A stretch of 64,000 bases of DNA, taken from NCBI GenBank assembly GCA_016937575.1, contig JAFHKN010000002.1:2604001-2668000 (forward strand), read 5' to 3'. Each line of letters starts with the position of its first letter. The first letter of the stretch is position 1. This document shows positions 1-64,000 of this stretch, in pieces. Under the pieces are notes generated by a model. That model saw nothing but the letters and a program-made list of their open reading frames with translations, searched no databases and was not told where the DNA came from. This DNA is from Roseomonas aeriglobus. GTDB taxonomy: Bacteria; Pseudomonadota; Alphaproteobacteria; Sphingomonadales; Sphingomonadaceae. Both the position numbers and the translations under genes were made by a program.

Positions 1-3000
1 AAGTCGGCGCTCGGCCGGCACATCTTCGCCTTCGTCTGGCTGCCGCGCGACGACGTGACGACGGCGCGCCGCCTGGCGATCGGGGACATGCTGGCGAAGG
101 CGGCCGATGCGACCGTGCTCAACTGGTCGATCGCGCTGGAGGACGGCGTGGTCGCGCTGCTGCGCTACACGCTCGACGTGCGCGACAGCAGTAAGACGCC
201 CGACGTCGCCGCGCTGGATGCCGAGCTGGAGCGGATGGTCCGCGGTTGGGTGCCCGCGATCGAAGCCGCGCTGATCGAGCAGGTCGGCGACACGCGTGGC
301 ACGCGGCTGGCGCTGCGCTTCGCCAATGCGTTCCCCAACGGCTACCGGATGCATTACCCGCCCGAAGCCGCGGCGCAGGACATCCTGCAGCTGGGCGAGC
401 TGTCGGGCCCGAACAGCCGGTCGATCCGCATTACGCCCGCAACCAGGCCCGACGAGCGCCGTGTGAAGCTCTACCGCCTGGGCGGCGCACTCGCGCTGTC
501 GGATGCGGTGCCGGTGTTCGAGAATTTCGGCTTCCGCGTGATCGAGGAAGTGCCGGTTCCGCTGACCGATGCGGACGGCGCATTCGTGCATGACTTCCTG
601 GTGTCGCTGCCCGCCGATGCCGGCGACTTCGACGTCGCCACCGTCGAGGCTGCGGTCGGCGCCGTGCTGGAGGGTCGCGCGGAGAACGACGCGTTCAACC
701 GGCTGATCGTCGAAGCGGCGATGGACCCGAAGGCGGTGGTTCTGTTCCGCGCCTGGTTCCGCTATCTGCGTCAGGCCGGCCTCACCTATGGCCTGGTGAC
801 GGTCGTCGATGCGATCCGCCGCGCGCCCAAGGTCGCGACCGCGCTGATCGAGCGCTTCGTCGCCGCGCACGACCCGATGGCTGGCGATCGCGACGCGCGC
901 ATCGCTGCGGCCGATCGTGCCGTGCTCGACGGGCTCGACAAGGTCGCGGGCGTCGACGACGATCGCATCCTCCGCACGATCCACGGCGTCATCACCGCGA
1001 CGCTGCGCACCAACGCCTTCGCCCCGGCCGCCGCCGAAGCGCTGGCGTTCAAGCTCGATTCGGCGAAGGTGCCGGGCCTGCCCAAGCCGCTGCCGTGGCG
1101 CGAAATCTGGGTGTACAGCCCACGCGTCGAGGGCATCCACCTGCGCGCCGGCCCGGTCGCCCGTGGCGGCCTGCGCTGGTCCGACCGCCGCGACGACTTC
1201 CGCACAGAGATTTTGGGCCTGATGAAGGCGCAGCGCGTGAAGAACGCGGTCATCGTGCCGACGGGCGCCAAGGGCGGCTTTTACGCCAAGCAGCTGCCCA
1301 ACCCCGCGATCGACCGCGACGCGTGGTTCGCGGAAGGGACCGAGAGCTACCGAATCTTCATCCGCACATTGCTGTCGATCACCGACAATCTCGTCGAGAA
1401 CACGGTCGTGCATCCGGAGGGCGTCACCGTGCTCGACGGCGACGATCCCTATTTCGTCGTCGCCGCCGACAAGGGCACCGCGACGTTCAGCGACGTTGCC
1501 AACGCGATCGCGCTCGAACGCGGTTTCTGGCTGGGCGACGCCTTCGCATCCGGTGGCTCGGTCGGCTATGACCATAAGGCGATGGGCATCACCGCCAAGG
1601 GCGCGTGGGTTTCGGTCCAGCGCCACTTCGCCGAAAAAGGCATCGACGTGCAGACGCAGTCGATCGACGTCGCCGGCTGCGGTGACATGTCGGGCGACGT
1701 GTTCGGCAACGGCATGCTGCTGTCGAAGGCGATCCGCCTGGTCGCCGCCTTCGATCACCGCCACATCTTCCTCGACCCCACGCCCGACCCCGCGGCATCG
1801 TGGGAAGAGCGCAATCGCATGTTCCAGCTGCCGCGCTCCAGCTGGGCGGACTATGACGCCAAGCTCATCTCGAAGGGCGGCGGCGTCTTCTCGCGCGCCG
1901 ACAAGTCGGTGAAGCTGTCGAAGGAAGCCGCCGCGGTGCTGGGTATCGAGCCCGGCGAGATCGAGCCGGCCGCGCTCATTTCCGCGATCCTGAAGGCCCC
2001 CATCGACCTGATCTGGTTCGGCGGCATCGGGACGTATGTAAAGGCGCGCGCGGAGAACAATGCGACCGTCGGCGATCCCGCCAACGACCGCCTGCGCGTC
2101 GATGCCGAGGACATCCGCGCGACCGCGATCGGCGAAGGCGCCAACCTGGGTGTCACGCAAGCCGCACGCATCGCATTTGCGGCGCACGGCGGGCGGATCA
2201 ACACCGACTTCATCGACAATTCGGCCGGCGTCGATTGTTCGGACAACGAGGTCAACATCAAGATCGCGCTCAATCGCGAGATGAGCGAAGGTCGCCTGGC
2301 CGAGGACGATCGCAACACGCTGCTGGCCAGCATGACCGACGACGTCGCGCATCTGGTGCTGGAGGACAATCGCCTGCAGACGCTGGCGCTGTCGATCATG
2401 GAGAATGACGGCGCGATCGCGGTGCCGAGCTATGTCCGCACGATCGAGATGATGGAGGCATCGGGCCGCCTCGACCGCGCGGTCGAGGGGCTGGCAAGCA
2501 ACGAGGAATATCTGCGCCGCGCGCAGGAGGGCGGGCATCTGACCCGGCCCGAACTCGCCGTGCTGCTGGCGACCGCCAAGCTCGCGCTGCAGGACGCGAT
2601 CGAGGCGCGCAAGCTGGGCCTCGACGACGAACTGAAGCCCGACCTGCACGCCGCCTTCCCGCCGGCGATGCGCAAGGCCTTTGCCGCCGCGATCGACGCG
2701 CACCGCCTGCGCGGCGAGATCGTCGCGACGAAGCTCGCCAACCGCATCGTCAACCGCCTGGGCGTGCTCAATCCGTTCGAGCTGGCCGAGGAGGAAGGCG
2801 CGGCGATGGGCGACATCGCGGCGATGTTCGTCGCGGCCGAACGCCTATTCGACCTGCCCGCGCTGTGGGAAGCGATCGAGACGGCGGCGATCCCCGAAGG
2901 CGCGCGGATCGCGCTGTTCGAGGAGGTCGCGGTCGCCACGCGGTCGCAGATCGCCGACCTGCTGCGCGCCGCGCGTCCGGGCGAAGGGCCCGGCGACGTC

Positions 3001-3540
3001 GTCGCACGCCTGAAGCCGCAGATCGACGCGCTCGACCGCCAGACCGCAGACCTGCTGCGCGACGAAGTTCGCGCGGGCAGCGACCGCATCGTCGAACGGC
3101 TGGAAGCCGCCGGCGCGCCCAAGCCGCTGGTCCGACGCACGGTGCGCCTGTTCGAACTGGACGGCGTCGTCGGCCTGGCTGACTTGGGGCAACGCAGCGG
3201 TGCGGACGAGACACGCCTGACGCATGCCTTCACCCATCTGGGGCAGGCGCTGGGCCTCGACTGGGCGCAGACGACCGCGGCGCGCGTGACGACGGGCGAT
3301 CCATGGGAACGCCTGCTGATCGCCGGCCTCGCCCGCGATTTCCAGCAGCTGCGCCTGGACTTCCTGTCGCGCCATGCGGGGCAGGATCCGGAAGCGACGG
3401 TCGATGCGTGGCTGGTCGACAATGCCGCACGCGTCACGCAGTTCGCCGACCTGGTCCGACGCGCGCGCGCGGCAGCAACGCCGAACGCGGCAATGCTGGC
3501 ACAGATCGCGAGCCAGGCGCGGGTGTTGCTGGGGCGGTAA
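1..3540 (+). CDS. NAD-specific glutamate dehydrogenase, large (180-kDa class), 5' truncated
   Basis: The reading frame is open from base 1, so the start lies outside the window; about 1180 C-terminal residues are visible of a family usually about 1550-1600 long. The enzyme oxidatively deaminates glutamate to 2-oxoglutarate with NAD+ in the cytoplasm, feeding amino acid carbon into the TCA cycle. The glutamate-binding segment reads GPVARGGLRWSDRRDDFRTE (near base 1160), followed by the lysine-containing TGAKGGFYAK (near 1260). The dinucleotide-binding part has DVAGCGDMSGDVFGNG (near 1670) and WFGGIGTY. The long alpha-helical C-terminal domain typical of this class follows to the stop at 3540. 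The next gene is convergent. The family call is secure; only the N-terminus is missing. Confidence 0.95.
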   Translation, partial: KSALGRHIFAFVWLPRDDVTTARRLAIGDMLAKAADATVLNWSIALEDGVVALLRYTLDVRDSSKTPDVAALDAELERMVRGWVPAIEAALIEQVGDTRGTRLALRFANAFPNGYRMHYPPEAAAQDILQLGELSGPNSRSIRITPATRPDERRVKLYRLGGALALSDAVPVFENFGFRVIEEVPVPLTDADGAFVHDFLVSLPADAGDFDVATVEAAVGAVLEGRAENDAFNRLIVEAAMDPKAVVLFRAWFRYLRQAGLTYGLVTVVDAIRRAPKVATALIERFVAAHDPMAGDRDARIAAADRAVLDGLDKVAGVDDDRILRTIHGVITATLRTNAFAPAAAEALAFKLDSAKVPGLPKPLPWREIWVYSPRVEGIHLRAGPVARGGLRWSDRRDDFRTEILGLMKAQRVKNAVIVPTGAKGGFYAKQLPNPAIDRDAWFAEGTESYRIFIRTLLSITDNLVENTVVHPEGVTVLDGDDPYFVVAADKGTATFSDVANAIALERGFWLGDAFASGGSVGYDHKAMGITAKGAWVSVQRHFAEKGIDVQTQSIDVAGCGDMSGDVFGNGMLLSKAIRLVAAFDHRHIFLDPTPDPAASWEERNRMFQLPRSSWADYDAKLISKGGGVFSRADKSVKLSKEAAAVLGIEPGEIEPAALISAILKAPIDLIWFGGIGTYVKARAENNATVGDPANDRLRVDAEDIRATAIGEGANLGVTQAARIAFAAHGGRINTDFIDNSAGVDCSDNEVNIKIALNREMSEGRLAEDDRNTLLASMTDDVAHLVLEDNRLQTLALSIMENDGAIAVPSYVRTIEMMEASGRLDRAVEGLASNEEYLRRAQEGGHLTRPELAVLLATAKLALQDAIEARKLGLDDELKPDLHAAFPPAMRKAFAAAIDAHRLRGEIVATKLANRIVNRLGVLNPFELAEEEGAAMGDIAAMFVAAERLFDLPALWEAIETAAIPEGARIALFEEVAVATRSQIADLLRAARPGEGPGDVVARLKPQIDALDRQTADLLRDEVRAGSDRIVERLEAAGAPKPLVRRTVRLFELDGVVGLADLGQRSGADETRLTHAFTHLGQALGLDWAQTTAARVTTGDPWERLLIAGLARDFQQLRLDFLSRHAGQDPEATVDAWLVDNAARVTQFADLVRRARAAATPNAAMLAQIASQARVLLGR

Positions 3541-3550
3541 CGCGACGCCC

Positions 3551-3632
3551 CCGTGCCCCCGCGCAGGCGGGAGCCCAGGGTTACGAAGGACGACCTTCCT
3601 GGCCCCGTGCTCCCGCCTGCGCGGGGACACGG
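3551..3632. repeat. Palindromic intergenic repeat, 24-nt arms
   Basis: Two 24-nt arms (3551-3574 and 3609-3632) are inverted complements with one mismatch, enclosing a GC-rich loop. The core CCCGCGCAGGCGGGAGC recurs near 60562. The element lies between two convergent genes and forms the 3' end of the RHH gene, so it could also work as a bidirectional terminator, although no U-tract is present. Confidence 0.75.
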
Positions 3633-3871
3633 ATCGCGCGATCGAACAGCCATGTCCTGAGCGCACTCGCCAGGTTTGGCGGGTCGCCCGTCCCGATCCG
3701 CAGCACGTCGATCTGCGCGATCAGCGCGTTGAGCGGCAAGCCCGCATCGCTCGCTGCCTGCTCGAGAGCCGTCCAGAACACGGGCTCCAGGCTGATCGAC
3801 GTCTGATGCCCGGCGATCGTCACCGACCGCTTCACCGGCCCGACGAAGCCGTCCTCGGGCGCGCTAATCAC
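3581..3871 (-). CDS. Ribbon-helix-helix domain protein
   Basis: A 96-residue protein starting at a GTG that overlaps the cobT stop. The body matches the alphaproteobacterial ribbon-helix-helix family (RHH_4): [20 protein letters not shown] is the strand/helix 1 region and [20 protein letters not shown] continues the fold, ending with [13 protein letters not shown]. Such proteins bind DNA as dimers, but the target here is unknown. It is the last gene of the leftward cobS-TA-cobT series and should be co-translated with cobT. The last 15 or so residues are encoded by a palindromic repeat, so the ancestral stop was probably just after the WLFDRA helix. Confidence 0.8.
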
Positions 3872-5700
3872 ACTGCGTCGTCGAACAGCCCGGCCAGCTG
3901 CTCGATCATCGTGCCCGCCAGCTGCTCGACGTCCATGATCGTCACCGCGCGGCTGTAATAGCGCGTCACGTCATGCCCGATGCCGATCGCGACCAGTTCG
4001 ATCGGCGAGCGGCTTTCGATCCAGCCGATCACCTGCCGCAGATGGCGTTCCAGATAGGCACCCGAATTCACGCTCAACGTCGAATCATCGACCGGTGCGC
4101 CGTCCGAAATGACCATCAGGATGCGACGATCCTCGGGCCGCGCGATCAGCCGGCCGTGCGCCCACAATAGCGCCTCGCCGTCGATATTTTCCTTCAGCAG
4201 CCCTTCGCGCATCATCAGCCCGAGCGAGCGCTTCGCCCGCCGCCACGGCTCGTCGGCCTGTTTGTAGATGATGTGGCGGATGTCGTTCAGCCGCCCCGGC
4301 TGCGGCGGGCGGCCCGCCGCCAGCCACGCCTCGCGCGCCTGTCCGCCCTTCCACGCGCGGGTGGTGAAGCCGAGGATTTCGACCTTCACGCCGACCCGCT
4401 CCAGCGTGCGCGCCAATATGTCCGCGCTGATCGCGGCGATGCTGATCGGCCGCCCGCGCATCGAGCCCGAATTGTCGATCAGGATCGTGACGATCGTGTC
4501 CTTGAACTCGGTGTCGCGCTCGCGCTTGTAGCTCAGCGACAGCATCGGATTGACGACGATCCGCGCCAACCGTGCGGCGTCGAGGATGCCCTCTTCCTGG
4601 TCGAAGTCCCAGGACCGCGATTGCTGCGCCATCAGCCGGCGCTGGAGCCGGTTGGCCAGCTTGGTCACCACGCCCTGCAGATGGACGAGCTGCTGGTCGA
4701 GATAGGCGCGCAGCCGGTCGAGTTCCTCGGCATCGCACAAATCGGTCGCCGCGATTTCCTCGTCGAACGCGCGGGTGAACGGCTTGTAGTCGAATTGCGA
4801 GCTCAGGTCGCTGAAGGGGCGGTTCGGGCGGACCGGCTGCATGCCGTCGTCGCCCTCGTCACCGGGTTCGCCGTCCGCGTCGTCGAAACTGTCCTCGCCC
4901 TGCTCGCTGCCTTCATCGTCGTCGGTGTCCGACTCGCGTTGCTCGCCGCGCGCCTCGACCTGGCCCTCGCCCTGGTCGCCGCCGTGTTCGTTGTCGTCGC
5001 CTTCGTCGGGGCGCTCGTCCTCGGTGCCCTCGTCGTCGTTGCCGCCCTCGTCATCCTCCTGCGGCAGGACTTCGCCTTCGACCAGGTCGAGGTCTTCGAG
5101 CAGCTTGCCGACAACCTTTGCGAACGCCTGCTGGTCGTCGATCGCGAACGCCAGCGCGTCGAGATCGGCGCCCGCCTTCGCCTCGATATCTTCGCGGACC
5201 ATCGCCAGTCCTGCTGCGGCGGACGCCGGCGCCTCGCGGCCCGTCAGCCGCTCGCGCACCATCAGCGCGACCGCACTCGACAGCGGCACTTCCTCAGCCG
5301 TTCGCGCGCGCGCGATCGGGTCCAACTTCATTCGCATGGCAAGCGCCCGATCGAGGTTCGCCGCGACGCCCGCGTATCCCTTCGACCCGACCGCCTCGAC
5401 CCGCGCGGTCTCCACCGCATCGAACACCGCGCGCGCCACCGCATCCTGCGGTGCGCCGCGCTGGTGCAGCGCGCTATCGTGGTGCCGCAGCCGCAGCGAG
5501 AAGCTGTCGGCAAACCCCCGCGCCTCGGCGACCTGCTCCGCCGGCAGCGTCCGCGCCGGCATCGGGACCTTCAGATGCCGCCCCGCCTGCGTCGGCGCAT
5601 CGGCGGTGAAGGCGAGCTCCACGTCCTGCCGCTCGGCCAGCGCACGCGACGTGCCGGCGAGGACCGACTTGAACCGGTCGAGAGGGGTTTCGGAGGCCAT
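3868..5700 (-). CDS. cobT: Cobaltochelatase subunit CobT
   Basis: A 610-residue protein. With CobS it forms the AAA+/VWA motor that drives ATP-dependent cobalt insertion by CobN in aerobic cobalamin synthesis. The N-terminal half (about 1-205) is the conserved CobT domain. Residues about 210-300 are an extremely acidic Asp/Glu-rich linker. A C-terminal von Willebrand A domain carries the MIDAS motif DNSGSMRG (near base 4450) and ISDGAPVDD. Length and domain order are normal. Unusually, the ATG overlaps the stop of an upstream VapC-type toxin (TAATG), so its translation looks coupled to the toxin-antitoxin module that separates it from cobS. Its own stop overlaps the RHH gene start. Confidence 0.95.
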
Positions 5701-6089
5701 TACCAGAGCACCTTGCAGCCGAAACCGGCGATTTCAGGATCGCGCGTGATGACGGTCAGGTCTTCAATCAAAGCCTGCGCGGCGATCAGGCGATCGAACG
5801 GGTCGCGGTGTGCACCGGGCAGGAAACCGCTGCGCAGCGCATGGGCGTCGGTGATCGTCAGTCTCATGAAGCGGTTGGCACGCATCAACGGCTCATACTC
5901 ATTCTCGAAATCGACGATCTCGGGCAGCTTGCCCGCGCTGCTCTTTATCGCGACCTCCCAGACGCTCGCCGCGCTGAGGTAGATCGTATCGACGTCAGCC
6001 GCGATTACGTCGGCCGCTGCTGCCCCGAGTTTAGCATCCGATGTCCACCACCAGATCGCGGCATGCGTATCGAGAAGATAGGCCGTCAA
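5700..6089 (-). CDS. VapC-family PIN-domain toxin
   Basis: The reading frame continues upstream, but the homologous part begins [15 protein letters not shown]. The only start that fits is a TTG at 6089 overlapping the antitoxin stop (TTGA), giving 129 residues. PIN-domain acidic residues are in place: Asp in LLDTH, Glu in WEVAIK, Asp in [13 protein letters not shown] and Asp in VITRD. Proteins of this family are Mg2+-dependent ribonucleases held inactive by their antitoxin. The TAA stop overlaps the cobT ATG. The gene looks intact, so an active toxin inserted within a cobalamin operon is likely. The RNA target cannot be read from the sequence. Confidence 0.9.
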
Positions 6090-6370
6090 AAACCGTACTT
6101 CTCTAGCCGCTTGCCTTCCCAAAGCTCGAGTTCGTCCTCCGGCATAGGATCGAACCAGACGGAATCCGGAATCTTGCCGGATAAGGTCAAGCCTCCAGGT
6201 TTGCGCCGCGGCTTGGGCGCGGGTGGGTCGAACGGCACGATCTTCGCGTACGGCACGCCCGCCTTGGCGAGGACGATCTCCTCGCCCGCATGCGCGCGAT
6301 CCATCAGCTTCGACAGGTTCGTCTTGGCGTCGTGGACGTTGAACGTCTTCTGCGGATCGGCTTCGGCCAT
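6086..6370 (-). CDS. Phd/YefM-family antitoxin
   Basis: A 94-residue protein. The start chosen is the ATG at 6370, preceded by GGAGGTG; an upstream in-frame GTG would run into the cobS end. The N-terminus KTFNVHDAKTNLSKLMDRAH and the segment EEIVLAKAGVPYAKIVPFD are characteristic of Phd/YefM antitoxins, which bind DNA through the N-terminus and neutralise the toxin with the C-terminal tail (here [17 protein letters not shown]). The toxin gene overlaps its stop by four bases. A 9-bp inverted repeat just upstream (6386-6408) is the obvious autoregulatory operator. Confidence 0.9.
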   Translation of the reverse strand: MAEADPQKTFNVHDAKTNLSKLMDRAHAGEEIVLAKAGVPYAKIVPFDPPAPKPRRKPGGLTLSGKIPDSVWFDPMPEDELELWEGKRLEKYGF

Positions 6371-6385
6371 CGCACACCTCCAGCA

Positions 6386-6408
6386 GTGGACTAAGTAGGT
6401 TAGTCCAC
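6386..6408 (-). promoter_or_regulatory. Inverted repeat, likely toxin-antitoxin operator
   Basis: GTGGACTAA and TTAGTCCAC form a perfect 9-bp inverted repeat separated by GTAGG. It lies 16 bases upstream of the antitoxin ATG and 8 bases downstream of the cobS stop. Phd/YefM antitoxins usually bind palindromes in this position to repress their own operon. A Rho-independent terminator is unlikely because no U-tract follows. Confidence 0.7.
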
Positions 6409-6416
6409 CCCAGAAC

Positions 6417-7421
6417 TCAAGCCTTTGCCGCCACGCTCTCGGGCAGATCCTTACCGAACACACGCTGGTAGTATTCGGCGACCAGCGACTTTTCCGCCTC
6501 GTCGCACTTGTTCAGGAAGCTCAATCGGAACGCGAAGCCGACGTCGCCGAAGATCAGCGTGTTCTGCGCCCAGGTGATGACGGTGCGCGGGCTCATGACG
6601 GTCGAAATGTCGCCGTTGATGAAGCCCTTTCGCGTCAGGTCAGCGACGCGGACCATATTGTCGACCTGCTCCTTGCCGCCCGGCTTGTCGTACTCGCCCG
6701 ACTTGGCGAGCACGATCTGCGCCTCGGTCTGGGCGGGCAGATAGTTCAGGCCGACAACGATGTTCCAGCGGTCCATCTGGCCCTGATTGATCTGCTGCGT
6801 GCCATGGTACAGCCCGCTCGTATCGCCCAGGCCCACCGTGTTGGCGGTCGCGAACAGGCGGAACCAGGGGTTCGGGCGGATGACGCGATTCTGGTCGAGC
6901 AGGGTCAGCTTGCCCTCCGTCTCCAGCACGCGCTGGATGACGAACATCACGTCGGGGCGGCCGGCGTCATATTCGTCAAACACCAGCGCGGTCGGCGTCT
7001 GCAATGCCCAGGGCAACAGGCCCTCGCGGAATTCGGTAACCTGCTGGCCGTCCTTTAGCACGATCGCGTCGCGGCCGATCAGGTCGATGCGGCTGATGTG
7101 CGCGTCCAGGTTGATGCGGATGCACGGCCAGTTCAGGCGCGCAGCAACCTGTTCGATGTGCGTCGACTTGCCCGTGCCGTGATAGCCCTGCACCATCACG
7201 CGGCGGTTGTGCGCGAAGCCGGCCAGGATCGCGAGCGTCGTATCGGCATCGAAGACATAGGCCGGGTCGAGGTCGGGAACGCGCTCGTCCGCCTCGCTGA
7301 ACGCCGGGACTTTCATGTCGATGTCGATGCCGAACATCTCGCGCACCGACACTTCCTTGTCGGGCGCCTCCAGGATGGTCGTGTCGCGGCTGTCGGGCTG
7401 GGTATTGGGAATGTCGGTCAT
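6417..7421 (-). CDS. cobS: Cobaltochelatase subunit CobS
   Basis: AAA+ ATPase subunit of the CobNST cobaltochelatase, 334 residues from the ATG at 7421 (AAAGG lies about 8 bases upstream; an in-frame GTG at 7439 is less likely). The N-terminal motif [15 protein letters not shown] is typical of CobS. Walker A is GYHGTGKST, Walker B is [10 protein letters not shown], and sensor 1 is [12 protein letters not shown]. The protein assembles as a hexamer with CobT. cobS and cobT are normally adjacent; here two toxin-antitoxin genes separate them, with only 46 bases between the cobS stop and the antitoxin. Confidence 0.95.
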
Positions 7422-7466
7422 GGGAAGCCTTTCGCGCACGGCCCTACAGGAAGCGCTAGAACGCGT

Positions 7467-8141
7467 TCAAGTGATCCTGGCCTTCTGAGGCATCGGAAAA
7501 AATTGCCCGAGCCGCGCGGCAAGCGCGCGATCGCCCTCGACGGTGATCAGGCCGTCGGCTTCCAACGCCTCCAGCGGCACGCCGGCATAGATCAGCGCGG
7601 CGACGCCGCCCGTCTCTCCACCGAAGACGATGTGTGGATCGATCGGCAGTCCGCGGCCGAGCGACACCACGCCGTGGTCGATCGTCCAGTGAAAGGCTTC
7701 CTCGCCATAGCGAAAGCCCAGCCGCGCGACCAGGTCACCCGCTGCCGCGGTATCGACCATCGTTCGGAGCGACAGCATCAGCGACACGGGGCTGAACGGC
7801 TTGGTCGGATCATGCAGCGGCGAGCGTGCCGCCCAGCGCCCCAGTACCTGGAACACCGGCCCCGCCTGCTGCCCCCATTCGGTCAGGCCATAGACCTGGA
7901 CGCTGGCCGGCGGCGGCAGCTTCTCGCGCCGGACGATTCCTGCCGCCTCCAGATCGCCCAGACGTTGGGTGAGGACGTTGGCGCTGATCGCCGGCAGGCT
8001 CTTGCGCAATTCCCCGAACCGCCGCGGCCCCAGCATCAGCTCGCGCATGATCGGCAACGCCCAGCGTTCGCCGATGATGTCCATGCCGTGGGTTGCGGCA
8101 CAGGCATCGTCGTAGCGGCGTTTGGCAGCGTCTTGTCGCAT
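7467..8141 (-). CDS. HxlR-family winged-helix regulator with C-terminal extension
   Basis: A 224-residue protein. Residues about 12-110 form the HxlR/MarR-like winged helix: GERWALPIMRELMLGPRRFG, then LPAISANVLTQRLGDLEAAG. HxlR proteins are usually about 110-150 residues; this one has a further roughly 100-residue C-terminal domain (ending VEGDRALAARLGQFFP) resembling the sterol-carrier-like extension seen on some HxlR relatives, possibly a ligand-sensing part. It is divergent from the VOC/DUF1428/GST operon with 90 bases between starts, so it probably regulates both itself and that operon. Confidence 0.85.
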   Translation of the reverse strand: MRQDAAKRRYDDACAATHGMDIIGERWALPIMRELMLGPRRFGELRKSLPAISANVLTQRLGDLEAAGIVRREKLPPPASVQVYGLTEWGQQAGPVFQVLGRWAARSPLHDPTKPFSPVSLMLSLRTMVDTAAAGDLVARLGFRYGEEAFHWTIDHGVVSLGRGLPIDPHIVFGGETGGVAALIYAGVPLEALEADGLITVEGDRALAARLGQFFPMPQKARIT

Positions 8142-8160
8142 GTTAGTTACTATTCCTAAC
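8142..8160. promoter_or_regulatory. Candidate HxlR operator in divergent region
   Basis: GTTAG and CTAAC form a 5-bp inverted repeat with a 9-base AT-rich spacer, directly before the HxlR start codon. A further CTAAC occurs near 8177. The gap is the only AT-rich stretch between the divergent genes, fitting an autoregulatory site. The assignment rests on position and symmetry only. Confidence 0.4.
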
Positions 8161-8231
8161 TGCGCAGTTGCATTTTCTAACCATAACGTTCAGCTAGGTT
8201 GTCAACGAGTCGGGATCAAGGGAGAGGACCT

Positions 8232-8654
8232 GTGCCGAAGACGATTTTCGTAAACCTGCCGGTGGCCGACGCGGCGAAGGCGACCGCCTTCTACGAAGCG
8301 ATCGGTTTCACGAAGAACGAGATGTTCTCGAACGCGAAGGGGTCCGCGATGGTGTGGTCGGACACGATCACCGTCATGCTGCTGGAGCGCGATTTCTACG
8401 CGACCTTCACGACCAAGCCGATCATCGATGCGAAGACGATGAGCGGAGTTCTGCTCGCGCTCAATTTCGACAGCCGCGCGGATGTGGATGCGACCACCGA
8501 AGCCGCGCTCGCGGCCGGCGGGCGCGAACTGCACGATCCGGAGGACGAGGGCTTCATGTACAGCCGCGCGTTCGAGGATCTCGACGGCCATGGCTGGGGT
8601 CCGTTCACCATGGACATGGCGGCGGCGCAGGCGCAGTTTTCGGATTCGGAGTAG
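8232..8654 (+). CDS. VOC-superfamily (glyoxalase-like) protein
   Basis: A 140-residue single-domain protein. The start is taken as GTG at 8232 because GGAGAGG precedes it and the preceding in-frame codons are not conserved-looking. KTIFVNLPVADAAKATAFYE is the typical first beta-strand/helix of the vicinal-oxygen-chelate fold, and EDLDGHGWGPFTMDM is the terminal strand. This subgroup (extradiol dioxygenase-like or PhnB-like small VOC proteins) has no assigned substrate. It is the first gene of a tight operon of six stress- or detoxification-type genes divergent from the HxlR regulator. Confidence 0.85.
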   Translation: MPKTIFVNLPVADAAKATAFYEAIGFTKNEMFSNAKGSAMVWSDTITVMLLERDFYATFTTKPIIDAKTMSGVLLALNFDSRADVDATTEAALAAGGRELHDPEDEGFMYSRAFEDLDGHGWGPFTMDMAAAQAQFSDSE

Positions 8655-8661
8655 GCCTGCC

Positions 8662-9366
8662 ATGCGACCGATCATCACCGCGTTCGACTGGGTACCCGAT
8701 TTCGCGCGAGGCCAGGTCCGCGATTTGCGCGTGCGCTGGGCGCTCGAGGAGGTCGGCCAGGCCTATGACGTCGTCTTCCTGTCGCAGGGCGAGCAGAAGG
8801 CCGCACCCCACCGCAGTCGCCAGCCGTTCGGACAGGTGCCGACCTATGAAGTCGGCGACCTCGTCCTGTTCGAATCCGGCGCGATCGTCCAGCATATCGC
8901 CGACACGCACGACGGGCTGTTCCCCGCCGACCCGAACGGCCGCGCCCGCGCGATCGAATGGATGTACGCCGCGCTCAACACGGTCGAACCGCCGATCATG
9001 GATCATGCCATCGCGACCCTGTTCGAAGCCGACAGGCCATGGTCGAAACCGCGCCTGCCGTCGGTGATGCAGCGCATCGACGCGCGCTTCGGGGAGCTCA
9101 GCGATCGGCTCGGCGACAGGCGCTGGCTCGATGGCGACGTCTTCACCGCCGGCGACCTGCTGATGATCGCGGTGCTGCGGATCATGGAGGGCGACGCCGT
9201 GCTCGCCGCCTATCCGAACCTCGTCGCCTATGTCGCGCGCGGGACCAACCGCCCGGCATTCGCCCGCGCGCTGGAGGCGCAGATGGCGGGCTTCACCGGC
9301 ACCCCGCCGCCCGCCGTGCTTGCATGGCTCGAAAGGCAAAAGGCTCAGCAGGGAGAGACGGCATGA
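8662..9366 (+). CDS. Glutathione S-transferase family protein
   Basis: A 234-residue protein starting at the ATG at 8662. The N-terminal thioredoxin-like domain includes RGQVRDLRVRWALEEVGQAY, the cis-Pro segment PFGQVPTYE and the gamma-glutamyl-binding LFESGAIVQHIA. The all-helical C-terminal domain contains WLDGDVFTAGDLLMIAVLR. The family conjugates glutathione to electrophiles or acts as a peroxidase/isomerase; the substrate is not predictable. The stop overlaps the next start (ATGA), indicating coupled translation in the operon. Confidence 0.9.
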   Translation: MRPIITAFDWVPDFARGQVRDLRVRWALEEVGQAYDVVFLSQGEQKAAPHRSRQPFGQVPTYEVGDLVLFESGAIVQHIADTHDGLFPADPNGRARAIEWMYAALNTVEPPIMDHAIATLFEADRPWSKPRLPSVMQRIDARFGELSDRLGDRRWLDGDVFTAGDLLMIAVLRIMEGDAVLAAYPNLVAYVARGTNRPAFARALEAQMAGFTGTPPPAVLAWLERQKAQQGETA

Positions 9367-10076
9367 CCTATATCGAAGGCTTTCTGACGCCGGTGCCGAC
9401 CGCGAACCGCGACCGCTATCTGGAGCACGCTCGCACCGCGGTCCCGATGTTCAAGGACTTCGGCGCCGTGCGCATGGTCGAAAGCTGGGGCGACGACGTG
9501 CCGCGCGGCAAGGTCAACGATCTGTGGGCGGCGGTCGCCGCGAGCGAGGACGAGACGGTCGTCTTCTCCTGGTTCGAATATCCCGACAAGGCGACGCGCG
9601 ATGCGGCGAACGCGAAGATGATGGCCGACCCGCGCCTGGCCGACATGATGCAGGACATGCCGTTCGACGGCAGCCGCATGGTGATGGGCGGGTTCGAGAG
9701 CGTCAGCGACGCTGGCGACGGCAGCGGCAGCGGGTACGTCGACGGCATCGTCCTGCCGCTGAAAACAGCCGACCGCGAGGCGTTCGGCACCTTCGCGCGA
9801 TCGGTCGCTGCCCCGTTCCTGGAACATGGTGCGCTCAGGGTCATCGACACGGTCGCCGACGACGTACATCCCGGCAAGCAGACCGACTTCTTCCGCGCCA
9901 TCCTGGCCGGAGATGACGAGCAGCCCTCGTTCGGCTTCGTCGAATGGCCCGACAAGGCGACCCGCGACGCCGGCTGGGCGGCGGTCATGGCCGACCCGCG
10001 CATGCAGGGTGACGATGCGCCCTTCGATGGCAAGCGCATGATCTTCGGCGGGTTCACGATCATCATCGACGCCTGA
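9363..10076 (+). CDS. Tandem DUF1428 protein
   Basis: A 237-residue protein made of two DUF1428 domains; the family is normally a single domain of about 115-120 residues. Copy 1 (about 1-118) begins TYIEGFLTPVPTANRDRY and ends PFDGSRMVMGGFE. Copy 2 (about 124-237) begins GYVDGIVLPLKTADREAF and ends PFDGKRMIFGGFTIII. Both contain an EYPDKATRDA- or EWPDKATRDA-like motif. The fold is a dimeric alpha-beta barrel, so the fusion gives the whole dimer in one chain. The molecular function is unknown. It overlaps the GST gene by four bases. Confidence 0.85.
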   Translation: MTYIEGFLTPVPTANRDRYLEHARTAVPMFKDFGAVRMVESWGDDVPRGKVNDLWAAVAASEDETVVFSWFEYPDKATRDAANAKMMADPRLADMMQDMPFDGSRMVMGGFESVSDAGDGSGSGYVDGIVLPLKTADREAFGTFARSVAAPFLEHGALRVIDTVADDVHPGKQTDFFRAILAGDDEQPSFGFVEWPDKATRDAGWAAVMADPRMQGDDAPFDGKRMIFGGFTIIIDA

Positions 10077-10090
10077 GCGGGAGAAAGACG

Positions 10091-10909
10091 ATGGCCAATC
10101 GCAACGGCACGCCGATCTGGTTCGAACTCAACACGCCCGATGCCGCGGCGGCGGCCGACTTCTACGCCGCGGTGACCGGATGGCGGGTCACCCCCTCCCC
10201 CATGGCAGAGCACGGCGGCTATCGCCTCGCCAGCACGGCGGGAGGAGACGCGATCGCCGGCATCATGACTCCGCCGCCCCAGGCTCCGGCCCATGGCGGC
10301 TGGTCGATCTATTTCGCGGTCGACGACGTCGATGCCCATGCCGCACGCATTCGGGCGTTGGGCGGGTCGGTCAGCTTCGGCCCGATGGACATCCCGCACG
10401 TCGGCCGCTTCGCCGTCGTCGCCGATCCCCAGGGCGTCGTGTTCTTCATCATGAAGGGCGCCAGCCCCGATGACAGCCAGGCCTTCCGCCAGTCGGGCAG
10501 CGGCGACACGATGGGGCACGGCGTATGGATCGAACTCGCGACCCCCGATCCGGACGCGGCCTTCGCCTTTTACGGCGCGCTGTTCGGTTGGGAAAAGTCG
10601 GGTGCGATGCCGATGGGCCCGATGGGCGACTATGCCTTTATCGGCGGTACCGCGGCCGGCCCCGAATGCGCGGCCGGAGAGACGACGGCACCGGGCGCGA
10701 TCATGTCGAGCGCCCTGACCGGTGCTCCGCCGCGTTGGAACTGGTACGTCCACGTGCCCGACATCGACGCCGCCATTGCGACAACGCAGAACCACGGCGG
10801 CACCCTGCTGCACGGTCCGAACCAGGTCCCCGGCGGCGACTATACCGCCACCATCGCCGACCCGCACGGCAGCCAGATCGGCCTGGTCGGCCCGCGCCAG
10901 GAGCGTTGA
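10091..10909 (+). CDS. Two-domain VOC-family protein
   Basis: A 272-residue protein with two glyoxalase-like modules. The first starts GTPIWFELNTPDAAAAADFY and ends VVADPQGVVFFIMKG. The second starts GVWIELATPDPDAAFAFYGA and ends ATIADPHGSQIGLVG. This layout matches bacterial paired-VOC proteins, in which two modules make one binding site. The substrate is unknown. It lies 14 bases after the DUF1428 gene and one base before the next VOC gene, in the same operon. Confidence 0.87.
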   Translation: MANRNGTPIWFELNTPDAAAAADFYAAVTGWRVTPSPMAEHGGYRLASTAGGDAIAGIMTPPPQAPAHGGWSIYFAVDDVDAHAARIRALGGSVSFGPMDIPHVGRFAVVADPQGVVFFIMKGASPDDSQAFRQSGSGDTMGHGVWIELATPDPDAAFAFYGALFGWEKSGAMPMGPMGDYAFIGGTAAGPECAAGETTAPGAIMSSALTGAPPRWNWYVHVPDIDAAIATTQNHGGTLLHGPNQVPGGDYTATIADPHGSQIGLVGPRQER

Positions 10910-10910
10910 G

Positions 10911-11396
10911 ATGGACAAGCTGACGACCGTGCTGTGGTTCGACCACGGCGAAGCGCGCAAGGCGGCGGAATTCTATGCCGCGACCTTTCCCGACAGCCAT
11001 GTCGGCCCGGCCGCCGACGCCCCGACCGACTTCCCCGGCGGCTCTGCCGGCGCGGAGATCACCGTCGCCTTCACCGTGCTCGGCCGATCCTTTTCGGGGC
11101 TGAACGGCGGGCCGAACTTCACGCCCAACGAAGCGGTCAGCTTCATGGTGGTGACCGAGGATCAGGCGGAGACCGATCGGTATTGGGACGCGATCGTCGG
11201 CAACGGCGGGCAGGAGAGCGCCTGCGGGTGGTGCAAGGATCGCTGGGGCTTTTCCTGGCAGATCACACCCCGCACTCTGCTCGATGCGCTGCAGGCCGGC
11301 GGGGCGGAGGCCCAGCGCGCCTTTACCGCCATGATGACCATGCACCGGATCGACGTCGCCGCGATCGATGCCGCCCGACGGGGAGGCGTCGCTTGA
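10911..11396 (+). CDS. PhnB-like VOC protein (3-demethylubiquinone methyltransferase-like)
   Basis: A 161-residue protein with the PhnB/PF06983-type VOC signature: TVLWFDHGEARKAAEFYAAT at the N-terminus, GGPNFTPNEAVSFMV in the middle and CGWCKDRWGFSWQITP near the C-terminus. Although often labelled after 3-demethylubiquinone methyltransferases, these proteins have no demonstrated transferase activity. It follows the paired-VOC gene by one base and overlaps the SRPBCC gene start. Confidence 0.87.
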   Translation: MDKLTTVLWFDHGEARKAAEFYAATFPDSHVGPAADAPTDFPGGSAGAEITVAFTVLGRSFSGLNGGPNFTPNEAVSFMVVTEDQAETDRYWDAIVGNGGQESACGWCKDRWGFSWQITPRTLLDALQAGGAEAQRAFTAMMTMHRIDVAAIDAARRGGVA

Positions 11397-11863
11397 CCGA
11401 CACACACGAACTCCGCATCGACCGCACGATCGACGCCCCCGTCGAGGCGGTCTGGCGCGCCTGGACCGACCATAGCGGCGAATGGTTCTGCCCCCACCCC
11501 TGGCGTGCGGAGGTCGTCGAACAGACTCTGCGCCCCGGCGGTCGATCGGCCATGGTGATGCGCGGACCCAACGGCGAAGAGAACGCGATCGAGGGCATCA
11601 TCCTCGACGTCGTGCCTGGGCGCCGGATCGTCTCGACCGACGCCTTCACCGCCGGTTGGGTGCCGGCCGGCCCGTTCATGGTGCGAATCGACCTGTTCGA
11701 ACCCGATCCATCCGATCCGGGCCGCACCCGCTACAGCGCCATCGCGCGGCACTGGACGGCCGAGGCTGCCGAGCAGCACAAGGCGATGGGTTTCGAAGCG
11801 GGTTGGTCAGCGTCGGCCGATCAGCTGGAAGCGGTCGCCAAGCGGTTGGCAGCCAGCGCGTAA
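11393..11863 (+). CDS. SRPBCC / AHSA1-family protein
   Basis: The most likely start is a TTG at 11393 overlapping the upstream TGA, giving 156 residues: THELRIDRTIDAPVEAVWRA is the usual AHSA1/START-like N-terminus and HWTAEAAEQHKAMGFEAGW the terminal helix. The fold is a hydrophobic ligand-binding cavity; the ligand is unknown. It is the last gene of the operon. HxlR or ArsR regulators paired with SRPBCC, VOC and DUF1428 genes are a recurring alphaproteobacterial arrangement. Confidence 0.82.
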   Translation: MTDTHELRIDRTIDAPVEAVWRAWTDHSGEWFCPHPWRAEVVEQTLRPGGRSAMVMRGPNGEENAIEGIILDVVPGRRIVSTDAFTAGWVPAGPFMVRIDLFEPDPSDPGRTRYSAIARHWTAEAAEQHKAMGFEAGWSASADQLEAVAKRLAASA

Positions 11864-11900
11864 AGCGACCATGTGGTAGCAGACAGTCGCTATCACTGCT

Positions 11901-11925
11901 CTCCCCTCCCCTTCAGGGGAGGGAC
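11901..11925. repeat. Short palindromic element
   Basis: CCTCCCC and GGGGAGG flank TTCA, the same arm sequence found in longer elements near 25129 and 28187. It sits between two convergent genes and could end transcription from either side, although no U-tract follows. Confidence 0.45.
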
Positions 11926-11946
11926 TAAGCTCGCGTCTAGCTCAGC

Positions 11947-12984
11947 CTAGTCCACCATCCGCCAGCGCAGCGTCTCGCCCGCGCGGAACGGGACGACGTG
12001 GCTCTCACCCGCTGAAAACACCGGAGGCACCGGCAGGTCCACCCGTTCAAGCGTCACGCTACCCTCGTTGAGCGGCAGGCCGTAGAAGCGCGGGCCGTTC
12101 TCGCTGGCGAAGGCTTCGAACCGGTCGATCGCGCCATCCTCGTCGAACACTTCGAGATAGAGTTCGAGTGCGGTCAGCGCGCTGAAGATGCCCGCGCATC
12201 CACAGGACGATTCCTTCGCCTCGACCATGTGCGGCGCAGTGTCGGTACCCAGGAAGATGTTGGGCGCTCCACCCGTCACGGCCCTGCGCACGGCCACGCG
12301 GTGCGTTTCGCGCTTGGCGACCGGCAGGCAATAGGCGTGCGGGCGCAGCCCCCCGGCGAAGATGGCGTTGCGATTGATGACCAGATGCTGCGGCGTCACC
12401 GTCGCACCGATTCGCTCCGGATGACTGACGACGAAGGCCGCGGCTTCCGCGGTCGTGATATGCTCCAGAACGACCTTGAGCGCCGGAAAATCGGCCAGCA
12501 GCGGGATCAGGACACGGTCGATGAACACCGCCTCCCGGTCGAAGATATCGATTGCGGGGTCGGTGACTTCGCCGTGGACCAGCAAGGGCATGCCGATCGC
12601 CTGCATCGCCTCCAGCACCGGGGCGATATGCGCAATGCTGGTGACCCCGTGCGCCGAATTGGTCGTGGCGTGGGCGGGGTAGAGCTTGCAGGCGGTGAAC
12701 ACGCCCTGCTCGAACCCGCGCCGCACCTCGGTCGGGTCGGTCGCATCCGTCAGATAGCAGGTCATCAGCGGCGTGAAGTCGCCGCCCTCGGGCAAGGCCG
12801 CCATGATGCGGGTGCGATAGGCTTCCGCCGCGGCGACATCGGTCACCGGGGGCGACAGGTTCGGCATGACGATCGCGCGCGCGAACTGACGCGCGGTCGG
12901 CGGAGCGACTGCGGCCAGCATCGCGCCGTCGCGCAAATGGACGTGCCAATCGTCGGGGCGGCGGATGGTCAGACGGTCGCGCAT
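11947..12984 (-). CDS. pyrC: Dihydroorotase
   Basis: A 345-residue protein, normal for the homodimeric class II dihydroorotase. It catalyses reversible cyclisation of carbamoyl-aspartate to dihydroorotate in pyrimidine synthesis. The metal-binding motif is WHVHLRDG at residues 13-20. The carboxylated-lysine region is [13 protein letters not shown]. Further ligands are in LLVHGEVTD (His) and VLEHITT (His). The catalytic Asp is in FLGTDTAPH. It is divergent from ygfZ with a 48-base gap. Confidence 0.96.
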
Positions 12985-13032
12985 CGGTCAGGTCCCGCTT
13001 GGAAATGATCGTGGGCCGCTTACCTAGATCGC

Positions 13033-13758
13033 ATGACCGACACCACCCTTGCCGACCGTCGTGTGTTTCGCGTGGCGGGAGACGATCCGCGCGGCTTCCT
13101 CCAGGGTCTGGTGACGCAGGATGTCGCTACCGTGACCACGGACGCACCGCGCTGGAGCGGGCTGTTGACCCCGCAGGGGAAGGCGCTGTTCGATTTTCTG
13201 CTGTGGGATGATGGCGAGGGTGGGGTCCTGATCGATTGCGAAGCGTCCCAGAGCGATGCGCTGATGCGGCGCCTGACGCTGTATCGACTGCGCCGTGCGA
13301 TCGAGATCGCGCCGGTCGACACGGCCGTTCATTGGTCGATCGATAGCGATACTGGCGCCCCGGATCCGCGCCTGGCCGAACTCGGGCGCCGTTGGCTGGG
13401 TCCCGCGACGCCCGGCGATGCCGCCGCGCGGTGGCGCGCGCACCGATTGTCGCTGGGCGTGACCGAGGGGGTCGGCGAGCTCGGCAGCGAAGCCACTCTC
13501 TGGCTGGAATGCAATGCGCGTGAACTGAACGGCGTCAGCTTCACCAAAGGCTGCTATGTCGGGCAGGAGAACACCGCCCGCATGCACCACCGCTCCAAGG
13601 TCAACCGCCGACTGGTCGTAGCGCCCCTTGGTGACGATGGCGATCGCGTGCGGGCGCGCTATCCCGAATTGAATGTGATGGTCGAGCTGCGCCGCGTCGA
13701 GGCGTTGGGCGACGCACTCCGTCCGGCATGGCTGGAAGCGGCGCTGGCCGACGCCTGA
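13033..13758 (+). CDS. ygfZ: YgfZ/GcvT-domain folate-binding protein
   Basis: A 241-residue protein related to YgfZ, which supports Fe-S cluster assembly and repair in a folate-dependent way. The diagnostic motif KGCYVGQENTARM (near residue 172; family consensus K-G-C-Y-x-G-Q-E) contains the essential cysteine. The N-terminal GcvT-like domain includes RGFLQGLVTQDV and LLTPQGKALFDFLLW. It is shorter than the E. coli protein but typical of alphaproteobacteria. It is divergently transcribed from pyrC. Confidence 0.92.
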   Translation: MTDTTLADRRVFRVAGDDPRGFLQGLVTQDVATVTTDAPRWSGLLTPQGKALFDFLLWDDGEGGVLIDCEASQSDALMRRLTLYRLRRAIEIAPVDTAVHWSIDSDTGAPDPRLAELGRRWLGPATPGDAAARWRAHRLSLGVTEGVGELGSEATLWLECNARELNGVSFTKGCYVGQENTARMHHRSKVNRRLVVAPLGDDGDRVRARYPELNVMVELRRVEALGDALRPAWLEAALADA

Positions 13759-14160
13759 GGCGCACCTGACGAGGCGTATACGCTGCAATTCGAGCGTTGC
13801 GCCCGCGTCGCGTCCTTGTCGCACACAAGACCTCTTCAGAGGCCTTGTCGCCGCGGCGTCGATGAGAAACAGCAAGGCCTGGACGCACTCGATCCCGGCC
13901 ACCCGGCGCGGCGAGGATGATACCGCGTGCGAGTTTTTCCAGAGGCTTGGCGTGGGAAGCGACCGGCAGGCTAGCCCCACTGGAACGATTAAACCTCGGT
14001 ACGCGGAACGACCACGCAACCGGTACGAACCACGCCGGCGGTACAACCGGTATGTTGCAAGCGCGTCCCGACCGCGACGCCAACCAGACAGCGCGTCTTG
14101 CGAGCCTCGCCGATGCCCCGACGGAGCACTGCGTAGCATCACGCCGTGCTTCTTACCGAT
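13759..14160. other. Intergenic region with no recognised gene
   Basis: About 400 bases between the end of ygfZ and the ompA terminator. Several overlapping ORFs exist on both strands, but none has a convincing start, composition or family resemblance. A small palindrome (CCTCTTCAGAGG near 13832) is present. No tRNA-like cloverleaf was seen. Confidence 0.5.
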
Positions 14161-14199
14161 CGTCAAAAGAAAAGGGAGGTCGGACTACTCCGACCTCCC
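14161..14199 (-). terminator. Rho-independent terminator of ompA
   Basis: A perfect 11-bp stem (14174-14184 with 14189-14199; arms GGGAGGTCGGA/TCCGACCTCCC), loop of four, followed on the minus strand by TTTTCTTTT. It begins about 30 bases after the ompA stop. Confidence 0.93.
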
Positions 14200-14229
14200 C
14201 GATCTTTGTCCGAAAACCGGACGAGTGGA

Positions 14230-15378
14230 TTACATCCCGGCGCCAGGGCCGTAGGTGATTTCCACACGACGGTTCTGGAGCTCGCGGACGCCATCGGCAG
14301 TCTCGACGCGCGGGCGGCTTTCGCCGAACGCTTCGGTCGAGATCACGCCATCGCTGATCCCGCGGCCGGTCATGTACGCACGGACCGAGTCCGCACGGCG
14401 CTGCGACAGGCCGACGTTGTAGCTCGCCGATCCCGAACGGTCGGCGTGGCCGGCCAGCATGACGCGTGCGTTGCCGCAGGTCGAGTAGGCCGAGATGGCG
14501 TTGTCCAGAATGCCCGCTGCTTCCGGCGTGATGTCCGAGCGATCCCACTCGAAGAACACGATGTACGGCCCAGGCGTGCACACCGGCGCCGGCGGAGGCG
14601 GCGGCGGGGGCGGCGGGGGCGGCGGCGGCGGGGGAGGCGGCGGCGGCGGCGGCGGCGGCGGCGGAGCTTCCGCACCACCGAAGTTGTAGGTCAGACCGCC
14701 GAGCAGGCTGTGCGACCGGAACCGGCCGTCAAAGCTGCGACCCGACACGTCGACCAGACGCACGTCGTCCGCGTTGAAGAAGCGATACTTCAGCGTCGCA
14801 TCCAGACGGTCGCCGAGCGGAGCGCGAACGCCCGCCAGAGCCTGCCACGCGAACACGGTGTCCGAGTCGTCGAGGAACGCGCCACGCGTGTTCAGCGCAT
14901 AGCTGTCCGCCTTGACGCGAGCGACACCGACGCCGCCGCCGACGAAGCCCTGAACGCCATCGTCTTCACCGAAGTCGAGCAGGCCGTTGACCATGAAGCT
15001 CAGCGCCGACGTGCGGCCACCGGCATAGTCGAAGTTGCCCGCAGCAGCCGAGCCGAGCGCACCGGTCGGACCGTAGACCGGAGTGGTCACGCTCGAGCGG
15101 TAGCCATCGACGTTCGCCTGGCGATAGCCGACTTCGGCTTCGGCACGGAACATACCGAAGTCGTAACCGATGACGCCATCGACGTCCCAGCCATATTTGT
15201 GGTCGACGGTAGCAGCGTTGGTGGTGGTCACACCAGCAGCGGTTCGAATGTCGAAGTCAATGTCTTCGACGATCATCGCACCGCCCTCAACACCCACGTA
15301 CCACGAATCATCGCGGGCGAGGGCGGGAGTGGCCAGCGCGGTAGATGCAAGCGCCAATACGACGGCAAGCTTCCGCAT
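14230..15378 (-). CDS. OmpA-family outer membrane protein with polyproline hinge
   Basis: 382 residues from the ATG at 15378, which is preceded by AAGGGGA; the frame is open further upstream but without a better start. Residues 1-21 are a signal peptide (MRKLAVVLALASTALATPALA). Residues about 22-235 form the N-terminal beta-barrel, and an uninterrupted run of 25 prolines (bases 14590-14664) is the hinge. The C-terminal OmpA-like domain binds peptidoglycan (FFEWDRSDITPEAAGILDNA; AGHADRSGSASYNVGLSQRR; ENRRV-type end QNRRVEITY). Alphaproteobacterial relatives have such hinges, but this run is long. A strong terminator follows. Confidence 0.94.
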   Translation of the reverse strand: MRKLAVVLALASTALATPALARDDSWYVGVEGGAMIVEDIDFDIRTAAGVTTTNAATVDHKYGWDVDGVIGYDFGMFRAEAEVGYRQANVDGYRSSVTTPVYGPTGALGSAAAGNFDYAGGRTSALSFMVNGLLDFGEDDGVQGFVGGGVGVARVKADSYALNTRGAFLDDSDTVFAWQALAGVRAPLGDRLDATLKYRFFNADDVRLVDVSGRSFDGRFRSHSLLGGLTYNFGGAEAPPPPPPPPPPPPPPPPPPPPPPPPPAPVCTPGPYIVFFEWDRSDITPEAAGILDNAISAYSTCGNARVMLAGHADRSGSASYNVGLSQRRADSVRAYMTGRGISDGVISTEAFGESRPRVETADGVRELQNRRVEITYGPGAGM

Positions 15379-15485
15379 AAGTTCCCCTTTCTTGGTTGTC
15401 ACTACGGACAGCGCAAACTCACTAAACTGCGGATAGTTTCCACGCAAGCCGACAAAAAGCGCGGGTAGTTGCAGAAACGTCACAT

Positions 15486-15938
15486 TTATTCGGGGAGCAG
15501 GCGAAGACCCCGAAGCGCCGCCAGCAATTGGCCGATCGCGGTTCTGGCTTGCGTATCAATGACATCCCCGCCGGACGGCATGGCGATGGCGGTCGCGGGC
15601 AGCTCGACGTGCCAGCCTGTATCCAGAAAGACGGCTCGGCGGCCGGTTTCACCGATGGTGACGGCGAAGCCCGGATGCGGCGCAACGAATCGCCAGCCGC
15701 CGATGGTCCAGCCGGCGACCGCATCGGCATGCCCGGTCCAGGCGCCGGTCGGCGTGGCGCCGACCACCCAGCAGTCGCCAAGGGCCGGATCGGTCGGCGG
15801 TGTGTTCACGCCGACAGCGGTGACGCTTGCCTGCACCGCCATCGCCAGCAGTGCGAGCGCTTCGTTGTGCGTCATTTCCTTCTGCGCCTGCCCGGGTACG
15901 AGCATCGGCAGCGCGAGGCGCGCGGTCGTATCGTTCAT
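15486..15938 (-). CDS. DUF2793 protein at the 3' end of the GTA cluster
   Basis: A 150-residue protein. ARLALPMLVPGQAQKEMTHN at the N-terminus and DPALGDCWVVGATPTGAW are hallmarks of DUF2793, a family found next to phage-like tail genes in alphaproteobacteria. It lies 17 bases downstream of the tail-tip gene and is the last member of the leftward GTA cluster. A tail-fibre or tip-associated role is plausible from position only. No terminator was recognised between it and ompA. Confidence 0.85.
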   Translation of the reverse strand: MNDTTARLALPMLVPGQAQKEMTHNEALALLAMAVQASVTAVGVNTPPTDPALGDCWVVGATPTGAWTGHADAVAGWTIGGWRFVAPHPGFAVTIGETGRRAVFLDTGWHVELPATAIAMPSGGDVIDTQARTAIGQLLAALRGLRLLPE

Positions 15939-15955
15939 CAGCTGTCCTTTCGGTT

Positions 15956-18079
15956 TCAGAGTGTCCGTCGTGCGGCGCGGGAGCGGGCGACGGTGCCGAT
16001 CTGCCGGACCTCGGCCGTCGGCGTGCCGCGTGGCCCGAGGGCTTCCGGCTGCGAGACGACCTGCGCCCCGCGTGCGTCATCGCCCAAGGTGACGAGATAC
16101 ATCTCGCTTTCCTCGGCGAGCGGCGTCGCGATGCCATCCGTCCAGTGCCAGCCGGCACGGCTGCGGCGGACCCAGGTGAGGCGTGCCACATCGCCGTCGT
16201 GCCGGACCGCGAGATGCACCGGCGCCGGCGGGGCGACCGATGCGCCGCCGATCGGCGCCGACGCGCCTATCGCCGCACCGACATCGCCGACCCCGCTTGC
16301 CATCACCTGCACTTCCGTACCGATCGTCGTGACCGGCAGGTCGAGCGTCACAAGAGTATCGGGTTCGAGGAGCACGAAGCGGTCGCCGGCCACTGACCGC
16401 CCGATCGCGCCTTCGGTACCTCGGCGGCCGCGCCACAAGGTCGTCAGGCGCCACCGCGTCGCGTCGATCCGCTCCGCCGACCCGAACTGCACGAGTTCGT
16501 CGCCGACCAGCGCGAGGTTGGCCCCTCGGGCCAGGCTCGTCGTATCGGCATCGGCAAGTGTCATCTCGGCATGAGCCAGAGCCACGACGACCGCGCCGGC
16601 CCGGTCCTCGAGCGTCGATGCCCCCGCCCCCGGCGGAGTGACGACCGTGCCCAGAACGGCGGGACCGGCCGTCATGCCCTGCGGCAACCAGCTCGTCCCG
16701 CCGTCCAGGCTCAGCTGGAGTGCCGCGCTGCGCCAGCCGGGGCTTGCGCCCGCCGCGGCAATTGTCAGTCGAGGCGTGGTCAGCACCGCGTCGTCGAACG
16801 GCGGAATCTCGAAGGCATGAACGATCGTCGGACCGACGACCCGATCGGGCGCCGCCGCCACGCTGCCCGAGGTTGCCGGAGCGGCGACGGGGCGGCGGAC
16901 GACGCGGATGAGCTCCACCGTCAGTACCATCGCCTCCAGCGTCGCCTCGACCACCCGCCACAGGCCCGGTTCGCCGGCGATCGTCACGCGGTCGCCGGGC
17001 ACCAGCGCAAGCGACCGCCAGTCGAGCGACACCGTCCGGCGCTCGCGCTCGATGTCGATCCGGGAGAGTGCCGCCGCCGCCAGCCTCTTCGCCGCTGCGG
17101 CATCGATCGCAGCGGGCAGCTCGATCGCCAGCTCCCGCGCCCCGGCGCCCGCCCGGCGGATGCGCTGCAGCCCGACCTGATAGTCGCGCGCGGGGTCGTG
17201 GTGCTGTAGCGTGATCGCGCGCGGCGCGCTGTCGGCCGCGGCAAAACTGCGCGCCCGCCGTGCCCCCCGCCCGGCGCCGGTGTCGCCGATCGTCACGCTC
17301 GTCCCCGGCCCCGATCGCGCCTCCAGTCGCGCGCCATCGCTCCGCAGCCACGCGCCGCTCACCTGGAGCATCGCGTCGCTCGGCCCGCGCACGGTGTCGC
17401 CATAGCCGGAATAGCCCGACAGCAGCGTGCCCGTCGCCCCGTCGATGACACCCCCGGACAATCCGCGCAGGATCTCGGCGGCATCGACCGGCCCGGCGTC
17501 GGCGGTCACTTCGAAGGTCAGCGACGGGATGCGATTGCCGAAATCCGCCAGCGCCAGATCCTCGAACACCGCATAGGCCAGCCCGCGGAACGCCGGCGTC
17601 GTCCCGGCCCCTTGCGCCGACACGATCAGCGGATCGACCGCCTGCGCCTCGCCGCCCGGATGCCACCGGAACTGCGTCGCCGATTTGAAGTCCCCCGCCG
17701 TCCCGCGCAGCAGCTTGCCGTCCGCCCAGATCCGCCCGATCGACAGGATCGGCCGCGCCGACAAGGCGACGGCGAAGGAGGCGGAATAGGAATAGCGCGT
17801 GCTTCCCGCCCTTCCCTTGCCGCCGCCGTCGCGCGCGACATGTTCGATCAGCTCGGTCGACCAGATGACGGTCCCAGCGACGCGCATCGTCCCGAAGATC
17901 CTGGGGATCGGCGTGCCGTAGGACGAGCTCTGCACGGCCAGGTCGGTCAGCCGCGGCCCGTCGCGCCCCGTGCCGCGGAACACCCGCTGGTCGATCGCCT
18001 GCCCCGCCATCGCGCCCAGCGCCCCGCCGATCGGCCCGCCCAGCGCCGTGCCGACCGCGGTCAGAATTACCGTCGCCAT
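15956..18079 (-). CDS. GTA tail tip/host-specificity protein (g15-like), short form
   Basis: A 707-residue protein. It opens with a glycine-rich hydrophobic stretch (TALGGPIGGALGAMAGQAID) and then YGTPIPRIFGTMRVAGTVIW, which resembles the phage tail protein (Phage-tail_3 / megatron) region of RcGTA g15. RcGTA g15 is about 1300 residues with an N-terminal TIM-barrel-like domain before this region; that part is absent here. The protein should form the central fibre/tip that contacts the recipient cell. Its start lies one base after the peptidase gene stop. Confidence 0.88.
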   Translation of the reverse strand: MATVILTAVGTALGGPIGGALGAMAGQAIDQRVFRGTGRDGPRLTDLAVQSSSYGTPIPRIFGTMRVAGTVIWSTELIEHVARDGGGKGRAGSTRYSYSASFAVALSARPILSIGRIWADGKLLRGTAGDFKSATQFRWHPGGEAQAVDPLIVSAQGAGTTPAFRGLAYAVFEDLALADFGNRIPSLTFEVTADAGPVDAAEILRGLSGGVIDGATGTLLSGYSGYGDTVRGPSDAMLQVSGAWLRSDGARLEARSGPGTSVTIGDTGAGRGARRARSFAAADSAPRAITLQHHDPARDYQVGLQRIRRAGAGARELAIELPAAIDAAAAKRLAAAALSRIDIERERRTVSLDWRSLALVPGDRVTIAGEPGLWRVVEATLEAMVLTVELIRVVRRPVAAPATSGSVAAAPDRVVGPTIVHAFEIPPFDDAVLTTPRLTIAAAGASPGWRSAALQLSLDGGTSWLPQGMTAGPAVLGTVVTPPGAGASTLEDRAGAVVVALAHAEMTLADADTTSLARGANLALVGDELVQFGSAERIDATRWRLTTLWRGRRGTEGAIGRSVAGDRFVLLEPDTLVTLDLPVTTIGTEVQVMASGVGDVGAAIGASAPIGGASVAPPAPVHLAVRHDGDVARLTWVRRSRAGWHWTDGIATPLAEESEMYLVTLGDDARGAQVVSQPEALGPRGTPTAEVRQIGTVARSRAARRTL

Positions 18080-18080
18080 G

Positions 18081-18461
18081 TCACTTCTCCCCTCGCCAGC
18101 GCGCCAGCACCGGCCACGGCGGCACGCCGGGCCGCTCGACGACGCGGCGCAGGCCAGCGTCGGCGTGGATCAGCCCCGCCCCGCTATCGATCCCCAGATG
18201 CAGCTGGCCGGGCCCGGTCGCGACCAGCACGACGTCGCCCGCCCGCGCCACATCGACCGCAACCAGGCCCAGCGCTGCCGCTCCCCGCACCACCACCGCC
18301 GGGTCGCCCGTCCGCAGCCGGTATCCGGTCGGCACCGGCAGCCCCCATGCCAGCGCCACGAGCCCCACGCAGTCGAGCCCGCGCGCGTCGCGCCCGTGCA
18401 GCCGGAACGGCGTCCCCACCGCCGCCCGCGCCCGGGCCACGGCGTCGTCCCCCGCGCTCAT
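18081..18461 (-). CDS. NlpC/P60-type peptidase of the GTA tail (g14-like)
   Basis: A 126-residue protein from the ATG at 18461, overlapping the upstream stop (ATGA). The NlpC/P60 catalytic cysteine is in GRDARGLDCVGLVALAWG, and the His in GPGQLHLGIDSG. In RcGTA, g14 is a cell-wall peptidase in the tail tip that helps DNA entry. It is a little shorter than RcGTA g14 but has the core fold. Confidence 0.9.
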   Translation of the reverse strand: MSAGDDAVARARAAVGTPFRLHGRDARGLDCVGLVALAWGLPVPTGYRLRTGDPAVVVRGAAALGLVAVDVARAGDVVLVATGPGQLHLGIDSGAGLIHADAGLRRVVERPGVPPWPVLARWRGEK

Positions 18462-19267
18462 GCCGAGGGATAGCGCGTCAGCAGGTCGATCCCCGGCAGG
18501 AACGGCTCGCCGCGAAAGTTCACCGCATTGCCGAACCGCCCCGCACAGGTTGCCAGGCTCTTGTCGCACCCTTCGATCATCTCGCACCGGTCCCCCGGCA
18601 CGATCGGATAGCGCGCCACGCCGGCGATCCGCACGACCGCGCCCTCCGCGGTCGCCACGACATCCTCCAGCCCGCTGTTCGCCCCGTCGAGACAGCGCAG
18701 CCGCCCGCCGGCCCAGCCACCCGCGACCGCCGGCCCGGCATCGAGCGTCACCGCATCGTCGACGACTCCCAGAACCCGCGCGATCCGCCGCCGCCCCGCC
18801 ATCGCCACGCGGCAGCGCCGATCGCCCAGCTCGGCGCGACATTCGGGCGAGGTCGTCTCGCTGGCCGGCGCATCGAGCGCCGCGCCGCGACCGCGCAATT
18901 CGGCGGTGAAACGCCCGTCCGCGGTCTCGATCGCGCCCAGCACGCCGTCGCCCAGCGCGACGCGGTTCGCCGGATCGGTCCAGTCCACCGCAAAGATCGC
19001 GACCGCTGCGCCGTCCCACCGCCCGCCGAGCAGGTCGTCCTCGGTGATCGCCCCGCTCGTCAGCGCCCCCGCCACGTCCATCGTGTCGGCCCGCCCCGGA
19101 TCGCGCCGCCGGATCGCCGAGGGCGTCATGCCCGGCGCCGCGCGATAGACGTTGCCGTCGATCACCAGGTCGCGATCATGCGCGGTCAGCCCGATCGCGA
19201 TCCCGTCGCGCCGCTCGATCCGCCAGCACAAGGCAAGCGTGGTCAGCGGCCCCTCCAGCCAACTCAT
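18458..19267 (-). CDS. GTA tail hub protein, DUF2163 (g13-like)
   Basis: A 269-residue protein with the DUF2163 / phage_BR0599 pattern: LTTLALCWRIERRDG and GLTAHDRDLVIDG at the N-terminus, AELRGRG in the middle, and a cysteine-rich C-terminal part (ECRAELGDRRCRV; GDRCEMIEGCDKSLATCAGR; NAVNFRGEPFLPG). In RcGTA the corresponding hub proteins carry an iron-sulfur cluster bound by conserved cysteines, and the cysteines here would allow this. It overlaps g12 and g14 neighbours by ATGA junctions. Confidence 0.92.
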   Translation of the reverse strand: MSWLEGPLTTLALCWRIERRDGIAIGLTAHDRDLVIDGNVYRAAPGMTPSAIRRRDPGRADTMDVAGALTSGAITEDDLLGGRWDGAAVAIFAVDWTDPANRVALGDGVLGAIETADGRFTAELRGRGAALDAPASETTSPECRAELGDRRCRVAMAGRRRIARVLGVVDDAVTLDAGPAVAGGWAGGRLRCLDGANSGLEDVVATAEGAVVRIAGVARYPIVPGDRCEMIEGCDKSLATCAGRFGNAVNFRGEPFLPGIDLLTRYPSA

Positions 19268-21540
19268 GCCTCGCGCACCTCGACCAGCGGCACCGATGGC
19301 GCCTCGCCTGCCAGAAACGTCGCCCGGTTCACGCTCAGGCTGTCCTCGGCAAAACGCACCGGTACATCGAAGTCGAAACTCGCCGTCACCACTGCTCCCG
19401 CGGCGGGCGGCGCATCGAACGCGACCTGCCCACCGGCCTCCAGCGTAAAGGCTGACGTTGCCGCACCGTTCACGAAGACGCTGAGCGTCCCCGGCGTCGG
19501 CCGCGTGATCCGCCGCACGATGCCCTCGTACCGCTTTACGAGGGCGAACCGCATCCGCGCCCCGTCGCCGGTTCCCAGCCGCTCGCCGACCACGCGCCAG
19601 TCGAACGGATCACGAAGGCGGAACGCCCGCGCCGGTCCCAGCCGCGCACGGTAGAAGGCAAGCAGCTGCGCGATATCCGCCTCGCTGCGCACGCCCGGCC
19701 CGACATCATATCGCGCCCGCGCCTGTTCCCAGGCGGCGTTGCGCGCCTCATGCCCGCCGGCACTGGCGACGATCGCGGTCGAATGTTCCGCCACCACCGC
19801 GACCTCCTGACCCAGCGCCAGCGGAAAGCGCACGTCGTCGAAAGCGATCACATCGTCCTCCCCGTCGAAATGGACAAATCCGTCACGCATCACCTGCGGC
19901 AGCGCCCAGATGAAGGTCCGCGCCACCCCGCGGCTTTGCGCCCGCACCGCCGCGGCATCGATCGCCGCCCATTGCGCGCGGTCCTCCGGCTTCAGCACGA
20001 AACCGGCGAAATAATGCTGTTCCTCGACTGGATAGCCGAGCCGGTCCCCCGCCGCCGCGATCCCGCGCGCGGTCGCCGCCGGATTGTCGAGCGCACACCA
20101 GTCATAATCCTCGAGTTGCAGTACATCGAATGCCGGCTTGGCCCAGCCGACCGGCAGGTTCGCGCGCTTCGCCTCGGGCGCCAGCGGGTCGAGGATCGTC
20201 GGCAGATAGGCGAGCAGCAACGTCTCCGCGTCCGGTGCCACTGCCCGTACCGCCGCGGTCAGCGCCGCGGTCGACGCCGCCAGCATCGCACCCGCCGCAT
20301 CGAGCAGCGCGGTCTGCTGCGCATCCATCGGTGCGCGCATCGACGGGATCTCCACCGCCAGCGGCCCGAACGCCGCCCGCGCCGCCGTATCGTACAGGCA
20401 CGGTCGCCCATCGGGCATCGTCCACCACCACGGCTCGCCGACCTGGAAGCGCACTGTCATCCCGGCGTCTTGGGCAAGTCCGGCGAACGCCACCGCGACC
20501 GCCTGAAGATACGCCATCGCCGTGGCGTTGGCTGGAGACAGCAACGCCGACGGCGGCGCCCACCCCGTCCGCCCCGGCGCTCCGTCCCACGCGCATTGCT
20601 GCCACGCTGCCGGCGCATGGGCGGCGAACAGTTCGTAGGACAGCGACCAGATCAGCTCAAAGCCCAGCGCCTTCGCGCGACTGGCGAAATCGCGGTGCCA
20701 TGCCTGCGCCGCGACGTTCAGCGCACCGCCCGTCAACGTCGCGATCAACGCCGTTCCACTGTACGCGAGCCGGAAATAATGGCTCATCCCGACATAATGG
20801 TTGATCGCCCCGCGATACCCCAGGTGCAGCGCGTTGCGCAGCAGCCGCTCGGGCGTCAGGTGATAGCTGTCGTCATAACCGCTCGCGATCTCCAGCCCGT
20901 GCGCCGGCACGATCGTGTCGGCCAGCGACAGCACCGCGCCGGGGCCGTCACAGGCGATGTCGCTCAGTTCGACCCACCCCTCCTGCGGTTGCGCCAGCAT
21001 CGCGTCGCTGGCGTCGTACGCCGGCGGGACCAGCGACACGAACATTCGGTCGACATCGCCCGCGAACACCGGATCGGCCTCGCCCGGCAAGGTGAAGCCG
21101 CCCGACACCGCCGCGAAATCGATCGCGATCGTCGCATCCTCCGGCGTGCCCTGCGCGTAATTCCACAGCCGCACATACCAGGCGCGCGGCGCCCCATCGG
21201 CGTCGCGCCCCTCGATCGTCAGCGTGGGCCCGTGGATCGCATCCAGCGCCTTGACCCCGTCCGACCGCCAGCGAAACCGCAGCCGACAGTCGCGGAAATC
21301 GCGCACGGTTTCATAGGCGAGCAGCGGATGGTCGTGGCGATCCTCCGCGTCCCAGATCAGCCCGGCCAGGTCGTCCTTGCGATAGAAGACGGCATCGACG
21401 CGCAGCGCGGTCTCGCTGGTCGTCACCACGCTCGCCATCATCGGCCGCGGAAAATTGACCGTCCAGAACCGCGGGTCGAAGCGGTGGATATAGCTCTCGA
21501 TCCCGTCCTTCGGCCGGGCGGTGGCAAGCCAATGCGCCAT
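19264..21540 (-). CDS. DUF2460 distal tail protein with large N-terminal extension (g12-like)
   Basis: A 758-residue protein; the RcGTA g12 distal tail protein is only about 210. The C-terminal part (about 550-758) is the DUF2460 core: LLAFYRARLGPARAFRLRDP, DWRVVGERLGTGDG, then VKRYEGIVRRITRPTPGTLS. The N-terminal 540 or so residues are extra, with segments reminiscent of a glycoside-hydrolase TIM barrel (HLGYRGAINHYVGMSHYFRL; MTVRFQVGEPWWWTMPDG; LQLEDYDWCALDN; EEQHYFAGFVLKPEDRAQW) after a beta-rich start. Comparable long sphingomonad GTA proteins may be tail-sheath-like or carbohydrate-acting. It overlaps both neighbours. The C-terminal family is secure; the N-terminal role is inference. Confidence 0.85.
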   Translation of the reverse strand: MAHWLATARPKDGIESYIHRFDPRFWTVNFPRPMMASVVTTSETALRVDAVFYRKDDLAGLIWDAEDRHDHPLLAYETVRDFRDCRLRFRWRSDGVKALDAIHGPTLTIEGRDADGAPRAWYVRLWNYAQGTPEDATIAIDFAAVSGGFTLPGEADPVFAGDVDRMFVSLVPPAYDASDAMLAQPQEGWVELSDIACDGPGAVLSLADTIVPAHGLEIASGYDDSYHLTPERLLRNALHLGYRGAINHYVGMSHYFRLAYSGTALIATLTGGALNVAAQAWHRDFASRAKALGFELIWSLSYELFAAHAPAAWQQCAWDGAPGRTGWAPPSALLSPANATAMAYLQAVAVAFAGLAQDAGMTVRFQVGEPWWWTMPDGRPCLYDTAARAAFGPLAVEIPSMRAPMDAQQTALLDAAGAMLAASTAALTAAVRAVAPDAETLLLAYLPTILDPLAPEAKRANLPVGWAKPAFDVLQLEDYDWCALDNPAATARGIAAAGDRLGYPVEEQHYFAGFVLKPEDRAQWAAIDAAAVRAQSRGVARTFIWALPQVMRDGFVHFDGEDDVIAFDDVRFPLALGQEVAVVAEHSTAIVASAGGHEARNAAWEQARARYDVGPGVRSEADIAQLLAFYRARLGPARAFRLRDPFDWRVVGERLGTGDGARMRFALVKRYEGIVRRITRPTPGTLSVFVNGAATSAFTLEAGGQVAFDAPPAAGAVVTASFDFDVPVRFAEDSLSVNRATFLAGEAPSVPLVEVREA

Positions 21541-22112
21541 CAGTCCATCCCCTCCAGTGCCGCGCGCACCGCTCGCGCGACCTGGCGTGCCGATCGCGCG
21601 AGCATCGCAGGCGCTTCGCCGCTGCCAGCACCCGACGGCGCAGCGATGGTGATCGACACCCGCACGTCGCGCGCGCCGCCCCGTCCCCCCGCATCGGCCA
21701 CAACCCGCCCGCTGCTCGTCGGCACGAACAGCTCCGGCCCGCGCTCCCCGACCAGATAGGCCGCCCCCGGCGACACCGGCCCGCCGGTCGCGCGTCCCGG
21801 CAGGCCGAACGCGCCCGCCAGCACCGCCGCCAACCCGCCGCCACGGCCACCGCCGACTGCGGCGATGCCGGCCTTCAGCGCGGTCTCGGCGATCTCGCCC
21901 AGCACCGACAGCGCGACGCGGCGCAGATCCTCGAACCCCAGCTTGCCGGTCTGCACCGCACGCAACAGCCCTGCCTCCACCGCCCGCCCGGCGCGCGCGG
22001 CACCGGCCTCCATCGGGCCGTCCAGGCTGGCGCGCATGTCGGCGACATCGCGCGCAAACGCCGCCGTATCGGCGCGGACGCTGACGATCAGCCGTTCGAT
22101 TTCCTCATCCAT
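21540..22112 (-). CDS. GTA tail tape-measure protein (g11-like)
   Basis: A 190-residue protein. ERLIVSVRADTAAFARDVAD at the N-terminus and RATGGPVSPGAAYLVGERGP followed by ELFVP are the conserved ends of RcGTA-type tape-measure proteins; the middle is Ala/Gly-rich helix. Tape length sets tail length in siphophages, and this short version implies a short tail, as in RcGTA. The start overlaps the chaperone gene end by eight bases. Confidence 0.9.
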   Translation of the reverse strand: MDEEIERLIVSVRADTAAFARDVADMRASLDGPMEAGAARAGRAVEAGLLRAVQTGKLGFEDLRRVALSVLGEIAETALKAGIAAVGGGRGGGLAAVLAGAFGLPGRATGGPVSPGAAYLVGERGPELFVPTSSGRVVADAGGRGGARDVRVSITIAAPSGAGSGEAPAMLARSARQVARAVRAALEGMD

Positions 22113-22272
22113 CGGGATGGGCCTCCATCAATGTCGTGAGATCGGCGGACGTGAGGGTCGGCACGGTGTCGGCCGGATCGCCGAACAGTGCGGCGACCTC
22201 GGCCGGGGTGGCCGACCAGAACGTGTCGGGCGCCCATCCGACGCCAGCGCAGACGCGCCCGGCGAGCCGCAA
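22105..22272 (-). CDS. GTA tail assembly chaperone (g10.1-like)
   Basis: A small protein whose conserved part reads LRLAGRVCAGVGWAPDTFWS and ATPAEVAALFGDP, ending LMEAHPDG, which matches the TIGR02216-type phage tail assembly chaperone found between g10 and g11. A TTG at 22272, preceded by AGGGGG at a normal distance, gives 55 residues. The frame stays open into the upstream repeat, so the exact start is uncertain. The upstream neighbour is separated by a repeat insertion instead of the usual overlap. Confidence 0.72.
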   Translation of the reverse strand: MRLAGRVCAGVGWAPDTFWSATPAEVAALFGDPADTVPTLTSADLTTLMEAHPDG

Positions 22273-22287
22273 GGCAGCCCCCTGAAA

Positions 22288-22418
22288 ATCCTCCCCGGCA
22301 CGGGGAGGGGGACCAGCCGAAGGCTGGTGGAGGGGGGGCTCCACAGGCGACGTACTCGCGGCACGCCCCCTCCACCAAGCTGCGCTTGGTCCCCCTCCCC
22401 ATTCTGGAGAGGATCTGA
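22288..22418. repeat. Long palindromic repeat inside the GTA cluster
   Basis: A GC-rich inverted repeat of about 130 bases (outer arms around CCTCCCCGGCACGGGGAGG and CCCCTCCCCATTCTGGAGAGG; inner arms GGACCAGCC.../...GCTTGGTCC). It is closely similar to the element at 36564-36711. It fills the gap between g10 and the chaperone gene and is probably transcribed as a large hairpin. Confidence 0.75.
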
Positions 22419-22424
22419 CAGTCC

Positions 22425-22748
22425 TCACCGCCCCGCCAACACTTGTCGCAACACCTCGCGCAGCACCGGCGTCGCCGCCGCCAGTCCCCCCGCCACGATC
22501 GCCTCGCCGAACGCGTCGCGCGTCAGCCCCTCCGGCCGATCGCGCAGGCAATGCCAGAACAGCACGACCATCTCGCCGATCGCCAGTCGCCCGTCGGCCG
22601 CCCGCTCGACCAGAGCGAACAGCGGCCCCAATTCCCCCTCCGCCGCCACCAGCGCGGCAAAGGTCGGCCGCACCACCAGCACCTCGCCGCTCACGCGCAG
22701 CGCCGCTTCCCCCCGCGCGGGGTTCGCCCCAGGATCGACCGGCGTCAT
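22425..22748 (-). CDS. GTA g10-like protein
   Basis: 107 residues from the ATG at 22748 (ATGA overlap with the tail-tube stop). EAALRVSGEVLVVRPTFAAL and AAEGELGPLFALVERA, then LAIGEMVVLFWHCLRD, match the gene transfer agent family protein (DUF3356-like) that precedes the tape measure, probably the first tail assembly chaperone. Length equals RcGTA g10. It is coupled to the tail-tube gene. Confidence 0.85.
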   Translation of the reverse strand: MTPVDPGANPARGEAALRVSGEVLVVRPTFAALVAAEGELGPLFALVERAADGRLAIGEMVVLFWHCLRDRPEGLTRDAFGEAIVAGGLAAATPVLREVLRQVLAGR

Positions 22749-23152
22749 GCCGCCACCACCGCGCCCGAGCTTTCGAGCGCCAGCGTGTAGGTCCGCTCCC
22801 CGTTGAAGTCGCCGGCATAGTCCAGCCGGGTCAGCAGGAACCGCCCGGTCATCGTCTCGCCGCTTTCGAACGCCAGCCGATAATCGTCGATGCGCCCCGA
22901 CAGCGCGGACGTCTTCAACCGCGCCTCCGCCGCGCTGCCGGTGAACACGCCGGCGCCCGACACGCTGACCGACCGCACCCCCGCCCCGGACAGCAATTCG
23001 CGCCAGCCGCCCGAATCCTTGCTGGTGATCGCCACCATCTCGCCGTTGATGCTCAGCTGCGTCGTCCGCAGCCCCGCCACCGTCGCGAACGCGGGCGGGC
23101 TCGCCCCGTCGCCGACCTTCAACAGGAACGCACTTCCCTTCTCCGCCGCCAT
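22745..23152 (-). CDS. GTA major tail (tube) protein (g9-like)
   Basis: A 135-residue protein matching the TP901-1-type major tail protein: GSAFLLKVGDGASPPAFATV, GLRTTQLSINGEMVAITSKD, GWRELLSGAGVRSVSVSGAG and NGERTYTLALESSG. These form the hexameric rings of the tail tube. It has normal length for RcGTA-like clusters. A repeat separates it from the upstream tail-terminator gene, breaking the otherwise tight coupling. Confidence 0.92.
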   Translation of the reverse strand: MAAEKGSAFLLKVGDGASPPAFATVAGLRTTQLSINGEMVAITSKDSGGWRELLSGAGVRSVSVSGAGVFTGSAAEARLKTSALSGRIDDYRLAFESGETMTGRFLLTRLDYAGDFNGERTYTLALESSGAVVAA

Positions 23153-23171
23153 GTCCTTGTCCTCCTTCGTG

Positions 23172-23243
23172 ATTGGTCGCCCTCACCCTTCCGGCGCTTC
23201 GCGCCTCCCTCCCTCTCCCGATGGGAGAGGGAAAGGTGAGGAC
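23172..23243. repeat. Palindromic repeat inside the GTA cluster
   Basis: CGCCCTCACCCTTCCGGCGC-type element with inner palindrome CTCTCCCGATGGGAGAG. Nearly the same sequence occurs at 57292-57350 and 57768-57823. It lies between the tail-terminator and tail-tube genes. Confidence 0.8.
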
Positions 23244-23251
23244 GATGGGAC

Positions 23252-23653
23252 TCACCCAGTCGCCAGCATCCGCACCCGAAACTCGACCGCCGCGATCCAC
23301 CGCCCTGGTCCATCCCCGGCGATGCGGCTGCGCAGGAAGGCGATGCTCGCCACCCGCCATCCGGGCAGATCGCGCGACAGCCCCGGCACCGCCGCCTCGA
23401 CCGCGGTGACCAGCGTGCCGATCCGCGTGCTCGTCTCGGCCGCGTCGCGCAGGATCACCGCCAGTCGCAGCTCGCGGCCGGCGCGGTCCTTCGTTCCCCA
23501 GTCGCCTGCGACCGCCTCGCCAATCTCGGCATAGGGTGTGGAAGCGCGCACCGCGGGCCCCTCGACTACGCCGTTCAGCGTCGCCGCGAGCACCGGATCG
23601 GCGCGCAGCAGTGTCGCCAGCGCGGTCCGCGCCGCCGCCGTCGCCCCGCTCAC
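23252..23653 (-). CDS. GTA tail terminator, DUF3168 (g8-like)
   Basis: 133 residues from a GTG at 23653 that overlaps the upstream TGA. ALATLLRADPVLAATLNGVV is the DUF3168 N-terminus, and GDWGTKDRAGRELRLAVILR, then FLRSRIAGDGPGRWIAAVEF, follow. In RcGTA the g8 product forms the ring that ends the tail tube at the head side. The length fits. Confidence 0.87.
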   Translation of the reverse strand: MSGATAAARTALATLLRADPVLAATLNGVVEGPAVRASTPYAEIGEAVAGDWGTKDRAGRELRLAVILRDAAETSTRIGTLVTAVEAAVPGLSRDLPGWRVASIAFLRSRIAGDGPGRWIAAVEFRVRMLATG

Positions 23654-23826
23654 AACCCGTCTCGCAGGTTGCGCAGCCGCGCATCGGTCAACCACCGCGC
23701 GCGCAATCGGCGGCCGCTGACCGCCACGCCGTCTGCCGTCTCCTCGGCCCGCAGACCGGGAACGCTTGCCAGATACGCCGCCACCCGCCGACGCCACCGC
23801 GCTGCGGCCCGCTCGGCCGCGGTCAT
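23650..23826 (-). CDS. Small GTA-cluster protein in the g7 position
   Basis: 58 residues from an ATG that overlaps the upstream stop (ATGA); its own stop overlaps the next start (GTGA). The sequence begins TAAERAAARWRRRVAAYLAS and ends RWLTDARLRNLRDGL, very basic and helical. Both-sided coupling argues that it is translated. RcGTA has a head-tail adaptor (about 110 residues) at this position; this ORF is half that size and I see no clear adaptor motif. Confidence 0.6.
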   Translation of the reverse strand: MTAAERAAARWRRRVAAYLASVPGLRAEETADGVAVSGRRLRARWLTDARLRNLRDGL

Positions 23827-24308
23827 GCCCGCACCGTCGCGGACAGGCGCAGCCGCCGGAACGGCCGCCACAGCGCCGCGACCGCCGCGGGCGGGGCGCT
23901 CGCATCCGCGCGGTCGACATAGAGGTGCGCCGCCAGTCGCACGACACCTTGCGCGATCGCCGCCGGCACGCCGGCCTCATCCTCGGCGATCCCCGCGCGG
24001 TACGTGACCGGCACCGCCCCGCCGCCGGTCACCCGCACCCACCCCTCGCCTACCGGATCGATGTCGATCGCATAGACGCCCAGCGGCAGCGCCGGCGCGC
24101 CGACCTGTGTGATCGTCGCAACCGGTGCCGCCGCCAACCGGTGCCAGACGCCATCGGCCGGAACCGTTTCGGTCAACTCGCTGCGGATCAGCCGCTGGCC
24201 CAGGAACGCCTCGCACAGCCCCCGCGCACTCGCGACCAGCCCGGCGATCAGCGCGTCGTCCTGCGTCGTCTCCAGGCGCAGATACGCTTTCGTCTCGTCG
24301 ACGGTCAT
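23823..24308 (-). CDS. GTA head-tail connector protein (g6-like)
   Basis: 161 residues from the ATG at 24308, preceded by AAAGGACA. TVDETKAYLRLETTQDDALI and GLVASARGLCEAFLGQRLIR are typical of the phage gp6-like head-tail connector. The C-terminal helices contain VPAAIAQGVVRLAAHLYVDR. The protein would form the ring under the portal. It starts 11 bases after the putative spike gene and overlaps the small g7-position ORF. Confidence 0.88.
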   Translation of the reverse strand: MTVDETKAYLRLETTQDDALIAGLVASARGLCEAFLGQRLIRSELTETVPADGVWHRLAAAPVATITQVGAPALPLGVYAIDIDPVGEGWVRVTGGGAVPVTYRAGIAEDEAGVPAAIAQGVVRLAAHLYVDRADASAPPAAVAALWRPFRRLRLSATVRA

Positions 24309-24319
24309 GATGTGTCCTT

Positions 24320-24844
24320 TCAAAATGCCAGCGACAGCCGCGTGCGCGGCCGGACCAGATCCCAGCCCGCGCGGTCGAAGCGCACGTCGACCGCGCATCC
24401 CGGCGTGACGAGCGAACTGTCGAAGAACAGCGGCCCGGCGACGCCCGCGACCGTCCGGATCACCGCCGCGGTCCGGCGGCTGGGGCCGGTCAGATAGCGC
24501 AGCGTCGTCCCCACCCGTTCGATCCAGACGAAGTCGGCGACGTCGAACGAATAGGCGCGATACTCGCCGCGTTCGAACACCTCGACCGCGCCGCCGCGGT
24601 AGGCGATGGCATAGTCGATCCCGACATAGCCGGTGTCCTCGTCCGGGTTCGCGGTGACGCCGATCATCAGGCGATCGGTGTTTCCGACGCGCTTCGCCCG
24701 CAGCACGACGTCGCCGGTGATCGCCGCCACCGACTTGGCCGGCGCATCGAAACTGTCGTCGAACCCGCCGGTCTTGGTGATCCGCCACACCCCGCCGCCG
24801 CGCGAGGCGACCGTCGTGTTCTGGACCGCGACGATGGCGACCAT
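24320..24844 (-). CDS. GTA-cluster protein of unknown function next to spike base
   Basis: A 174-residue protein. Its ATG overlaps the spike-base stop (TGATG). It is predicted beta-rich and soluble, with no signal or membrane segment; recognisable stretches are GGVWRITKTGGFDDSFDAPA, IGVTANPDEDTGYVGIDYAI and RAYSFDVADFVWIERVG. In R. capsulatus the head spike has a base and a tip encoded by adjacent genes, so this could be the tip or a recipient-surface-binding module. I do not recognise the family. Confidence 0.65.
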   Translation of the reverse strand: MVAIVAVQNTTVASRGGGVWRITKTGGFDDSFDAPAKSVAAITGDVVLRAKRVGNTDRLMIGVTANPDEDTGYVGIDYAIAYRGGAVEVFERGEYRAYSFDVADFVWIERVGTTLRYLTGPSRRTAAVIRTVAGVAGPLFFDSSLVTPGCAVDVRFDRAGWDLVRPRTRLSLAF

Positions 24845-25107
24845 CAGTACAGGCCCACGATCGCTTGCGCGGTCGTGCCGCTCGCGCGCACGAACCGCGC
24901 GCGGATCGGCAGGATGGTGCCATCGGGCACGTTGAGCAGCGTCGCATCGCCGCCCGAGACACCCGCCAGCACGATCGTGCCCCCGGCGCCGACGTACAAT
25001 GCCTTGGGCACATCGCTCAGCGGACTGGTGTCATGCGGCACGATCGCCACGAGCCGCGTCGCCGGCGCGGACGGCGCGTCCGCGACGTTAAGAAAGGGAT
25101 CGGTCAT
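24844..25107 (-). CDS. Head spike base protein-like (RCAP_rcc01079 family)
   Basis: 87 residues from the ATG at 25107 (AGGA 8 bases upstream). ALYVGAGGTIVLAGVSGGDA, LLNVPDGTILPIRARFVRAS and GTTAQAIVGLY match the short GTA spike-base family as I know it. In R. capsulatus these proteins sit on the GTA head, help bind the recipient capsule, and are encoded away from the main cluster. Here the gene is within the structural operon just after the capsid gene. Confidence 0.75.
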   Translation of the reverse strand: MTDPFLNVADAPSAPATRLVAIVPHDTSPLSDVPKALYVGAGGTIVLAGVSGGDATLLNVPDGTILPIRARFVRASGTTAQAIVGLY

Positions 25108-25125
25108 TTCGAATGTCCTAGACAA

Positions 25126-25225
25126 AGCCCCTCCCCTTCAGGGGAGGGGTTGGGGTGGGGCGGTGCGGCAAGCCCGTCGGACGGAGACGGCTACGCCGCT
25201 CCGCCGCCCGGCCTTGCCGAGTCCG
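25126..25225. repeat. GC-rich repeat inside the GTA cluster
   Basis: Starts with CCCCTCCCCTTCAGGGGAGGGG and continues with a second imperfect palindrome around GTCGGACGGAGACGGC. It occupies most of the gap between the capsid gene and the spike-base gene and should form a hairpin in the mRNA downstream of capsid. Confidence 0.65.
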
Positions 25226-25233
25226 CTGGCGGC

Positions 25234-26277
25234 TCAGTTGGCGGAGAACCGCAAAACCTTGATCGCCTCGCTGTTGCTGACGGCCCCGCCCACCCGCTTC
25301 GTCGCATAGAAATGCACGAACGGCTTGTTGCTGTACGGATCGCGCAGGATCTGCGTCTCGGTGCGCTCGGCGATCAGATAGCCCGCCTTGAAGTTGCCGA
25401 ACGCGATCGACAGGCTGTTGGCGGCAATGTCGGGCATGTCCTCGGCCTCGACCACCGGATAGCCGAGCAGAGTCGCCGGCTGCCCCGCCGCCAGGCTCGG
25501 CGCCCACAGGAACTGGCCGTCGCTCGTCTTGAACTTGCGGAGGCGCGCCAGCGTCGCCGAATTCATCACGAAGCTCGCCCCCTGCCGGTACGGCGCACGC
25601 AAGGATTGGACGAGATCGATGAGCCGTTCCTCCGGGTTCGCCGCAAACGCCCCCGCCGCTCCGGTCGGCAGATATTGCAGCGTCCCGAATGCCCGCGCGG
25701 CATCGCCCGTCGTCGCGACCGCGCTGCTCAGGAAGCCCTTCGGCCGGTTCGCCCCGTTACCCGACACGAATGCCGCCCCTTCGGCGCGCGCGAATTCGGT
25801 CGCGATCTCGCCTGCCAGCCACTCCTCGACGTCGAAGCTCGCGTCATCGAGCATCGCCTGGCTCGCCGCCGGATTGGCGTAGAGCTCGCCCATCGGCGGT
25901 GCGATCTCGTTGAAGGTCGGCGTCGCCGTTTCCGGCCGGCCGCCCGTCTCCCCCGACCAGCCCGACGGCGTGCCGCCGCTGGTCACCAGCTTGCGATATC
26001 CGGCGCTGCCGACCTTAACGATGTTCGCAATGGCGCGGATCGGCGAGATGCTCGCCAAGGTCGCGTCGATCGCCGCATCGATCTCGCGCGGCACCGCATA
26101 GCCGCCTGCAGCATCGCTGGTCCCGGACAGCGCCTTCATCTCGACGACGCTGCCCGACCGCACGAAGCTCGCAAAACCGCCGCGCGGCGCACTTCCCCCG
26201 CTCAACAGCGGCCGCGCGCCCGCCACGCCCAGCCCTTCCACCGCGGCAAAGCTCGCCGCCAGATCGGTCCCACTCAT
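25234..26277 (-). CDS. GTA major capsid protein, HK97 fold (g5-like)
   Basis: 347 residues from the ATG at 26277, chosen because GGGAG lies 6 bases upstream; an ATG two codons earlier overlaps that site. HK97 capsid features include GGYAVPREIDAAIDATLASI, SPIRAIANIVKVGS, SGWSGETGGRPETATPTFNE and LLGYPVVEAEDMPDIAANSL, ending TKRVGGAVSNSEAIKVLRFS. The preceding propeptide/delta domain is short. The gene is preceded by a strong intrinsic terminator-like hairpin. Confidence 0.95.
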   Translation of the reverse strand: MSGTDLAASFAAVEGLGVAGARPLLSGGSAPRGGFASFVRSGSVVEMKALSGTSDAAGGYAVPREIDAAIDATLASISPIRAIANIVKVGSAGYRKLVTSGGTPSGWSGETGGRPETATPTFNEIAPPMGELYANPAASQAMLDDASFDVEEWLAGEIATEFARAEGAAFVSGNGANRPKGFLSSAVATTGDAARAFGTLQYLPTGAAGAFAANPEERLIDLVQSLRAPYRQGASFVMNSATLARLRKFKTSDGQFLWAPSLAAGQPATLLGYPVVEAEDMPDIAANSLSIAFGNFKAGYLIAERTETQILRDPYSNKPFVHFYATKRVGGAVSNSEAIKVLRFSAN

Positions 26278-26291
26278 TCCCATCTCCCACC

Positions 26292-26325
26292 AAAAAAGGG
26301 CGCCGAACCGACCGGTCCGACGCCC
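26292..26325 (-). terminator. Intrinsic terminator between prohead protease and capsid genes
   Basis: On the minus strand GGGCGTCGGACC, loop GGTC, GGTTCGGCGCCC form a 12-bp stem with two wobble pairs, followed at once by TTTTTT (26297-26292). It lies 23 bases after the protease stop and 15 bases before the capsid start, inside a cluster that otherwise reads as one transcription unit. It could limit or gate read-through into capsid and tail genes. Confidence 0.85.
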
Positions 26326-26347
26326 ACCAAAAGCCCTGTAAAATCCG

Positions 26348-26719
26348 TCAGTCCGACACGGCATGCACCCGTGCGAGCGGCTGCATCGGCTGCGCGACCA
26401 GGCTCACCTCGAGGAGCGCCACACGCCTGAGTTCCCGCCGCACGCCATGCCGCGCCTCCAGCGTGCGGTATCCGATCGACAGCCCGTCCACCGCGCCCGC
26501 CGCGACCAGCCGGGCAAGCTCGGGATCGTCGACCGACCCGATCGCCCGCAGCCCCCGCGCATCCTCCGCGACCGTCACCGACCCGACCGGGCGCCCGCGA
26601 TGCTGCCACAGCAAGGGCACCGTCCCCGCCCCCGCGAACGCCCCCCGTCGAATGACATCGCCCCCGCGATCCGGCGCATCGAACACCGCCGCGTAGCCCG
26701 CGAACCCTACCGCAGCCAT
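26348..26719 (-). CDS. HK97-family prohead protease (g4-like)
   Basis: 123 residues from the ATG at 26719. FAGYAAVFDAPDRGGDVIRR is the S78 prohead protease N-terminus, LLWQHRGRPVGSV contains the catalytic His, and VDGLSIGYRTLEA contains the catalytic Ser. It processes the capsid delta domain during head assembly. It overlaps the small g3.5-like gene by 13 bases. It is somewhat shorter than RcGTA g4 but has the core motifs. Confidence 0.9.
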   Translation of the reverse strand: MAAVGFAGYAAVFDAPDRGGDVIRRGAFAGAGTVPLLWQHRGRPVGSVTVAEDARGLRAIGSVDDPELARLVAAGAVDGLSIGYRTLEARHGVRRELRRVALLEVSLVAQPMQPLARVHAVSD

Positions 26720-26967
26720 TCGCCGAACCCGGTCTTCACCGCGATCCCGACCAGCAGCAGCGCCAACACCAGCCGCACCACCCAGCCCAGCGCCGCGCGC
26801 ACCGCCGATCGCTTGGCATCGCGCCACGCCCTGAGCAGCTCGCGCAGTTCCGCCAGGTCGCCATGCGCCGCATCGTCGGCCAGCCCCAACCGGGCCAGCG
26901 CGCGCGCCGTACCCAGCTCGACCGCTTCCTCGACGACCAGCCGCAACTCGTCGCGCCCCGCACTCAT
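26707..26967 (-). CDS. Small membrane-anchored GTA protein (g3.5 position; DUF6127-like)
   Basis: 86 residues from an ATG overlapping the portal stop (ATGA). RDELRLVVEEAVELGTARAL and LARLGLADDAAHGDLAELRE are helical, followed by a C-terminal membrane helix (LGWVVRLVLALLLVGIAVKT). Similar small genes lie between portal and protease in RcGTA-type clusters. Its role in particle assembly is unknown. Confidence 0.78.
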   Translation of the reverse strand: MSAGRDELRLVVEEAVELGTARALARLGLADDAAHGDLAELRELLRAWRDAKRSAVRAALGWVVRLVLALLLVGIAVKTGFGEWLR

Positions 26968-28055
26968 GCCCCGATCCCCAGCATCGCGCGCTTCTCCTCC
27001 ACGCTCAGAAAGTCCGCCGCGGTCACCGACGCCCAGGCGCTCGCCCGGTCCTCCGCCAGCGCCGGCACCTTGTCGACGTCGACCGCCACCGCGGCATCGG
27101 CGAACCATGGCCGCAGCCCCTGACCCAGGCCCGACAGGATCGTCCCCGCCAGCGGCAGCACCGCCAGCCGCCACAACGCCCGGTTCGCCTCGCGGTAATT
27201 GGCGTAGGTCGCGTCACCGGGCAGCCCCAGCAGCATCGGCGGCACGCCGAACGCCAGCGCGATTTCCCGCGCCGCCGCCGCCTTCAGCCCGACGAAGTCC
27301 ATGTCGGCGGGCGTCAGGCTCATCGCCTGCCATTTCAGGCCGCCCTCCAGCAGCATCGGCCGCCCGGCATTGGCCGCGCCTGCGAACCCTGCATCCATCT
27401 CGGCGCGCAACCGGTCGAACTGCTCCGCCGACAGCGCGGCGCCATCGCCGGGCTCATAGACCAGCGCACCGGACGGCCGCGCGGCATTGTCGAGCAGCGC
27501 CTTGTTCCACCGCGTCGCCGCATTGTGGATCGCGACCGCGCCGGCCGCCGCGCCCAGACACCCAAGGCCATAATGGTCGTCGAGCGGGTGGAACGCCTTC
27601 AGGTGCACCACCTCCTCGACCGACAACCGCACGGCGCGTTCGCCGACGCGGTAGCGGAACGCGACCGGCCAGCCGCTGGCGTCCGCCTCGATCGTCACCC
27701 GCTCGGGGCGCAACGCATAGAGCTCGCCGACGCCCCCCTGCCCGTCCCCGATCAGCTGGACATACGCATTGCCGTGCAACAGCAATTGCGCCGCCACCAC
27801 CTCCAGCAACGCCTGCCCGCCCGATCGCGCGGTGACGAGCGTCGCCAGCGCGGGGTCGGACGCGGTCAGGGGCGCCCATCCGACGCTCTCCGCCACCAGC
27901 CGCACCGCCCGCTGCGCCACCGGGTTCGCCGCATAGCCGCTGCGCACCTGCGCCTCGTAACTCGTCGGCCATTCACCGATCGCGCCGCCCGAAGCCCCAC
28001 GCGCCAACGCCGGACGCGACGCATCGCGCCCGGACTTTCGCCCGAACAATTTCAT
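26964..28055 (-). CDS. GTA portal protein (g3-like)
   Basis: 363 residues from the ATG at 28055 with GGGAGCG upstream; a TTG five codons earlier is unlikely. HK97-type portal motifs: NPVAQRAVRLVAESVGWAPL, LLHGNAYVQLIGDGQGGVGE, LYALRPERVTIEADASGWPV, HLKAFHPLDDHYGLGCLGAA and FGVPPMLLGLPGDATYANYR. The dodecameric portal is the DNA entry port of the head. A repeat element separates it from the large terminase. Confidence 0.94.
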   Translation of the reverse strand: MKLFGRKSGRDASRPALARGASGGAIGEWPTSYEAQVRSGYAANPVAQRAVRLVAESVGWAPLTASDPALATLVTARSGGQALLEVVAAQLLLHGNAYVQLIGDGQGGVGELYALRPERVTIEADASGWPVAFRYRVGERAVRLSVEEVVHLKAFHPLDDHYGLGCLGAAAGAVAIHNAATRWNKALLDNAARPSGALVYEPGDGAALSAEQFDRLRAEMDAGFAGAANAGRPMLLEGGLKWQAMSLTPADMDFVGLKAAAAREIALAFGVPPMLLGLPGDATYANYREANRALWRLAVLPLAGTILSGLGQGLRPWFADAAVAVDVDKVPALAEDRASAWASVTAADFLSVEEKRAMLGIGA

Positions 28056-28076
28056 GTTGATCGCTCCCAAAACAAT

Positions 28077-28196
28077 TCCTCCCCTGCAAGGGGAGGTGGC
28101 AGCCCGCAGGGCTGACGGAGGGGTGTCGAGCTATCCGGACAAGGTGACACCTCTCCGTCGCGCTAACGCGCGCCACCTCCCCTTCCAGGGGAGGAT
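28077..28196. repeat. Palindromic repeat between terminase and portal genes
   Basis: About 120 bases with inverted outer arms (CCCCTGCAAGGGGAGGTGGC ... GCCACCTCCCCTTCCAGGGG) and an inner GGAGGGGTGTC/GACACCTCTCC pair. A close copy lies at 31934-32051. It is transcribed within the GTA cluster. Confidence 0.8.
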
Positions 28197-28203
28197 AGGC
28201 CCG

Positions 28204-29535
28204 CTACAACCCCCGCACCCCCGCGACCGCACGCCGCCCGAGCATCAGCTCCGTCACCGCCCACACCAGCGCGTCCGCGCGATCCGGCGACCGACCCGGC
28301 CCTTCATACGCCCCGCCGGCCAGCAGACCGCACAGTTCGTCCTCCAGCGCCGGAAACGCGCCGACATGCCGCATCCGCCCGCGTTCGTAGAGCGTCGCGA
28401 CCGGCTCGGCGCGCGTCACCTTGCCGCGGCTGGCGTGGACCAGCTTCAGCGGCAGGCGCGTATCGGCGGCCAGCAGCACGCTCTTCACCATGTCGCCGCC
28501 CTGGTTCTTCTCGGCGACGACGCGGTCGGCCTTGTGTCGCAGGGCGCAGCCTGCCACTGCCGCGGCCCAGCCCTCGGGCGACGCGCCGGCCACGCTCGCA
28601 TCCTCGACGACATACCCGATGCCGTCCGCCCCCAGCGCCACCGCGACGATCCCGCAGGCATCGCCCTCCGACCCCGCCGGCGGATCGACCCCGACGACGA
28701 CACGCACGACCCGCGCCCGCCGCCGCTTGACCCGACACGCCTCCAGCCGCCCCCGCGACCACAACGCCCCCTCGACATCGTCGATCAGTTCGCCGTCCAG
28801 CTCCTGCCGCCCCAGCCGCGTGCCGCCATATTCGCTGAGCATCGCCGCGACGAAACTTGGCGGCAGGTGTACGTTGTCCCGCGTCGTCCCCCGCATGACG
28901 CTTTTCGTCGCCGCCGCCTCCCGCTCGATCGCGCGCAGCAGCGCCCCCGGTTTCGGCGTCGTCGTCACCAGCACCTGGGGGTGGTCGCCCAGCCGCAGAC
29001 CCATCCGAAGATTGTCCCACGCCGCCTTGGCCGTGCCATGCCGCCATTTCGCCAGCTCGTCGCACCACGCCAGATGATGCTCCGGCCCGCGCAGGCTTTC
29101 GGGCGCAGCGGCGGAATAGACGAAGGCCTTGGCGCCGGAGGCGAATTCGATTTCGCCGCGATCACGGCGCCAGATGACGGCTTCGTCATCGCGGGCGACC
29201 GACAACAGGCCGGCCGCGCCTTCGATCATGACGCGGCACACATCGTCTCCGGTGCCGCCAACCAGCGCGAACCGCCCCTCGGGCATCGTGCGCGCCTTCT
29301 CGCTCAACCATTCCGCGCCCGCCCGCGTCTTGCCAAAGCCGCGACCGGCCATGATCAGCCAGATCCGCCAATCGCCATCCGGCGCGACCTGCCCGGTGTG
29401 ACCGTGCCGCTCCCAGCGTTCCGTCAGTTCCCGCTTCTCCGGCCAGGGCATCTTGCTCAGGACCCAGGCCTGCTCCTCGGGTGTCCGCCCGACCAACAGG
29501 TCCAGCGCATCGCCGGCTCGCGCGCCAGCGGTCAC
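28204..29535 (-). CDS. GTA large terminase (g2-like)
   Basis: 443 residues from a GTG at 29535 overlapping the small terminase stop (GTGA); the frame remains open upstream. It begins TAGARAGDALDLLVGRTPEE. Walker A is MAGRGFGKTRAGAEWL, and Walker B/catalytic Glu lie in HHLAWCDELAKWR. The coupling segment is VLVTTTPKPGALLRAI. The C-terminal nuclease domain has VVGVDPPAGSEGDACG and VAEKNQGGDMVKSVL. It packages headful DNA fragments; GTAs use host DNA without a strict start site. Confidence 0.94.
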   Translation of the reverse strand: MTAGARAGDALDLLVGRTPEEQAWVLSKMPWPEKRELTERWERHGHTGQVAPDGDWRIWLIMAGRGFGKTRAGAEWLSEKARTMPEGRFALVGGTGDDVCRVMIEGAAGLLSVARDDEAVIWRRDRGEIEFASGAKAFVYSAAAPESLRGPEHHLAWCDELAKWRHGTAKAAWDNLRMGLRLGDHPQVLVTTTPKPGALLRAIEREAAATKSVMRGTTRDNVHLPPSFVAAMLSEYGGTRLGRQELDGELIDDVEGALWSRGRLEACRVKRRRARVVRVVVGVDPPAGSEGDACGIVAVALGADGIGYVVEDASVAGASPEGWAAAVAGCALRHKADRVVAEKNQGGDMVKSVLLAADTRLPLKLVHASRGKVTRAEPVATLYERGRMRHVGAFPALEDELCGLLAGGAYEGPGRSPDRADALVWAVTELMLGRRAVAGVRGL

Positions 29536-30011
29536 GCTTGCTCCTGCGACGCCCGCCGCGCAAGCGCGGCAAGCTGCTTCAGGATCGTCGCATCGGTTTC
29601 CGCCTGCGTGGCGCGCCGCACCTTTGGCCCGCCACGCCCCCTGGGCTCTGTGCGACGGGCATCCCGCATCTTCAGAAGCGTGATGGCAAGGGTCGGATCG
29701 ACCGCCGTTCCCGCCGCGTCGCCAGCTTCCTGCGCGATCAGCGCTTTCGACGCCAGATCGATCAGGGAGAGTTCGATCCGGTCGTACCCGGCCTGCAACG
29801 CTGCGTCCCATTGCGCCGCGAAGGCCGGATCGCGTCGCCGCAACTGATAGGCGCCGCGCGTCGACATGCCGACGGCGGCGCAGGATTTCGTGACATTGCA
29901 CGACGTCATCAGCAGATCGAAAAATGCCTCGCGCTTGTCCGGCGTCCAGCCATCGCAGCGCCAGGTCCATCGCCCCGCCGTGTCCCCCGTCGCCCCATCC
30001 ATGTCCGCCAT
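29532..30011 (-). CDS. GTA small terminase-like protein (g1-like)
   Basis: 159 residues from the ATG at 30011, preceded by GGGGGAG. WTPDKREAFFDLLMTSCNVT and KSCAAVGMSTRGAYQLRRRD form a helix-turn-helix of the terminase small subunit type, with AFAAQWDAALQAGYDRIELS after it. GTA small terminases differ from phage ones in not recognising a specific pac site. It is the first gene of the cluster, downstream of a TTGACA promoter and a long leader hairpin. Confidence 0.88.
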   Translation of the reverse strand: MADMDGATGDTAGRWTWRCDGWTPDKREAFFDLLMTSCNVTKSCAAVGMSTRGAYQLRRRDPAFAAQWDAALQAGYDRIELSLIDLASKALIAQEAGDAAGTAVDPTLAITLLKMRDARRTEPRGRGGPKVRRATQAETDATILKQLAALARRASQEQA

Positions 30012-30030
30012 GATCCACTCCCCCGGAAAC

Positions 30031-30078
30031 GCGAACGGGCCGGCCGCGGCTTTGGTGAAGCCGCGCCAGCCCGTTCGC
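30031..30078 (-). other. Long hairpin in the leader of the GTA transcript
   Basis: Outer 10-bp stem (GCGAACGGGC with GCCCGTTCGC), small internal loop, inner 8-bp stem (CGCGGCTT with AAGCCGCG) and a 5-base loop. It ends 20 bases before the small terminase ATG and lies just upstream of its ribosome binding site. No U-tract follows, so it is more likely a regulatory leader structure than a simple terminator. Confidence 0.75.
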
Positions 30079-30130
30079 TTTGCAAAGCCGGGCCCCGCCG
30101 CCCCGACTCGCAATTCTTCAGCGTTCCTGT

Positions 30131-30159
30131 TATGTACCTAATGAGCGTGACGATGTCAA
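30131..30159 (-). promoter_or_regulatory. Candidate promoter of the GTA cluster
   Basis: On the minus strand a perfect TTGACA (30159-30154) is followed after 17 bases by TACATA (30136-30131), a weak -10 match. Initiation would be near 30124, giving a leader of about 110 bases that contains the hairpin. The region is AT-richer than its surroundings. Confidence 0.55.
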
Positions 30160-30253
30160 GCGCAAAGTACCAGATGGGTTAGCATGGTGTGGATACGGAT
30201 GACCGTGTCGCGCCGCTCTTTCCGAACGACCCATGATACGCCAGCATGCCTGC

Positions 30254-30871
30254 ATGACGAAGATACCCTGTGCTGGCTGTGGTGCGCTGATTCTGCCGAC
30301 GACGGCCGAAAGCACCGGCGGCCTCTGCATGGCCTGTAAGAAGGGTATCAGGGGATCTATGGCTGACGCCCGCGCCTATCATCAGCGCCGGAAGGTCTAT
30401 GATCCGATGCGGGCTCTTTGGGAGTCGCTGGTTGCACGTAGCGAAGCCGATTCCGATCTTCGCTCCTGGCAAGACCACGAAAAAATCTATTTCGCCGTGT
30501 CTCTGCTTGAAGGGGAAGTCTACAACGGCGGCTTCGACCAGTATTTTCACAACAGTGCATCAGATTATTATCCGCTCGCCGTCCAAGGCCTCAAAACAGT
30601 TGGCGCGCTGCAATCGCTGCAGATCGTTCAGGCCGCTGCCGATGTGCTATTCGGCCTAGATAGACCACCAACGGATCAGGCATTGCGTTGGCGAGTCCTT
30701 AATTCACGGACGCAAAACGTGTCCGAGATCGTGTCACGGCATCTCATCACTGCGCGACTGGAACATTTGGATCAGCAGTTCTGCCGGGACCCGGACCATT
30801 TGCCCGATCGCCTGACCGCTTTTGCGAATGCGACCGGGCTGGTCGCGCCGTTTGAGCTTGATCCGGGCTGA
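30254..30871 (+). CDS. DUF4375 (DMP19-like) protein with N-terminal zinc-ribbon-like motif
   Basis: 205 residues from the ATG at 30254; another ATG at 30233 is possible and neither has a clear ribosome binding site. The start KIPCAGCGALILPTTAESTG then GLCMACKKG has two CxxC pairs suggesting a zinc ribbon. Residues about 75-180 match DUF4375: EKIYFAVSLLEGEVYNGGFD and QYFHNSASDYYPLA. The function is unknown. Its base composition is less GC-rich than its neighbours. It is divergent from the GTA cluster; whether it has a GTA role is open. Confidence 0.78.
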   Translation: MTKIPCAGCGALILPTTAESTGGLCMACKKGIRGSMADARAYHQRRKVYDPMRALWESLVARSEADSDLRSWQDHEKIYFAVSLLEGEVYNGGFDQYFHNSASDYYPLAVQGLKTVGALQSLQIVQAAADVLFGLDRPPTDQALRWRVLNSRTQNVSEIVSRHLITARLEHLDQQFCRDPDHLPDRLTAFANATGLVAPFELDPG

Positions 30872-30898
30872 CATCGCGCAGCTTCGATACCACGCTCT

Positions 30899-31855
30899 CT
30901 ATTCCGAGGTCGCTCCTTCATCCAGAACCCGCGCCCAAGCCGCCACTTCATCCTCTCGCCGCCGCGTCACGACCAACCCCGACGCCACTCCACTCGCCAG
31001 GTCGACATCGACCGCGCCGTCCCACTCGAACGTCGCATTGCCCTGGATCGTCACCATCGCGCCATCCGCCGGCGCCTCCGCTCGCGCACGCACCCGGCCG
31101 CCGGGGTTGAACACCGTCGTCCACGTCCCGAACGGCACCCGCCCCGTCAGCCCGGCGGCAAAGGTCGATGCCGCCATCGCGCTGCCGCACGCATCGGTCA
31201 GCCCGACGCCGCGCTCGTGCGTGCGCACGAACAGGTCGTCTCCGCGCACCTCGACGAACGACACGTTCGCGCGGTCGACCAGCAGCTCCGGCCGCGCTTC
31301 GCACCAGCTGCCCAGCGCCACCAGCTCCGCCTCGTCGATCCGCTCCACGAACGTCACCAGATGCGGGTTCGGCATCGCGACCGCGGTAAAGGCACGCGAA
31401 CTCGGCAGGCCCGGAATAAACGCGTCGATCGCCGGCATCGCGATGCGCACGCCGACCGCCGCCGGGTCGGTCGCCGCCGGCCCCGCACGCGTCTCGACAC
31501 CGTAAACGCCGGGCAGGATGTCCGCGACATGCGCGACTTCGGCCCGCGACACCTTCAGTCGTACCCGCGCCGCCTCGATCCCCAGCGCCTCGAAGCCTGC
31601 GCGCGCGGTACAGCGCAGCCCGTTCAGGCAGGTCTCCGCCTCGCTGCCGTCCGAATTGAACATCCGCATGCCGAAATCGGTGTCGCCCGCGCCGGCGGTC
31701 AGCAACAGGATTCCGTCGCCCCCGACCGGCCCGTCGCGGTTCGCCAGTGCAATCGCAACCCGCGCCCATTCGGCATCGCTCAGATCGATCACGCGCGCGT
31801 CGATCAACGGGAAGTCGTTGCCGCTGCCGTGGCATTTGGTGAAGGCGAAGCGCAT
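30899..31855 (-). CDS. dapF: Diaminopimelate epimerase, divergent
   Basis: 318 residues from the ATG at 31855. DapF interconverts LL- and meso-diaminopimelate in lysine and peptidoglycan synthesis. TKCHGSGNDFPLID is the N-terminal motif. Both catalytic cysteines are present but in altered contexts: ETCLNGLRC (usual MCGNGxRC) and DACGSAMAAS (usual ACGSGxxA). MPNPHLVTFVE matches the family. The changed glycines mean this could be a divergent true DapF or a related racemase-fold enzyme. The upstream gap holds a palindromic repeat. Confidence 0.82.
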   Translation of the reverse strand: MRFAFTKCHGSGNDFPLIDARVIDLSDAEWARVAIALANRDGPVGGDGILLLTAGAGDTDFGMRMFNSDGSEAETCLNGLRCTARAGFEALGIEAARVRLKVSRAEVAHVADILPGVYGVETRAGPAATDPAAVGVRIAMPAIDAFIPGLPSSRAFTAVAMPNPHLVTFVERIDEAELVALGSWCEARPELLVDRANVSFVEVRGDDLFVRTHERGVGLTDACGSAMAASTFAAGLTGRVPFGTWTTVFNPGGRVRARAEAPADGAMVTIQGNATFEWDGAVDVDLASGVASGLVVTRRREDEVAAWARVLDEGATSE

Positions 31856-31933
31856 AAGCGTGTCTCGTATTGCGGTGAGGGTCGGCAACGCGTTGAACCG
31901 TTTCGACGCCCGCGGCAATGACGCCCCACCCGA

Positions 31934-32051
31934 TCCTCCCCTGCAAGGGGAGGTGGCATCGCGTAGCGATGACGCAGCGGTGTAACCGGATCGAGAGGGG
32001 ACACCTCTCCGACGCGCGTACCGCGCGCCGCCTCCCTTCGCAGGGAAGGGG
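31934..32051. repeat. Palindromic repeat, second copy
   Basis: Same design as 28077-28196: CCCTGCAAGGGGAGGTGGCA at one end, GGGACACCTCTCC in the middle and CCGCCTCCCTTCGCAGGGA at the other. It lies between the divergent dapF and DUF2339 genes, so it separates their promoters. Confidence 0.8.
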
Positions 32052-32109
32052 TTGATCTTTCTACGCTTTCCGGGATGACGCCGCCCGTACATCCCTCTAC
32101 CCTGTACCG

Positions 32110-34617
32110 GTGGACGTCACCGCCCTCCTTGCCATCGCTATGATCGCGATCGTCGCCGCCGGCTGGCAGCGGCTGCGGCGGCTGGAGGGGGAAGTCGCCC
32201 GTCTCCGCGAGCGGCTCGACGGCGCGCCGCCCGAACCCGCGCTGCGCCCGGATTACGCTGCCGACGTGGCAGCCTACACTGCGCCCGAGCGCCGTCCACC
32301 GGCGGTCGCGGTGCATGCGACACCACCGGATAGCCTGCCCCCGCCGGCCGACCCCGACTATTGGTCGCCCCCACCCGAACCGGCGCCCGAACCCGCCCCC
32401 GACCGCCCGACCTTCGAAAGCCTCGTCGGCGGGCGCCTGCCGATCTGGGTCGGTGGCGCGGCCCTGGTCGTCGCGGGCTTCTTCCTGGTGCGGTATTCGA
32501 TCGAAAGCGGCTTGCTTGGCCCGACGGTCCGCGTCGTCCTCGCCGCGCTGTTCTCGATCCTGCTGGTCGCGGGCGGAGAACTCGCCGGGCGTCTGCCCGC
32601 CGTCCGCGACGACGCCCGCGTCGGCCAGGCGCTGACCGGGGCGGGGATCGCCAGCGCTTACGGCACGCTCTACATCGCGGTCGCGCAATATGCACTGGTC
32701 GGGCCCGTCGCCGGCTTCGCGCTGACGGTGATCGTCACCGCGCTCGCGCTTGGCCTGTCGCTCCGTCAGGGGCCGCCGACCGCGGTGATGGCGCTCATCG
32801 GCGGATTCGCCGCGCCCCTCGTCGCCGGCGTGTCGGAGGGCCAGCTGGGCGCGCTGCTCGGCTATCTCGGCGTGTTCATCGCCGCGCTGTTCGCGCTTGC
32901 GGCCTATCGCGGCTGGGCGTGGCTGGCGCTGGCAGCGATCGGCGCAGGGTTCGCCTGGGCCAATCTGCTCGTCGTGCTGCTGTGGGGCACCCATGTCGCG
33001 GGCGTGGCGGCGTTCGTCGTCGCGCTTGCGGTCGCCGGCACGATGGCGTTGCCGCGCACCGGGATCGCGAGCGCATGGCTGCGTGTCCTGCCGCTCGTCG
33101 CCGGGCTGGTCCAGCTGATCCTGTTCGCGCCGTCGCTCGATTACGACGCGACCGCCTGGAGCTTCTACCTCGTCCTCGCCGCCGCCGCCGTCGTGCTGGC
33201 GTGGCGCGAGGCGGTTCTGCTTCCCGCCGCCATCGCCGCCGCAGCGCTCGTCGCCGTGCTGATCGCCGCCGGCCTGTCCGCGCCCGAGCGTAGCGCGACG
33301 CCGGTCGCGGCGATCGTTGCGACGCTGCTGTTCGGCGCGAGCGGCCTTGCCCTGTCGCGACGCGCGCGCGGGTGGAGCGCCGTCGCCCTGCTCGGCCTTG
33401 GGGCGCCGGTACTCCTGACCCACGCGCTTGCCCCGGCCCTGCTGCCGGATATCGGCTGGACCGGCCTCGAGCTCGTGCTGGCCGCGGCGAGCGCGGTCCT
33501 CGCCTGGCGACACCGCGACCGCGTGGACGCACGCGACCTGGGGCTGGTCGGCGGCACCGCACTCGCCACGACGCTTGCCGCGACCGGTCTGGCAACGCTG
33601 GTCGGGCCGAGCTGGGCACCGACCGCGCTTGCCGTGGTGCTCGCCGCGCTCGGCGTGTGGGCGCAGCGGCTGGGCGACCGCGATGTGGTGCGCCTGCCGA
33701 TCCTGCTGCTCGCGGCGATCGCGCTGCTCGCCGTCGCCACGCTCGGGCAATGGGCGCTGCTCCTCGCGCAGAGCCTGATCGGGGAGGAGCTGACCCATCC
33801 CCTGTTGCCGCCGCTCGTCGATGTCATGACGATGGCCGCGCTGCCGGTGCTCGTCGCCGCCGCGCTGTTCCGGCTGCCCGCGGTCTATGCCCCGCACCGG
33901 GCGACGGTGGCCGCGGCGCTGGCCGTGGTCGCGACGTTCGTCCTCTACAGCCTCGCCAAACAGCCGCTCGCCATCGCCGATGCGTCGGACTTCGCGCGCC
34001 TGGGCTTCCACGAACGCGCCGCCATCACTCTCGCAATCGCCGCCGCCGGGGTCGCAGTTCGCCTCAAGACCCCGTTGCAGCGCACCGGCGCGACGCTCGT
34101 CGTCCTGGCCATCGGCCGCTTCGTCTGGTTCGACCTCTTCCTGCTGAGCCCGCTGCACACTCCCCAGAGCGTCGGCGCCATCCCGCTGCTCAACACCGCG
34201 GTTCTCCTCCCCGCGCTGCTTGCCTTCGCTGCCCGCATGATGGCGTGGCGCAAGACGATGCTCGCACTCACCCTGGTCGCGGTCGTCGCCGCGGTCCGCC
34301 AGGCGACCCATGGCGCCCTCCTGACCGGTCCGCTCGGCAGCGGTGAAAACTGGCTTTATTCCGCCGCCCTCTTGGGCCTCGCGATCGTCTGGCTGTGGCG
34401 CGGTCTGGCCACCCACGACCGCACCACCCGTATCGCCGCGCTCGGCTTGCTGACCGCCGCCACCGTCAAGGTCTTCCTGATCGACGTCGCGGCGCTGGGC
34501 GGCCTGCTGCGCATCCTCAGCTTCCTCGGCCTCGGCCTCGCGCTGATCGGCATAGGCTGGACGTACAACCGCGTGATCGCCCAACCCAAAGCCGAACCGC
34601 CTCAGCCCAGCTCATAG
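32110..34617 (+). CDS. DUF2339 polytopic membrane protein
   Basis: An 835-residue protein with a GTG start. It begins with one membrane anchor (VTALLAIAMIAIVAAGWQRL) and a short coiled coil (RRLEGEVARLRERL), followed by a proline-rich linker (about 40-100). RPTFESLVGGRLPIWVGGAA starts the DUF2339 domain of about 20 or more hydrophobic helices. The C-terminus WTYNRVIAQ is typical. The family is widespread and of unknown function. Its 3' end overlaps the convergent DUF6456 gene by 16 bases. Confidence 0.88.
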   Translation: MDVTALLAIAMIAIVAAGWQRLRRLEGEVARLRERLDGAPPEPALRPDYAADVAAYTAPERRPPAVAVHATPPDSLPPPADPDYWSPPPEPAPEPAPDRPTFESLVGGRLPIWVGGAALVVAGFFLVRYSIESGLLGPTVRVVLAALFSILLVAGGELAGRLPAVRDDARVGQALTGAGIASAYGTLYIAVAQYALVGPVAGFALTVIVTALALGLSLRQGPPTAVMALIGGFAAPLVAGVSEGQLGALLGYLGVFIAALFALAAYRGWAWLALAAIGAGFAWANLLVVLLWGTHVAGVAAFVVALAVAGTMALPRTGIASAWLRVLPLVAGLVQLILFAPSLDYDATAWSFYLVLAAAAVVLAWREAVLLPAAIAAAALVAVLIAAGLSAPERSATPVAAIVATLLFGASGLALSRRARGWSAVALLGLGAPVLLTHALAPALLPDIGWTGLELVLAAASAVLAWRHRDRVDARDLGLVGGTALATTLAATGLATLVGPSWAPTALAVVLAALGVWAQRLGDRDVVRLPILLLAAIALLAVATLGQWALLLAQSLIGEELTHPLLPPLVDVMTMAALPVLVAAALFRLPAVYAPHRATVAAALAVVATFVLYSLAKQPLAIADASDFARLGFHERAAITLAIAAAGVAVRLKTPLQRTGATLVVLAIGRFVWFDLFLLSPLHTPQSVGAIPLLNTAVLLPALLAFAARMMAWRKTMLALTLVAVVAAVRQATHGALLTGPLGSGENWLYSAALLGLAIVWLWRGLATHDRTTRIAALGLLTAATVKVFLIDVAALGGLLRILSFLGLGLALIGIGWTYNRVIAQPKAEPPQPSS

Positions 34618-35063
34618 TGATCCGCCAGCCGGTCGAGCGCCAGGCCCAGCACCAGCTTGCCCGCGCGCGCCGGCCAGCCGAGCCCCTTCTCCGCCGCCGC
34701 CAGCCCCTCGTTCGCGCACACCACGCGCCACAGCACGTCGCGCAAGCCCGGCCCGACCGCCGCGGCTGCCGCATCGAACCGCCGCTTCGCCGCGATCTGC
34801 GCGAGCGTCGGATCGACCGCCTCGCCCCGTCCCCCGCGCGGGCTGGCGTCCCAGCGCATCGTCACGCGGGCCCCGAGCGACGCCGTCTCGAAATCCGCCC
34901 GCAGCCGCTCCCCCGCCTCATATTGCCGCGCATCGACATGCCCGCGCGACCTCAGCCATGTCAGCGGCGACTCCCGCAGATTCACCGTAACGCTCCGCCC
35001 CCCCCGCACCGCGTCCGCCTGCACCCGCCCGTCCGCAAAGCTCCGCTCGACCAGTTCCCGCAT
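34602..35063 (-). CDS. DUF6456 protein, possible GTA activator component
   Basis: 153 residues from the ATG at 35063 with AAAGGAGG upstream. The core NLRESPLTWLRSRGHVDARQ, then YEAGERLRADFETASLGARV, matches DUF6456; LRDVLWRVVCANEGLAAAEK and LGWPARAGKLVLGLALDRLA form the C-terminal helical part. As I recall, the R. capsulatus GTA activator GafA and Caulobacter GafY/GafZ include DUF6456-type sequence, making this a candidate GTA regulator. It is divergent from an XRE regulator with 91 bases between. The link to the GTA is inference. Confidence 0.78.
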   Translation of the reverse strand: MRELVERSFADGRVQADAVRGGRSVTVNLRESPLTWLRSRGHVDARQYEAGERLRADFETASLGARVTMRWDASPRGGRGEAVDPTLAQIAAKRRFDAAAAAVGPGLRDVLWRVVCANEGLAAAEKGLGWPARAGKLVLGLALDRLADHYELG

Positions 35064-35097
35064 GCCCGCCTCCTTTCGATTCGCAAGACGGGTTGCC

Positions 35098-35113
35098 ACA
35101 GACGCATGTTTGT
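35098..35113. promoter_or_regulatory. Candidate operator between DUF6456 and XRE genes
   Basis: ACAGACGCATGTTTGT is a 16-base inverted repeat (arms ACAGAC/GTTTGT, one G-T mismatch) in the divergent 91-base gap. The position suits binding by the adjacent XRE/S24-like repressor controlling both genes. Confidence 0.45.
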
Positions 35114-35154
35114 AGGAAAGTGATTTTACCAGATCGGTTATTTAAGGATCGCCC

Positions 35155-35718
35155 ATGATCACCGCCATCCGCGAAGTCCGCCGTGCCAAGGGCATGACGC
35201 TCGACGATGTCGCCCGCGCCTGCGTGCCGCCGACGACTGCGCAGACGATCGGCCGGCTGGAGACGGGCACGCGCACCGTCTCGGTCGGGTGGCTGAACCG
35301 CATCGCCGCGGCGCTGGGTGTAACGGCCAGCGACCTCGTCACCCTGCCCGACCGACCCGACGTCGCGGTCGCTGCGCTGCTCGGACCCGATGGCGCGACC
35401 GCGCCGAAAAGGCCCGCGACCGCCGCCGCCCCCGTGCCGGCCGGATCGATGGTTGCAGTGCGCGTGACCGGGGGGGTCGGCGATTACCGCACCGGCGACG
35501 AGATCTGGTGCGACCGCCTCGACCCGCAAGCCTTCGCCCGCGCCCTCAACCGCGACGTGCTGGTCCCGCGCCCGGCGGGCCGCTATCTGTTCGCCCGGCT
35601 GATCGGTCGCGAGGGCGATAAGCTTCATCTGCTCCCGCTGGGGGCGGGTACTCGACAACAGGTGGTCAGCGATCCGCCGTGGATCGCTGCCGCCGTCACC
35701 TTGATTCGAAAGCTCTGA
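35155..35718 (+). CDS. XRE-family repressor with S24-like C-terminal domain
   Basis: A 187-residue protein. The N-terminal HTH (1-62) reads ITAIREVRRAKGMTLDDVAR ... TIGRLETGTRTVSVGWLNRI. A proline/alanine linker (about 80-100) leads to a C-terminal domain (SMVAVRVTGGVGDYRTGDEI, LVPRPAGRYLFARLIGREGD) resembling LexA/CI-like S24 folds. No obvious Ser-Lys cleavage pair stands out, so it may only dimerise. Placed divergent to DUF6456, it could repress that gene, like the repressor of GTA activators in Caulobacter. It is three bases from the next gene. Confidence 0.8.
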   Translation: MITAIREVRRAKGMTLDDVARACVPPTTAQTIGRLETGTRTVSVGWLNRIAAALGVTASDLVTLPDRPDVAVAALLGPDGATAPKRPATAAAPVPAGSMVAVRVTGGVGDYRTGDEIWCDRLDPQAFARALNRDVLVPRPAGRYLFARLIGREGDKLHLLPLGAGTRQQVVSDPPWIAAAVTLIRKL

Positions 35719-35720
35719 CC

Positions 35721-36563
35721 ATGATCCGCCGCTGCCTTGCCCCGCTGCTCGCGTCCCTCCTCGCATTCGCGGCCATGCCCGCCGCCGCGCAGGCGCTGAA
35801 GGTGATGACCTTCAACGTCCGACTGCCGATGGAATCGGACGGCGCCAACCGCTGGGAAGCCCGCCGCGATCTTGCCGCGCGTACCATCGCGCGCAGTGGC
35901 GCCGCGGTGATCGGGACACAGGAGCTGTTTCAGCGCCAGGGCGACGACCTGATCGCGCGCCTGCCCGGATACAGATGGTTCGGCATCGACCGCCGCGGCG
36001 GACATGCCGACGAACATATGGGCGTCCTCTACGACACCCGGCGACTGACGCTGGTCGACAGCGGCGACTTCTGGCTGTCCGACACGCCCGACGTGTCCGG
36101 ATCGATCAGCTGGGGCCACCCATTGCCGCGGATGGTCACCTGGGGCATTTTCGAACGCAAGCGCGACAAGCGTCGCTTCCGCCTGCTCAACACGCATTTT
36201 CCCTATCGCGCGGAGGACGAGGCGGCGCGCGAAAAGGGGGCGAAGCTGATCGTCGCGAAGCTTGACACGCTGCCGGGCGCCGACCTGCCGACCGTTCTGA
36301 CGGGCGACTTCAACACAGTCCCCGAAAGTGCCACGCACCGCGCCCTCGCTGCCCGGCTGAGCGATGCCTGGACGGCAGCCAAACGGCGCGCCGGACCGGA
36401 CAAGACCTTCCACGGTTTCAAGGGCACGCCCGATCGACGGATCGACTGGATCTTCACGCGGGGGTTCACGGTAACGCGGGTGCAGACGCTGACCGATCAC
36501 CAGGGCGTGGTCTGGGCGTCGGATCACTTCCCGGTGGTCACGGATTTGCGGTTCGCGAAATAA
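35721..36563 (+). CDS. Secreted endonuclease/exonuclease/phosphatase-family protein
   Basis: 280 residues from the ATG at 35721, with a signal peptide (1-24, ending PAAAQA). LKVMTFNVRLP, VIGTQELFQRQ, FRLLNTHFPY, VLTGDFNTVPES, RRIDWIFTRGF and WASDHFPVVTDL are the six motifs of the EEP (DNase I-like) fold, with all catalytic positions present. The substrate could be a nucleic acid, a phospholipid headgroup or a sugar phosphate. It is probably periplasmic. It follows the XRE gene closely and may share its transcript. Confidence 0.9.
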   Translation: MIRRCLAPLLASLLAFAAMPAAAQALKVMTFNVRLPMESDGANRWEARRDLAARTIARSGAAVIGTQELFQRQGDDLIARLPGYRWFGIDRRGGHADEHMGVLYDTRRLTLVDSGDFWLSDTPDVSGSISWGHPLPRMVTWGIFERKRDKRRFRLLNTHFPYRAEDEAAREKGAKLIVAKLDTLPGADLPTVLTGDFNTVPESATHRALAARLSDAWTAAKRRAGPDKTFHGFKGTPDRRIDWIFTRGFTVTRVQTLTDHQGVVWASDHFPVVTDLRFAK

Positions 36564-36752
36564 CGATCCTCCCCCGCACGGGGAAGGGGACCGCCCCCTC
36601 AGCGGGTGGTGGAGGGGGCGGGCCGCACACGAGTCATTCGTGGAGAACCCCCTCCACCACGCTGCGCGTGGTCCCCCTCCCCGTGCCGGGGAGGATCCTG
36701 CACGCTACTCCGCCAAAGTAGCCCCAATCCTCCCCTGCAAGGGGAGGTGGCA
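36564..36752. repeat. Composite palindromic repeat
   Basis: The first part (36564-36711) is the same design as 22288-22418 (GATCCTCCCCCGCACGGGGA ... CCGTGCCGGGGAGGATC). The second part (36728-36752) is a half copy of the 28077/31934 type (TCCCCTGCAAGGGGAGGTGG). It lies between convergent genes. Confidence 0.8.
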
Positions 36753-36776
36753 GGCACGCGCCAGCCGCCGGTGCCC

Positions 36777-39125
36777 TCACTCCGCCAGCGTGAACTTCAC
36801 CCCCGTCGGCAAATCCGACGTACCGCCCACGAACAGCTCGAACTCACCCGGCTCCGCGCCCCAGCTCATGTCCTGCCGATAGAAGGCCAGGTCCTTGTCG
36901 GTGATCCTGAACGTCACGCGCCGCGATTCACCCGGCCTCAGCACGATCTTCTGAAACCCCTTCAGCTCCTTGACCGGCCGCGTCACCGACCCCACCAGGT
37001 CGCGGGTGTAGAGCTGGACGATCTCCGTTCCACTGCGCTTGCCCGCATTCGTTAGTGTGACGCTCGCTGTCAGCGTCTCGCCCGGTCGGATCGACGTCTT
37101 GTCGATCGTCACCGGCGAATAGGTGAAGCGCGTGTAGCTGAGGCCATGCCCGAACGGCCACTGCGGGCTGTTCGGTGAATCCAGATAGCGCGACAGATAC
37201 TTCTGCCCCTGCTTCTCCGCGGTATAGGGCCGCCCCGTATTCTTCATCGAATAGAAGATCGGCACCTGCCCGACCGAGCGCGGGAAGGTCATCGGCAGTT
37301 TGCCGCTCGGGTTGTAATCGCCGAACAGCACATCGGCGACGGCGGTGCCGGCCATGGTGCCGGGATACCACGCCTCCAGGATCGCATCGACATTGTCCGC
37401 CGCCCAGGGAATCGTGTTCGGCCGGCCCGACAGCAGCACCAGCACGATCGGTTTGCCGAGCGTCTTCAGTTGCTTGAGCAGAGCTTCCTGATTGCCCGGC
37501 AGGTTCAGGTCGGTGCGGCTGGCCGCTTCGCCGGTCATGTCCCAATATTCGCCCATCGCCGCGACGATGACGTCGGCGTTTTTCGCCGCTTCCATTGCCT
37601 CCGCAAAGCCGTCGGTCTTGCCGGCGTCGGCGAACTGGTAACTCGCGCCCTTGGCATAATTCACCGTGACGCCCTTGCCGGCTCGCGCGCGGATCCCTTC
37701 CAGCAGCGATACCGGGCGTGTCCGGCTGCCCTGGCCCGCCCAACTGCCGATCATGTCGGCCTTGCTGTCGGCCAGCGGCCCGATCAGCGCGATCGTCTTG
37801 GCCGTGGCGGCGAGCGGCAGCACGTCGTTCTGGTTCTTCAGCAGCACCATCGACTTGCGCGCGACGTCGCGGGCGGCCTCCAGGAACGCGGGCGTCATCA
37901 CATTCGCCTTCTCGCGGCTGGCATCGCTGTAGCGATACGGATCCTGGAACAGGCCCAGCCGATACTTCATCTCCAGCACGCGCCGTACGGCGTCGTCGAT
38001 CGTCGCCAGGCTGACCCGCCCTTCCGCGACCGACTTGGCGAGGTGGTTGAGGTAGACCGCACCCTGCATGTCCATGTCGACGCCGGCGTTGATCGCCTGT
38101 TCGCCGGCTTGTTTTTCATCCTTCGAGAAGCCGTGCGGGATCATTTCGTTGATCGACGTATAGTCGGTCACGACAAAACCCTTGAACCCCCACTCCTTGC
38201 GCAGCACGTCGCTCAGCAGGAAGCTGTTGCCCGATGCCGGCACGCCATCGACCTCGTTGAAGCTGGTCATGACGGTCGCCGCTCCGGCATCGACCGCGGC
38301 CTTGTACGGCGGCAGATAGGTTTCGCGCAGCTCGCGCATCGACATATCGACCGTCGAATAGTCACGCCCGGCTTGTGGTGCGCCATAAGCGGCGAAATGC
38401 TTCACGGTCGCGAGCAGTGAGTCGGTGTCGCCAATCTTCTTCCCCTGGAAGCCCTTCACCCGCGCTTCGGCGATGCGGCTGCCGAGGTAGGTGTCCTCGC
38501 CCGCGCCTTCGGACACGCGGCCCCAACGTGGGTCGCGGCTGATGTCGACCATCGGCGCATAGGTCCAGTGGAGCCCTTCGGCCGCACCTTCGGTCGCCGA
38601 GATACGGGCCGATTTCTCGATTGCCTCCATATCCCACGACGCCGCTTCGCCGAGCGAGATCGGGAACATCGTGCGGTGGCCGTGGATCACGTCGTAACCG
38701 AACAACAGCGGAATCTTCAGCCGCGTCCCCTCGACTGCCAGCTTCTGCAGTTCGCGCGTATAAGCGACCGAATGCGCGTTGAAGATCGCGCCGACCTTTC
38801 CCGCGGCAATGTCTTCCTTGTAGCCCGCCCGCAGCGTCGGCCCGGTCGACACCCAGTCGCTGGTCAGCAGGGTCAGCTGACCGATCTTCTCGGCCAGCGT
38901 CATCTGCGCCATCAACTTGTCGATGAAGGCGCGCATTTCCGGCCGGTCGCCCCACACCGCGGGCGTCGGGCCGGAGGGCGTCTCGACCAGCGGCGCCGCA
39001 TTCGCGCCGGCCGCGGCGGTCGCGGCGGGCTTTGCCGCATCGCGCGCGACAAGCGGCGTGGCGCCCAGCCCGGCGATCAGGCTCGCGCCCAGCAACAATC
39101 GGGTGGCGGGACGGGTGGTGGTCAA
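36777..39125 (-). CDS. bglX: Periplasmic beta-glucosidase, GH3
   Basis: 782 residues from a TTG at 39125 with AGGGAGAG upstream. The signal peptide is TTTRPATRLLLGASLIAGLG followed by ATPLVARDA. The N-terminal TIM-barrel domain holds LLFGYDVIHGHRTMFPI, WTYAPMVDISRDPRWGRVSE and the nucleophile Asp in FVVTDYTSINEM. The second domain has LALIGP-like TIALIGPLADSK. A fibronectin III-like C-terminal domain (IVQLYTRD ... LKGFQKI) completes it, as in E. coli BglX. It should release glucose from beta-linked oligosaccharides in the periplasm. It is divergent from the TonB receptor. Confidence 0.95.
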   Translation of the reverse strand: MTTTRPATRLLLGASLIAGLGATPLVARDAAKPAATAAAGANAAPLVETPSGPTPAVWGDRPEMRAFIDKLMAQMTLAEKIGQLTLLTSDWVSTGPTLRAGYKEDIAAGKVGAIFNAHSVAYTRELQKLAVEGTRLKIPLLFGYDVIHGHRTMFPISLGEAASWDMEAIEKSARISATEGAAEGLHWTYAPMVDISRDPRWGRVSEGAGEDTYLGSRIAEARVKGFQGKKIGDTDSLLATVKHFAAYGAPQAGRDYSTVDMSMRELRETYLPPYKAAVDAGAATVMTSFNEVDGVPASGNSFLLSDVLRKEWGFKGFVVTDYTSINEMIPHGFSKDEKQAGEQAINAGVDMDMQGAVYLNHLAKSVAEGRVSLATIDDAVRRVLEMKYRLGLFQDPYRYSDASREKANVMTPAFLEAARDVARKSMVLLKNQNDVLPLAATAKTIALIGPLADSKADMIGSWAGQGSRTRPVSLLEGIRARAGKGVTVNYAKGASYQFADAGKTDGFAEAMEAAKNADVIVAAMGEYWDMTGEAASRTDLNLPGNQEALLKQLKTLGKPIVLVLLSGRPNTIPWAADNVDAILEAWYPGTMAGTAVADVLFGDYNPSGKLPMTFPRSVGQVPIFYSMKNTGRPYTAEKQGQKYLSRYLDSPNSPQWPFGHGLSYTRFTYSPVTIDKTSIRPGETLTASVTLTNAGKRSGTEIVQLYTRDLVGSVTRPVKELKGFQKIVLRPGESRRVTFRITDKDLAFYRQDMSWGAEPGEFELFVGGTSDLPTGVKFTLAE

Positions 39126-39249
39126 ACTGGCTCTCCCTGTACGCGTCGAACTTGGTTCCGCCGATCCGGGCACGCCCGGCAGAAAGCCGGCCGACTGTGA
39201 CCAAATTGCCTCTTGACGACAGGCGCCCCGCGGATCGATTAGGGGGGAT

Positions 39250-39261
39250 GTAACCGTTTCC
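39250..39261 (+). promoter_or_regulatory. Candidate LacI-type operator upstream of TonB receptor
   Basis: GTAACCGTTTCC differs from the perfect palindrome GTAACCGGTTAC before lacI at three positions. A TTGACG at 39213-39218 upstream could be a -35, placing this site near a start of transcription in the GH3/TonB divergent gap. Confidence 0.5.
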
Positions 39262-39299
39262 AAATCCGGTGACAAGGAAACAGGGGAGGATTTGATTCG

Positions 39300-42200
39300 A
39301 TGGCTAAGGGGTTTAGCGCGGGCACGGCCCGCCGTTCGCGTATGGCACTGGCCGGCGCACTGATGCTCGGCACGGCACTGTCGGCCGTCGCGGTGGCGAC
39401 GCCGGCGGCAGCACAGGTCGACAACGCGTCGCTGCGCGGGCGCATCACGGCACCGGCGGGCGGCGCGCCGAGCGAGGTCGTCGCGATCGAGGTCAACACC
39501 GGTTATCGCCGCACCTCGAACGTCGCCGCAGACGGCACCTACAACTTCCCGGCACTTCGTGCAGGCAGCTATCGCCTCGAAGTGACGACGCCGACCGGCA
39601 CCCGCTCGACCGACACGTTCACGCTGACCGTCGGCCAGGGCGCGGTGTTCGACTTCGACCTGACGCCTGCCGCCGGCACCCCGGCGCCGGGTGCGACGGG
39701 TACGGAGACGGCCGGCAGCGAGGGCGACATCATCGTCACCGGCAGCCGCATCCAGACGATGCAGGGTGGCGAAGTCGGCACGACCATCACGCAGCGGCTG
39801 ATCCAGCAGCTGCCGCAGATCAACCGCAACTTTCTCGCCTTCGCCGACTTGGCGCCAGGCGTGGTGTTCAACACCAACAGCGCCGACCAGTCGAACCTTC
39901 AGGGTGGTGCGCAGCGCTCGAACGGCGTCAACGTCTTCATCGATGGCGTCGGGCAGAAGGACTATGTCCTGAAGAACGGTATCACCGGCCAGGATTCGAC
40001 GACGGGCAACCCGTTCCCGCAGCTCGCGATCGGCGAATACAAGGTCATCAGCTCCAACTATAAGGCGGAGTTCGACCAGGTCAGCTCGGTCGCAATTACC
40101 GCGACGACCAAGTCGGGCACGAACAAGTTCGAGGCATCGGGCTTCTTCGACTATACCGACCAGACCCTGCGCGATGCACGCCCGAACGAGCTGTTTCCGG
40201 CGAACGCACGCAAGATCATCAGCAAAGAAAAGCAGTTCGGCGGCTCGCTCGGCGGTCCGATCGTCAAGGATCTGCTGCACTTCTTTGCGACCTACGAAGG
40301 CAAGCGCATCGTCCGGCCGCGCGACATCACCATCCCGGCGAACCTCGCCAGCGCGATTACCCTGTTGCCGGCCAGCCTCGCGGCCAATTACGGCACCGCC
40401 AACGAAACATTCAACGAGAACCTCTACTTCGGCAAGCTGAACTTCGCGCCGACGCAGGCGGATCTGTTCGAATTCTCGGTCAAATACCGGGATGAAGACG
40501 GCGAACAGTTCAATAGCGGCATCAATGCCTTCGAAACGCGCACTATCGCCAGCGTCAAGGAACTCCGCGGCCTCGCCCGCTGGCAGCACAGCGCCGATAC
40601 GTGGGTAAACGACTTCAAGGTCGGCTACGAAGACGTGAAGTGGAACCCGCGCCCGTTCAACAACGCGATCCGCAGCGTGTACAATGTTCAAATCGTCAAT
40701 CCGAACAACGCCGCCCAGCTGATCCGTGGCGACATCCTGACGGTCGGCGGCGGTCGCAACTTCCAGGACAAGGGTCAGAAGGGCTGGCAGATCTCCGACG
40801 ACTTCACCTTCACGGGGTTGGCCGGCCACACGATCAAGGTCGGCGTGAAAACCAAGTGGGTGACGCTCAACACGCTGGAGCTGAACAGCTTCAACCCGGA
40901 AATCCGTTACTTCACGCCCGTCGGTGCGACGACGCTGAACACGACGATCCCTTACACGATCAACTTCCAGGCGCTGGCCGGCGGCTTCGCCGATCGCCAG
41001 ATCAGCTCGAAGAACTTCCAGCTCGGCATCTACGCGCAGGATGACTGGGACGTCACCGACCGCCTGACACTGAACCTCGGCATCCGCTGGGACTACGAAC
41101 GCACGCCGGCGTTCCTCAACTACGTCCACCCCGCCGCCCAGGTTGCCGCCGTCCAGCCCGCAAACTACCCCAACCTCAACGGCGCCAACTATAACATCAA
41201 CGACTATATCTCGACCGGCAACAACCGTCGCGCGTTCAAGGGCGCCTTCCAGCCGCGTCTGGGCTTCAGCTACACGCTCGACGATGCTCAGCGCTTCACC
41301 GTGTTCGGCGGCTACGGCCGATCCTACGACCGAACCCAATTTGATTTCATTCAACAAGAACTTACCCAGGGTTCCGGGGCCAGCCGTACGTTCAACTTCC
41401 TGAACAGCGGCCTGCCGGCGAGCGACCAGTGCACCGCGAGCGCAACCTGTATAGCATTCAATCCTGCCTATCTGACCGAAGCCGGTCGAAACGCGCTGAT
41501 CGCCGGCCTGCCGGCCGGGGCCGGTCGCGAACTGCGCTTCATCAAGAACGACCTGCGCATGCCCTATTCGGACCAGTTCAGCCTGGGTCTGCGCGGCAAC
41601 TTCGGCGCGCTTGAAACCGAAGTCGGCTATTCGCACGTGCTCAGCCGCGACGGGTTCGCCTATCTGCTCGGCAACCGTCGTCCGGGCGGGCTGTTCTTCC
41701 CGGCGACCGGCAACCCGGATTCACCGTTCGGCTTCCCGCCGTCGCCGTTCGGGTCGATCATCATCGGCGACCAGGGCCTCGCGACCAACGCCGACTCAGC
41801 TTACGCCAAGCTGGTCAAGCGCTACACCGCGGCCTCGCCGTGGAGCCTCGATGCGACCTACACCTACACCGAGGCGACGGAAAATCGGCAGTTCAACGAG
41901 ACGTTCAGCCTCGATTACTCCAGCATTGGCGAATATCCGTTCCGCCGCTCGGCCGGGGTGCGCAGTCACCGCTTCGTGATGGCCGGCACCGCCGACATCC
42001 CGTTCGGCTTGGTGCTGTCAGGCAAGTTCCAGATCGCATCCCCGGCGTGGCTGAAATCGTTCGTGACCACCCCCGGGACGACCGGCCCCGGAACGAAGGA
42101 TATCGTCGCTGTCGAAGCCGACGGCAACGGCGACCGCTGGGGCTATCGCCAGATGGACTTGGCGGTTCAGAAAAACATCGGCCTGAACTTCCTGCGGGAG

Positions 42201-42356
42201 GGCACGCAGATCTGGGTCCGCGCCGACATCATCAATCTGTTCAACGACCGAAACTATAACGGATTCAATTCGACGACCGGTCGTCGCGACCTGAACAACT
42301 TCAACACCGACGGCCCGCCGCGAACCGTAAAGGTGTCGACCGGCTTCAACTTCTAA
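39300..42356 (+). CDS. TonB-dependent receptor with carboxypeptidase-like N-terminus
   Basis: A 1018-residue protein. The signal peptide ends ATPAAAQ (about residue 38). Residues about 42-115 form a carboxypeptidase-regulatory-like domain (ASLRGRITAPAGGAPSEVVA ... TYNFPALRAGSYRLEV). The plug starts at GDIIVTGSRIQ, and DQVSSVAITATTKSGTNKFE begins the barrel, which ends in GFNF with the aromatic C-terminus usual for outer membrane barrels. With the GH3, GH1 and GH144-type genes it is probably the oligosaccharide importer. A strong terminator follows. Confidence 0.93.
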   Translation: MAKGFSAGTARRSRMALAGALMLGTALSAVAVATPAAAQVDNASLRGRITAPAGGAPSEVVAIEVNTGYRRTSNVAADGTYNFPALRAGSYRLEVTTPTGTRSTDTFTLTVGQGAVFDFDLTPAAGTPAPGATGTETAGSEGDIIVTGSRIQTMQGGEVGTTITQRLIQQLPQINRNFLAFADLAPGVVFNTNSADQSNLQGGAQRSNGVNVFIDGVGQKDYVLKNGITGQDSTTGNPFPQLAIGEYKVISSNYKAEFDQVSSVAITATTKSGTNKFEASGFFDYTDQTLRDARPNELFPANARKIISKEKQFGGSLGGPIVKDLLHFFATYEGKRIVRPRDITIPANLASAITLLPASLAANYGTANETFNENLYFGKLNFAPTQADLFEFSVKYRDEDGEQFNSGINAFETRTIASVKELRGLARWQHSADTWVNDFKVGYEDVKWNPRPFNNAIRSVYNVQIVNPNNAAQLIRGDILTVGGGRNFQDKGQKGWQISDDFTFTGLAGHTIKVGVKTKWVTLNTLELNSFNPEIRYFTPVGATTLNTTIPYTINFQALAGGFADRQISSKNFQLGIYAQDDWDVTDRLTLNLGIRWDYERTPAFLNYVHPAAQVAAVQPANYPNLNGANYNINDYISTGNNRRAFKGAFQPRLGFSYTLDDAQRFTVFGGYGRSYDRTQFDFIQQELTQGSGASRTFNFLNSGLPASDQCTASATCIAFNPAYLTEAGRNALIAGLPAGAGRELRFIKNDLRMPYSDQFSLGLRGNFGALETEVGYSHVLSRDGFAYLLGNRRPGGLFFPATGNPDSPFGFPPSPFGSIIIGDQGLATNADSAYAKLVKRYTAASPWSLDATYTYTEATENRQFNETFSLDYSSIGEYPFRRSAGVRSHRFVMAGTADIPFGLVLSGKFQIASPAWLKSFVTTPGTTGPGTKDIVAVEADGNGDRWGYRQMDLAVQKNIGLNFLREGTQIWVRADIINLFNDRNYNGFNSTTGRRDLNNFNTDGPPRTVKVSTGFNF

Positions 42357-42369
42357 GCTTTCCTCCCCT

Positions 42370-42405
42370 CCCCGCGCGACGTTCCGGCGTTGCGCGGGGA
42401 TTTTT
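42370..42405 (+). terminator. Rho-independent terminator after the TonB receptor
   Basis: Stem CCCCGCGCGACG with CGTTGCGCGGGG (12 pairs, one G-T), loop TTCCGG, then ATTTTT. It lies 13 bases after the receptor stop and 17 bases before the next start, so the glucoamylase-family gene probably depends on read-through or its own promoter. Confidence 0.85.
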
Positions 42406-42421
42406 ACATCCGGAGACATGC

Positions 42422-43900
42422 ATGTTCCTGCGTACCGCAGCCGCCGCCCTTGCCCTGCTGACCGGCGCCTGCGCCACGCCCCCGCTGCCGTCGACGGCTA
42501 CGCCCGCCCCGGCGTGGCGCGCGTCACCCGATCAGGCCGCGTTCGTCGACGACCTGTCGCAGCGCACCTTCCGTTATTTCTGGGATACCACCGATCCCCG
42601 GACCTGCTTGGCGCCGGACCGCTGGCCGTCCACACCCTTCTCCAGCGTTGCGGCGATCGGTTTTGCGCTGACCGCGTACGGCATCGGCGCCGAACACGGA
42701 TGGGTGTCTCGTGAGGAGGCGGCCAAGCGCACCGCCGACTGCCTCGACTTCCTCTACGCCCTGCCCCAAGGCCCCGAAGCTTCGGGCGTCGCCGGGCACA
42801 AGGGCTTCTTCTACCATTTCCTCGATTTTCAGCGCGGCCACCGCTACCGCACGGTCGAACTCTCCAGCGTCGATACCACGCTGATGCTGGGCGGCGCGCT
42901 GTTCGCGCAAAGCTATTTCGACCGCGCCACCGCCGATGAGCGCCGCATCCGCGACATGGCGGAAAAACTCTATAGGCGCGTCGACTGGACCTTCATGCAG
43001 CGTGGCCCCGCCGACAAGCCCGCCACCAACCTGCCAGGCTCCAAGGGCCTGTCGATGGGCTGGCGGCCCGAGCGCGGGTACGAACCGCACGACTGGGTCG
43101 GGTATAACGAAGGGATGCTGGTCTACATCCTGGCGCTCGGATCGCCGACGCATCCGGTCGGCAAGGAGGCGTGGGACGACGGCTGGGCGCGGAAGCTGCC
43201 GGAGGACTGGGGCCAATATATGGGCCAGACCTATCTGACGTTCGAGCCGCTGTTCGGCCACCAGTACAGCCATGTCTGGGTCGACTTCCGCGGCATCACC
43301 GAGCCCTTCATCGCATCGAAGGGCATCGATTATTTCGAGAACAGCCGCCGCGCGACGCTGGCGCAGCAGGAATATGGCCGCCGTAACCCGAACGCCTGGG
43401 TCGGCTATGGCGACCATATGTGGGGCTGGACCGCCTCCGATGGGCCGGAAAATTCCTCCGGCAAGCGGATCGTCAACGGTCGCGCGCGTACGTTCCAGAC
43501 CTATTCGGCGCGCGGCGTCAGTCCGAGTGTGGTACGCGACGACGGCACGCTGGTCCCGACCGCACCGGGCGGGTCGATACCCTTTGCCCCTGAGGCGACG
43601 ATCCCCACGCTGATGGCGATGAAGGACCGCTACCCGCGCGCCTGGGATCGTTACGGCTTCCGCGACGCGTTCAACCCCAGCTTCACCTTCACCGATCCGC
43701 CGAGCCGGTCGGGGACGGTCGATGCGCGGGACGGCTGGGTGGCGAACGACTATCTGGGCATCGACCAGGGCCCGATCCTAGCGATGGCGGAGAATTGGCG
43801 CAGCGGCCTCGTCTGGAAAACGATGCGCAAGAACCCGCACATCCGCCGCGGGCTGACGCGGATCGGTTTCTCGGGCGGCTGGCTCAGCGAGAAACGCTAG
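42422..43900 (+). CDS. Glucoamylase-family (GH144-like) lipoprotein
   Basis: 492 residues with a lipoprotein signal (lipobox LLTGAC, Cys18). QRTFRYFWDTTDPRTCLAPD, SSVAAIGFALTAYGIG, YHFLDFQRGHRYRTVELSSV, EGMLVYILALGSPTHPV and WVDFRGITEPF are the conserved blocks of the PF10091 glycoamylase family, which includes GH144 endo-beta-1,2-glucanases. A surface or periplasmic enzyme cutting beta-glucan is likely. Its substrate (beta-1,2- versus other linkages) cannot be fixed from sequence alone. Confidence 0.9.
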   Translation: MFLRTAAAALALLTGACATPPLPSTATPAPAWRASPDQAAFVDDLSQRTFRYFWDTTDPRTCLAPDRWPSTPFSSVAAIGFALTAYGIGAEHGWVSREEAAKRTADCLDFLYALPQGPEASGVAGHKGFFYHFLDFQRGHRYRTVELSSVDTTLMLGGALFAQSYFDRATADERRIRDMAEKLYRRVDWTFMQRGPADKPATNLPGSKGLSMGWRPERGYEPHDWVGYNEGMLVYILALGSPTHPVGKEAWDDGWARKLPEDWGQYMGQTYLTFEPLFGHQYSHVWVDFRGITEPFIASKGIDYFENSRRATLAQQEYGRRNPNAWVGYGDHMWGWTASDGPENSSGKRIVNGRARTFQTYSARGVSPSVVRDDGTLVPTAPGGSIPFAPEATIPTLMAMKDRYPRAWDRYGFRDAFNPSFTFTDPPSRSGTVDARDGWVANDYLGIDQGPILAMAENWRSGLVWKTMRKNPHIRRGLTRIGFSGGWLSEKR

Positions 43901-43904
43901 ACCA

Positions 43905-44003
43905 GTGCCCCGGCGAAGGCCGGGGCCCAGTCACGTCGGTCAAGCGACGGCGGAATCAAGTCGATAAACCATTGCAGTTGGGCCCGGCCTTCGCCGGGGC
44001 GCA
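43905..44003. repeat. Inverted repeat between convergent genes
   Basis: GTGCCCCGGCGAAGGCCGGG... and ...CCCGGCCTTCGCCGGGGCGC are near-perfect inverted arms about 50 bases apart. It belongs to the same family as 47126-47228 and 60406-60500. It occupies the gap between convergent genes. Confidence 0.75.
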
Positions 44004-44010
44004 TGCCGGT

Positions 44011-45357
44011 TCAATCGTTCAGCACCGCACCATTCGTCGCGATGACCTGCGAATAGAGCTTAGCACTGTCCTTCGGCGTCCGTTCCTGTGTCGCAAAGTT
44101 GACGTGAACCATGCCGAACCGCTTCGTATAGCCGAGCGACCATTCGAGATTGTCGAACAACGACCACAGCATGTAACCGCGCACGTCGACTCCGGCGGCG
44201 ATCGCGTCGCTGACCGCCGCCCAATGCTTTTTCAGGTACGAGACGCGCAGCGGATCGTGGACCGCGCCGTCCTCCGCTTGAGGCGGATCGTAGAACGCGG
44301 CGCCGTTCTCCGTGATGTAGAGCGGCAGGTCGCCGTAGCGATCCTTGAACCACAGCAGCAGGTCGGTCAGGCCGCGTGGGTACACTTCCCACCCCGTCTC
44401 CGTGTAGGTCGCATCCTGCTTCACTGTGGCAGTGCGCAGCAGGAAGCTGTCGCCATCCGCTACGACGTTGCGGGTGTAGTAATTGATCCCGACGAAATCG
44501 AGCGACTGGCGGATCAGCGTCAGATCCTCCGCCGGGAAGTCCGGCCAAGCCTCGCCGAAGATTCCCCGCATCTCGTCCGGGTAGCGGCCAAGCATCGCAG
44601 GATCGAGATACTGGCGGTTCATATACGCGTCCGCCCGCTTTGTCGCCGCATGGTCCTCGGCACTGCCCGAAGCCGGGTATTTCGGCTCGATGTTCACCAC
44701 CAGTCCGATCTGGTGCGCGCCGATTTCGCGGTACAGCTTCACCGCTGCGCCGTGGGCGCGCATCATATTGTGGCTGGCGATCGGCGCCTCGAACATGTTC
44801 TTGTGGCCGGGCGCGAGCGCGCCGTGGAGGTAGCCGCCATCGCTGACCACCCAAGGCTCGTTGAGCGTCACCCATTTCTTCACGCGCCCGTCGAGCCGTT
44901 CGAACAGGACGCGGGCATAATCGGCGAACCAGTCGGCAATGTCGCGGTTGAGCCACCCGCCGCGGTCGTCGAGCGCTGCGGGCAGGTCCCAGTGAAATAG
45001 CGTGCAGATCGGCTCGATGCCGTTCGCGAGCAGCGTGTCGACCAGTCGCTCGTAGAAGGCCAGCCCCGCCTCGTTCACACGCCCCGTCCCTTGCGGCAGC
45101 ACCCGGCCCCAGGCGACCGAGAAGCGATAGGCCTGGAGGCCTAGCCGCTTCATCAGTGCGACGTCTTCCTCCATCCGGTTGTAATGGTCGCAGGCGACAT
45201 CGCCGCTGTGGCCCGGTGCCGCCATCAACCGCGGGTCGTGGCAGAAGCGTTGCCAGATGCTCGGCCCTGCGCCATCGGCGAGCGGCGAGCCTTCCACCTG
45301 ATAGGCAGCGGTGGCGGCGCCCCAGAGGAAGCCGTCGGGAAACGATACGCGCGTCAT
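44011..45357 (-). CDS. Beta-glucosidase, GH1
   Basis: 448 residues, normal for GH1. VSFPDGFLWGAATAAYQVEG is the N-terminal signature. The acid/base Glu is in VTLNEPWVVSDGG and the nucleophile Glu in LYITENGAAFYD. No signal peptide, so cytoplasmic hydrolysis of imported beta-glucosides is expected. It is the last gene of the lacI-binding protein-permease-permease-GH1 leftward series, 36 bases after the second permease gene. Confidence 0.94.
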   Translation of the reverse strand: MTRVSFPDGFLWGAATAAYQVEGSPLADGAGPSIWQRFCHDPRLMAAPGHSGDVACDHYNRMEEDVALMKRLGLQAYRFSVAWGRVLPQGTGRVNEAGLAFYERLVDTLLANGIEPICTLFHWDLPAALDDRGGWLNRDIADWFADYARVLFERLDGRVKKWVTLNEPWVVSDGGYLHGALAPGHKNMFEAPIASHNMMRAHGAAVKLYREIGAHQIGLVVNIEPKYPASGSAEDHAATKRADAYMNRQYLDPAMLGRYPDEMRGIFGEAWPDFPAEDLTLIRQSLDFVGINYYTRNVVADGDSFLLRTATVKQDATYTETGWEVYPRGLTDLLLWFKDRYGDLPLYITENGAAFYDPPQAEDGAVHDPLRVSYLKKHWAAVSDAIAAGVDVRGYMLWSLFDNLEWSLGYTKRFGMVHVNFATQERTPKDSAKLYSQVIATNGAVLND

Positions 45358-45393
45358 GCTATATCCTGTGCAATGAATCTGTGGGAGGCAGGC

Positions 45394-46203
45394 TCATCCC
45401 TTCACGCTCCCGGCGAGCAGGCCGCGCATGTAGAAGCGTTGGAGGACGAGGAAGAGGATCAGGACCGGAAGGGTGGTGACGACGGACCCGGCCATCATCA
45501 GCTCGACGTCCTGCACCCGCTCGCGACTGAGGGCCGCCAGCGCGACGGGGAGCGTGTACAAGCGGTCGTCGCTCAGCACGATCAGCGGCCAGAGAAAGTC
45601 GTTCCAGCTGCCGAGGAAAACGAACAGCGCCAGCGTCACGATGATCGGCTGGAGCGCGGGAAGGACGATGCGCGTCAGGATTTGTCCTTCGCTTGCGCCA
45701 TCGACACGGGCAGCCTCCAGCATCTCGGTCGGGATCGACAGCGCATATTGGCGAACCAGGAAAATGCCGAAGATGCCCGCCAGCCACGGTACCAATACGC
45801 CGGCATAGCTGTTGACCAGACCCAGGGCCTTCAGCTCCAGAAACAGCGGCAGCATCCCGATCTGGCCGGGAATGACGAGCGCGGCGACGAGCGTCTGGAA
45901 CACGGCGTCGCGCCCACGAAAGCGCAGCTTGGCGAAGGCATAGCCCGCCGGCACCACGAACAGCAACGCCAGGCCCGTCGCGGTCGCCGAGACGAACGCA
46001 CTGTTGGCGAGATAGCGGCCGACGCCATAGCTCTCGAACAGCGCGCGGTAATTCGCGAGCGTCGGCGCGGCGGGCACCAAGGGCGGCGGGAATTGCGCGG
46101 CCTCGCCCGGCGCCATGAAGGATACCGACACCATCCAGGCGAGCGGCAGCAGCACCAGCGCGGCGATCACCGCGGCGCCGAAGGTGGCGACCATCCCCCT
46201 CAT
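45394..46203 (-). CDS. Sugar ABC transporter permease (MalG-type)
   Basis: 269 residues with six membrane helices. The EAA loop is EMLEAARVDGASEGQILTRI, and the C-terminal LLAGSVKG is the classic MalG/UgpE ending. The ATG overlaps the upstream permease stop (ATGA). It forms the inner membrane channel with the partner permease for oligosaccharide import. The reading frame continues upstream as a shadow of the first permease. Confidence 0.93.
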   Translation of the reverse strand: MRGMVATFGAAVIAALVLLPLAWMVSVSFMAPGEAAQFPPPLVPAAPTLANYRALFESYGVGRYLANSAFVSATATGLALLFVVPAGYAFAKLRFRGRDAVFQTLVAALVIPGQIGMLPLFLELKALGLVNSYAGVLVPWLAGIFGIFLVRQYALSIPTEMLEAARVDGASEGQILTRIVLPALQPIIVTLALFVFLGSWNDFLWPLIVLSDDRLYTLPVALAALSRERVQDVELMMAGSVVTTLPVLILFLVLQRFYMRGLLAGSVKG

Positions 46204-47081
46204 CCCCGCACCCAGCGCCGGCTCACCGTGATCTGGAGCAGCGTCACGGCCAGAATCAGGACGAACAGGATAAAGGCGACCGCCGACCCGGCGCCAAGGT
46301 TCCACCATTTGAACCCTTCCTCGTACATGAAATAGAGGATGGTCACGGTCGACTGCGCCGGTCCGCCTTGCGTCATGACATAGGGTTCGGCGAACAGCTG
46401 GAAGAAGCCGGCGATCGACAGGATCGATACCAGCAGCAGGGTCGGTCCGATGGCCGGCAGCGTAACGTGCCGGAACCGCGTCCACGCCCCCGCCCCGTCG
46501 ATCCTCGCCGCCTCGTGCAACTCCTGCGGCACCGTCTGCAACGCTGCCAAGAAGATCACCATGTTGTAGCCGAACGTCTTCCACGCGACGAAGATCAGGA
46601 TCGCGGGCAGCGAGGCGGTGGGGCTGCCGAGCCAGTCGATCGGCGCGATTCCCACCTGCGCCAGCGCGGCGTTGACGAGGCCGTAGCGAGTATGGAGAAG
46701 GTATCGCCAGACGACGGCCGTCGCGACCAATGTGGTGACGTAGGGCGCGAACAACGCCACGCGCCACACCGGCTTCCAGCGCAGCGTCTTCGCATCGAGA
46801 AAGATCGCCGCGGCGAGCGACAGCGCGACCGTCAGTGGCACGCCGAAGACGACGAACCACAGGCTGTTGAGCGTCGCGCGCCAGAACAGCGGATCGCCGA
46901 GCAGTCGCGCATAGTTGGCGAGGCCGACGAAGCGCAGGTTCGACAGGTCGGCAAGCGCGTAGATGTCGAAATCGGTCAGGCTCAGCAGCAGCGACGCGGC
47001 GGCCGGCAGGGCGAAGAAAAGCACGATGGCAGCAAGCGCGGGGCCGCTCATCCACCAGCCGGCGCGAGCTTCGCGGGTCAT
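46200..47081 (-). CDS. Sugar ABC transporter permease (MalF-type)
   Basis: A 293-residue protein with six membrane helices. LRFVGLANYARLLGDPLFWR and the EAA loop ELHEAARIDGAGAWTRFRHV match the UgpA/MalF family. ITVSRRWVRG ends the protein. A repeat of about 100 bases separates it from the binding-protein gene, which could reduce downstream expression relative to the binding protein. Confidence 0.93.
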   Translation of the reverse strand: MTREARAGWWMSGPALAAIVLFFALPAAASLLLSLTDFDIYALADLSNLRFVGLANYARLLGDPLFWRATLNSLWFVVFGVPLTVALSLAAAIFLDAKTLRWKPVWRVALFAPYVTTLVATAVVWRYLLHTRYGLVNAALAQVGIAPIDWLGSPTASLPAILIFVAWKTFGYNMVIFLAALQTVPQELHEAARIDGAGAWTRFRHVTLPAIGPTLLLVSILSIAGFFQLFAEPYVMTQGGPAQSTVTILYFMYEEGFKWWNLGAGSAVAFILFVLILAVTLLQITVSRRWVRG

Positions 47082-47125
47082 CGTGCGAACCCCGCCTGCG
47101 CGAAAGCGTTATGCTGGCTGGGAAC

Positions 47126-47228
47126 GCGTATCCCGGCGAAGGCCGGGGTCGAGGTCCGGCGGACAAGCGAAGGCGCCGTGCCGTTGCGATTCCATTGCGA
47201 GTGGGCGCCGGCCTTCGCCGGGGTACGG
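47126..47228. repeat. Inverted repeat between binding protein and permease genes
   Basis: Arms TCCCGGCGAAGGCCGGGGTC and GCCGGCCTTCGCCGGGGTAC, with a loop of about 50 bases. It is transcribed within the sugar-transport operon and could act as a 3' stabilising hairpin for the binding-protein mRNA. Confidence 0.75.
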
Positions 47229-47241
47229 GACAGGACGAAAG

Positions 47242-48507
47242 TCACGCCGCCCGCCCCTTGTCGCGCATCCACCGCCGCTTTGCGAGCAACCGGTCCGCAC
47301 GCCGGTCGATCTCCGCCGCTGCCGCAGGGATCGTCAGCGTGCCTGCCACCGCCAGTTCGGCGACGCGCTGCATCTCCGTGACGATCCGCTCCCATTCCGG
47401 CACCTTGGGCACCGGCCGCGCGCGGGCGAGCTGTGCGGCGTACGGCGCCATCCGCGGGTCGTTGGTCAGTCCTTCCGCCGCCCAGGCGCTCGGCCGTGCG
47501 GGCAGGTCGTCGGACAGCGCATGGAAACGCGCCTGCACCGCCGGCGTGGCCAGATAGCGCACCAGCGCCGCCGCATCCGCCCGATCGCGCGCGTGATCGA
47601 AAAGGACGAGGCTCGACCCGCCCGGCGCCGATGCCCCCGGCCCGTCCGGCCCCGGCATCGTCATCGTCGCCCATCGATCGGCAAACGCCGCCCCTCGTCG
47701 CACGGTCAGCTCGCGCACCGTCCACGGCCCCGACAGGAAGACCGCGAAGCTACCGCGGGCGAATTCATTCCAGATGTTGGCGATCGTCGTCGACGAGACT
47801 TGCGGCGCAAGGCCATCACGGAACAGCGACACATAGAAGTCGAGCGCGCTCTGGAAGCCGACCGATGCAAAATTCCCGCGCGTGCCCTCGTCGCGTAGCA
47901 ATGGATCGGGCTGTTGCAGGGCAAAGGTCAGCAACTGTTCGAATTCGTTGAGCGGCAGCAGGATAGCATGGTCGCCGCGCCCCGCCCGGCGCTGGAGGGC
48001 GACGAGCGCGCGCTTCCAGTTCGTCCAATCGCTCGGCATCGTCGGATACCCCGCCTGCGTGACGAGATCGGTACGCACGAACTGCAATCGCGTGTCGACA
48101 TACCAGGGCACGGCCATCAGCCGCCCATCGATTCGATTGGTCTCGGTGACCGCCGGAAAGGCATCCTGCGTCAGCCAGCGCGTGTCGCCCTGAAGCGGTG
48201 CCAGCGCCCCGATCGCGGCAAGCTCCGCCAGCCAGGTATTCCCGACCTGCGCGATATGCGGCAGCGACCCGCCGGCGAAGCCCGTCAGTAGTTTCTCATG
48301 CGCCGCCGACCAGGGCAGCGCCTGCAGCCGCACATGCGTCCCGGGATTCGCTTCTTCGAACGCGCGCAACAGCGGTTCGACCGCTGCGGCCTCGTTACCC
48401 ATCGCCCAGAAATCGATCGTTGCCGCCGTCCGCCCCGCGCCGCACCCGCCGAGCGCCAGCGCGCCCCCTGCGGCGAGGCTTAGCAGCTGGCGGCGGCCGA
48501 CAGGCAT
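47242..48507 (-). CDS. Extracellular sugar-binding lipoprotein of ABC transporter
   Basis: 421 residues. RRQLLSLAAGGALALGGC combines a twin-arginine-like start and a lipobox (Cys22). The body matches family 1 solute-binding proteins: IDFWAMGNEAAAVEPLLRAF, FEEANPGTHVRLQALPWSAA, HIAQVGNTWLAELAAIGAL and GSFAVFLSGPWTVREL. It delivers a sugar or oligosaccharide to the two permeases. Its ATG overlaps the LacI gene stop (TGATG), so regulator and binding protein are coupled. Confidence 0.92.
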   Translation of the reverse strand: MPVGRRQLLSLAAGGALALGGCGAGRTAATIDFWAMGNEAAAVEPLLRAFEEANPGTHVRLQALPWSAAHEKLLTGFAGGSLPHIAQVGNTWLAELAAIGALAPLQGDTRWLTQDAFPAVTETNRIDGRLMAVPWYVDTRLQFVRTDLVTQAGYPTMPSDWTNWKRALVALQRRAGRGDHAILLPLNEFEQLLTFALQQPDPLLRDEGTRGNFASVGFQSALDFYVSLFRDGLAPQVSSTTIANIWNEFARGSFAVFLSGPWTVRELTVRRGAAFADRWATMTMPGPDGPGASAPGGSSLVLFDHARDRADAAALVRYLATPAVQARFHALSDDLPARPSAWAAEGLTNDPRMAPYAAQLARARPVPKVPEWERIVTEMQRVAELAVAGTLTIPAAAAEIDRRADRLLAKRRWMRDKGRAA

Positions 48508-49517
48508 CAGCCGGGCGCGCGCGTCGACAGGCGGACGACCAATTCGGGCTCCAGCGTCTGCGGGGCGGGCGCCGACCCATCGGCGTTGGCGATCAGCGCC
48601 TTCAGGGTCTCGAACGCCCGCGACCCCATCTCCGCGATATGGACGCGCATCGTCGTCAGCGGTGGCTGGACGTAGCGGGCGATCGGCACATCGTCGAAGC
48701 CGGCGACCGCGATCTGGTCGGGGACCACGATCCCCGCTGCCGACAGTGCCGCCATACAGCCGACCGCCATCATGTCATTGGCCGCGAACACCGCGTCGAT
48801 CCCGCGCCGATCGGCCAGGATCGCAGCACCGGCGGCGTGGCCGGCCTCTTCGGTGAAGTCCCCCGGCAGGACGACCGGATGCTGGTCGCCCAGCAATTCC
48901 GCCACGGCAGACCGAAAGCCCGCACAGCGCCCCTCGGAATCGCTGTTGCCGGCGGGGCCGGAGATCATCGCGACGCGGCGGTATCCGCACGCCGCCAGAT
49001 GCGCGACCATCGCCCGCGCACCGCCTTCGTTATCGATCGCGATCGAGCTGTGCGCCTCGCCCTCGATCCGGCTGCCGAGGACCACGGTCGGCAGACCGGC
49101 GGGAAGGTGCGCGGCCAGGAAATCGGCGTCGATCCCCGGCGACATGACCAGCAGCCCATCGACCCGCCCGCGCATTGCCCGGATCGCCTGGGTCGTCTCG
49201 CTGGCATCGCCGTGCATGTTCGACAGCAGCAGCTGCAGCCCCTCGGCATGCGCTGCACGATCGATCCCGCGGATGACTTCGGAAAAGAATTCGCCGAACA
49301 GGTCGGGCAGCACGACCCCGATCGTGTTCGTCCGCGCCATCGTCAGGCTGCGCGCGCCCAGGTGGGGCACGTAGGACAGCTTCTCCGCCGCGGCAATGAC
49401 ACGTTCGCGGGTCTTGGCGGTGACATTGCTATGCCCGTTGAGCGCGCGCGAGGCGGAGGCGACCGACACATCGGCTTCCCGCGCGACATCGCGAATAGTG
49501 GCCGTTGCCCGCTTCAT
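48507..49517 (-). CDS. LacI-family transcriptional regulator
   Basis: 336 residues from the ATG at 49517 with GGGAGCG upstream. The HTH reads TIRDVAREADVSVASASRAL, then the hinge helix. The periplasmic-binding-protein-like effector domain contains TIGVVLPDLFGEFFSEVIRG and DAVFAANDMMAVGCMAAL. It is first in the series with the binding protein, permeases and GH1. A perfect palindrome (49539-49550) lies just upstream; the natural reading is a sugar-responsive repressor of the glucan locus. Confidence 0.93.
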   Translation of the reverse strand: MKRATATIRDVAREADVSVASASRALNGHSNVTAKTRERVIAAAEKLSYVPHLGARSLTMARTNTIGVVLPDLFGEFFSEVIRGIDRAAHAEGLQLLLSNMHGDASETTQAIRAMRGRVDGLLVMSPGIDADFLAAHLPAGLPTVVLGSRIEGEAHSSIAIDNEGGARAMVAHLAACGYRRVAMISGPAGNSDSEGRCAGFRSAVAELLGDQHPVVLPGDFTEEAGHAAGAAILADRRGIDAVFAANDMMAVGCMAALSAAGIVVPDQIAVAGFDDVPIARYVQPPLTTMRVHIAEMGSRAFETLKALIANADGSAPAPQTLEPELVVRLSTRAPG

Positions 49518-49538
49518 CCCCGCTCCCATGGATCGACC

Positions 49539-49550
49539 GTAACCGGTTAC
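49539..49550. promoter_or_regulatory. LacI-type operator
   Basis: GTAACCGGTTAC is a perfect 12-base palindrome with the central CG step usual for LacI-family sites. It is 21 bases before the lacI start and 30 bases after the ATPase gene stop. Related sites lie at 39250 and 51835. Confidence 0.75.
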
Positions 49551-49580
49551 AAAGTTGCTGTTCAAGTGATTTCGACAGGT

Positions 49581-50684
49581 TCAGGCAGCCGCCTGTGCTG
49601 GCGCAATCCGGGGAAAGGCGCGGCCGTCGGCATCGAACAGATGGACGTGCTCCGGCGCAACCGACAGCGCCACGACATCGCCCACCGCGACGTCCGCATT
49701 GCCAGTGATCTGCCGGACGAGCGGCTCCGCATCGACCCCGTCGAGATCGTAATGGACGATGCTCGACCCGCCGAGCATCTCGACGAAGCGAACGCGGGCG
49801 CGCAGCCCGTCCGCACCGGCGTCGAGCCGTTCGGGGCGCACCCCCAATGTCACGGCGCTGCCCGGCGGCGCACCGCGGGCATCGACGGCTGCCTCGATCG
49901 TCCGCGTTCCGACCTGAACCGTCGCCCGGGCCGTCGCCGCCGACACCAGGGTGCCCGCCAGCCGGTTCATCGCCGGCGACCCGATGAAGCCCGCGACGAA
50001 GAGGTTCGCCGGCGCCTCGTACAGCTCCATCGGCGTGCCGACCTGCTCGACCTGCCCGCCGTTCAGGACCACGATCCGATCGGCCAGCGTCATCGCCTCC
50101 GCCTGATCGTGCGTGACGTAGATCATCGTCGTGCCGAGCGCGCGGTGGAGTCCGGCAAATTCATACCGCATCTTGACCCGGAGCGCGGCGTCGAGGTTCG
50201 ACAGCGGCTCGTCGAACAGGAACACTTTGGGCGCGCGGACGATCGCGCGTCCGATCGCGACTCGCTGGCGCTGCCCGCCCGACAGCGCCGCGGGTTTGCG
50301 GTCGAGCAGATGCGCGATCCCCAGCGTCTCGGCCGCTTGCGCGACCGCCGCATCGACCTCAGCACGCGGCACCTTCGCCAGCTTCAGCGCAAAGCCCATG
50401 TTCTCGGCGACCGTCATGTGCGGGTAGAGCGCGTAGGACTGGAACACCATCGCGATGCCGCGGTCGCTGGGCGAGCGGTCGTTGACCCGCTCCCCGCCGA
50501 TCAGCACGTCGCCGGCGTCGAGATCCTCCAGGCCCGCGATCGCACGCAGCAACGTCGACTTGCCGCAGCCCGACGGGCCGACCAGCACCAGAAACTCGCC
50601 GTCGCGCGTCTCCAGGTCGATGCCTCGCAAAACCTCGGTCGCGCCGAACGCCTTGGCGGCGCCGCGCAGGCTGACGATCGTCAT
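49581..50684 (-). CDS. Sugar ABC transporter ATPase (UgpC/MsmK-type)
   Basis: 367 residues from the ATG at 50684 with GGGAGG upstream. Walker A GPSGCGKST, Q-loop MVFQSYALYPHMTV, signature LSGGQRQRVAIGRA, Walker B VFLFDEPLSNLDA and H-loop YVTHDQAEAM. The C-terminal OB/TOBE regulatory domain (LGVRPERLDAG) identifies carbohydrate importers. It energises the two permeases downstream. It lies 64 bases upstream of lacI; the operator sits between them. Confidence 0.93.
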   Translation of the reverse strand: MTIVSLRGAAKAFGATEVLRGIDLETRDGEFLVLVGPSGCGKSTLLRAIAGLEDLDAGDVLIGGERVNDRSPSDRGIAMVFQSYALYPHMTVAENMGFALKLAKVPRAEVDAAVAQAAETLGIAHLLDRKPAALSGGQRQRVAIGRAIVRAPKVFLFDEPLSNLDAALRVKMRYEFAGLHRALGTTMIYVTHDQAEAMTLADRIVVLNGGQVEQVGTPMELYEAPANLFVAGFIGSPAMNRLAGTLVSAATARATVQVGTRTIEAAVDARGAPPGSAVTLGVRPERLDAGADGLRARVRFVEMLGGSSIVHYDLDGVDAEPLVRQITGNADVAVGDVVALSVAPEHVHLFDADGRAFPRIAPAQAAA

Positions 50685-50721
50685 CGCATCCTCCCGGCCG
50701 GACTGGCGGCCAGCGGATAGC

Positions 50722-51816
50722 TTAAGCGCGATTGCCGCTCCGGCGCCAGACCCCGGCGAACAGCTTGCCGATCGTGGCGGGCAGGCCGGGGCGCAACAGT
50801 AGCCAGTCGCGAATCGTCGCCCCCTGCTCGGCGCCGATCGTCGCTTTGTACCCGCCGTCGCCCGCGCCCCAGTCGACGGTCGTGATGCCATCGTCGGCCG
50901 CGCGGCTCAGGTTGCGATAATATAGCAATTTGCCCGGCGAATGTTTGCCCGCCCAGGTCGCATAGCTGTTGGCGATCGCGTATTTCCGCGTGCCGGTATT
51001 GATATCGAAGGAGAAGGCGACCGGCCGGTGATCGACCCGCAGCACTGCCGCCCACATCATGTCGGCGAGCACCGGATCGGCTGCCGCCGCGCGCCAGAAC
51101 GCTCCATGCCCCGTCTTCAGGAACTTCGCATCGCGACCGTCGGTATCGCTGTCGACCCAGCTCGCGCGCTCGACGTCGGCCAGCGCATCGAACAGCCTGG
51201 GCGTCCAATCCTCGCCGCTGTGAAAGTCCCAGTCGAGCCGGCCATAGGCACCCAGATGCTTCTCGTGAAAGCGGTTCTTCTTTAGCGTCGACGTGCGCGG
51301 CCAGGGTCCGGCCGCCCGTGCGGCCACGATGTCGAGCAAGAAGCTCGTCGCGATGTAGCGCGGCAGGACGGTCCAACCGGCCGCCCGCGCGGCGGCGAGC
51401 AGCGGCGCTGTACTCGCATCGTCGTCATAGACGGGCCCGATCCGCAGGGCGTTGGCGTGGGCGGCGATTTCGTCGAGTGCCAGCGTATAGATGCTCGCCG
51501 GGGTCGCTTCGCGCACGGGAAAGCTTCGGAACGGCCAATAGGCGCCCGGCACCTGGACGAGCTTCAGCGACCGCGGTCCGGCGGGGACGATCGGCACGGC
51601 GAGCAGCGGCGTGCCGTCACGCTCGACCAACACCGTGCGCGGGTCGCCGCCATAGCTTTCGATCGCGGCACGAAACCATTGCCGGCGCAGGAAGCGGTGG
51701 GTCTCCGCCGCCCGCTCCGCCACCCGGTCGATCGCAAACGGCAGCCCCTCGTCCGTCCGCGCACGGCAAACGGCCGGCTGACGCGTGAATTCGGCGATCG
51801 GCACGGGTTTGGTCAT
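50722..51816 (-). CDS. GNAT-like acetyltransferase (BioF2/CelD-type)
   Basis: 364 residues from the ATG at 51816. EERAAETHRFLRRQWFR-type N-terminal part, YFRPYGPVYD-like RIGPVYDDDASTAPLLAAAR, FHEKHLGAYGRLDWDFHSGE and INTGTRKYAIANSYATWAGK with YRNLSRAADDG fit the BioF2-like GNAT domain seen in polysaccharide-related CelD proteins. A role in modifying cell-surface polysaccharide is possible. It lies 37 bases upstream of the ABC ATPase gene, perhaps in the same transcript. Confidence 0.8.
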   Translation of the reverse strand: MTKPVPIAEFTRQPAVCRARTDEGLPFAIDRVAERAAETHRFLRRQWFRAAIESYGGDPRTVLVERDGTPLLAVPIVPAGPRSLKLVQVPGAYWPFRSFPVREATPASIYTLALDEIAAHANALRIGPVYDDDASTAPLLAAARAAGWTVLPRYIATSFLLDIVAARAAGPWPRTSTLKKNRFHEKHLGAYGRLDWDFHSGEDWTPRLFDALADVERASWVDSDTDGRDAKFLKTGHGAFWRAAAADPVLADMMWAAVLRVDHRPVAFSFDINTGTRKYAIANSYATWAGKHSPGKLLYYRNLSRAADDGITTVDWGAGDGGYKATIGAEQGATIRDWLLLRPGLPATIGKLFAGVWRRSGNRA

Positions 51817-51834
51817 CGCACAGGCCCTAGTCGT

Positions 51835-51845
51835 CCAACGGTTAC
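51835..51845. promoter_or_regulatory. GTAACCGTTGG motif upstream of acetyltransferase gene
   Basis: On the minus strand GTAACCGTTGG lies 18 bases before the acetyltransferase ATG. It matches the first eight bases of the candidate operator at 39250, so it may be a third LacI-regulated site. Half-symmetric only. Confidence 0.4.
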
Positions 51846-51897
51846 CAAGGCGTGAGGGACGTTGCCCCTTTCGCACGATCAATCTAGGTTTGCGCCC

Positions 51898-52359
51898 ATG
51901 ACCTTCGCCCCCGGCCTGTCGACCGTCGCCGCGACCATACAGACCGCGATCGCGCCCGTGTTCCTGCTGGCCGGCATCGGCGCGATCCTGAACGTCCTGG
52001 CCGGCCGTCTGGCGCGCATCATCGATCGCACGCGCGCGTTGGAGGCGTTGCACCCCCGCTCGACCGGGCCGGAGCACGACCGCCACGTCTGGGAACTCAG
52101 GATTCTCGACCGCCGGATCGGCGTCATCAGCGCCGCGATCAGCCTGTGCGTTGCCAGCGCGGTCGCGGTCTGCATGGTCGTCGCGCTGCTGTTCGTCGCG
52201 CGGATCGTCAACCTGCACATCGGCCAGGCGGTGGCGCTGCTGTTCATCGGCACGATGATCCTGCTGACCCTGGGGTTGCTGCTGTTCCTGATCGAGGTCC
52301 ACATTTCGCTGAAGGCGATCCACGTCCGCGCCGAGTTGCTCGAACGCGAACGTCGATGA
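51898..52359 (+). CDS. DUF2721 membrane protein
   Basis: A 153-residue protein. LSTVAATIQTAIAPVFLLAG, then IGAILNVLAGRLARIIDRTR, is the DUF2721 N-terminal membrane segment. Two more hydrophobic helices (ISAAISLCVASAVAVCMVVA; AVALLFIGTMILLTLGLLLF) follow an arginine-rich cytoplasmic loop. Function unknown. Its stop overlaps the next start. Confidence 0.85.
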   Translation: MTFAPGLSTVAATIQTAIAPVFLLAGIGAILNVLAGRLARIIDRTRALEALHPRSTGPEHDRHVWELRILDRRIGVISAAISLCVASAVAVCMVVALLFVARIVNLHIGQAVALLFIGTMILLTLGLLLFLIEVHISLKAIHVRAELLERERR

Positions 52360-52790
52360 CGCCGACTGTCGAGAAGCGCGCGCTGCAGGTCGCTGTGGCC
52401 GTGGTGCTGATCCTACCGTTCACCGCCGCTATCGCAGGCGTAGTGGGCGGCCCGAAGTTCCTGGGCCGTCCACCGGTCATCCCGACCGATCTCGACAGCC
52501 ATTTCCGATATGTCTCCGGCATCTTTCTTGCGATGCTGATCGCCTATGCCAGCTGTATTCCCGCCATCGAGCGCAAGACCGATCGGCTCCGCCTGCTCGG
52601 TTTCCTGACCGTCATCGGCGGGCTGGCGCGGCTTTGGTCGCTGCTGCGCATCGGCGTTCCGTCGACCGGGCATCAGGTCGGGCTGCTGATCGAACTCGGT
52701 ATCGCGCCGGCGATCCTGTTGTGGCAGGCGCGCGTCGCAAGACGGTTTGAAAGCAAGGCGTGGGAAGCCGGATCTCAAAAGAAACGCTAA
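52356..52790 (+). CDS. DUF4345-like small membrane protein
   Basis: 144 residues from an ATG overlapping the DUF2721 stop. LDSHFRYVSGIFLAMLIAYA, IPAIERKTDRLRLLGFLTVI and GGLARLWSLLRIGVPST match DUF4345, with four predicted membrane helices. Function unknown; coupled to the DUF2721 gene. Confidence 0.8.
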   Translation: MTPTVEKRALQVAVAVVLILPFTAAIAGVVGGPKFLGRPPVIPTDLDSHFRYVSGIFLAMLIAYASCIPAIERKTDRLRLLGFLTVIGGLARLWSLLRIGVPSTGHQVGLLIELGIAPAILLWQARVARRFESKAWEAGSQKKR

Positions 52791-52864
52791 CCCGACCGTG
52801 CTCCCGCGTGCGCGCGCCTCCGAGAGGCTCACGGGAAGACGCTTGCCGCGAAAGGACTTCGCAG

Positions 52865-53389
52865 ATGCCGCTCTACGCCACCACCATGCCCTCGCCCGTC
52901 GGCACGCTGACGCTGGTCGCCAGTGACGCGGGACTAGCCGCGGTGCTGTGGGAAGACGACCGCCCCGGCCGCGTGGTGCTGGAAGACGCGGAATCGAACC
53001 CCGACCACCCGGTTCTGGCCGCCGCCAGCAGCCAGCTCGCCGAATATTTCGCGGGCATCCGTACCCGCTTCGACCTGCCGCTCGACCCGCGCGGCACGCC
53101 CTTCCAGCGTCAGGTGTGGGCAGCCCTCGACACGATCCCGTTCGGCGAGACGCGCAGCTATGCCCAGATCGCCGCCCAGGTCGGCCGCCCGACCGCGGCG
53201 CGCGCGGTCGGTGCCGCGAACGGGCGTAACCCGGTGTCGATCGTCACGCCCTGCCACCGCGTCGTCGGTACGAACGGCATGCTGACCGGCTTTGCCGGCG
53301 GCCTTGCCGCGAAGGATTACCTTCTGACGCTCGAACGCGGCGCAACAGCGCCCTCCAGGCCGGGTCCCGCCTCCGCACTCGGCAGGTAG
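52865..53389 (+). CDS. ogt: Methylated-DNA--protein-cysteine methyltransferase
   Basis: 174 residues. The C-terminal ATase domain has GTPFQRQVWAALDTIPFGET, YAQIAAQVGRPTAARAVGAA and the active-site NPVSIVTPCHRVVGTNG, followed by GFAGGLAAKDYLLTLE. It repairs O6-alkylguanine by suicidal transfer to the cysteine in PCHR. The last 24 codons overlap the convergent amidase gene by 73 bases. Confidence 0.95.
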   Translation: MPLYATTMPSPVGTLTLVASDAGLAAVLWEDDRPGRVVLEDAESNPDHPVLAAASSQLAEYFAGIRTRFDLPLDPRGTPFQRQVWAALDTIPFGETRSYAQIAAQVGRPTAARAVGAANGRNPVSIVTPCHRVVGTNGMLTGFAGGLAAKDYLLTLERGATAPSRPGPASALGR

Positions 53390-54921
53390 CGCGGCGCCTG
53401 GCGTGCCATCGCCCGCGCCTCATAGGCATAGCCCGCCGCGAGCAGCGTCTGCTCGCTCCAGGCCGGTCCGATGAAGCTCAGCCCGACCGGCAGCGAGCGG
53501 ACGAGACCCATCGGTACCGTGAGATGGGGGTAGCCTGACACCGCCGGCAACTGGCTGGCGCTGGCGTCGCTCGATTGGTCGCCATGCACCGGGTCGCTGG
53601 GCCAGGCGGCGCCATAGCTGGGCGTCACGATCAGCCGCGCGTCGGCCGCCTTCAGCATCGCGTCGATCGCGCCCGCAGCCTGCGCCCGACCCTTCTCCCG
53701 CGCGGTACGATAGGCGGGATCGGCCAGGCCCTTGGTCTTCGCCGCGGCCACGAAGGTTTCCTGTCCGAAGAACGGCATTTCGGCGCCCGAATTGGCATCG
53801 TTGAACGCAATGACCTGGTCGAGCGTGCGCGTCCGGACGGCGGCCGGCGTCGTCGCGAGATAGGCGTCGAGGTCTGCCTTCAGCTCCGTGTAGAGCACCA
53901 GTTGCTCGGCCGCGCCAAGGCCGGGCGTCGGCGGGCGCTGGACGTCGACCAGGGTCGCGCCGGCGGCCCGCAAGACGGCGAGTGCCGCATCGAACCGCGC
54001 GGTCAGGTCGGGCGTCATGTCGGGCCGCAGTACCGCAACGCGGACACCCTTCAGCGCCCCCTCCGACAGACCGGCGGCATAGTCGACACGGTGGGCGTCG
54101 GCGTCCTTCGTCGCGACGTCCGCCGCGTCGCTGCCGATCATCGCCGTATAGAGCATCGCGGCATCGCGCACGCTGCGCGCCATCGGCCCGGGCGTATCCT
54201 GACTGTGGCTGATCGGCACGACGTGCGTCCGGCTGACCGCGCCCACCGTCGGCTTCAACCCGACGAGGCCGTTGATCGCCGAGGGACAGACGACCGACCC
54301 GTCGGTTTCGGTGCCCAAGGCCGCCGCGGCGAAGCTCGCCGCTACCGCTGCCCCCGATCCAGACGACGATCCGCACGCCGTGCGGTCGAGCGCATAAGGA
54401 TTGCGCACCAGTCCGCCGACCGCGCTCCACCCGCTCATCGACCGGTTGGAGCGGATGTTCGCCCATTCGCTGAGGTTGGCCTTGCCCAGGATCACCGCCC
54501 CGGCCGCCCGCAGGCGCGCGACGACCGGCGCATCGCGGCGCGTGACATTGTCCTTCAACGCCAGGCTGCCCGCGGTCGTCGCCACCGGGTCGAGCGTTTC
54601 GATATTGTCCTTGACCAGAATCGGCACCCCGTCGAGGGGGCCCAGCCGCCGTTTGGCCTTCGCCCGCGCATCGGCGGCGCGCGCCTGGGCGATCGCATCG
54701 GGATTGACCGCGATGACACTGCGCAGCGTCGGGCCGGTGCGGTCCATCGCGGCAATACGGGCAAGGTAGGCGCGCGTCGCGGCCTCCGACGTCAATTGCC
54801 CACTGGCGATCCGCGCCGACAGGTCCGACAAGGGCATCTCGACGATCACCGGCGCGCGGGCCTGCGCCTGCACTGCCACCGGCGCGGTCATCGCCATGAT
54901 CCCGATCAATGCCGTCCGCAT
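53317..54921 (-). CDS. Secreted amidase (amidase-signature family)
   Basis: 534 residues with a signal peptide (1-19, ending VAVQAQA). The Ser-cisSer-Lys triad is visible: Lys in VPILVKDNIET, and serines in TACGSSSGSGAAVAA and TETDGSVVCPSAING. Family length normal. The substrate may be a peptide or aryl amide in the periplasm. The C-terminal coding part overlaps ogt by 73 bases in the convergent orientation. Confidence 0.93.
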   Translation of the reverse strand: MRTALIGIMAMTAPVAVQAQARAPVIVEMPLSDLSARIASGQLTSEAATRAYLARIAAMDRTGPTLRSVIAVNPDAIAQARAADARAKAKRRLGPLDGVPILVKDNIETLDPVATTAGSLALKDNVTRRDAPVVARLRAAGAVILGKANLSEWANIRSNRSMSGWSAVGGLVRNPYALDRTACGSSSGSGAAVAASFAAAALGTETDGSVVCPSAINGLVGLKPTVGAVSRTHVVPISHSQDTPGPMARSVRDAAMLYTAMIGSDAADVATKDADAHRVDYAAGLSEGALKGVRVAVLRPDMTPDLTARFDAALAVLRAAGATLVDVQRPPTPGLGAAEQLVLYTELKADLDAYLATTPAAVRTRTLDQVIAFNDANSGAEMPFFGQETFVAAAKTKGLADPAYRTAREKGRAQAAGAIDAMLKAADARLIVTPSYGAAWPSDPVHGDQSSDASASQLPAVSGYPHLTVPMGLVRSLPVGLSFIGPAWSEQTLLAAGYAYEARAMARQAPRYLPSAEAGPGLEGAVAPRSSVRR

Positions 54922-54982
54922 ACCGCTGTCTCCCCTGTCTTCGGACGGATGCTAGGATCGGAACCGGCAGGCCACAATCGAT

Positions 54983-55004
54983 AGCTGTGCACAGCTGATC
55001 CACA
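54983..55004. promoter_or_regulatory. Palindrome plus DnaA-box-like site
   Basis: AGCTGTGCACAGCT (54983-54996) is a perfect 14-base palindrome, immediately followed by TGATCCACA, one base from the DnaA-box consensus TTATCCACA. It lies between the amidase start and the nrdA promoter region. Confidence 0.4.
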
Positions 55005-55160
55005 GCAAAATTTTTTTCGTTCCGGCTGCGCACTCTTGCGTTTCCAGAAGGCTAGGAAAGTCCACGCGTCGCGCGATGAGGCATCCGCGAAACGAGTCAT
55101 TTGAGCGACGAACCGTTACGTCAAATCCGCACGCACCGGCTTGCCTTGCAACGCAATTAG

Positions 55161-55176
55161 CCACAATCTGTTGTGG
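55161..55176. promoter_or_regulatory. NrdR-box-like palindrome upstream of nrdA
   Basis: CCACAATCTGTTGTGG has perfect 6-base arms and resembles NrdR boxes (ACACAATATATTGTGT type). It lies about 25 bases upstream of a candidate -35 for nrdA. A second partial palindrome (CGTGA...TCACG at 55217-55233) overlaps the -10. Confidence 0.6.
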
Positions 55177-55201
55177 TTGTGTCAGGGGGCTGGCCCAAGC
55201 C

Positions 55202-55229
55202 TTGGTGATTTCGTCGCGTGACCTTATAT
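55202..55229 (+). promoter_or_regulatory. Candidate nrdA promoter
   Basis: TTGGTG (55202-55207), 16-base spacer, TTATAT (55224-55229). It precedes nrdA by about 120 bases and is flanked by the NrdR-box-like palindrome. The -10 is one of few AT-rich hexamers in the gap. Confidence 0.5.
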
Positions 55230-55350
55230 CACGTGGACACCATTTCATGCCCTTTGCCACCAAAATGGTCCCGTTTTGTTCTGGGGCCATCCGATGATAG
55301 AAGACCGGGGATGACGAGTCGTCTCCGGCAGCTGAGTAAGGGACGGCGCG

Positions 55351-57273
55351 ATGGATTTCAGAGACACTGCGGAGAGCGATGTGACGGACGCGACGACCAT
55401 CGAAACCCCGGCCGAGACGAATGCCACGGCCACTGCGACCAATCGCGATTCGCGCCATATCGCGACGCCCTATCCGGTCGAGGTCGATCACAGCCGCGAC
55501 GCGCTGCTGACCGAATTCGGCAAGGATACGCTCAAGGACCGCTACCTGCTGCCGGGCGAAAGCTTCCAGGATCTGTTCGTCCGCGTCGCCTCGGCCTATG
55601 CCGACGACGCGGCGCACGCCCAGCGCATCTATGATTATATCAGCCGCCTGTGGTTCATGCCGGCGACGCCCGTGCTGTCGAACGGCGGCACCGGCCGCGG
55701 CCTGCCGATCAGCTGCTTCCTCAACTCGGTCCCCGACAGCCTGAACGGCATCGTCGACACCTGGAACGAGAATGTCTGGCTCGCCTCGCGCGGTGGCGGC
55801 ATCGGCACCTATTGGGGCAACGTCCGCGGGATCGGCGAGCCGGTCGGCCTCAACGGCAAGACCAGCGGCATCATCCCGTTCGTCCGCGTGATGGATTCGC
55901 TGACGCTCGCGATCAGCCAGGGCTCGCTGCGTCGCGGGTCGGCCGCCTGCTACCTCGACATCTCGCACCCGGAGATCGAGGAGTTCCTCGAGATCCGCAA
56001 GCCTTCGGGCGACTTCAACCGCAAGGCACTGAACCTGCACCACGGCGTGCTGATTCCCGACGCCTTCATGGAAGCGGTGCGCGACGGCGCCGAATGGGAG
56101 CTGACGTCGCCGAAGGACGGCAGCGTTCGCGGCAAGGTCGATGCGCGCAGCCTGTTCCAGAAGCTGGTCGAAACGCGCCTCGCCACGGGTGAGCCCTACA
56201 TCGTGTTCTCCGACACCGTGAACAACACGATGCCCAAGCATCATCGCGACCTCGGGCTCAAGGTTTCGACGTCGAACCTCTGCTCGGAAATCACGCTGCC
56301 GACCGGCAAGGATCACCTGGGCAACGAGCGTACTGCGGTGTGCTGCCTCTCGTCGCTGAATCTCGAAACCTGGGATCAGTGGAAGGACGAGAAGGGCTTC
56401 ATCGAGGATGTGATGCGCTTCCTCGACAACGTGCTGCAGGACTATATCGACCGGGCCGAGCCGGGCATGGAAAAGGCCGCCTATTCCGCCGCGCGCGAAC
56501 GCTCGGTGGGCCTGGGCGTGATGGGCTTCCACAGCTTCCTCCAGGCGCGCGGCCTGCCGATGGAAGGCGCGATGGCCAAGTCGTGGAACCTGCGCATCTT
56601 CAAGCATGTCCGCAGCGCAGTCGACCAGGCGTCGATGCAGCTCGCGGTCGAGCGCGGCGCGTGCCCGGACGCGGCCGACATGGGCGTGATGGAGCGCTTC
56701 AGCTGCAAGATGGCGATCGCGCCGACCGCGTCGATCAGCATCATCTGCGGTGGCACCAGCGCCTGCATCGAACCGATTCCGGCGAACATCTACACGCACA
56801 AGACGCTGTCGGGTTCGACCAGCGTCAAGAACGTTCACCTCGAAAAGCTGCTCAAGGAAAAGTCCAAGAACAGCGATGCGATCTGGAACTCGATCCTGGA
56901 GCATGGCGGGTCGGTCCAGCACCTCGATTTCCTGTCGGACGACGAGAAGGCGACGTTCAAGACCAGCTTCGAGATCGACCAGCGCTGGCTGCTCGAACTC
57001 GCCGGCGACCGCACGCCCTACATCGACCAGGCGCAGTCGCTGAACCTGTTCATCCCCGCCGACGTCGAGAAGTGGGACCTGCTGATGCTCCACTTCCGCG
57101 CCTGGGAGCTGGGCATCAAGTCGCTCTATTACCTGCGTTCGAAGTCGATCCAGCGTGCGGGCTTCGCGGGTAGCGAGGGCCAGGGCGGCGTGGAGGCGGA
57201 CAACACGCTCGCCAAGCCGCAGTTCAATCTGGGCGAGAGCACGGATTACGACGAGTGTCTGGCGTGTCAGTAA
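55351..57273 (+). CDS. nrdA: Ribonucleoside-diphosphate reductase alpha subunit, class I
   Basis: 640 residues. Reduces ribonucleoside diphosphates to deoxy forms. Redox Cys in GLPISCFLNSVPDS, thiyl-radical Cys in TSNLCSEITLPTG, second redox Cys in AVCCLSSLNLE, radical-transfer tyrosines in GIKSLYYLRSKS, and the C-terminal thioredoxin-reactive pair in DECLACQ. The N-terminus has only about 45 disordered residues before DALLTEFGKDTLKDRYLLPG, so no ATP-cone domain is present. The ATG at 55351 is followed by a second plausible in-frame start (GTG at 55381). nrdB lies 1.7 kb downstream. Confidence 0.95.
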   Translation: MDFRDTAESDVTDATTIETPAETNATATATNRDSRHIATPYPVEVDHSRDALLTEFGKDTLKDRYLLPGESFQDLFVRVASAYADDAAHAQRIYDYISRLWFMPATPVLSNGGTGRGLPISCFLNSVPDSLNGIVDTWNENVWLASRGGGIGTYWGNVRGIGEPVGLNGKTSGIIPFVRVMDSLTLAISQGSLRRGSAACYLDISHPEIEEFLEIRKPSGDFNRKALNLHHGVLIPDAFMEAVRDGAEWELTSPKDGSVRGKVDARSLFQKLVETRLATGEPYIVFSDTVNNTMPKHHRDLGLKVSTSNLCSEITLPTGKDHLGNERTAVCCLSSLNLETWDQWKDEKGFIEDVMRFLDNVLQDYIDRAEPGMEKAAYSAARERSVGLGVMGFHSFLQARGLPMEGAMAKSWNLRIFKHVRSAVDQASMQLAVERGACPDAADMGVMERFSCKMAIAPTASISIICGGTSACIEPIPANIYTHKTLSGSTSVKNVHLEKLLKEKSKNSDAIWNSILEHGGSVQHLDFLSDDEKATFKTSFEIDQRWLLELAGDRTPYIDQAQSLNLFIPADVEKWDLLMLHFRAWELGIKSLYYLRSKSIQRAGFAGSEGQGGVEADNTLAKPQFNLGESTDYDECLACQ

Positions 57274-57291
57274 GGTGAACCGGCTAGTCGC

Positions 57292-57385
57292 CCTCACCCT
57301 TCCGGCGCTTCGCGCCTCCCTCCCTCTCCCGATGGGAGAGAGGGAAGGGGCCCGCGTTGCGCAGCGACGTGGGAAGGGTGAGGGC
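57292..57385. repeat. Palindromic repeat upstream of DUF559 gene
   Basis: CGCCCTCACCCTTCCGGCGC... with inner CTCTCCCGATGGGAGAG, ending ...GGAAGGGTGAGGGCG as an inverted outer arm. It matches 23172-23243 and the shorter copy at 57768-57823. Confidence 0.82.
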
Positions 57386-57388
57386 GAC

Positions 57389-57757
57389 GTGCGGCTATAC
57401 GAAGGTCGCCCGAGCGGCACCGTGGATCGTGCGCGGCAGCTTCGTCGTGATGCGCCCGAACCGGAACGTCGGCTACTGCGTGCCCTGAGAACCGCCTTCC
57501 CAATACTCAAATGGCGGCATCAGGCGCCGATCGGCCGCTTCTACGCCGATATATTGTGTTTCTCGGAGCGACTGGTGATCGAAGTCGATGGCGATACCCA
57601 TGCAGACGCGGGGCCACGTGACGACGGACGCTCGACGTTCATCGGACGTGAGGGCTTTCGTGTGGTTCGCTATGCGAACGACGACGTGATGGAAAACCTG
57701 GACGGCGTCGTTGCTGACATCGCCGTTGCGCTTAAGGAAAAGGGCAGCATGGCATGA
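57389..57757 (+). CDS. DUF559 endonuclease-like protein
   Basis: 122 residues from a GTG at 57389, just at the edge of the upstream repeat; the frame is open further upstream through the repeat. ARQLRRDAPEPERRLLRALR, KWRHQAPIGRFYADILCFSE and the catalytic-looking VIEVDGDTHAD match DUF559 (Vsr/restriction-endonuclease fold). Single DUF559 proteins are common in alphaproteobacteria and are of unknown function. The gene sits between nrdA and nrdB and is bracketed by two copies of the same repeat. Confidence 0.85.
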   Translation: MRLYEGRPSGTVDRARQLRRDAPEPERRLLRALRTAFPILKWRHQAPIGRFYADILCFSERLVIEVDGDTHADAGPRDDGRSTFIGREGFRVVRYANDDVMENLDGVVADIAVALKEKGSMA

Positions 57758-57767
57758 CCCACACTGC

Positions 57768-57823
57768 CCTCACCCTTCCGCCGCTACGCGGCTCCCTCCC
57801 TCTCCCGATGGGAGAGGGAGGGA
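57768..57823. repeat. Palindromic repeat downstream of DUF559 gene
   Basis: CCCTCACCCTTCCGCCGCTA then CTCTCCCGATGGGAGAG; same orientation as the left half of the upstream copy. It forms a direct repeat around the DUF559 gene. Confidence 0.8.
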
Positions 57824-57826
57824 GCC

Positions 57827-58096
57827 TCAGCCGGCGTTCTCTTCTTCCTCGAACGTCACCGCGACGTCGGCGTTGGCGCTCAGCCGCACCTTGTCGCCCT
57901 CGACGTCGGCGACCAGGCCGAGCGAGATGAAGTGGTGATGCCCTTCATGGCTTCCCTCGGCGCCTTCGATCTGCGCGCCCGAATCCTTCTTGGTCAGCTT
58001 GATGCGGTCGCCCTCGACGCGGTCGACGGTGCCGACGTGGACGCCATCGGCGCCGATGACTTCCATATGTTCCTTGATCGCGCTTGCATCGGCCAT
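57827..58096 (-). CDS. DUF2171 protein
   Basis: An 89-residue protein. IKEHMEVIGADGVHVGTVDR, VEGDRIKLTKKDSGAQIEGA, then HHHFISLGLVADVEGDKVRL, match DUF2171, a PRC-barrel-like small domain with unknown function. The acidic tail EEEENAG ends it. It is encoded on the opposite strand between nrdA and nrdB. Confidence 0.87.
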   Translation of the reverse strand: MADASAIKEHMEVIGADGVHVGTVDRVEGDRIKLTKKDSGAQIEGAEGSHEGHHHFISLGLVADVEGDKVRLSANADVAVTFEEEENAG

Positions 58097-58152
58097 GTCA
58101 GATCTCCTGTGTTGGGTTCGAGCGGCAAACGCGCGGGGCGGGCGTTGGCTGC

Positions 58153-58452
58153 ATGACCCGCATCAGGCACCTCGCCCCGCTCGCACTGCTCAGCCTGTCG
58201 GCCTGCGCGACGCAGGTGGCGTCGGCCGTGAGCACGGCGCCCGACACGCCCGGCTTCCTGCTCGGGCTGTGGCACGGGTTCATCTTCCCGGTCGCCTGGG
58301 TGTTGTCGCTCTTCCTGCCCGATGTCGCTGTCTATGCCGTGCCCAACAACGGCGGCTGGTACGACTTCGGCTATTTCCTCGGCATCGTCGTGTTCGGCGT
58401 CGGCGCGCGCCAGACGAAGACGGTCTATGTCACCCGGCGGGAGCGGTGGTGA
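58153..58452 (+). CDS. Small lipoprotein/membrane protein
   Basis: 99 residues from the ATG at 58153. The start RIRHLAPLALLSLSAC looks like a lipoprotein signal. GFLLGLWHGFIFPVAWVLSL and NNGGWYDFGYFLGIVVFGVG are two hydrophobic segments found in small uncharacterised membrane proteins. The stop overlaps the next ATG (TGATG). Confidence 0.7.
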   Translation: MTRIRHLAPLALLSLSACATQVASAVSTAPDTPGFLLGLWHGFIFPVAWVLSLFLPDVAVYAVPNNGGWYDFGYFLGIVVFGVGARQTKTVYVTRRERW

Positions 58453-58589
58453 TGCCGCTCCAGAGCATCATCATGTTCGGTGCGGGCGCCCTCGGTTTGC
58501 GTCAGCAAAGCGAGGAGACGCCACGTCGGGCAGCGGGGCCGGCAACGCCGGTCTCGTCTGACGGCGTGGCAAGGGGCGGAGTGCGCTGA
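58452..58589 (+). CDS. Short ORF, probable degenerate partial duplication
   Basis: 45 codons. The first nine residues MPLQSIIMF are identical to those of the next ORF, encoded by nearly the same bases; the rest (GALGLRQQSEETPRR...) has no membrane character. Start and stop overlap both neighbours. It may be the leftover of a duplicated start region that keeps translation coupling intact rather than a functional protein. Confidence 0.45.
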   Translation: MPLQSIIMFGAGALGLRQQSEETPRRAAGPATPVSSDGVARGGVR

Positions 58590-58789
58590 TGCCGCTACAG
58601 AGCATCATCATGTTTGCCGTCGCCGCCGTCTTCGCGCTGCTCGGCATCGGCCTGCTCCTAGCGCTCACCCGTCCGCGGACGGCGGGCCAGGTCTACGCCT
58701 TCCGCATGGTCGGCATCATGGCGCTGTCCGGCGGCGTCGTGCTGGCCATGAGCGCCGCCGCCATGTGGCAGTGGAGCGTGGAGGGATGA
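58589..58789 (+). CDS. Small membrane protein
   Basis: 66 residues with two membrane helices (SIIMFAVAAVFALLGIGLLL; VGIMALSGGVVLAMSAAAMW). Overlaps the preceding and following ORFs (TGATG, ATGA). Family not recognised. Confidence 0.65.
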   Translation: MPLQSIIMFAVAAVFALLGIGLLLALTRPRTAGQVYAFRMVGIMALSGGVVLAMSAAAMWQWSVEG

Positions 58790-58989
58790 GCAGCGAAATT
58801 GCAATGTCGATATTCTTCCTGGTCATCGGCATTGGCCTGTTGACGCTGGGCATGCATGACTTGCGGAGCCGACAGCCCCGGTGGTGGAACCGCGGATGGC
58901 CCATCTTGTACGGCATCGGCTCTCTATTTTTTGGCCTGATAATCACAGGCAGCATGATCTTTCACCTTAACGAACTTCTTCCGGAGTAA
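58786..58989 (+). CDS. Small membrane protein
   Basis: 67 residues, start ATG overlapping the previous stop. Two hydrophobic helices (IAMSIFFLVIGIGLLTLGMH; WPILYGIGSLFFGLIITGSM). It lies five bases before nrdB, so it is likely in the same transcript. Family not recognised. Confidence 0.65.
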   Translation: MSSEIAMSIFFLVIGIGLLTLGMHDLRSRQPRWWNRGWPILYGIGSLFFGLIITGSMIFHLNELLPE

Positions 58990-58994
58990 CCCCC

Positions 58995-60056
58995 ATGTCC
59001 CTCACCTCCGCCCGCAAGACCTACAAGCCCTTCGAATATCCTTGGGCCTATGAATTCTGGAAGCGCCAGCAGCAGATCCACTGGATGCCCGAAGAAGTGC
59101 CGCTGGGTGAGGACTGCCGCGACTGGGCGCAGAAGCTGACCGATCACGAGCGCAACCTGCTGACGCAAATCTTCCGCTTCTTCACCCAGGCCGACGTCGA
59201 GGTGCAGGACTGCTACCACGAGAAATACGGCCGGGTGTTCAAGCCGACCGAGATCAAGATGATGCTCGCCGCCTTCTCGAACATGGAGACGGTGCATATC
59301 GCGGCGTACAGCCACCTGCTCGACACGATCGGCATGCCCGAGAGCGAATATGGCATGTTCCTCGAATATGCCGAGATGAAGGACAAGCACGACTATCTGC
59401 AGAACTTCGGCGTCGATACCGACGAGGACATCGCCAAGACGCTCGCCATGTTCGGCGGCTTCACCGAAGGGCTGCAGCTGTTCGCGTCGTTCGCGATGCT
59501 GATGAACTTCCCGCGCTTCAACAAGATGAAAGGCATGGGCCAGATCGTCAGCTGGTCGGTGCGCGACGAAAGCCTGCACTGCGAAGGCATCATCAAGCTG
59601 TTCCACACCTTCGTGAAGGAGCGCGACTGCCTGACCGCGTCCGTCAAGAAGGACATCCGCGACATGTGCCACACGACGGTCGACCTGGAGGACGCCTTCA
59701 TCGACCTGGCGTTCGAGGCGGGTCCGGTGAACGGCATGACCGCGGAGGAGATCAAGCGCTACATCCGCTACATCGCCGACTGGCGCCTCGGGCAGTTGGG
59801 CCTGAAGCCGATGTACATGATCAAGGAACACCCGCTGCCCTGGCTCGCCCCGCTGCTGAACGGCGTGGAGCATGCGAACTTCTTCGAACAGCGCGCGACC
59901 GAATATTCGAAGGGCGCGACGCGCGGCCAGTGGAACGACGTGTGGTCGAGCTTCGACAAGCGCCAGAAGGCGAAGGCGTCGGCGCCGGCGGCGAACGAGG
60001 ACGTCGGGGATCAAGGAGGGGATATGTTCAGCCGGGCTGGAGTCGCAGCCGAATAA
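58995..60056 (+). CDS. nrdB: Ribonucleoside-diphosphate reductase beta subunit, class I
   Basis: 353 residues. Carries the di-iron tyrosyl radical for NrdA. Metal ligands and radical Tyr lie in FSNMETVHIAAYSHLLDT (Glu..His...Tyr), and further ligands in SVRDESLHCEG. The C-terminus (VAAE) is short and the last 35 residues are unstructured, as usual for the tail that docks on NrdA. No ATP-cone is fused. It lies 1.7 kb from nrdA, with unrelated genes between. Confidence 0.95.
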   Translation: MSLTSARKTYKPFEYPWAYEFWKRQQQIHWMPEEVPLGEDCRDWAQKLTDHERNLLTQIFRFFTQADVEVQDCYHEKYGRVFKPTEIKMMLAAFSNMETVHIAAYSHLLDTIGMPESEYGMFLEYAEMKDKHDYLQNFGVDTDEDIAKTLAMFGGFTEGLQLFASFAMLMNFPRFNKMKGMGQIVSWSVRDESLHCEGIIKLFHTFVKERDCLTASVKKDIRDMCHTTVDLEDAFIDLAFEAGPVNGMTAEEIKRYIRYIADWRLGQLGLKPMYMIKEHPLPWLAPLLNGVEHANFFEQRATEYSKGATRGQWNDVWSSFDKRQKAKASAPAANEDVGDQGGDMFSRAGVAAE

Positions 60057-60405
60057 CGGCTGCGACCGGCGTCGGCAGCGCCGACGCCGCCAGCCCGGCC
60101 GGCCGGCGGCGCCCCTTAGGGCGCCGTCCGACGGCATGAGCTTTGCTCATGCTGGGGCCAATCCTTCCTGAGTTCCCGTGCTCCGGGGCAGGCCGGAGCA
60201 CGAGACGTCCAGTCTCGCGGCGAAGGTCACGAAGTTCACGCCAAAAGCGGGTTTTCGCGCGTGCAGGTGGCGGTACCGTTTCTCGCCATGACGAGAGGGT
60301 CAAAGTTGCGCGCACAGATGTGCTCGGCAACGTCAAAGAGCGTGAGCGAGCAAGTCCCGTCCGAGCCGCAGTCAAGCAAACGAATTCCCAACATTGCAAC
60401 CCACC

Positions 60406-60500
60406 GTGCCCCGGCGGAGGCCGGGGCCCAGGCGCAGACCGGCACTGGTTCGTGCCATCGCTCTGTCAGTGCAACTGGGCCCCGGCCTCCGCCGGGGCAC
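60406..60500. repeat. Perfect 25-base inverted repeat
   Basis: GTGCCCCGGCGGAGGCCGGG... and its exact complement ...CCCGGCCTCCGCCGGGGCAC, separated by 45 bases. Same family as 43905 and 47126. Confidence 0.85.
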
Positions 60501-60560
60501 CGGGTAATGGAAGCGGCCTTGATAGAGCAGCGACGCAGGACGACAGTGCCGCCACCCGCC

Positions 60561-60642
60561 CCGTGCTCCCGCGCAGGCGGGAGCCCAAGGTTGCCGAGCG
60601 GCGCCCTTCGTGGCTCTGGGCTCCCGCCGGCGGGGAGCATGG
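60561..60642. repeat. Palindromic repeat related to 3551-3632
   Basis: CCGTGCTCCCGCGCAGGCGG and GGGCTCCCGCCGGCGGGGAG are imperfect inverted arms; the first contains the CCCGCGCAGGCGGGAGC core shared with the element at 3551. Confidence 0.7.
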
Positions 60643-60720
60643 GCAAGATGGCTTTTCTTGCGCCACGCCGTCAGACGGGGCCGCTCCGCGCCCCCGCTGC
60701 CCGCCGTGGCGAGTCCGGGA

Positions 60721-61509
60721 TCAGCTATCGCTGATCCCCGGCCGCCCGCGCCGCATCATCTTCCGCAACCGTCCCGGCATCCACCGCGCCGCAAACCGCA
60801 GCCGATGCGCGGTCTTTCCCACATAGACGAACAGCGCGTCGCCATGGACGGCCGCCCAGGCCGCCTTGGCCACATCCTCGACCGGGGACAGTTCCAGTCC
60901 CGCCCCCGTAACCGTCTCGCGGATCGATCGGTTCGAGCCTGAGGTCGGATGCGCCAGCAGCGGCGTATCGATGAACGCCGGCACCAGCCCCCGCACACGA
61001 ATGCCGTCGGCGGCCCATTCACCGTCCAGCGCTTCGGTCAGCGCGCGCACGCCGAATTTGGTCGCGGAATAGGTGGCCAGACCCGCCGAACCGTAGATCG
61101 CCGAGGCCGACGCGGTGTTGAGCAGGCACGATCCCGGCGTGCGCTTCAGATACGCATGGCCGATCCGCGCGCCGTTGAGGACGCCGGTCAGGTTGATCGC
61201 GACCGTCCGGTCGATCTCGTCGAACGGCGCCTCCGCCAGAGGGCCGCCCAGCGGAATGCCGGCATTGTTCGCCAACACGTCGAGCCGCCCGGCCTTGGCC
61301 GTGAAATCGTCGAGCGCGGCCACCCAGGCATCGCGGTCGCGGACGTCCATGACATAGGTGTCCGCACCCGCCGGCAGCATCGCGGCCGTTGCCGCCAGCC
61401 CGGACACATCGACGTCGGCCAGGCCGATCCGCCAGCCCTCGGCGGCGAACCGCTTGGCGATCGCCTGGCCGATGCCCGACGCCCCGCCGGTGATGAAGAT
61501 CGCCTGCAC
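60721..61509 (-). CDS. SDR-family oxidoreductase
   Basis: 262 residues from a GTG at 61509 with GGGAGAGG upstream. NAD(P)-binding IFITGGASGIGQAIAKRF, NNAG in LDVLANNAGIPLGG, catalytic Ser in LNTASASAIYG and YxxxK in LATYSATKFG. Classical short-chain dehydrogenase; substrate unknown. The basic C-terminus (RLRKMMRRGRPG) is unusual and might contact membranes. It is divergent from the OpuC-type ABC genes. Confidence 0.92.
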   Translation of the reverse strand: MQAIFITGGASGIGQAIAKRFAAEGWRIGLADVDVSGLAATAAMLPAGADTYVMDVRDRDAWVAALDDFTAKAGRLDVLANNAGIPLGGPLAEAPFDEIDRTVAINLTGVLNGARIGHAYLKRTPGSCLLNTASASAIYGSAGLATYSATKFGVRALTEALDGEWAADGIRVRGLVPAFIDTPLLAHPTSGSNRSIRETVTGAGLELSPVEDVAKAAWAAVHGDALFVYVGKTAHRLRFAARWMPGRLRKMMRRGRPGISDS

Positions 61510-61561
61510 GCCCGCACCTCTCCCTTTGCCTTCACGCCCAGCATCGCGCACTCTGCCCCCG

Positions 61562-62317
61562 ATGCCCAGCGTAATTGCCTTCGACGGTGTGACCGTCGCC
61601 TATCCCGGCGGGACGGTCGCGGTCGATGCCGTCACGCTCGACATCGCGGCGGGCAGCTTCGTCGCGCTGGTCGGGCGATCGGGGTCGGGCAAGTCGACGC
61701 TGCTCAAGACCGTCAACCGGCTGGTGACACCGACCGCCGGCCGGGTGCTGATCGACGGCCAGCTGGTCGACGCCGAGCCTGCGCACGGGCTGCGGCGGCG
61801 AATCGGCTATGTCTTCCAGGGCGTCGGACTGTTCCCGCATCTGACCGTTGCCGAGAATATCGCGATCCCGCTGCGCCTCGCCGGCCGGACCGATGCTGCG
61901 CGCGTCGACGCCTTGCTCGATCTGGTCGAGCTGCCGCGCGAGATCGGCCGCCGCCGCCCCGACGCGCTGTCGGGCGGGCAACGCCAGCGCGTCGGGGTCG
62001 CGCGCGCGCTGGCGGCCGAGGCGACGCTGCTGCTGATGGACGAACCCTTCGGCGCGCTCGATCCGATGACCCGCGATACGCTGGGCCGCGCGGTGCGGGG
62101 GCTGCACGACCGGTTGGGACTGACGACGCTGATAGTGACGCACGACATGGCCGAGGCGCTGTTGCTCAGCGACCGCGTGCTGGTGATGGCGAGCGGCCGG
62201 ATCGTGGCGGATGAAACCCCGGCCGCGCTGATCGCGGGCGAAGGCGGTGCCGAGGCGCAGGAACTGGTCGATGTTCCCCGCCGCCAGATCCGCGCGCTGG
62301 AGGGGTTGAGCGCATGA
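61562..62317 (+). CDS. Osmoprotectant ABC transporter ATPase (OpuCA-like)
   Basis: 251 residues. Walker A VGRSGSGKST, Q-loop YVFQGVGLFPHLTVAEN, signature LSGGQRQRVGVARA, Walker B LLLMDEPFGALDP and THDMAEAL. It matches the glycine betaine/choline ATPase group but lacks the CBS domains found on some members, so osmosensing may not be through CBS. The stop overlaps the permease gene start (ATGA). Confidence 0.9.
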   Translation: MPSVIAFDGVTVAYPGGTVAVDAVTLDIAAGSFVALVGRSGSGKSTLLKTVNRLVTPTAGRVLIDGQLVDAEPAHGLRRRIGYVFQGVGLFPHLTVAENIAIPLRLAGRTDAARVDALLDLVELPREIGRRRPDALSGGQRQRVGVARALAAEATLLLMDEPFGALDPMTRDTLGRAVRGLHDRLGLTTLIVTHDMAEALLLSDRVLVMASGRIVADETPAALIAGEGGAEAQELVDVPRRQIRALEGLSA

Positions 62318-63822
62318 CCGCCGCCTTCGCCCGCGTGCCCGACCTGCTGGCGAGCCACCTGCTGCTGTCGTTCGCCGCGCTGCTGCTCGGCCTCGCGCTC
62401 GCGCTGCCGACGATCCTCCTCGCCGCCCGCAGCGCGGCGGTGGCGCGCGTGGCGCTGGGGTTTGCGAGCCTGGTCCAGACGATCCCCGCACTGGCGCTGC
62501 TCGCGCTGTTCTTTCCGCTGCTGCTCTGGCTCGGTCTGCCACCGCTTGGCTTCCTGCCCTCGCTGCTCGCGCTGTCGCTCTATGCATTGCTGCCGATCCT
62601 GCGGAACGGCGTGACCGGGCTGGCGGGCATCGACCCTGCGGTGATCGAGGCGGCCGACGGGGTCGGCATGACCGCGCGGCAGAAATTGCTGTGGGTGGAG
62701 GCGCCTTTGGTGCTGCCGGTGCTGATGGCGGGCATCCGGACGGCGGCGGTGTGGACGATCGGCGCGGCGACGCTCGCGACGACGGTCGGCCAGCCGAGTC
62801 TCGGCGACCTGATCTTTTCAGGGCTTCAGACGCAGAGCTGGCCCCTGGTGCTGGCCGGCTGCATCGCGTCGGCCGGGCTGGCGCTGGCGGTCGATGCGCT
62901 GCTGGGGCTGGCCGAGCGCGGCGTCGCGACGCGCCGGCGATGGCTGTGGATGAGCGCGCTCGCGCTGCTGGTCGTGGGCGCAGGCGTCGCCGCCCTGCCC
63001 CGCCTGGCGCCGGCGCGGCCGACCGTGGTGGTCGGTGCCAAGAACTTCTCGGAACAATTCATCCTCGCCCGGCTGATCGGCGCGCGGTTGCAGGCGGCGG
63101 GGTATGACGTCGCGTATCGCGAAGGGTTGGGCTCGGCGGTCGCCTATGGCGCGCTGAAGACGGGGGCGATCGATGTGTACGTCGATTACGCCGGCACGAT
63201 CTGGGCGAGCGAGATGAAGCGCGACACCGCCCCGCCCGCGACCGAAATGCTGCCCGAGATCGCACGCTGGGCGCAGGCAACCGGCGGTGTGCGGATGCTC
63301 GGAACGCTGGGGTTCGAGAATGCCTATGCCTTTGCGATGCGTGGCGATGCGGCACGGGCGGCGGGAATCACGACGCTGGACGACCTTGCCCGCGCGTCGC
63401 CGCGGTTGCGACTGGCGAGCGACCTGGAATTCCTCGACCGGCCGGAATGGGCGGCGGTGCGGCGCGCCTATCCGATGCGCTTCGCCAGCGCCCGCGCCTA
63501 TGCCCCGAGCTTCATGTACCAGGCGCTGGCGACCGGGCAGGCCGACGTCATTTCCGCTTTCTCCTCGGACGGCCGGATTGCTGCCGACGCACTGACGGTG
63601 CTCCGCGACACCCGCGGGGCCATCCCGCGCTATGATGCGATCCTGCTGCTCGCGCCGAAGCGGGCCGGGGACGCGAGATTCGCCAATGCCCTGCGCCCGC
63701 TGCTGAACGCCATCCCCGTCGCCGCGATGCGCGAGGCGAATTATCTGGTCGACCGCGATACGGACAAGCAGTCGCCCGACGGAGCGGCGCGGTGGCTCGC
63801 GGCGCGCATCGCGCGACCTTGA
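62314..63822 (+). CDS. Fused permease/substrate-binding protein of osmoprotectant ABC transporter (OpuCB-OpuCC-like)
   Basis: A 502-residue protein. Residues about 1-205 form the permease with an EAA-type loop (DPAVIEAADGVGMTARQKLL). After another membrane segment (RWLWMSALALLVVGAGVAAL), residues about 235-502 are the periplasmic OpuAC-like binding domain: VVVGAKNFSEQFILARLIGA, IDVYVDYAGTIWAS and FMYQALATGQADVISAFSSD. Such fusions fix the binding protein to the channel. The ligand is likely a quaternary amine or similar osmolyte, not provable from sequence. Confidence 0.92.
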   Translation: MTAAFARVPDLLASHLLLSFAALLLGLALALPTILLAARSAAVARVALGFASLVQTIPALALLALFFPLLLWLGLPPLGFLPSLLALSLYALLPILRNGVTGLAGIDPAVIEAADGVGMTARQKLLWVEAPLVLPVLMAGIRTAAVWTIGAATLATTVGQPSLGDLIFSGLQTQSWPLVLAGCIASAGLALAVDALLGLAERGVATRRRWLWMSALALLVVGAGVAALPRLAPARPTVVVGAKNFSEQFILARLIGARLQAAGYDVAYREGLGSAVAYGALKTGAIDVYVDYAGTIWASEMKRDTAPPATEMLPEIARWAQATGGVRMLGTLGFENAYAFAMRGDAARAAGITTLDDLARASPRLRLASDLEFLDRPEWAAVRRAYPMRFASARAYAPSFMYQALATGQADVISAFSSDGRIAADALTVLRDTRGAIPRYDAILLLAPKRAGDARFANALRPLLNAIPVAAMREANYLVDRDTDKQSPDGAARWLAARIARP

Positions 63823-63846
63823 CGCCCGCCTTCTGTCACCGCACAC

Positions 63847-63858
63847 GTTAGCGCTACC
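63847..63858. promoter_or_regulatory. Possible LacI-type operator
   Basis: GTTAGCGCTACC contains the 8-base palindrome TAGCGCTA centred on CG, typical of LacI-family sites for sugar genes in related bacteria. It is 18 bases upstream of the next gene start. Confidence 0.4.
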
Positions 63859-63875
63859 ACGACGCGGAGAGGACG

Positions 63876-64000
63876 ATGCCGATCGACGCCACCCTGCTGC
63901 CCGACGACTGGCGCGACGCGTTGCTGATCGGGCGGGTCGATCGGGGCGACGGACCGACCCCGGTCGCCGTCCGCGGCGGCATCGCTTACGACATGAGCCG
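63876..64000 (+). CDS. Fumarylacetoacetate hydrolase-family protein, 3' truncated by window
   Basis: 41 complete codons plus a partial one; ATG with GGAGAGG upstream. LLPDDWRDALLIGRVDRGDG, then TPVAVRGGIAYDMS, resembles the N-terminal end of FAH-family hydrolases/dehydratases of sugar-acid breakdown. Only the start is visible, so this is a tentative family call. Confidence 0.55.
   Translation, partial: MPIDATLLPDDWRDALLIGRVDRGDGPTPVAVRGGIAYDMS

Follow-up and report, generated by a model that had tools for sequence, protein, structure and literature searches.

An RcGTA-like gene transfer agent cluster of Sphingomonadales, probably intact and host-maintained, with an N4-type sheath fusion in its tail

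The twenty genes at positions 15486 to 30011 of the window (the whole 64,000-nucleotide stretch analysed here, 2604001-2668000 of contig C2 in a 4.28-Mb genome) very likely form an intact, host-maintained RcGTA-like gene transfer agent (GTA) cluster, in the form carried by Sphingomonadales. Judged from sequence, the cluster encodes a domesticated viral particle, which probably moves host DNA from one cell to another.

Gene content and packaging genes

In the ORF listing of the window, 20 minus-strand open reading frames run from 30011 to 15486 as one operon-like head-tail cluster. Fourteen of the 19 gene junctions overlap or are at most 20 bp wide, and the remaining five are gaps of 70-152 bp. 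Palindromic repeats lie in operon gaps at 22275-22425 and 28077-28195, the former belonging to a dispersed family with 84 genome matches (both strands counted). Family searches recovered the large terminase subunit (TerL), portal, HK97 protease, HK97 capsid, connector (g6), tail completion protein (g8), tube (g9) and GTA-gp10, as well as g10.1/Rcc01693, the DUF2460 protein (g12), hub (g13), NlpC/P60 peptidase (g14), megatron (g15) and a DUF2793 protein. The ORF coordinates and these searches bear out the twenty leftward genes described in an earlier note on this DNA. The profile searches that it had proposed as a check found all 11 marker genes of RcGTA-like clusters in one operon (g2-g6, g8, g9 and g12-g15, g14 by a weak match). 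The RcGTA gene order that it had claimed is kept, except that two additional genes, a head-spike base gene and a 174-aa orphan, lie between g5 and g6.

The head and packaging genes, all on the minus strand, comprise g1 (terminase small subunit, TerS, 159 aa; 29532..30011; phrog_4044), g2 (TerL; 28204..29535; PF03237, PF17289), g3 (portal; 26964..28055; PF04860, 3.3e-72), g3.5 (DUF6127; 26707..26967; PF19622), g4 (HK97 prohead protease; 26348..26719; PF04586), g5 (HK97 major capsid protein; 25234..26277; PF05065, TIGR01554) and g6 (head-tail connector; 23823..24308; TIGR02215). The catalytic motifs that had been called intact appear so by eye, namely Walker A GRGFGKT in TerL, GLSIGY in the protease and LDCVGL in g14. 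The GC content of the cluster is 71.6%, compared to 67% in the flanks, and its GC skew is strong; both features have been described for GTA clusters (PMC9836097; this and the other PMC sources are cited from excerpts). No integrase, replication or phage lysis gene was detected by Pfam scans among 20 of the flanking genes (window 55-47081) or among the 20 cluster genes, so that the cluster has the makeup of a GTA, a structural gene set free of integration and replication functions. The absence of integrase and replication genes had been stated before; the accompanying claim of no lysis gene holds for the cluster, and an orphan lysis pair is located elsewhere in the genome (see below). No RNA family matched within the window.

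TerS is predicted to carry an N-terminal helix-turn-helix (HTH), based on alignment and structural modelling. The HTH columns are conserved in alignments of 22 and 17 sequences, and the AF2 model has a pLDDT of ∼92 over residues 21-80, with helices 24-37, 40-47 and 51-60 at high confidence. The best Foldseek match of this model was TerS of phage Sf6, at a probability of 0.96 but an E value of 0.1, and no Pfam HTH family matched g1. TerS of RcGTA is reported to lack an N-terminal HTH, an absence that has been put forward as the reason why packaging is random (PMC6854486). Because of its predicted HTH, g1 was not filed as a GTA-type small terminase in the sense of that source. This raises the alternative of a capsid-making element that packages specific DNA, such as a pac-like site or another mobile element, and hence acts as a helper or dedicated packager instead of a random GTA. 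We consider this improbable. No specific cargo element was found, and TerS diverges faster than any other gene of the cluster (50% identity where the portal has 94%), which is hard to square with a fixed target. Furthermore, long small terminases also occur in RcGTA-like clusters of other orders. Of 20 such stretches fetched, 14 had a TerL match; the upstream ORF was examined in 11, and nine candidates were scanned, leaving out L209 and L214. Six of the nine match the small terminase family phrog_1206 from the N-terminal end, one (L197) has a Pfam HTH above the cut-off, and the remaining ones look HTH-like by eye. We therefore dropped the idea that an HTH-bearing TerS is peculiar to Sphingomonas; an HTH-less TerS is probably not general among RcGTA-like clusters, given these N-terminal phrog_1206 matches. 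A profile of the Sphingomonas HTH gave a single marginal match (E 0.005) in the other-order stretches, indicating that the TerS types differ.

Conservation and loss among relatives

The nearest named relatives found were the Sphingomonas MAG SP166_2 (g12 93% identical) and Sphingomonas sp. Leaf33 (83%). All 20 genes align with MAG SP166, with aligned parts free of stops and omega values of 0.04-0.28 for 19 genes. Compared to Leaf33, 18 genes align, again stop-free, with omega values of 0.12-0.38 excluding TerS. The values for TerS are 0.47 and 0.51, respectively. The cluster is thus open and under purifying selection. The same gene order recurs in the loci of relatives, and an OmpA-family gene lies downstream of the cluster in all 20 same-genus stretches and in 24 of 26 named loci. 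The upstream neighbour in the window, dapF, was found in four of the 20 stretches and six of the 26 loci; the early ends of some stretches account for part of these low counts. Conservation is weaker on the upstream side of the cluster than on the downstream side. Between dapF and TerS, a DMP19-like gene (window 30233-30871) shares 59% identity with its SP166 counterpart and is unmatched in the Leaf33 stretch.

Maintenance by the host is supported by the open genes, the purifying selection and a conserved place, which applies to the downstream flank and often not to the upstream one, while part of the genus has lost the cluster. Among 36 same-genus relatives, the TIM family of g12 is full-length in 24, partial in one (G034) and without a match in 11. 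Six of the 36 (G011, G021, G026, G029, G030 and G034) hold remnants with internal deletions, and six further relatives have no megatron match, three of these being incomplete assemblies. Loss of the cluster therefore seems to be tolerated. Pseudogenisation in close relatives, which according to the earlier note would speak against a functional cluster, thus occurs in part of the genus; these remnants reflect loss in some lineages, not decay of the open cluster in the window. A decaying prophage remnant that merely resembles a complete cluster, for which the deletions in relatives and the fast divergence of TerS could be cited, is very unlikely in the face of stop-free genes with omega well below 1 against two relatives, a gene order and downstream neighbour shared with relatives, and the absence of integrase and replication genes from the 20 flanking genes scanned.

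Related clusters also surfaced under other names. A pattern scan of IMG/VR gave at least 595 stretches encoding a g12 relative; 80 contigs were retained (L115-L194), of which 53 contain 14 or more of the 20 cluster genes, the median length of the retained part being ∼14.8 kb. GTA clusters thus seem to be catalogued as viruses in IMG/VR. A 5.4-kb scaffold from human faeces, deposited without annotation as "Bacteriophage sp." (MT840053.1, L195), is a piece of such a cluster and covers g9-g15. In the 52.7-kb viral contig L189, phage head and portal-like genes (1-9250, Mu-like by eye) are joined to g10.1-g15 (9250-15577), which makes it either a prophage inserted in a GTA cluster or a hybrid. A record titled Arthrobacter sp. 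TPD3018 (L076) holds a Sphingomonas-type cluster with OmpA, YgfZ, pyrC and dapF neighbours and is probably mislabelled. Over 53% of its length, the cluster also has a match, at 74.8% identity, in a 395-kb Sphingomonas parapaucimobilis replicon that is recorded as a plasmid (NZ_CP155752.1, H41).

Tail, spike slot, leader and lysis genes

The label "RcGTA-type" given in the earlier note suits the RcGTA-like marker set, but leaves out four features: the N4-type sheath/TIM part fused into g12, the absence of the TIM region from the megatron, the slot for spike genes inside the cluster, and the small terminase, which belongs to a different family and is predicted to contain an HTH. The tail genes, likewise on the minus strand, begin with g7 (23650..23826), an ORF assigned by position, without family match and conserved in L073 (91%) and L074 (75%). 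These are followed by g8 (tail completion/terminator; 23252..23653; PF11367), g9 (tail tube; 22745..23152; PF06199), the GTA-gp10 assembly chaperone g10 (22425..22748; PF11836), g10.1 of the Rcc01693 family (22105..22272, start uncertain; PF09550, with TIGR02216 below cut-off) and the short tape measure g11 (21540..22112), which matches phrog_30701 (unknown function) and, more weakly, tape-measure families. Downstream of g12 lie the baseplate hub g13 (18458..19267; TIGR02218), the NlpC/P60 peptidase g14 (18081..18461; phrog_329, and PF00877 at 2e-4, below cut-off), g15 (see below) and the DUF2793 protein (15486..15938; PF10983).

The g12 gene (19264..21540) encodes a 758-aa fusion of three domains: NCTSP_N (residues 18-206; PF23844), a sheath TIM barrel (212-555; PF23845) and a DUF2460 distal tail domain (568-756; PF09343). 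The first two are of the kind found in the non-contractile tail sheath of phage N4. The protein matches N4 gp64 and gp65 in the PDB, Rcc01695 of RcGTA and the distal tail protein of R4C, and its fold was compared using AF2, Foldseek and VIA-align. Both sequence and fold match gp64/gp65, with the AF2 model of the C-terminal third being poor. Among 56 genomes with that distal tail protein, out of 385 sampled alphaproteobacterial genomes, only the four members of its own family encode it in a frame of such length. An additional, diverged gene of the g12 type is present in G047 and G058 (L065 and G058:C6), and megatron matches lie near both second copies.

The g15 protein (707 aa; 15956..18079) matches the megatron model NF048004 in two stretches and has about half the length of the RcGTA megatron. 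At 382 bits against a curated cut-off of 800, it does not qualify as a full-length multidomain megatron. In profile alignments, roughly megatron residues 215-870 have no coherent match in g15, which by sequence comparison is a shortened megatron relative devoid of the TIM region. We make no claim that the barrel moved from g15 to g12, since a profile comparison of the g12 TIM barrel with the megatron TIM regions gave a probability of 0.6%, close to the 0.3% of a reversed control. The megatron was also missing from the listed structural matches of the g12 model, a result that excludes nothing. A TIM-less megatron as an order-specific trait was likewise rejected: among 142 genomes of the class, of which 25 had a match and 13 exceeded the cut-off, some outside the order also match at the ends alone, in frames of ∼1,120-1,300 aa (G092, G145, G156, G159, G174 and one G101 copy).

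The slot between capsid and connector holds two genes. The first encodes a head-spike base protein of the Rcc01079/GhsA family of RcGTA (24844..25107, minus strand), matching NF048002 at 1.5e-30 and 105.3 bits (curated cut-off 28). The second, at the GhsB position (24320..24844, minus strand), encodes the 174-aa orphan, a putative head fibre in view of its place. This orphan has an omega of 0.17 and matched no Pfam, NCBIfam or PHROG family; 19 homologues were found in a database of 5.8 billion proteins by a search that detects only relatives with common short exact words. A spike base is present in four of 40 loci (L034, L045, L049 and L053) and in two of 26 (L073 and L091). Only 74-319 bp occupy the slot in 13 of 16 same-genus stretches having both slot ends, and in Leaf33 it measures 66 bp, both spike-slot genes being absent. 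In L034 the slot contains nothing but the base gene, in L045 and L049 the base gene is accompanied by unrelated open frames (412 and 489 codons), and in stretches from other genera the slot holds other genes or none.

Upstream of TerS lies a conserved 34-nt leader motif (30101..30134, minus strand), a putative regulated promoter or initial transcribed region, followed by a hairpin (30031..30078, minus strand) that is a putative terminator or attenuator. The motif is identical in MAG SP166 and has two mismatches in Leaf33. With up to nine mismatches, it was found 47-220 nt upstream of the assigned TerS start in 20 of 40 loci, these being the relatives with a located TerS, a few genomes counted twice. 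No further copy was detected in the window (up to 11 mismatches) or in the lysis locus L217 (up to nine), and L035 contains one chance-like match 3.2 kb from TerS. The hairpin has a folding energy of -47 kcal/mol (z -5.2), with z values of -5.3 in L073 and -6.6 in L074. In 13 of 31 non-redundant leaders, the folding energy falls into the lowest 5% of the respective locus, where ∼1.6 would be expected; an ungapped hairpin score reaches the top 5% in only ten of the 31.

A DUF6456 protein (34602..35063, minus strand) is a candidate GafA C-terminal/GafZ-like activator by virtue of its domain (PF20057, 1.3e-42), which we take to be the C-terminus of GafA. It is the sole match in the genome and lies 4.6 kb upstream of the cluster. 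Both DUF6456 and g12 occur in 34 genomes; in 14 of the 19 that have them on one contig, they are at most 21 kb apart. DUF6456 was also found in 15 genomes that lack a g12 TIM match, and four of the 38 genomes having such a match are devoid of it (G025, G049, G056 and G059). Divergently oriented lies a gene for an XRE-family regulator (35155..35718, plus strand; PF01381/PF13560), a candidate repressor in which a Pfam scan detected no S24 domain; the divergent pair recurs in L037, L053, L056 and L064. In Caulobacter, GafZ enables polymerase to read through a terminator of the GTA operon, and gafYZ is repressed by RogA (PMC11150451, PMC9632790). By analogy, this antitermination scheme may extend to the Sphingomonas cluster.

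The orphan lysis pair, a GH108 endolysin and a GTA_holin_3TM gene, is located beside hslV/hslU, 1.6 Mb from the cluster, and no phage genes were found among its five scanned neighbours. Members of the holin family are present in relatives that lack the cluster as well. Strict co-occurrence of either DUF6456 or the 3TM holin with the cluster was therefore rejected, both being found in genomes without the cluster or the TIM match.

Proposed mechanism and comparison with known systems

We propose that the DUF6456/GafZ-like factor would switch on transcription at the conserved leader and let polymerase through its hairpin. TerS and TerL would then fill small HK97-type heads with host DNA, and spike pentamers with the fibre would decorate the head vertices in strains having that gene pair. 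Six g12 subunits would assemble into the distal tail ring, each bearing one N4-type sheath/TIM module. These six modules would bind, and might cut, a polysaccharide on the cell surface, and would substitute for the three TIM barrels that the megatron lacks. The g13-g15 proteins would breach the envelope, and particles would exit by means of the orphan endolysin-holin pair. A broader joint reading, which we regard as possible and advance tentatively, is that Sphingomonadales make a structurally distinct GTA class. Here, a six-copy N4-type receptor-binding glycosidase sheath on the distal ring would have replaced the three TIM barrels of the megatron, the head spikes would be an exchangeable in-operon cassette, the leader terminator would be overcome by a free GafZ-like antiterminator, and an HTH small terminase would still allow general DNA packaging.

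Rhodobacter and Caulobacter are the sources of the GTA structures and mechanisms in the literature cited. Should the Sphingomonas clusters be functional, recipient recognition would follow other rules than in those GTAs. The idea that loss of the TerS DNA-binding domain makes packaging random could then also be put to the test, since the domain seems to be retained in these clusters. Moreover, the leader offers a compact test case for the antitermination model.

GTA clusters in RcGTA order are already known, and those of Sphingomonadales and of Sphingomonas strain AAP5 have been published (PMC9662315, PMC6821227, PMC8067484). For AAP5, of the same genus, a complete contiguous cluster was reported; the excerpted description gives no tail architecture, spike slot or leader (PMC8067484). 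In the titles and abstract openings listed, we found no description of the g12 sheath/TIM fusion, the spike genes or the TerS HTH; in-cluster spike genes may already have been described. Nor did we come across a description of the leader motif or hairpin.

The closest counterpart is RcGTA of Rhodobacter capsulatus (rcc01682-rcc01698), whose head-tail gene set and order are the same. Common to both are the HK97 capsid, the DUF2460 distal tail protein, the hub, NlpC/P60, the megatron ends, the spike base family and an ectopic endolysin-holin pair (for RcGTA, see PMC8601537). Unlike in RcGTA, g12 carries the N4-type sheath/TIM module and the megatron has no TIM region, the spike base gene lies within the cluster, the small terminase is longer and predicted to contain an HTH, and the GafA-like domain is stand-alone and near the cluster. 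Features in common with the Caulobacter CcGTA (GafY, GafZ, RogA, terGTA) are a GafZ-like gene with the DUF6456 domain and a candidate terminator at an early position in the operon. The cluster differs in that no adjacent GafY was recognised and in that the hairpin precedes the first gene, whereas that of CcGTA follows it; the XRE protein, a candidate repressor with no S24 domain match, is at most a possible counterpart of RogA. Finally, in the sheath of coliphage N4 (gp64-gp65; PDB 9LC0, 9YF4, 9YF5), positions 6-90 and 213-257 of the g12 profile align to gp65 and positions 273-554 to gp64, where the GEPWWW and EDYDW segments are kept. Unlike in N4, the g12 module consists of one polypeptide that also contains the distal tail protein, and it belongs to a siphophage-type GTA cluster.
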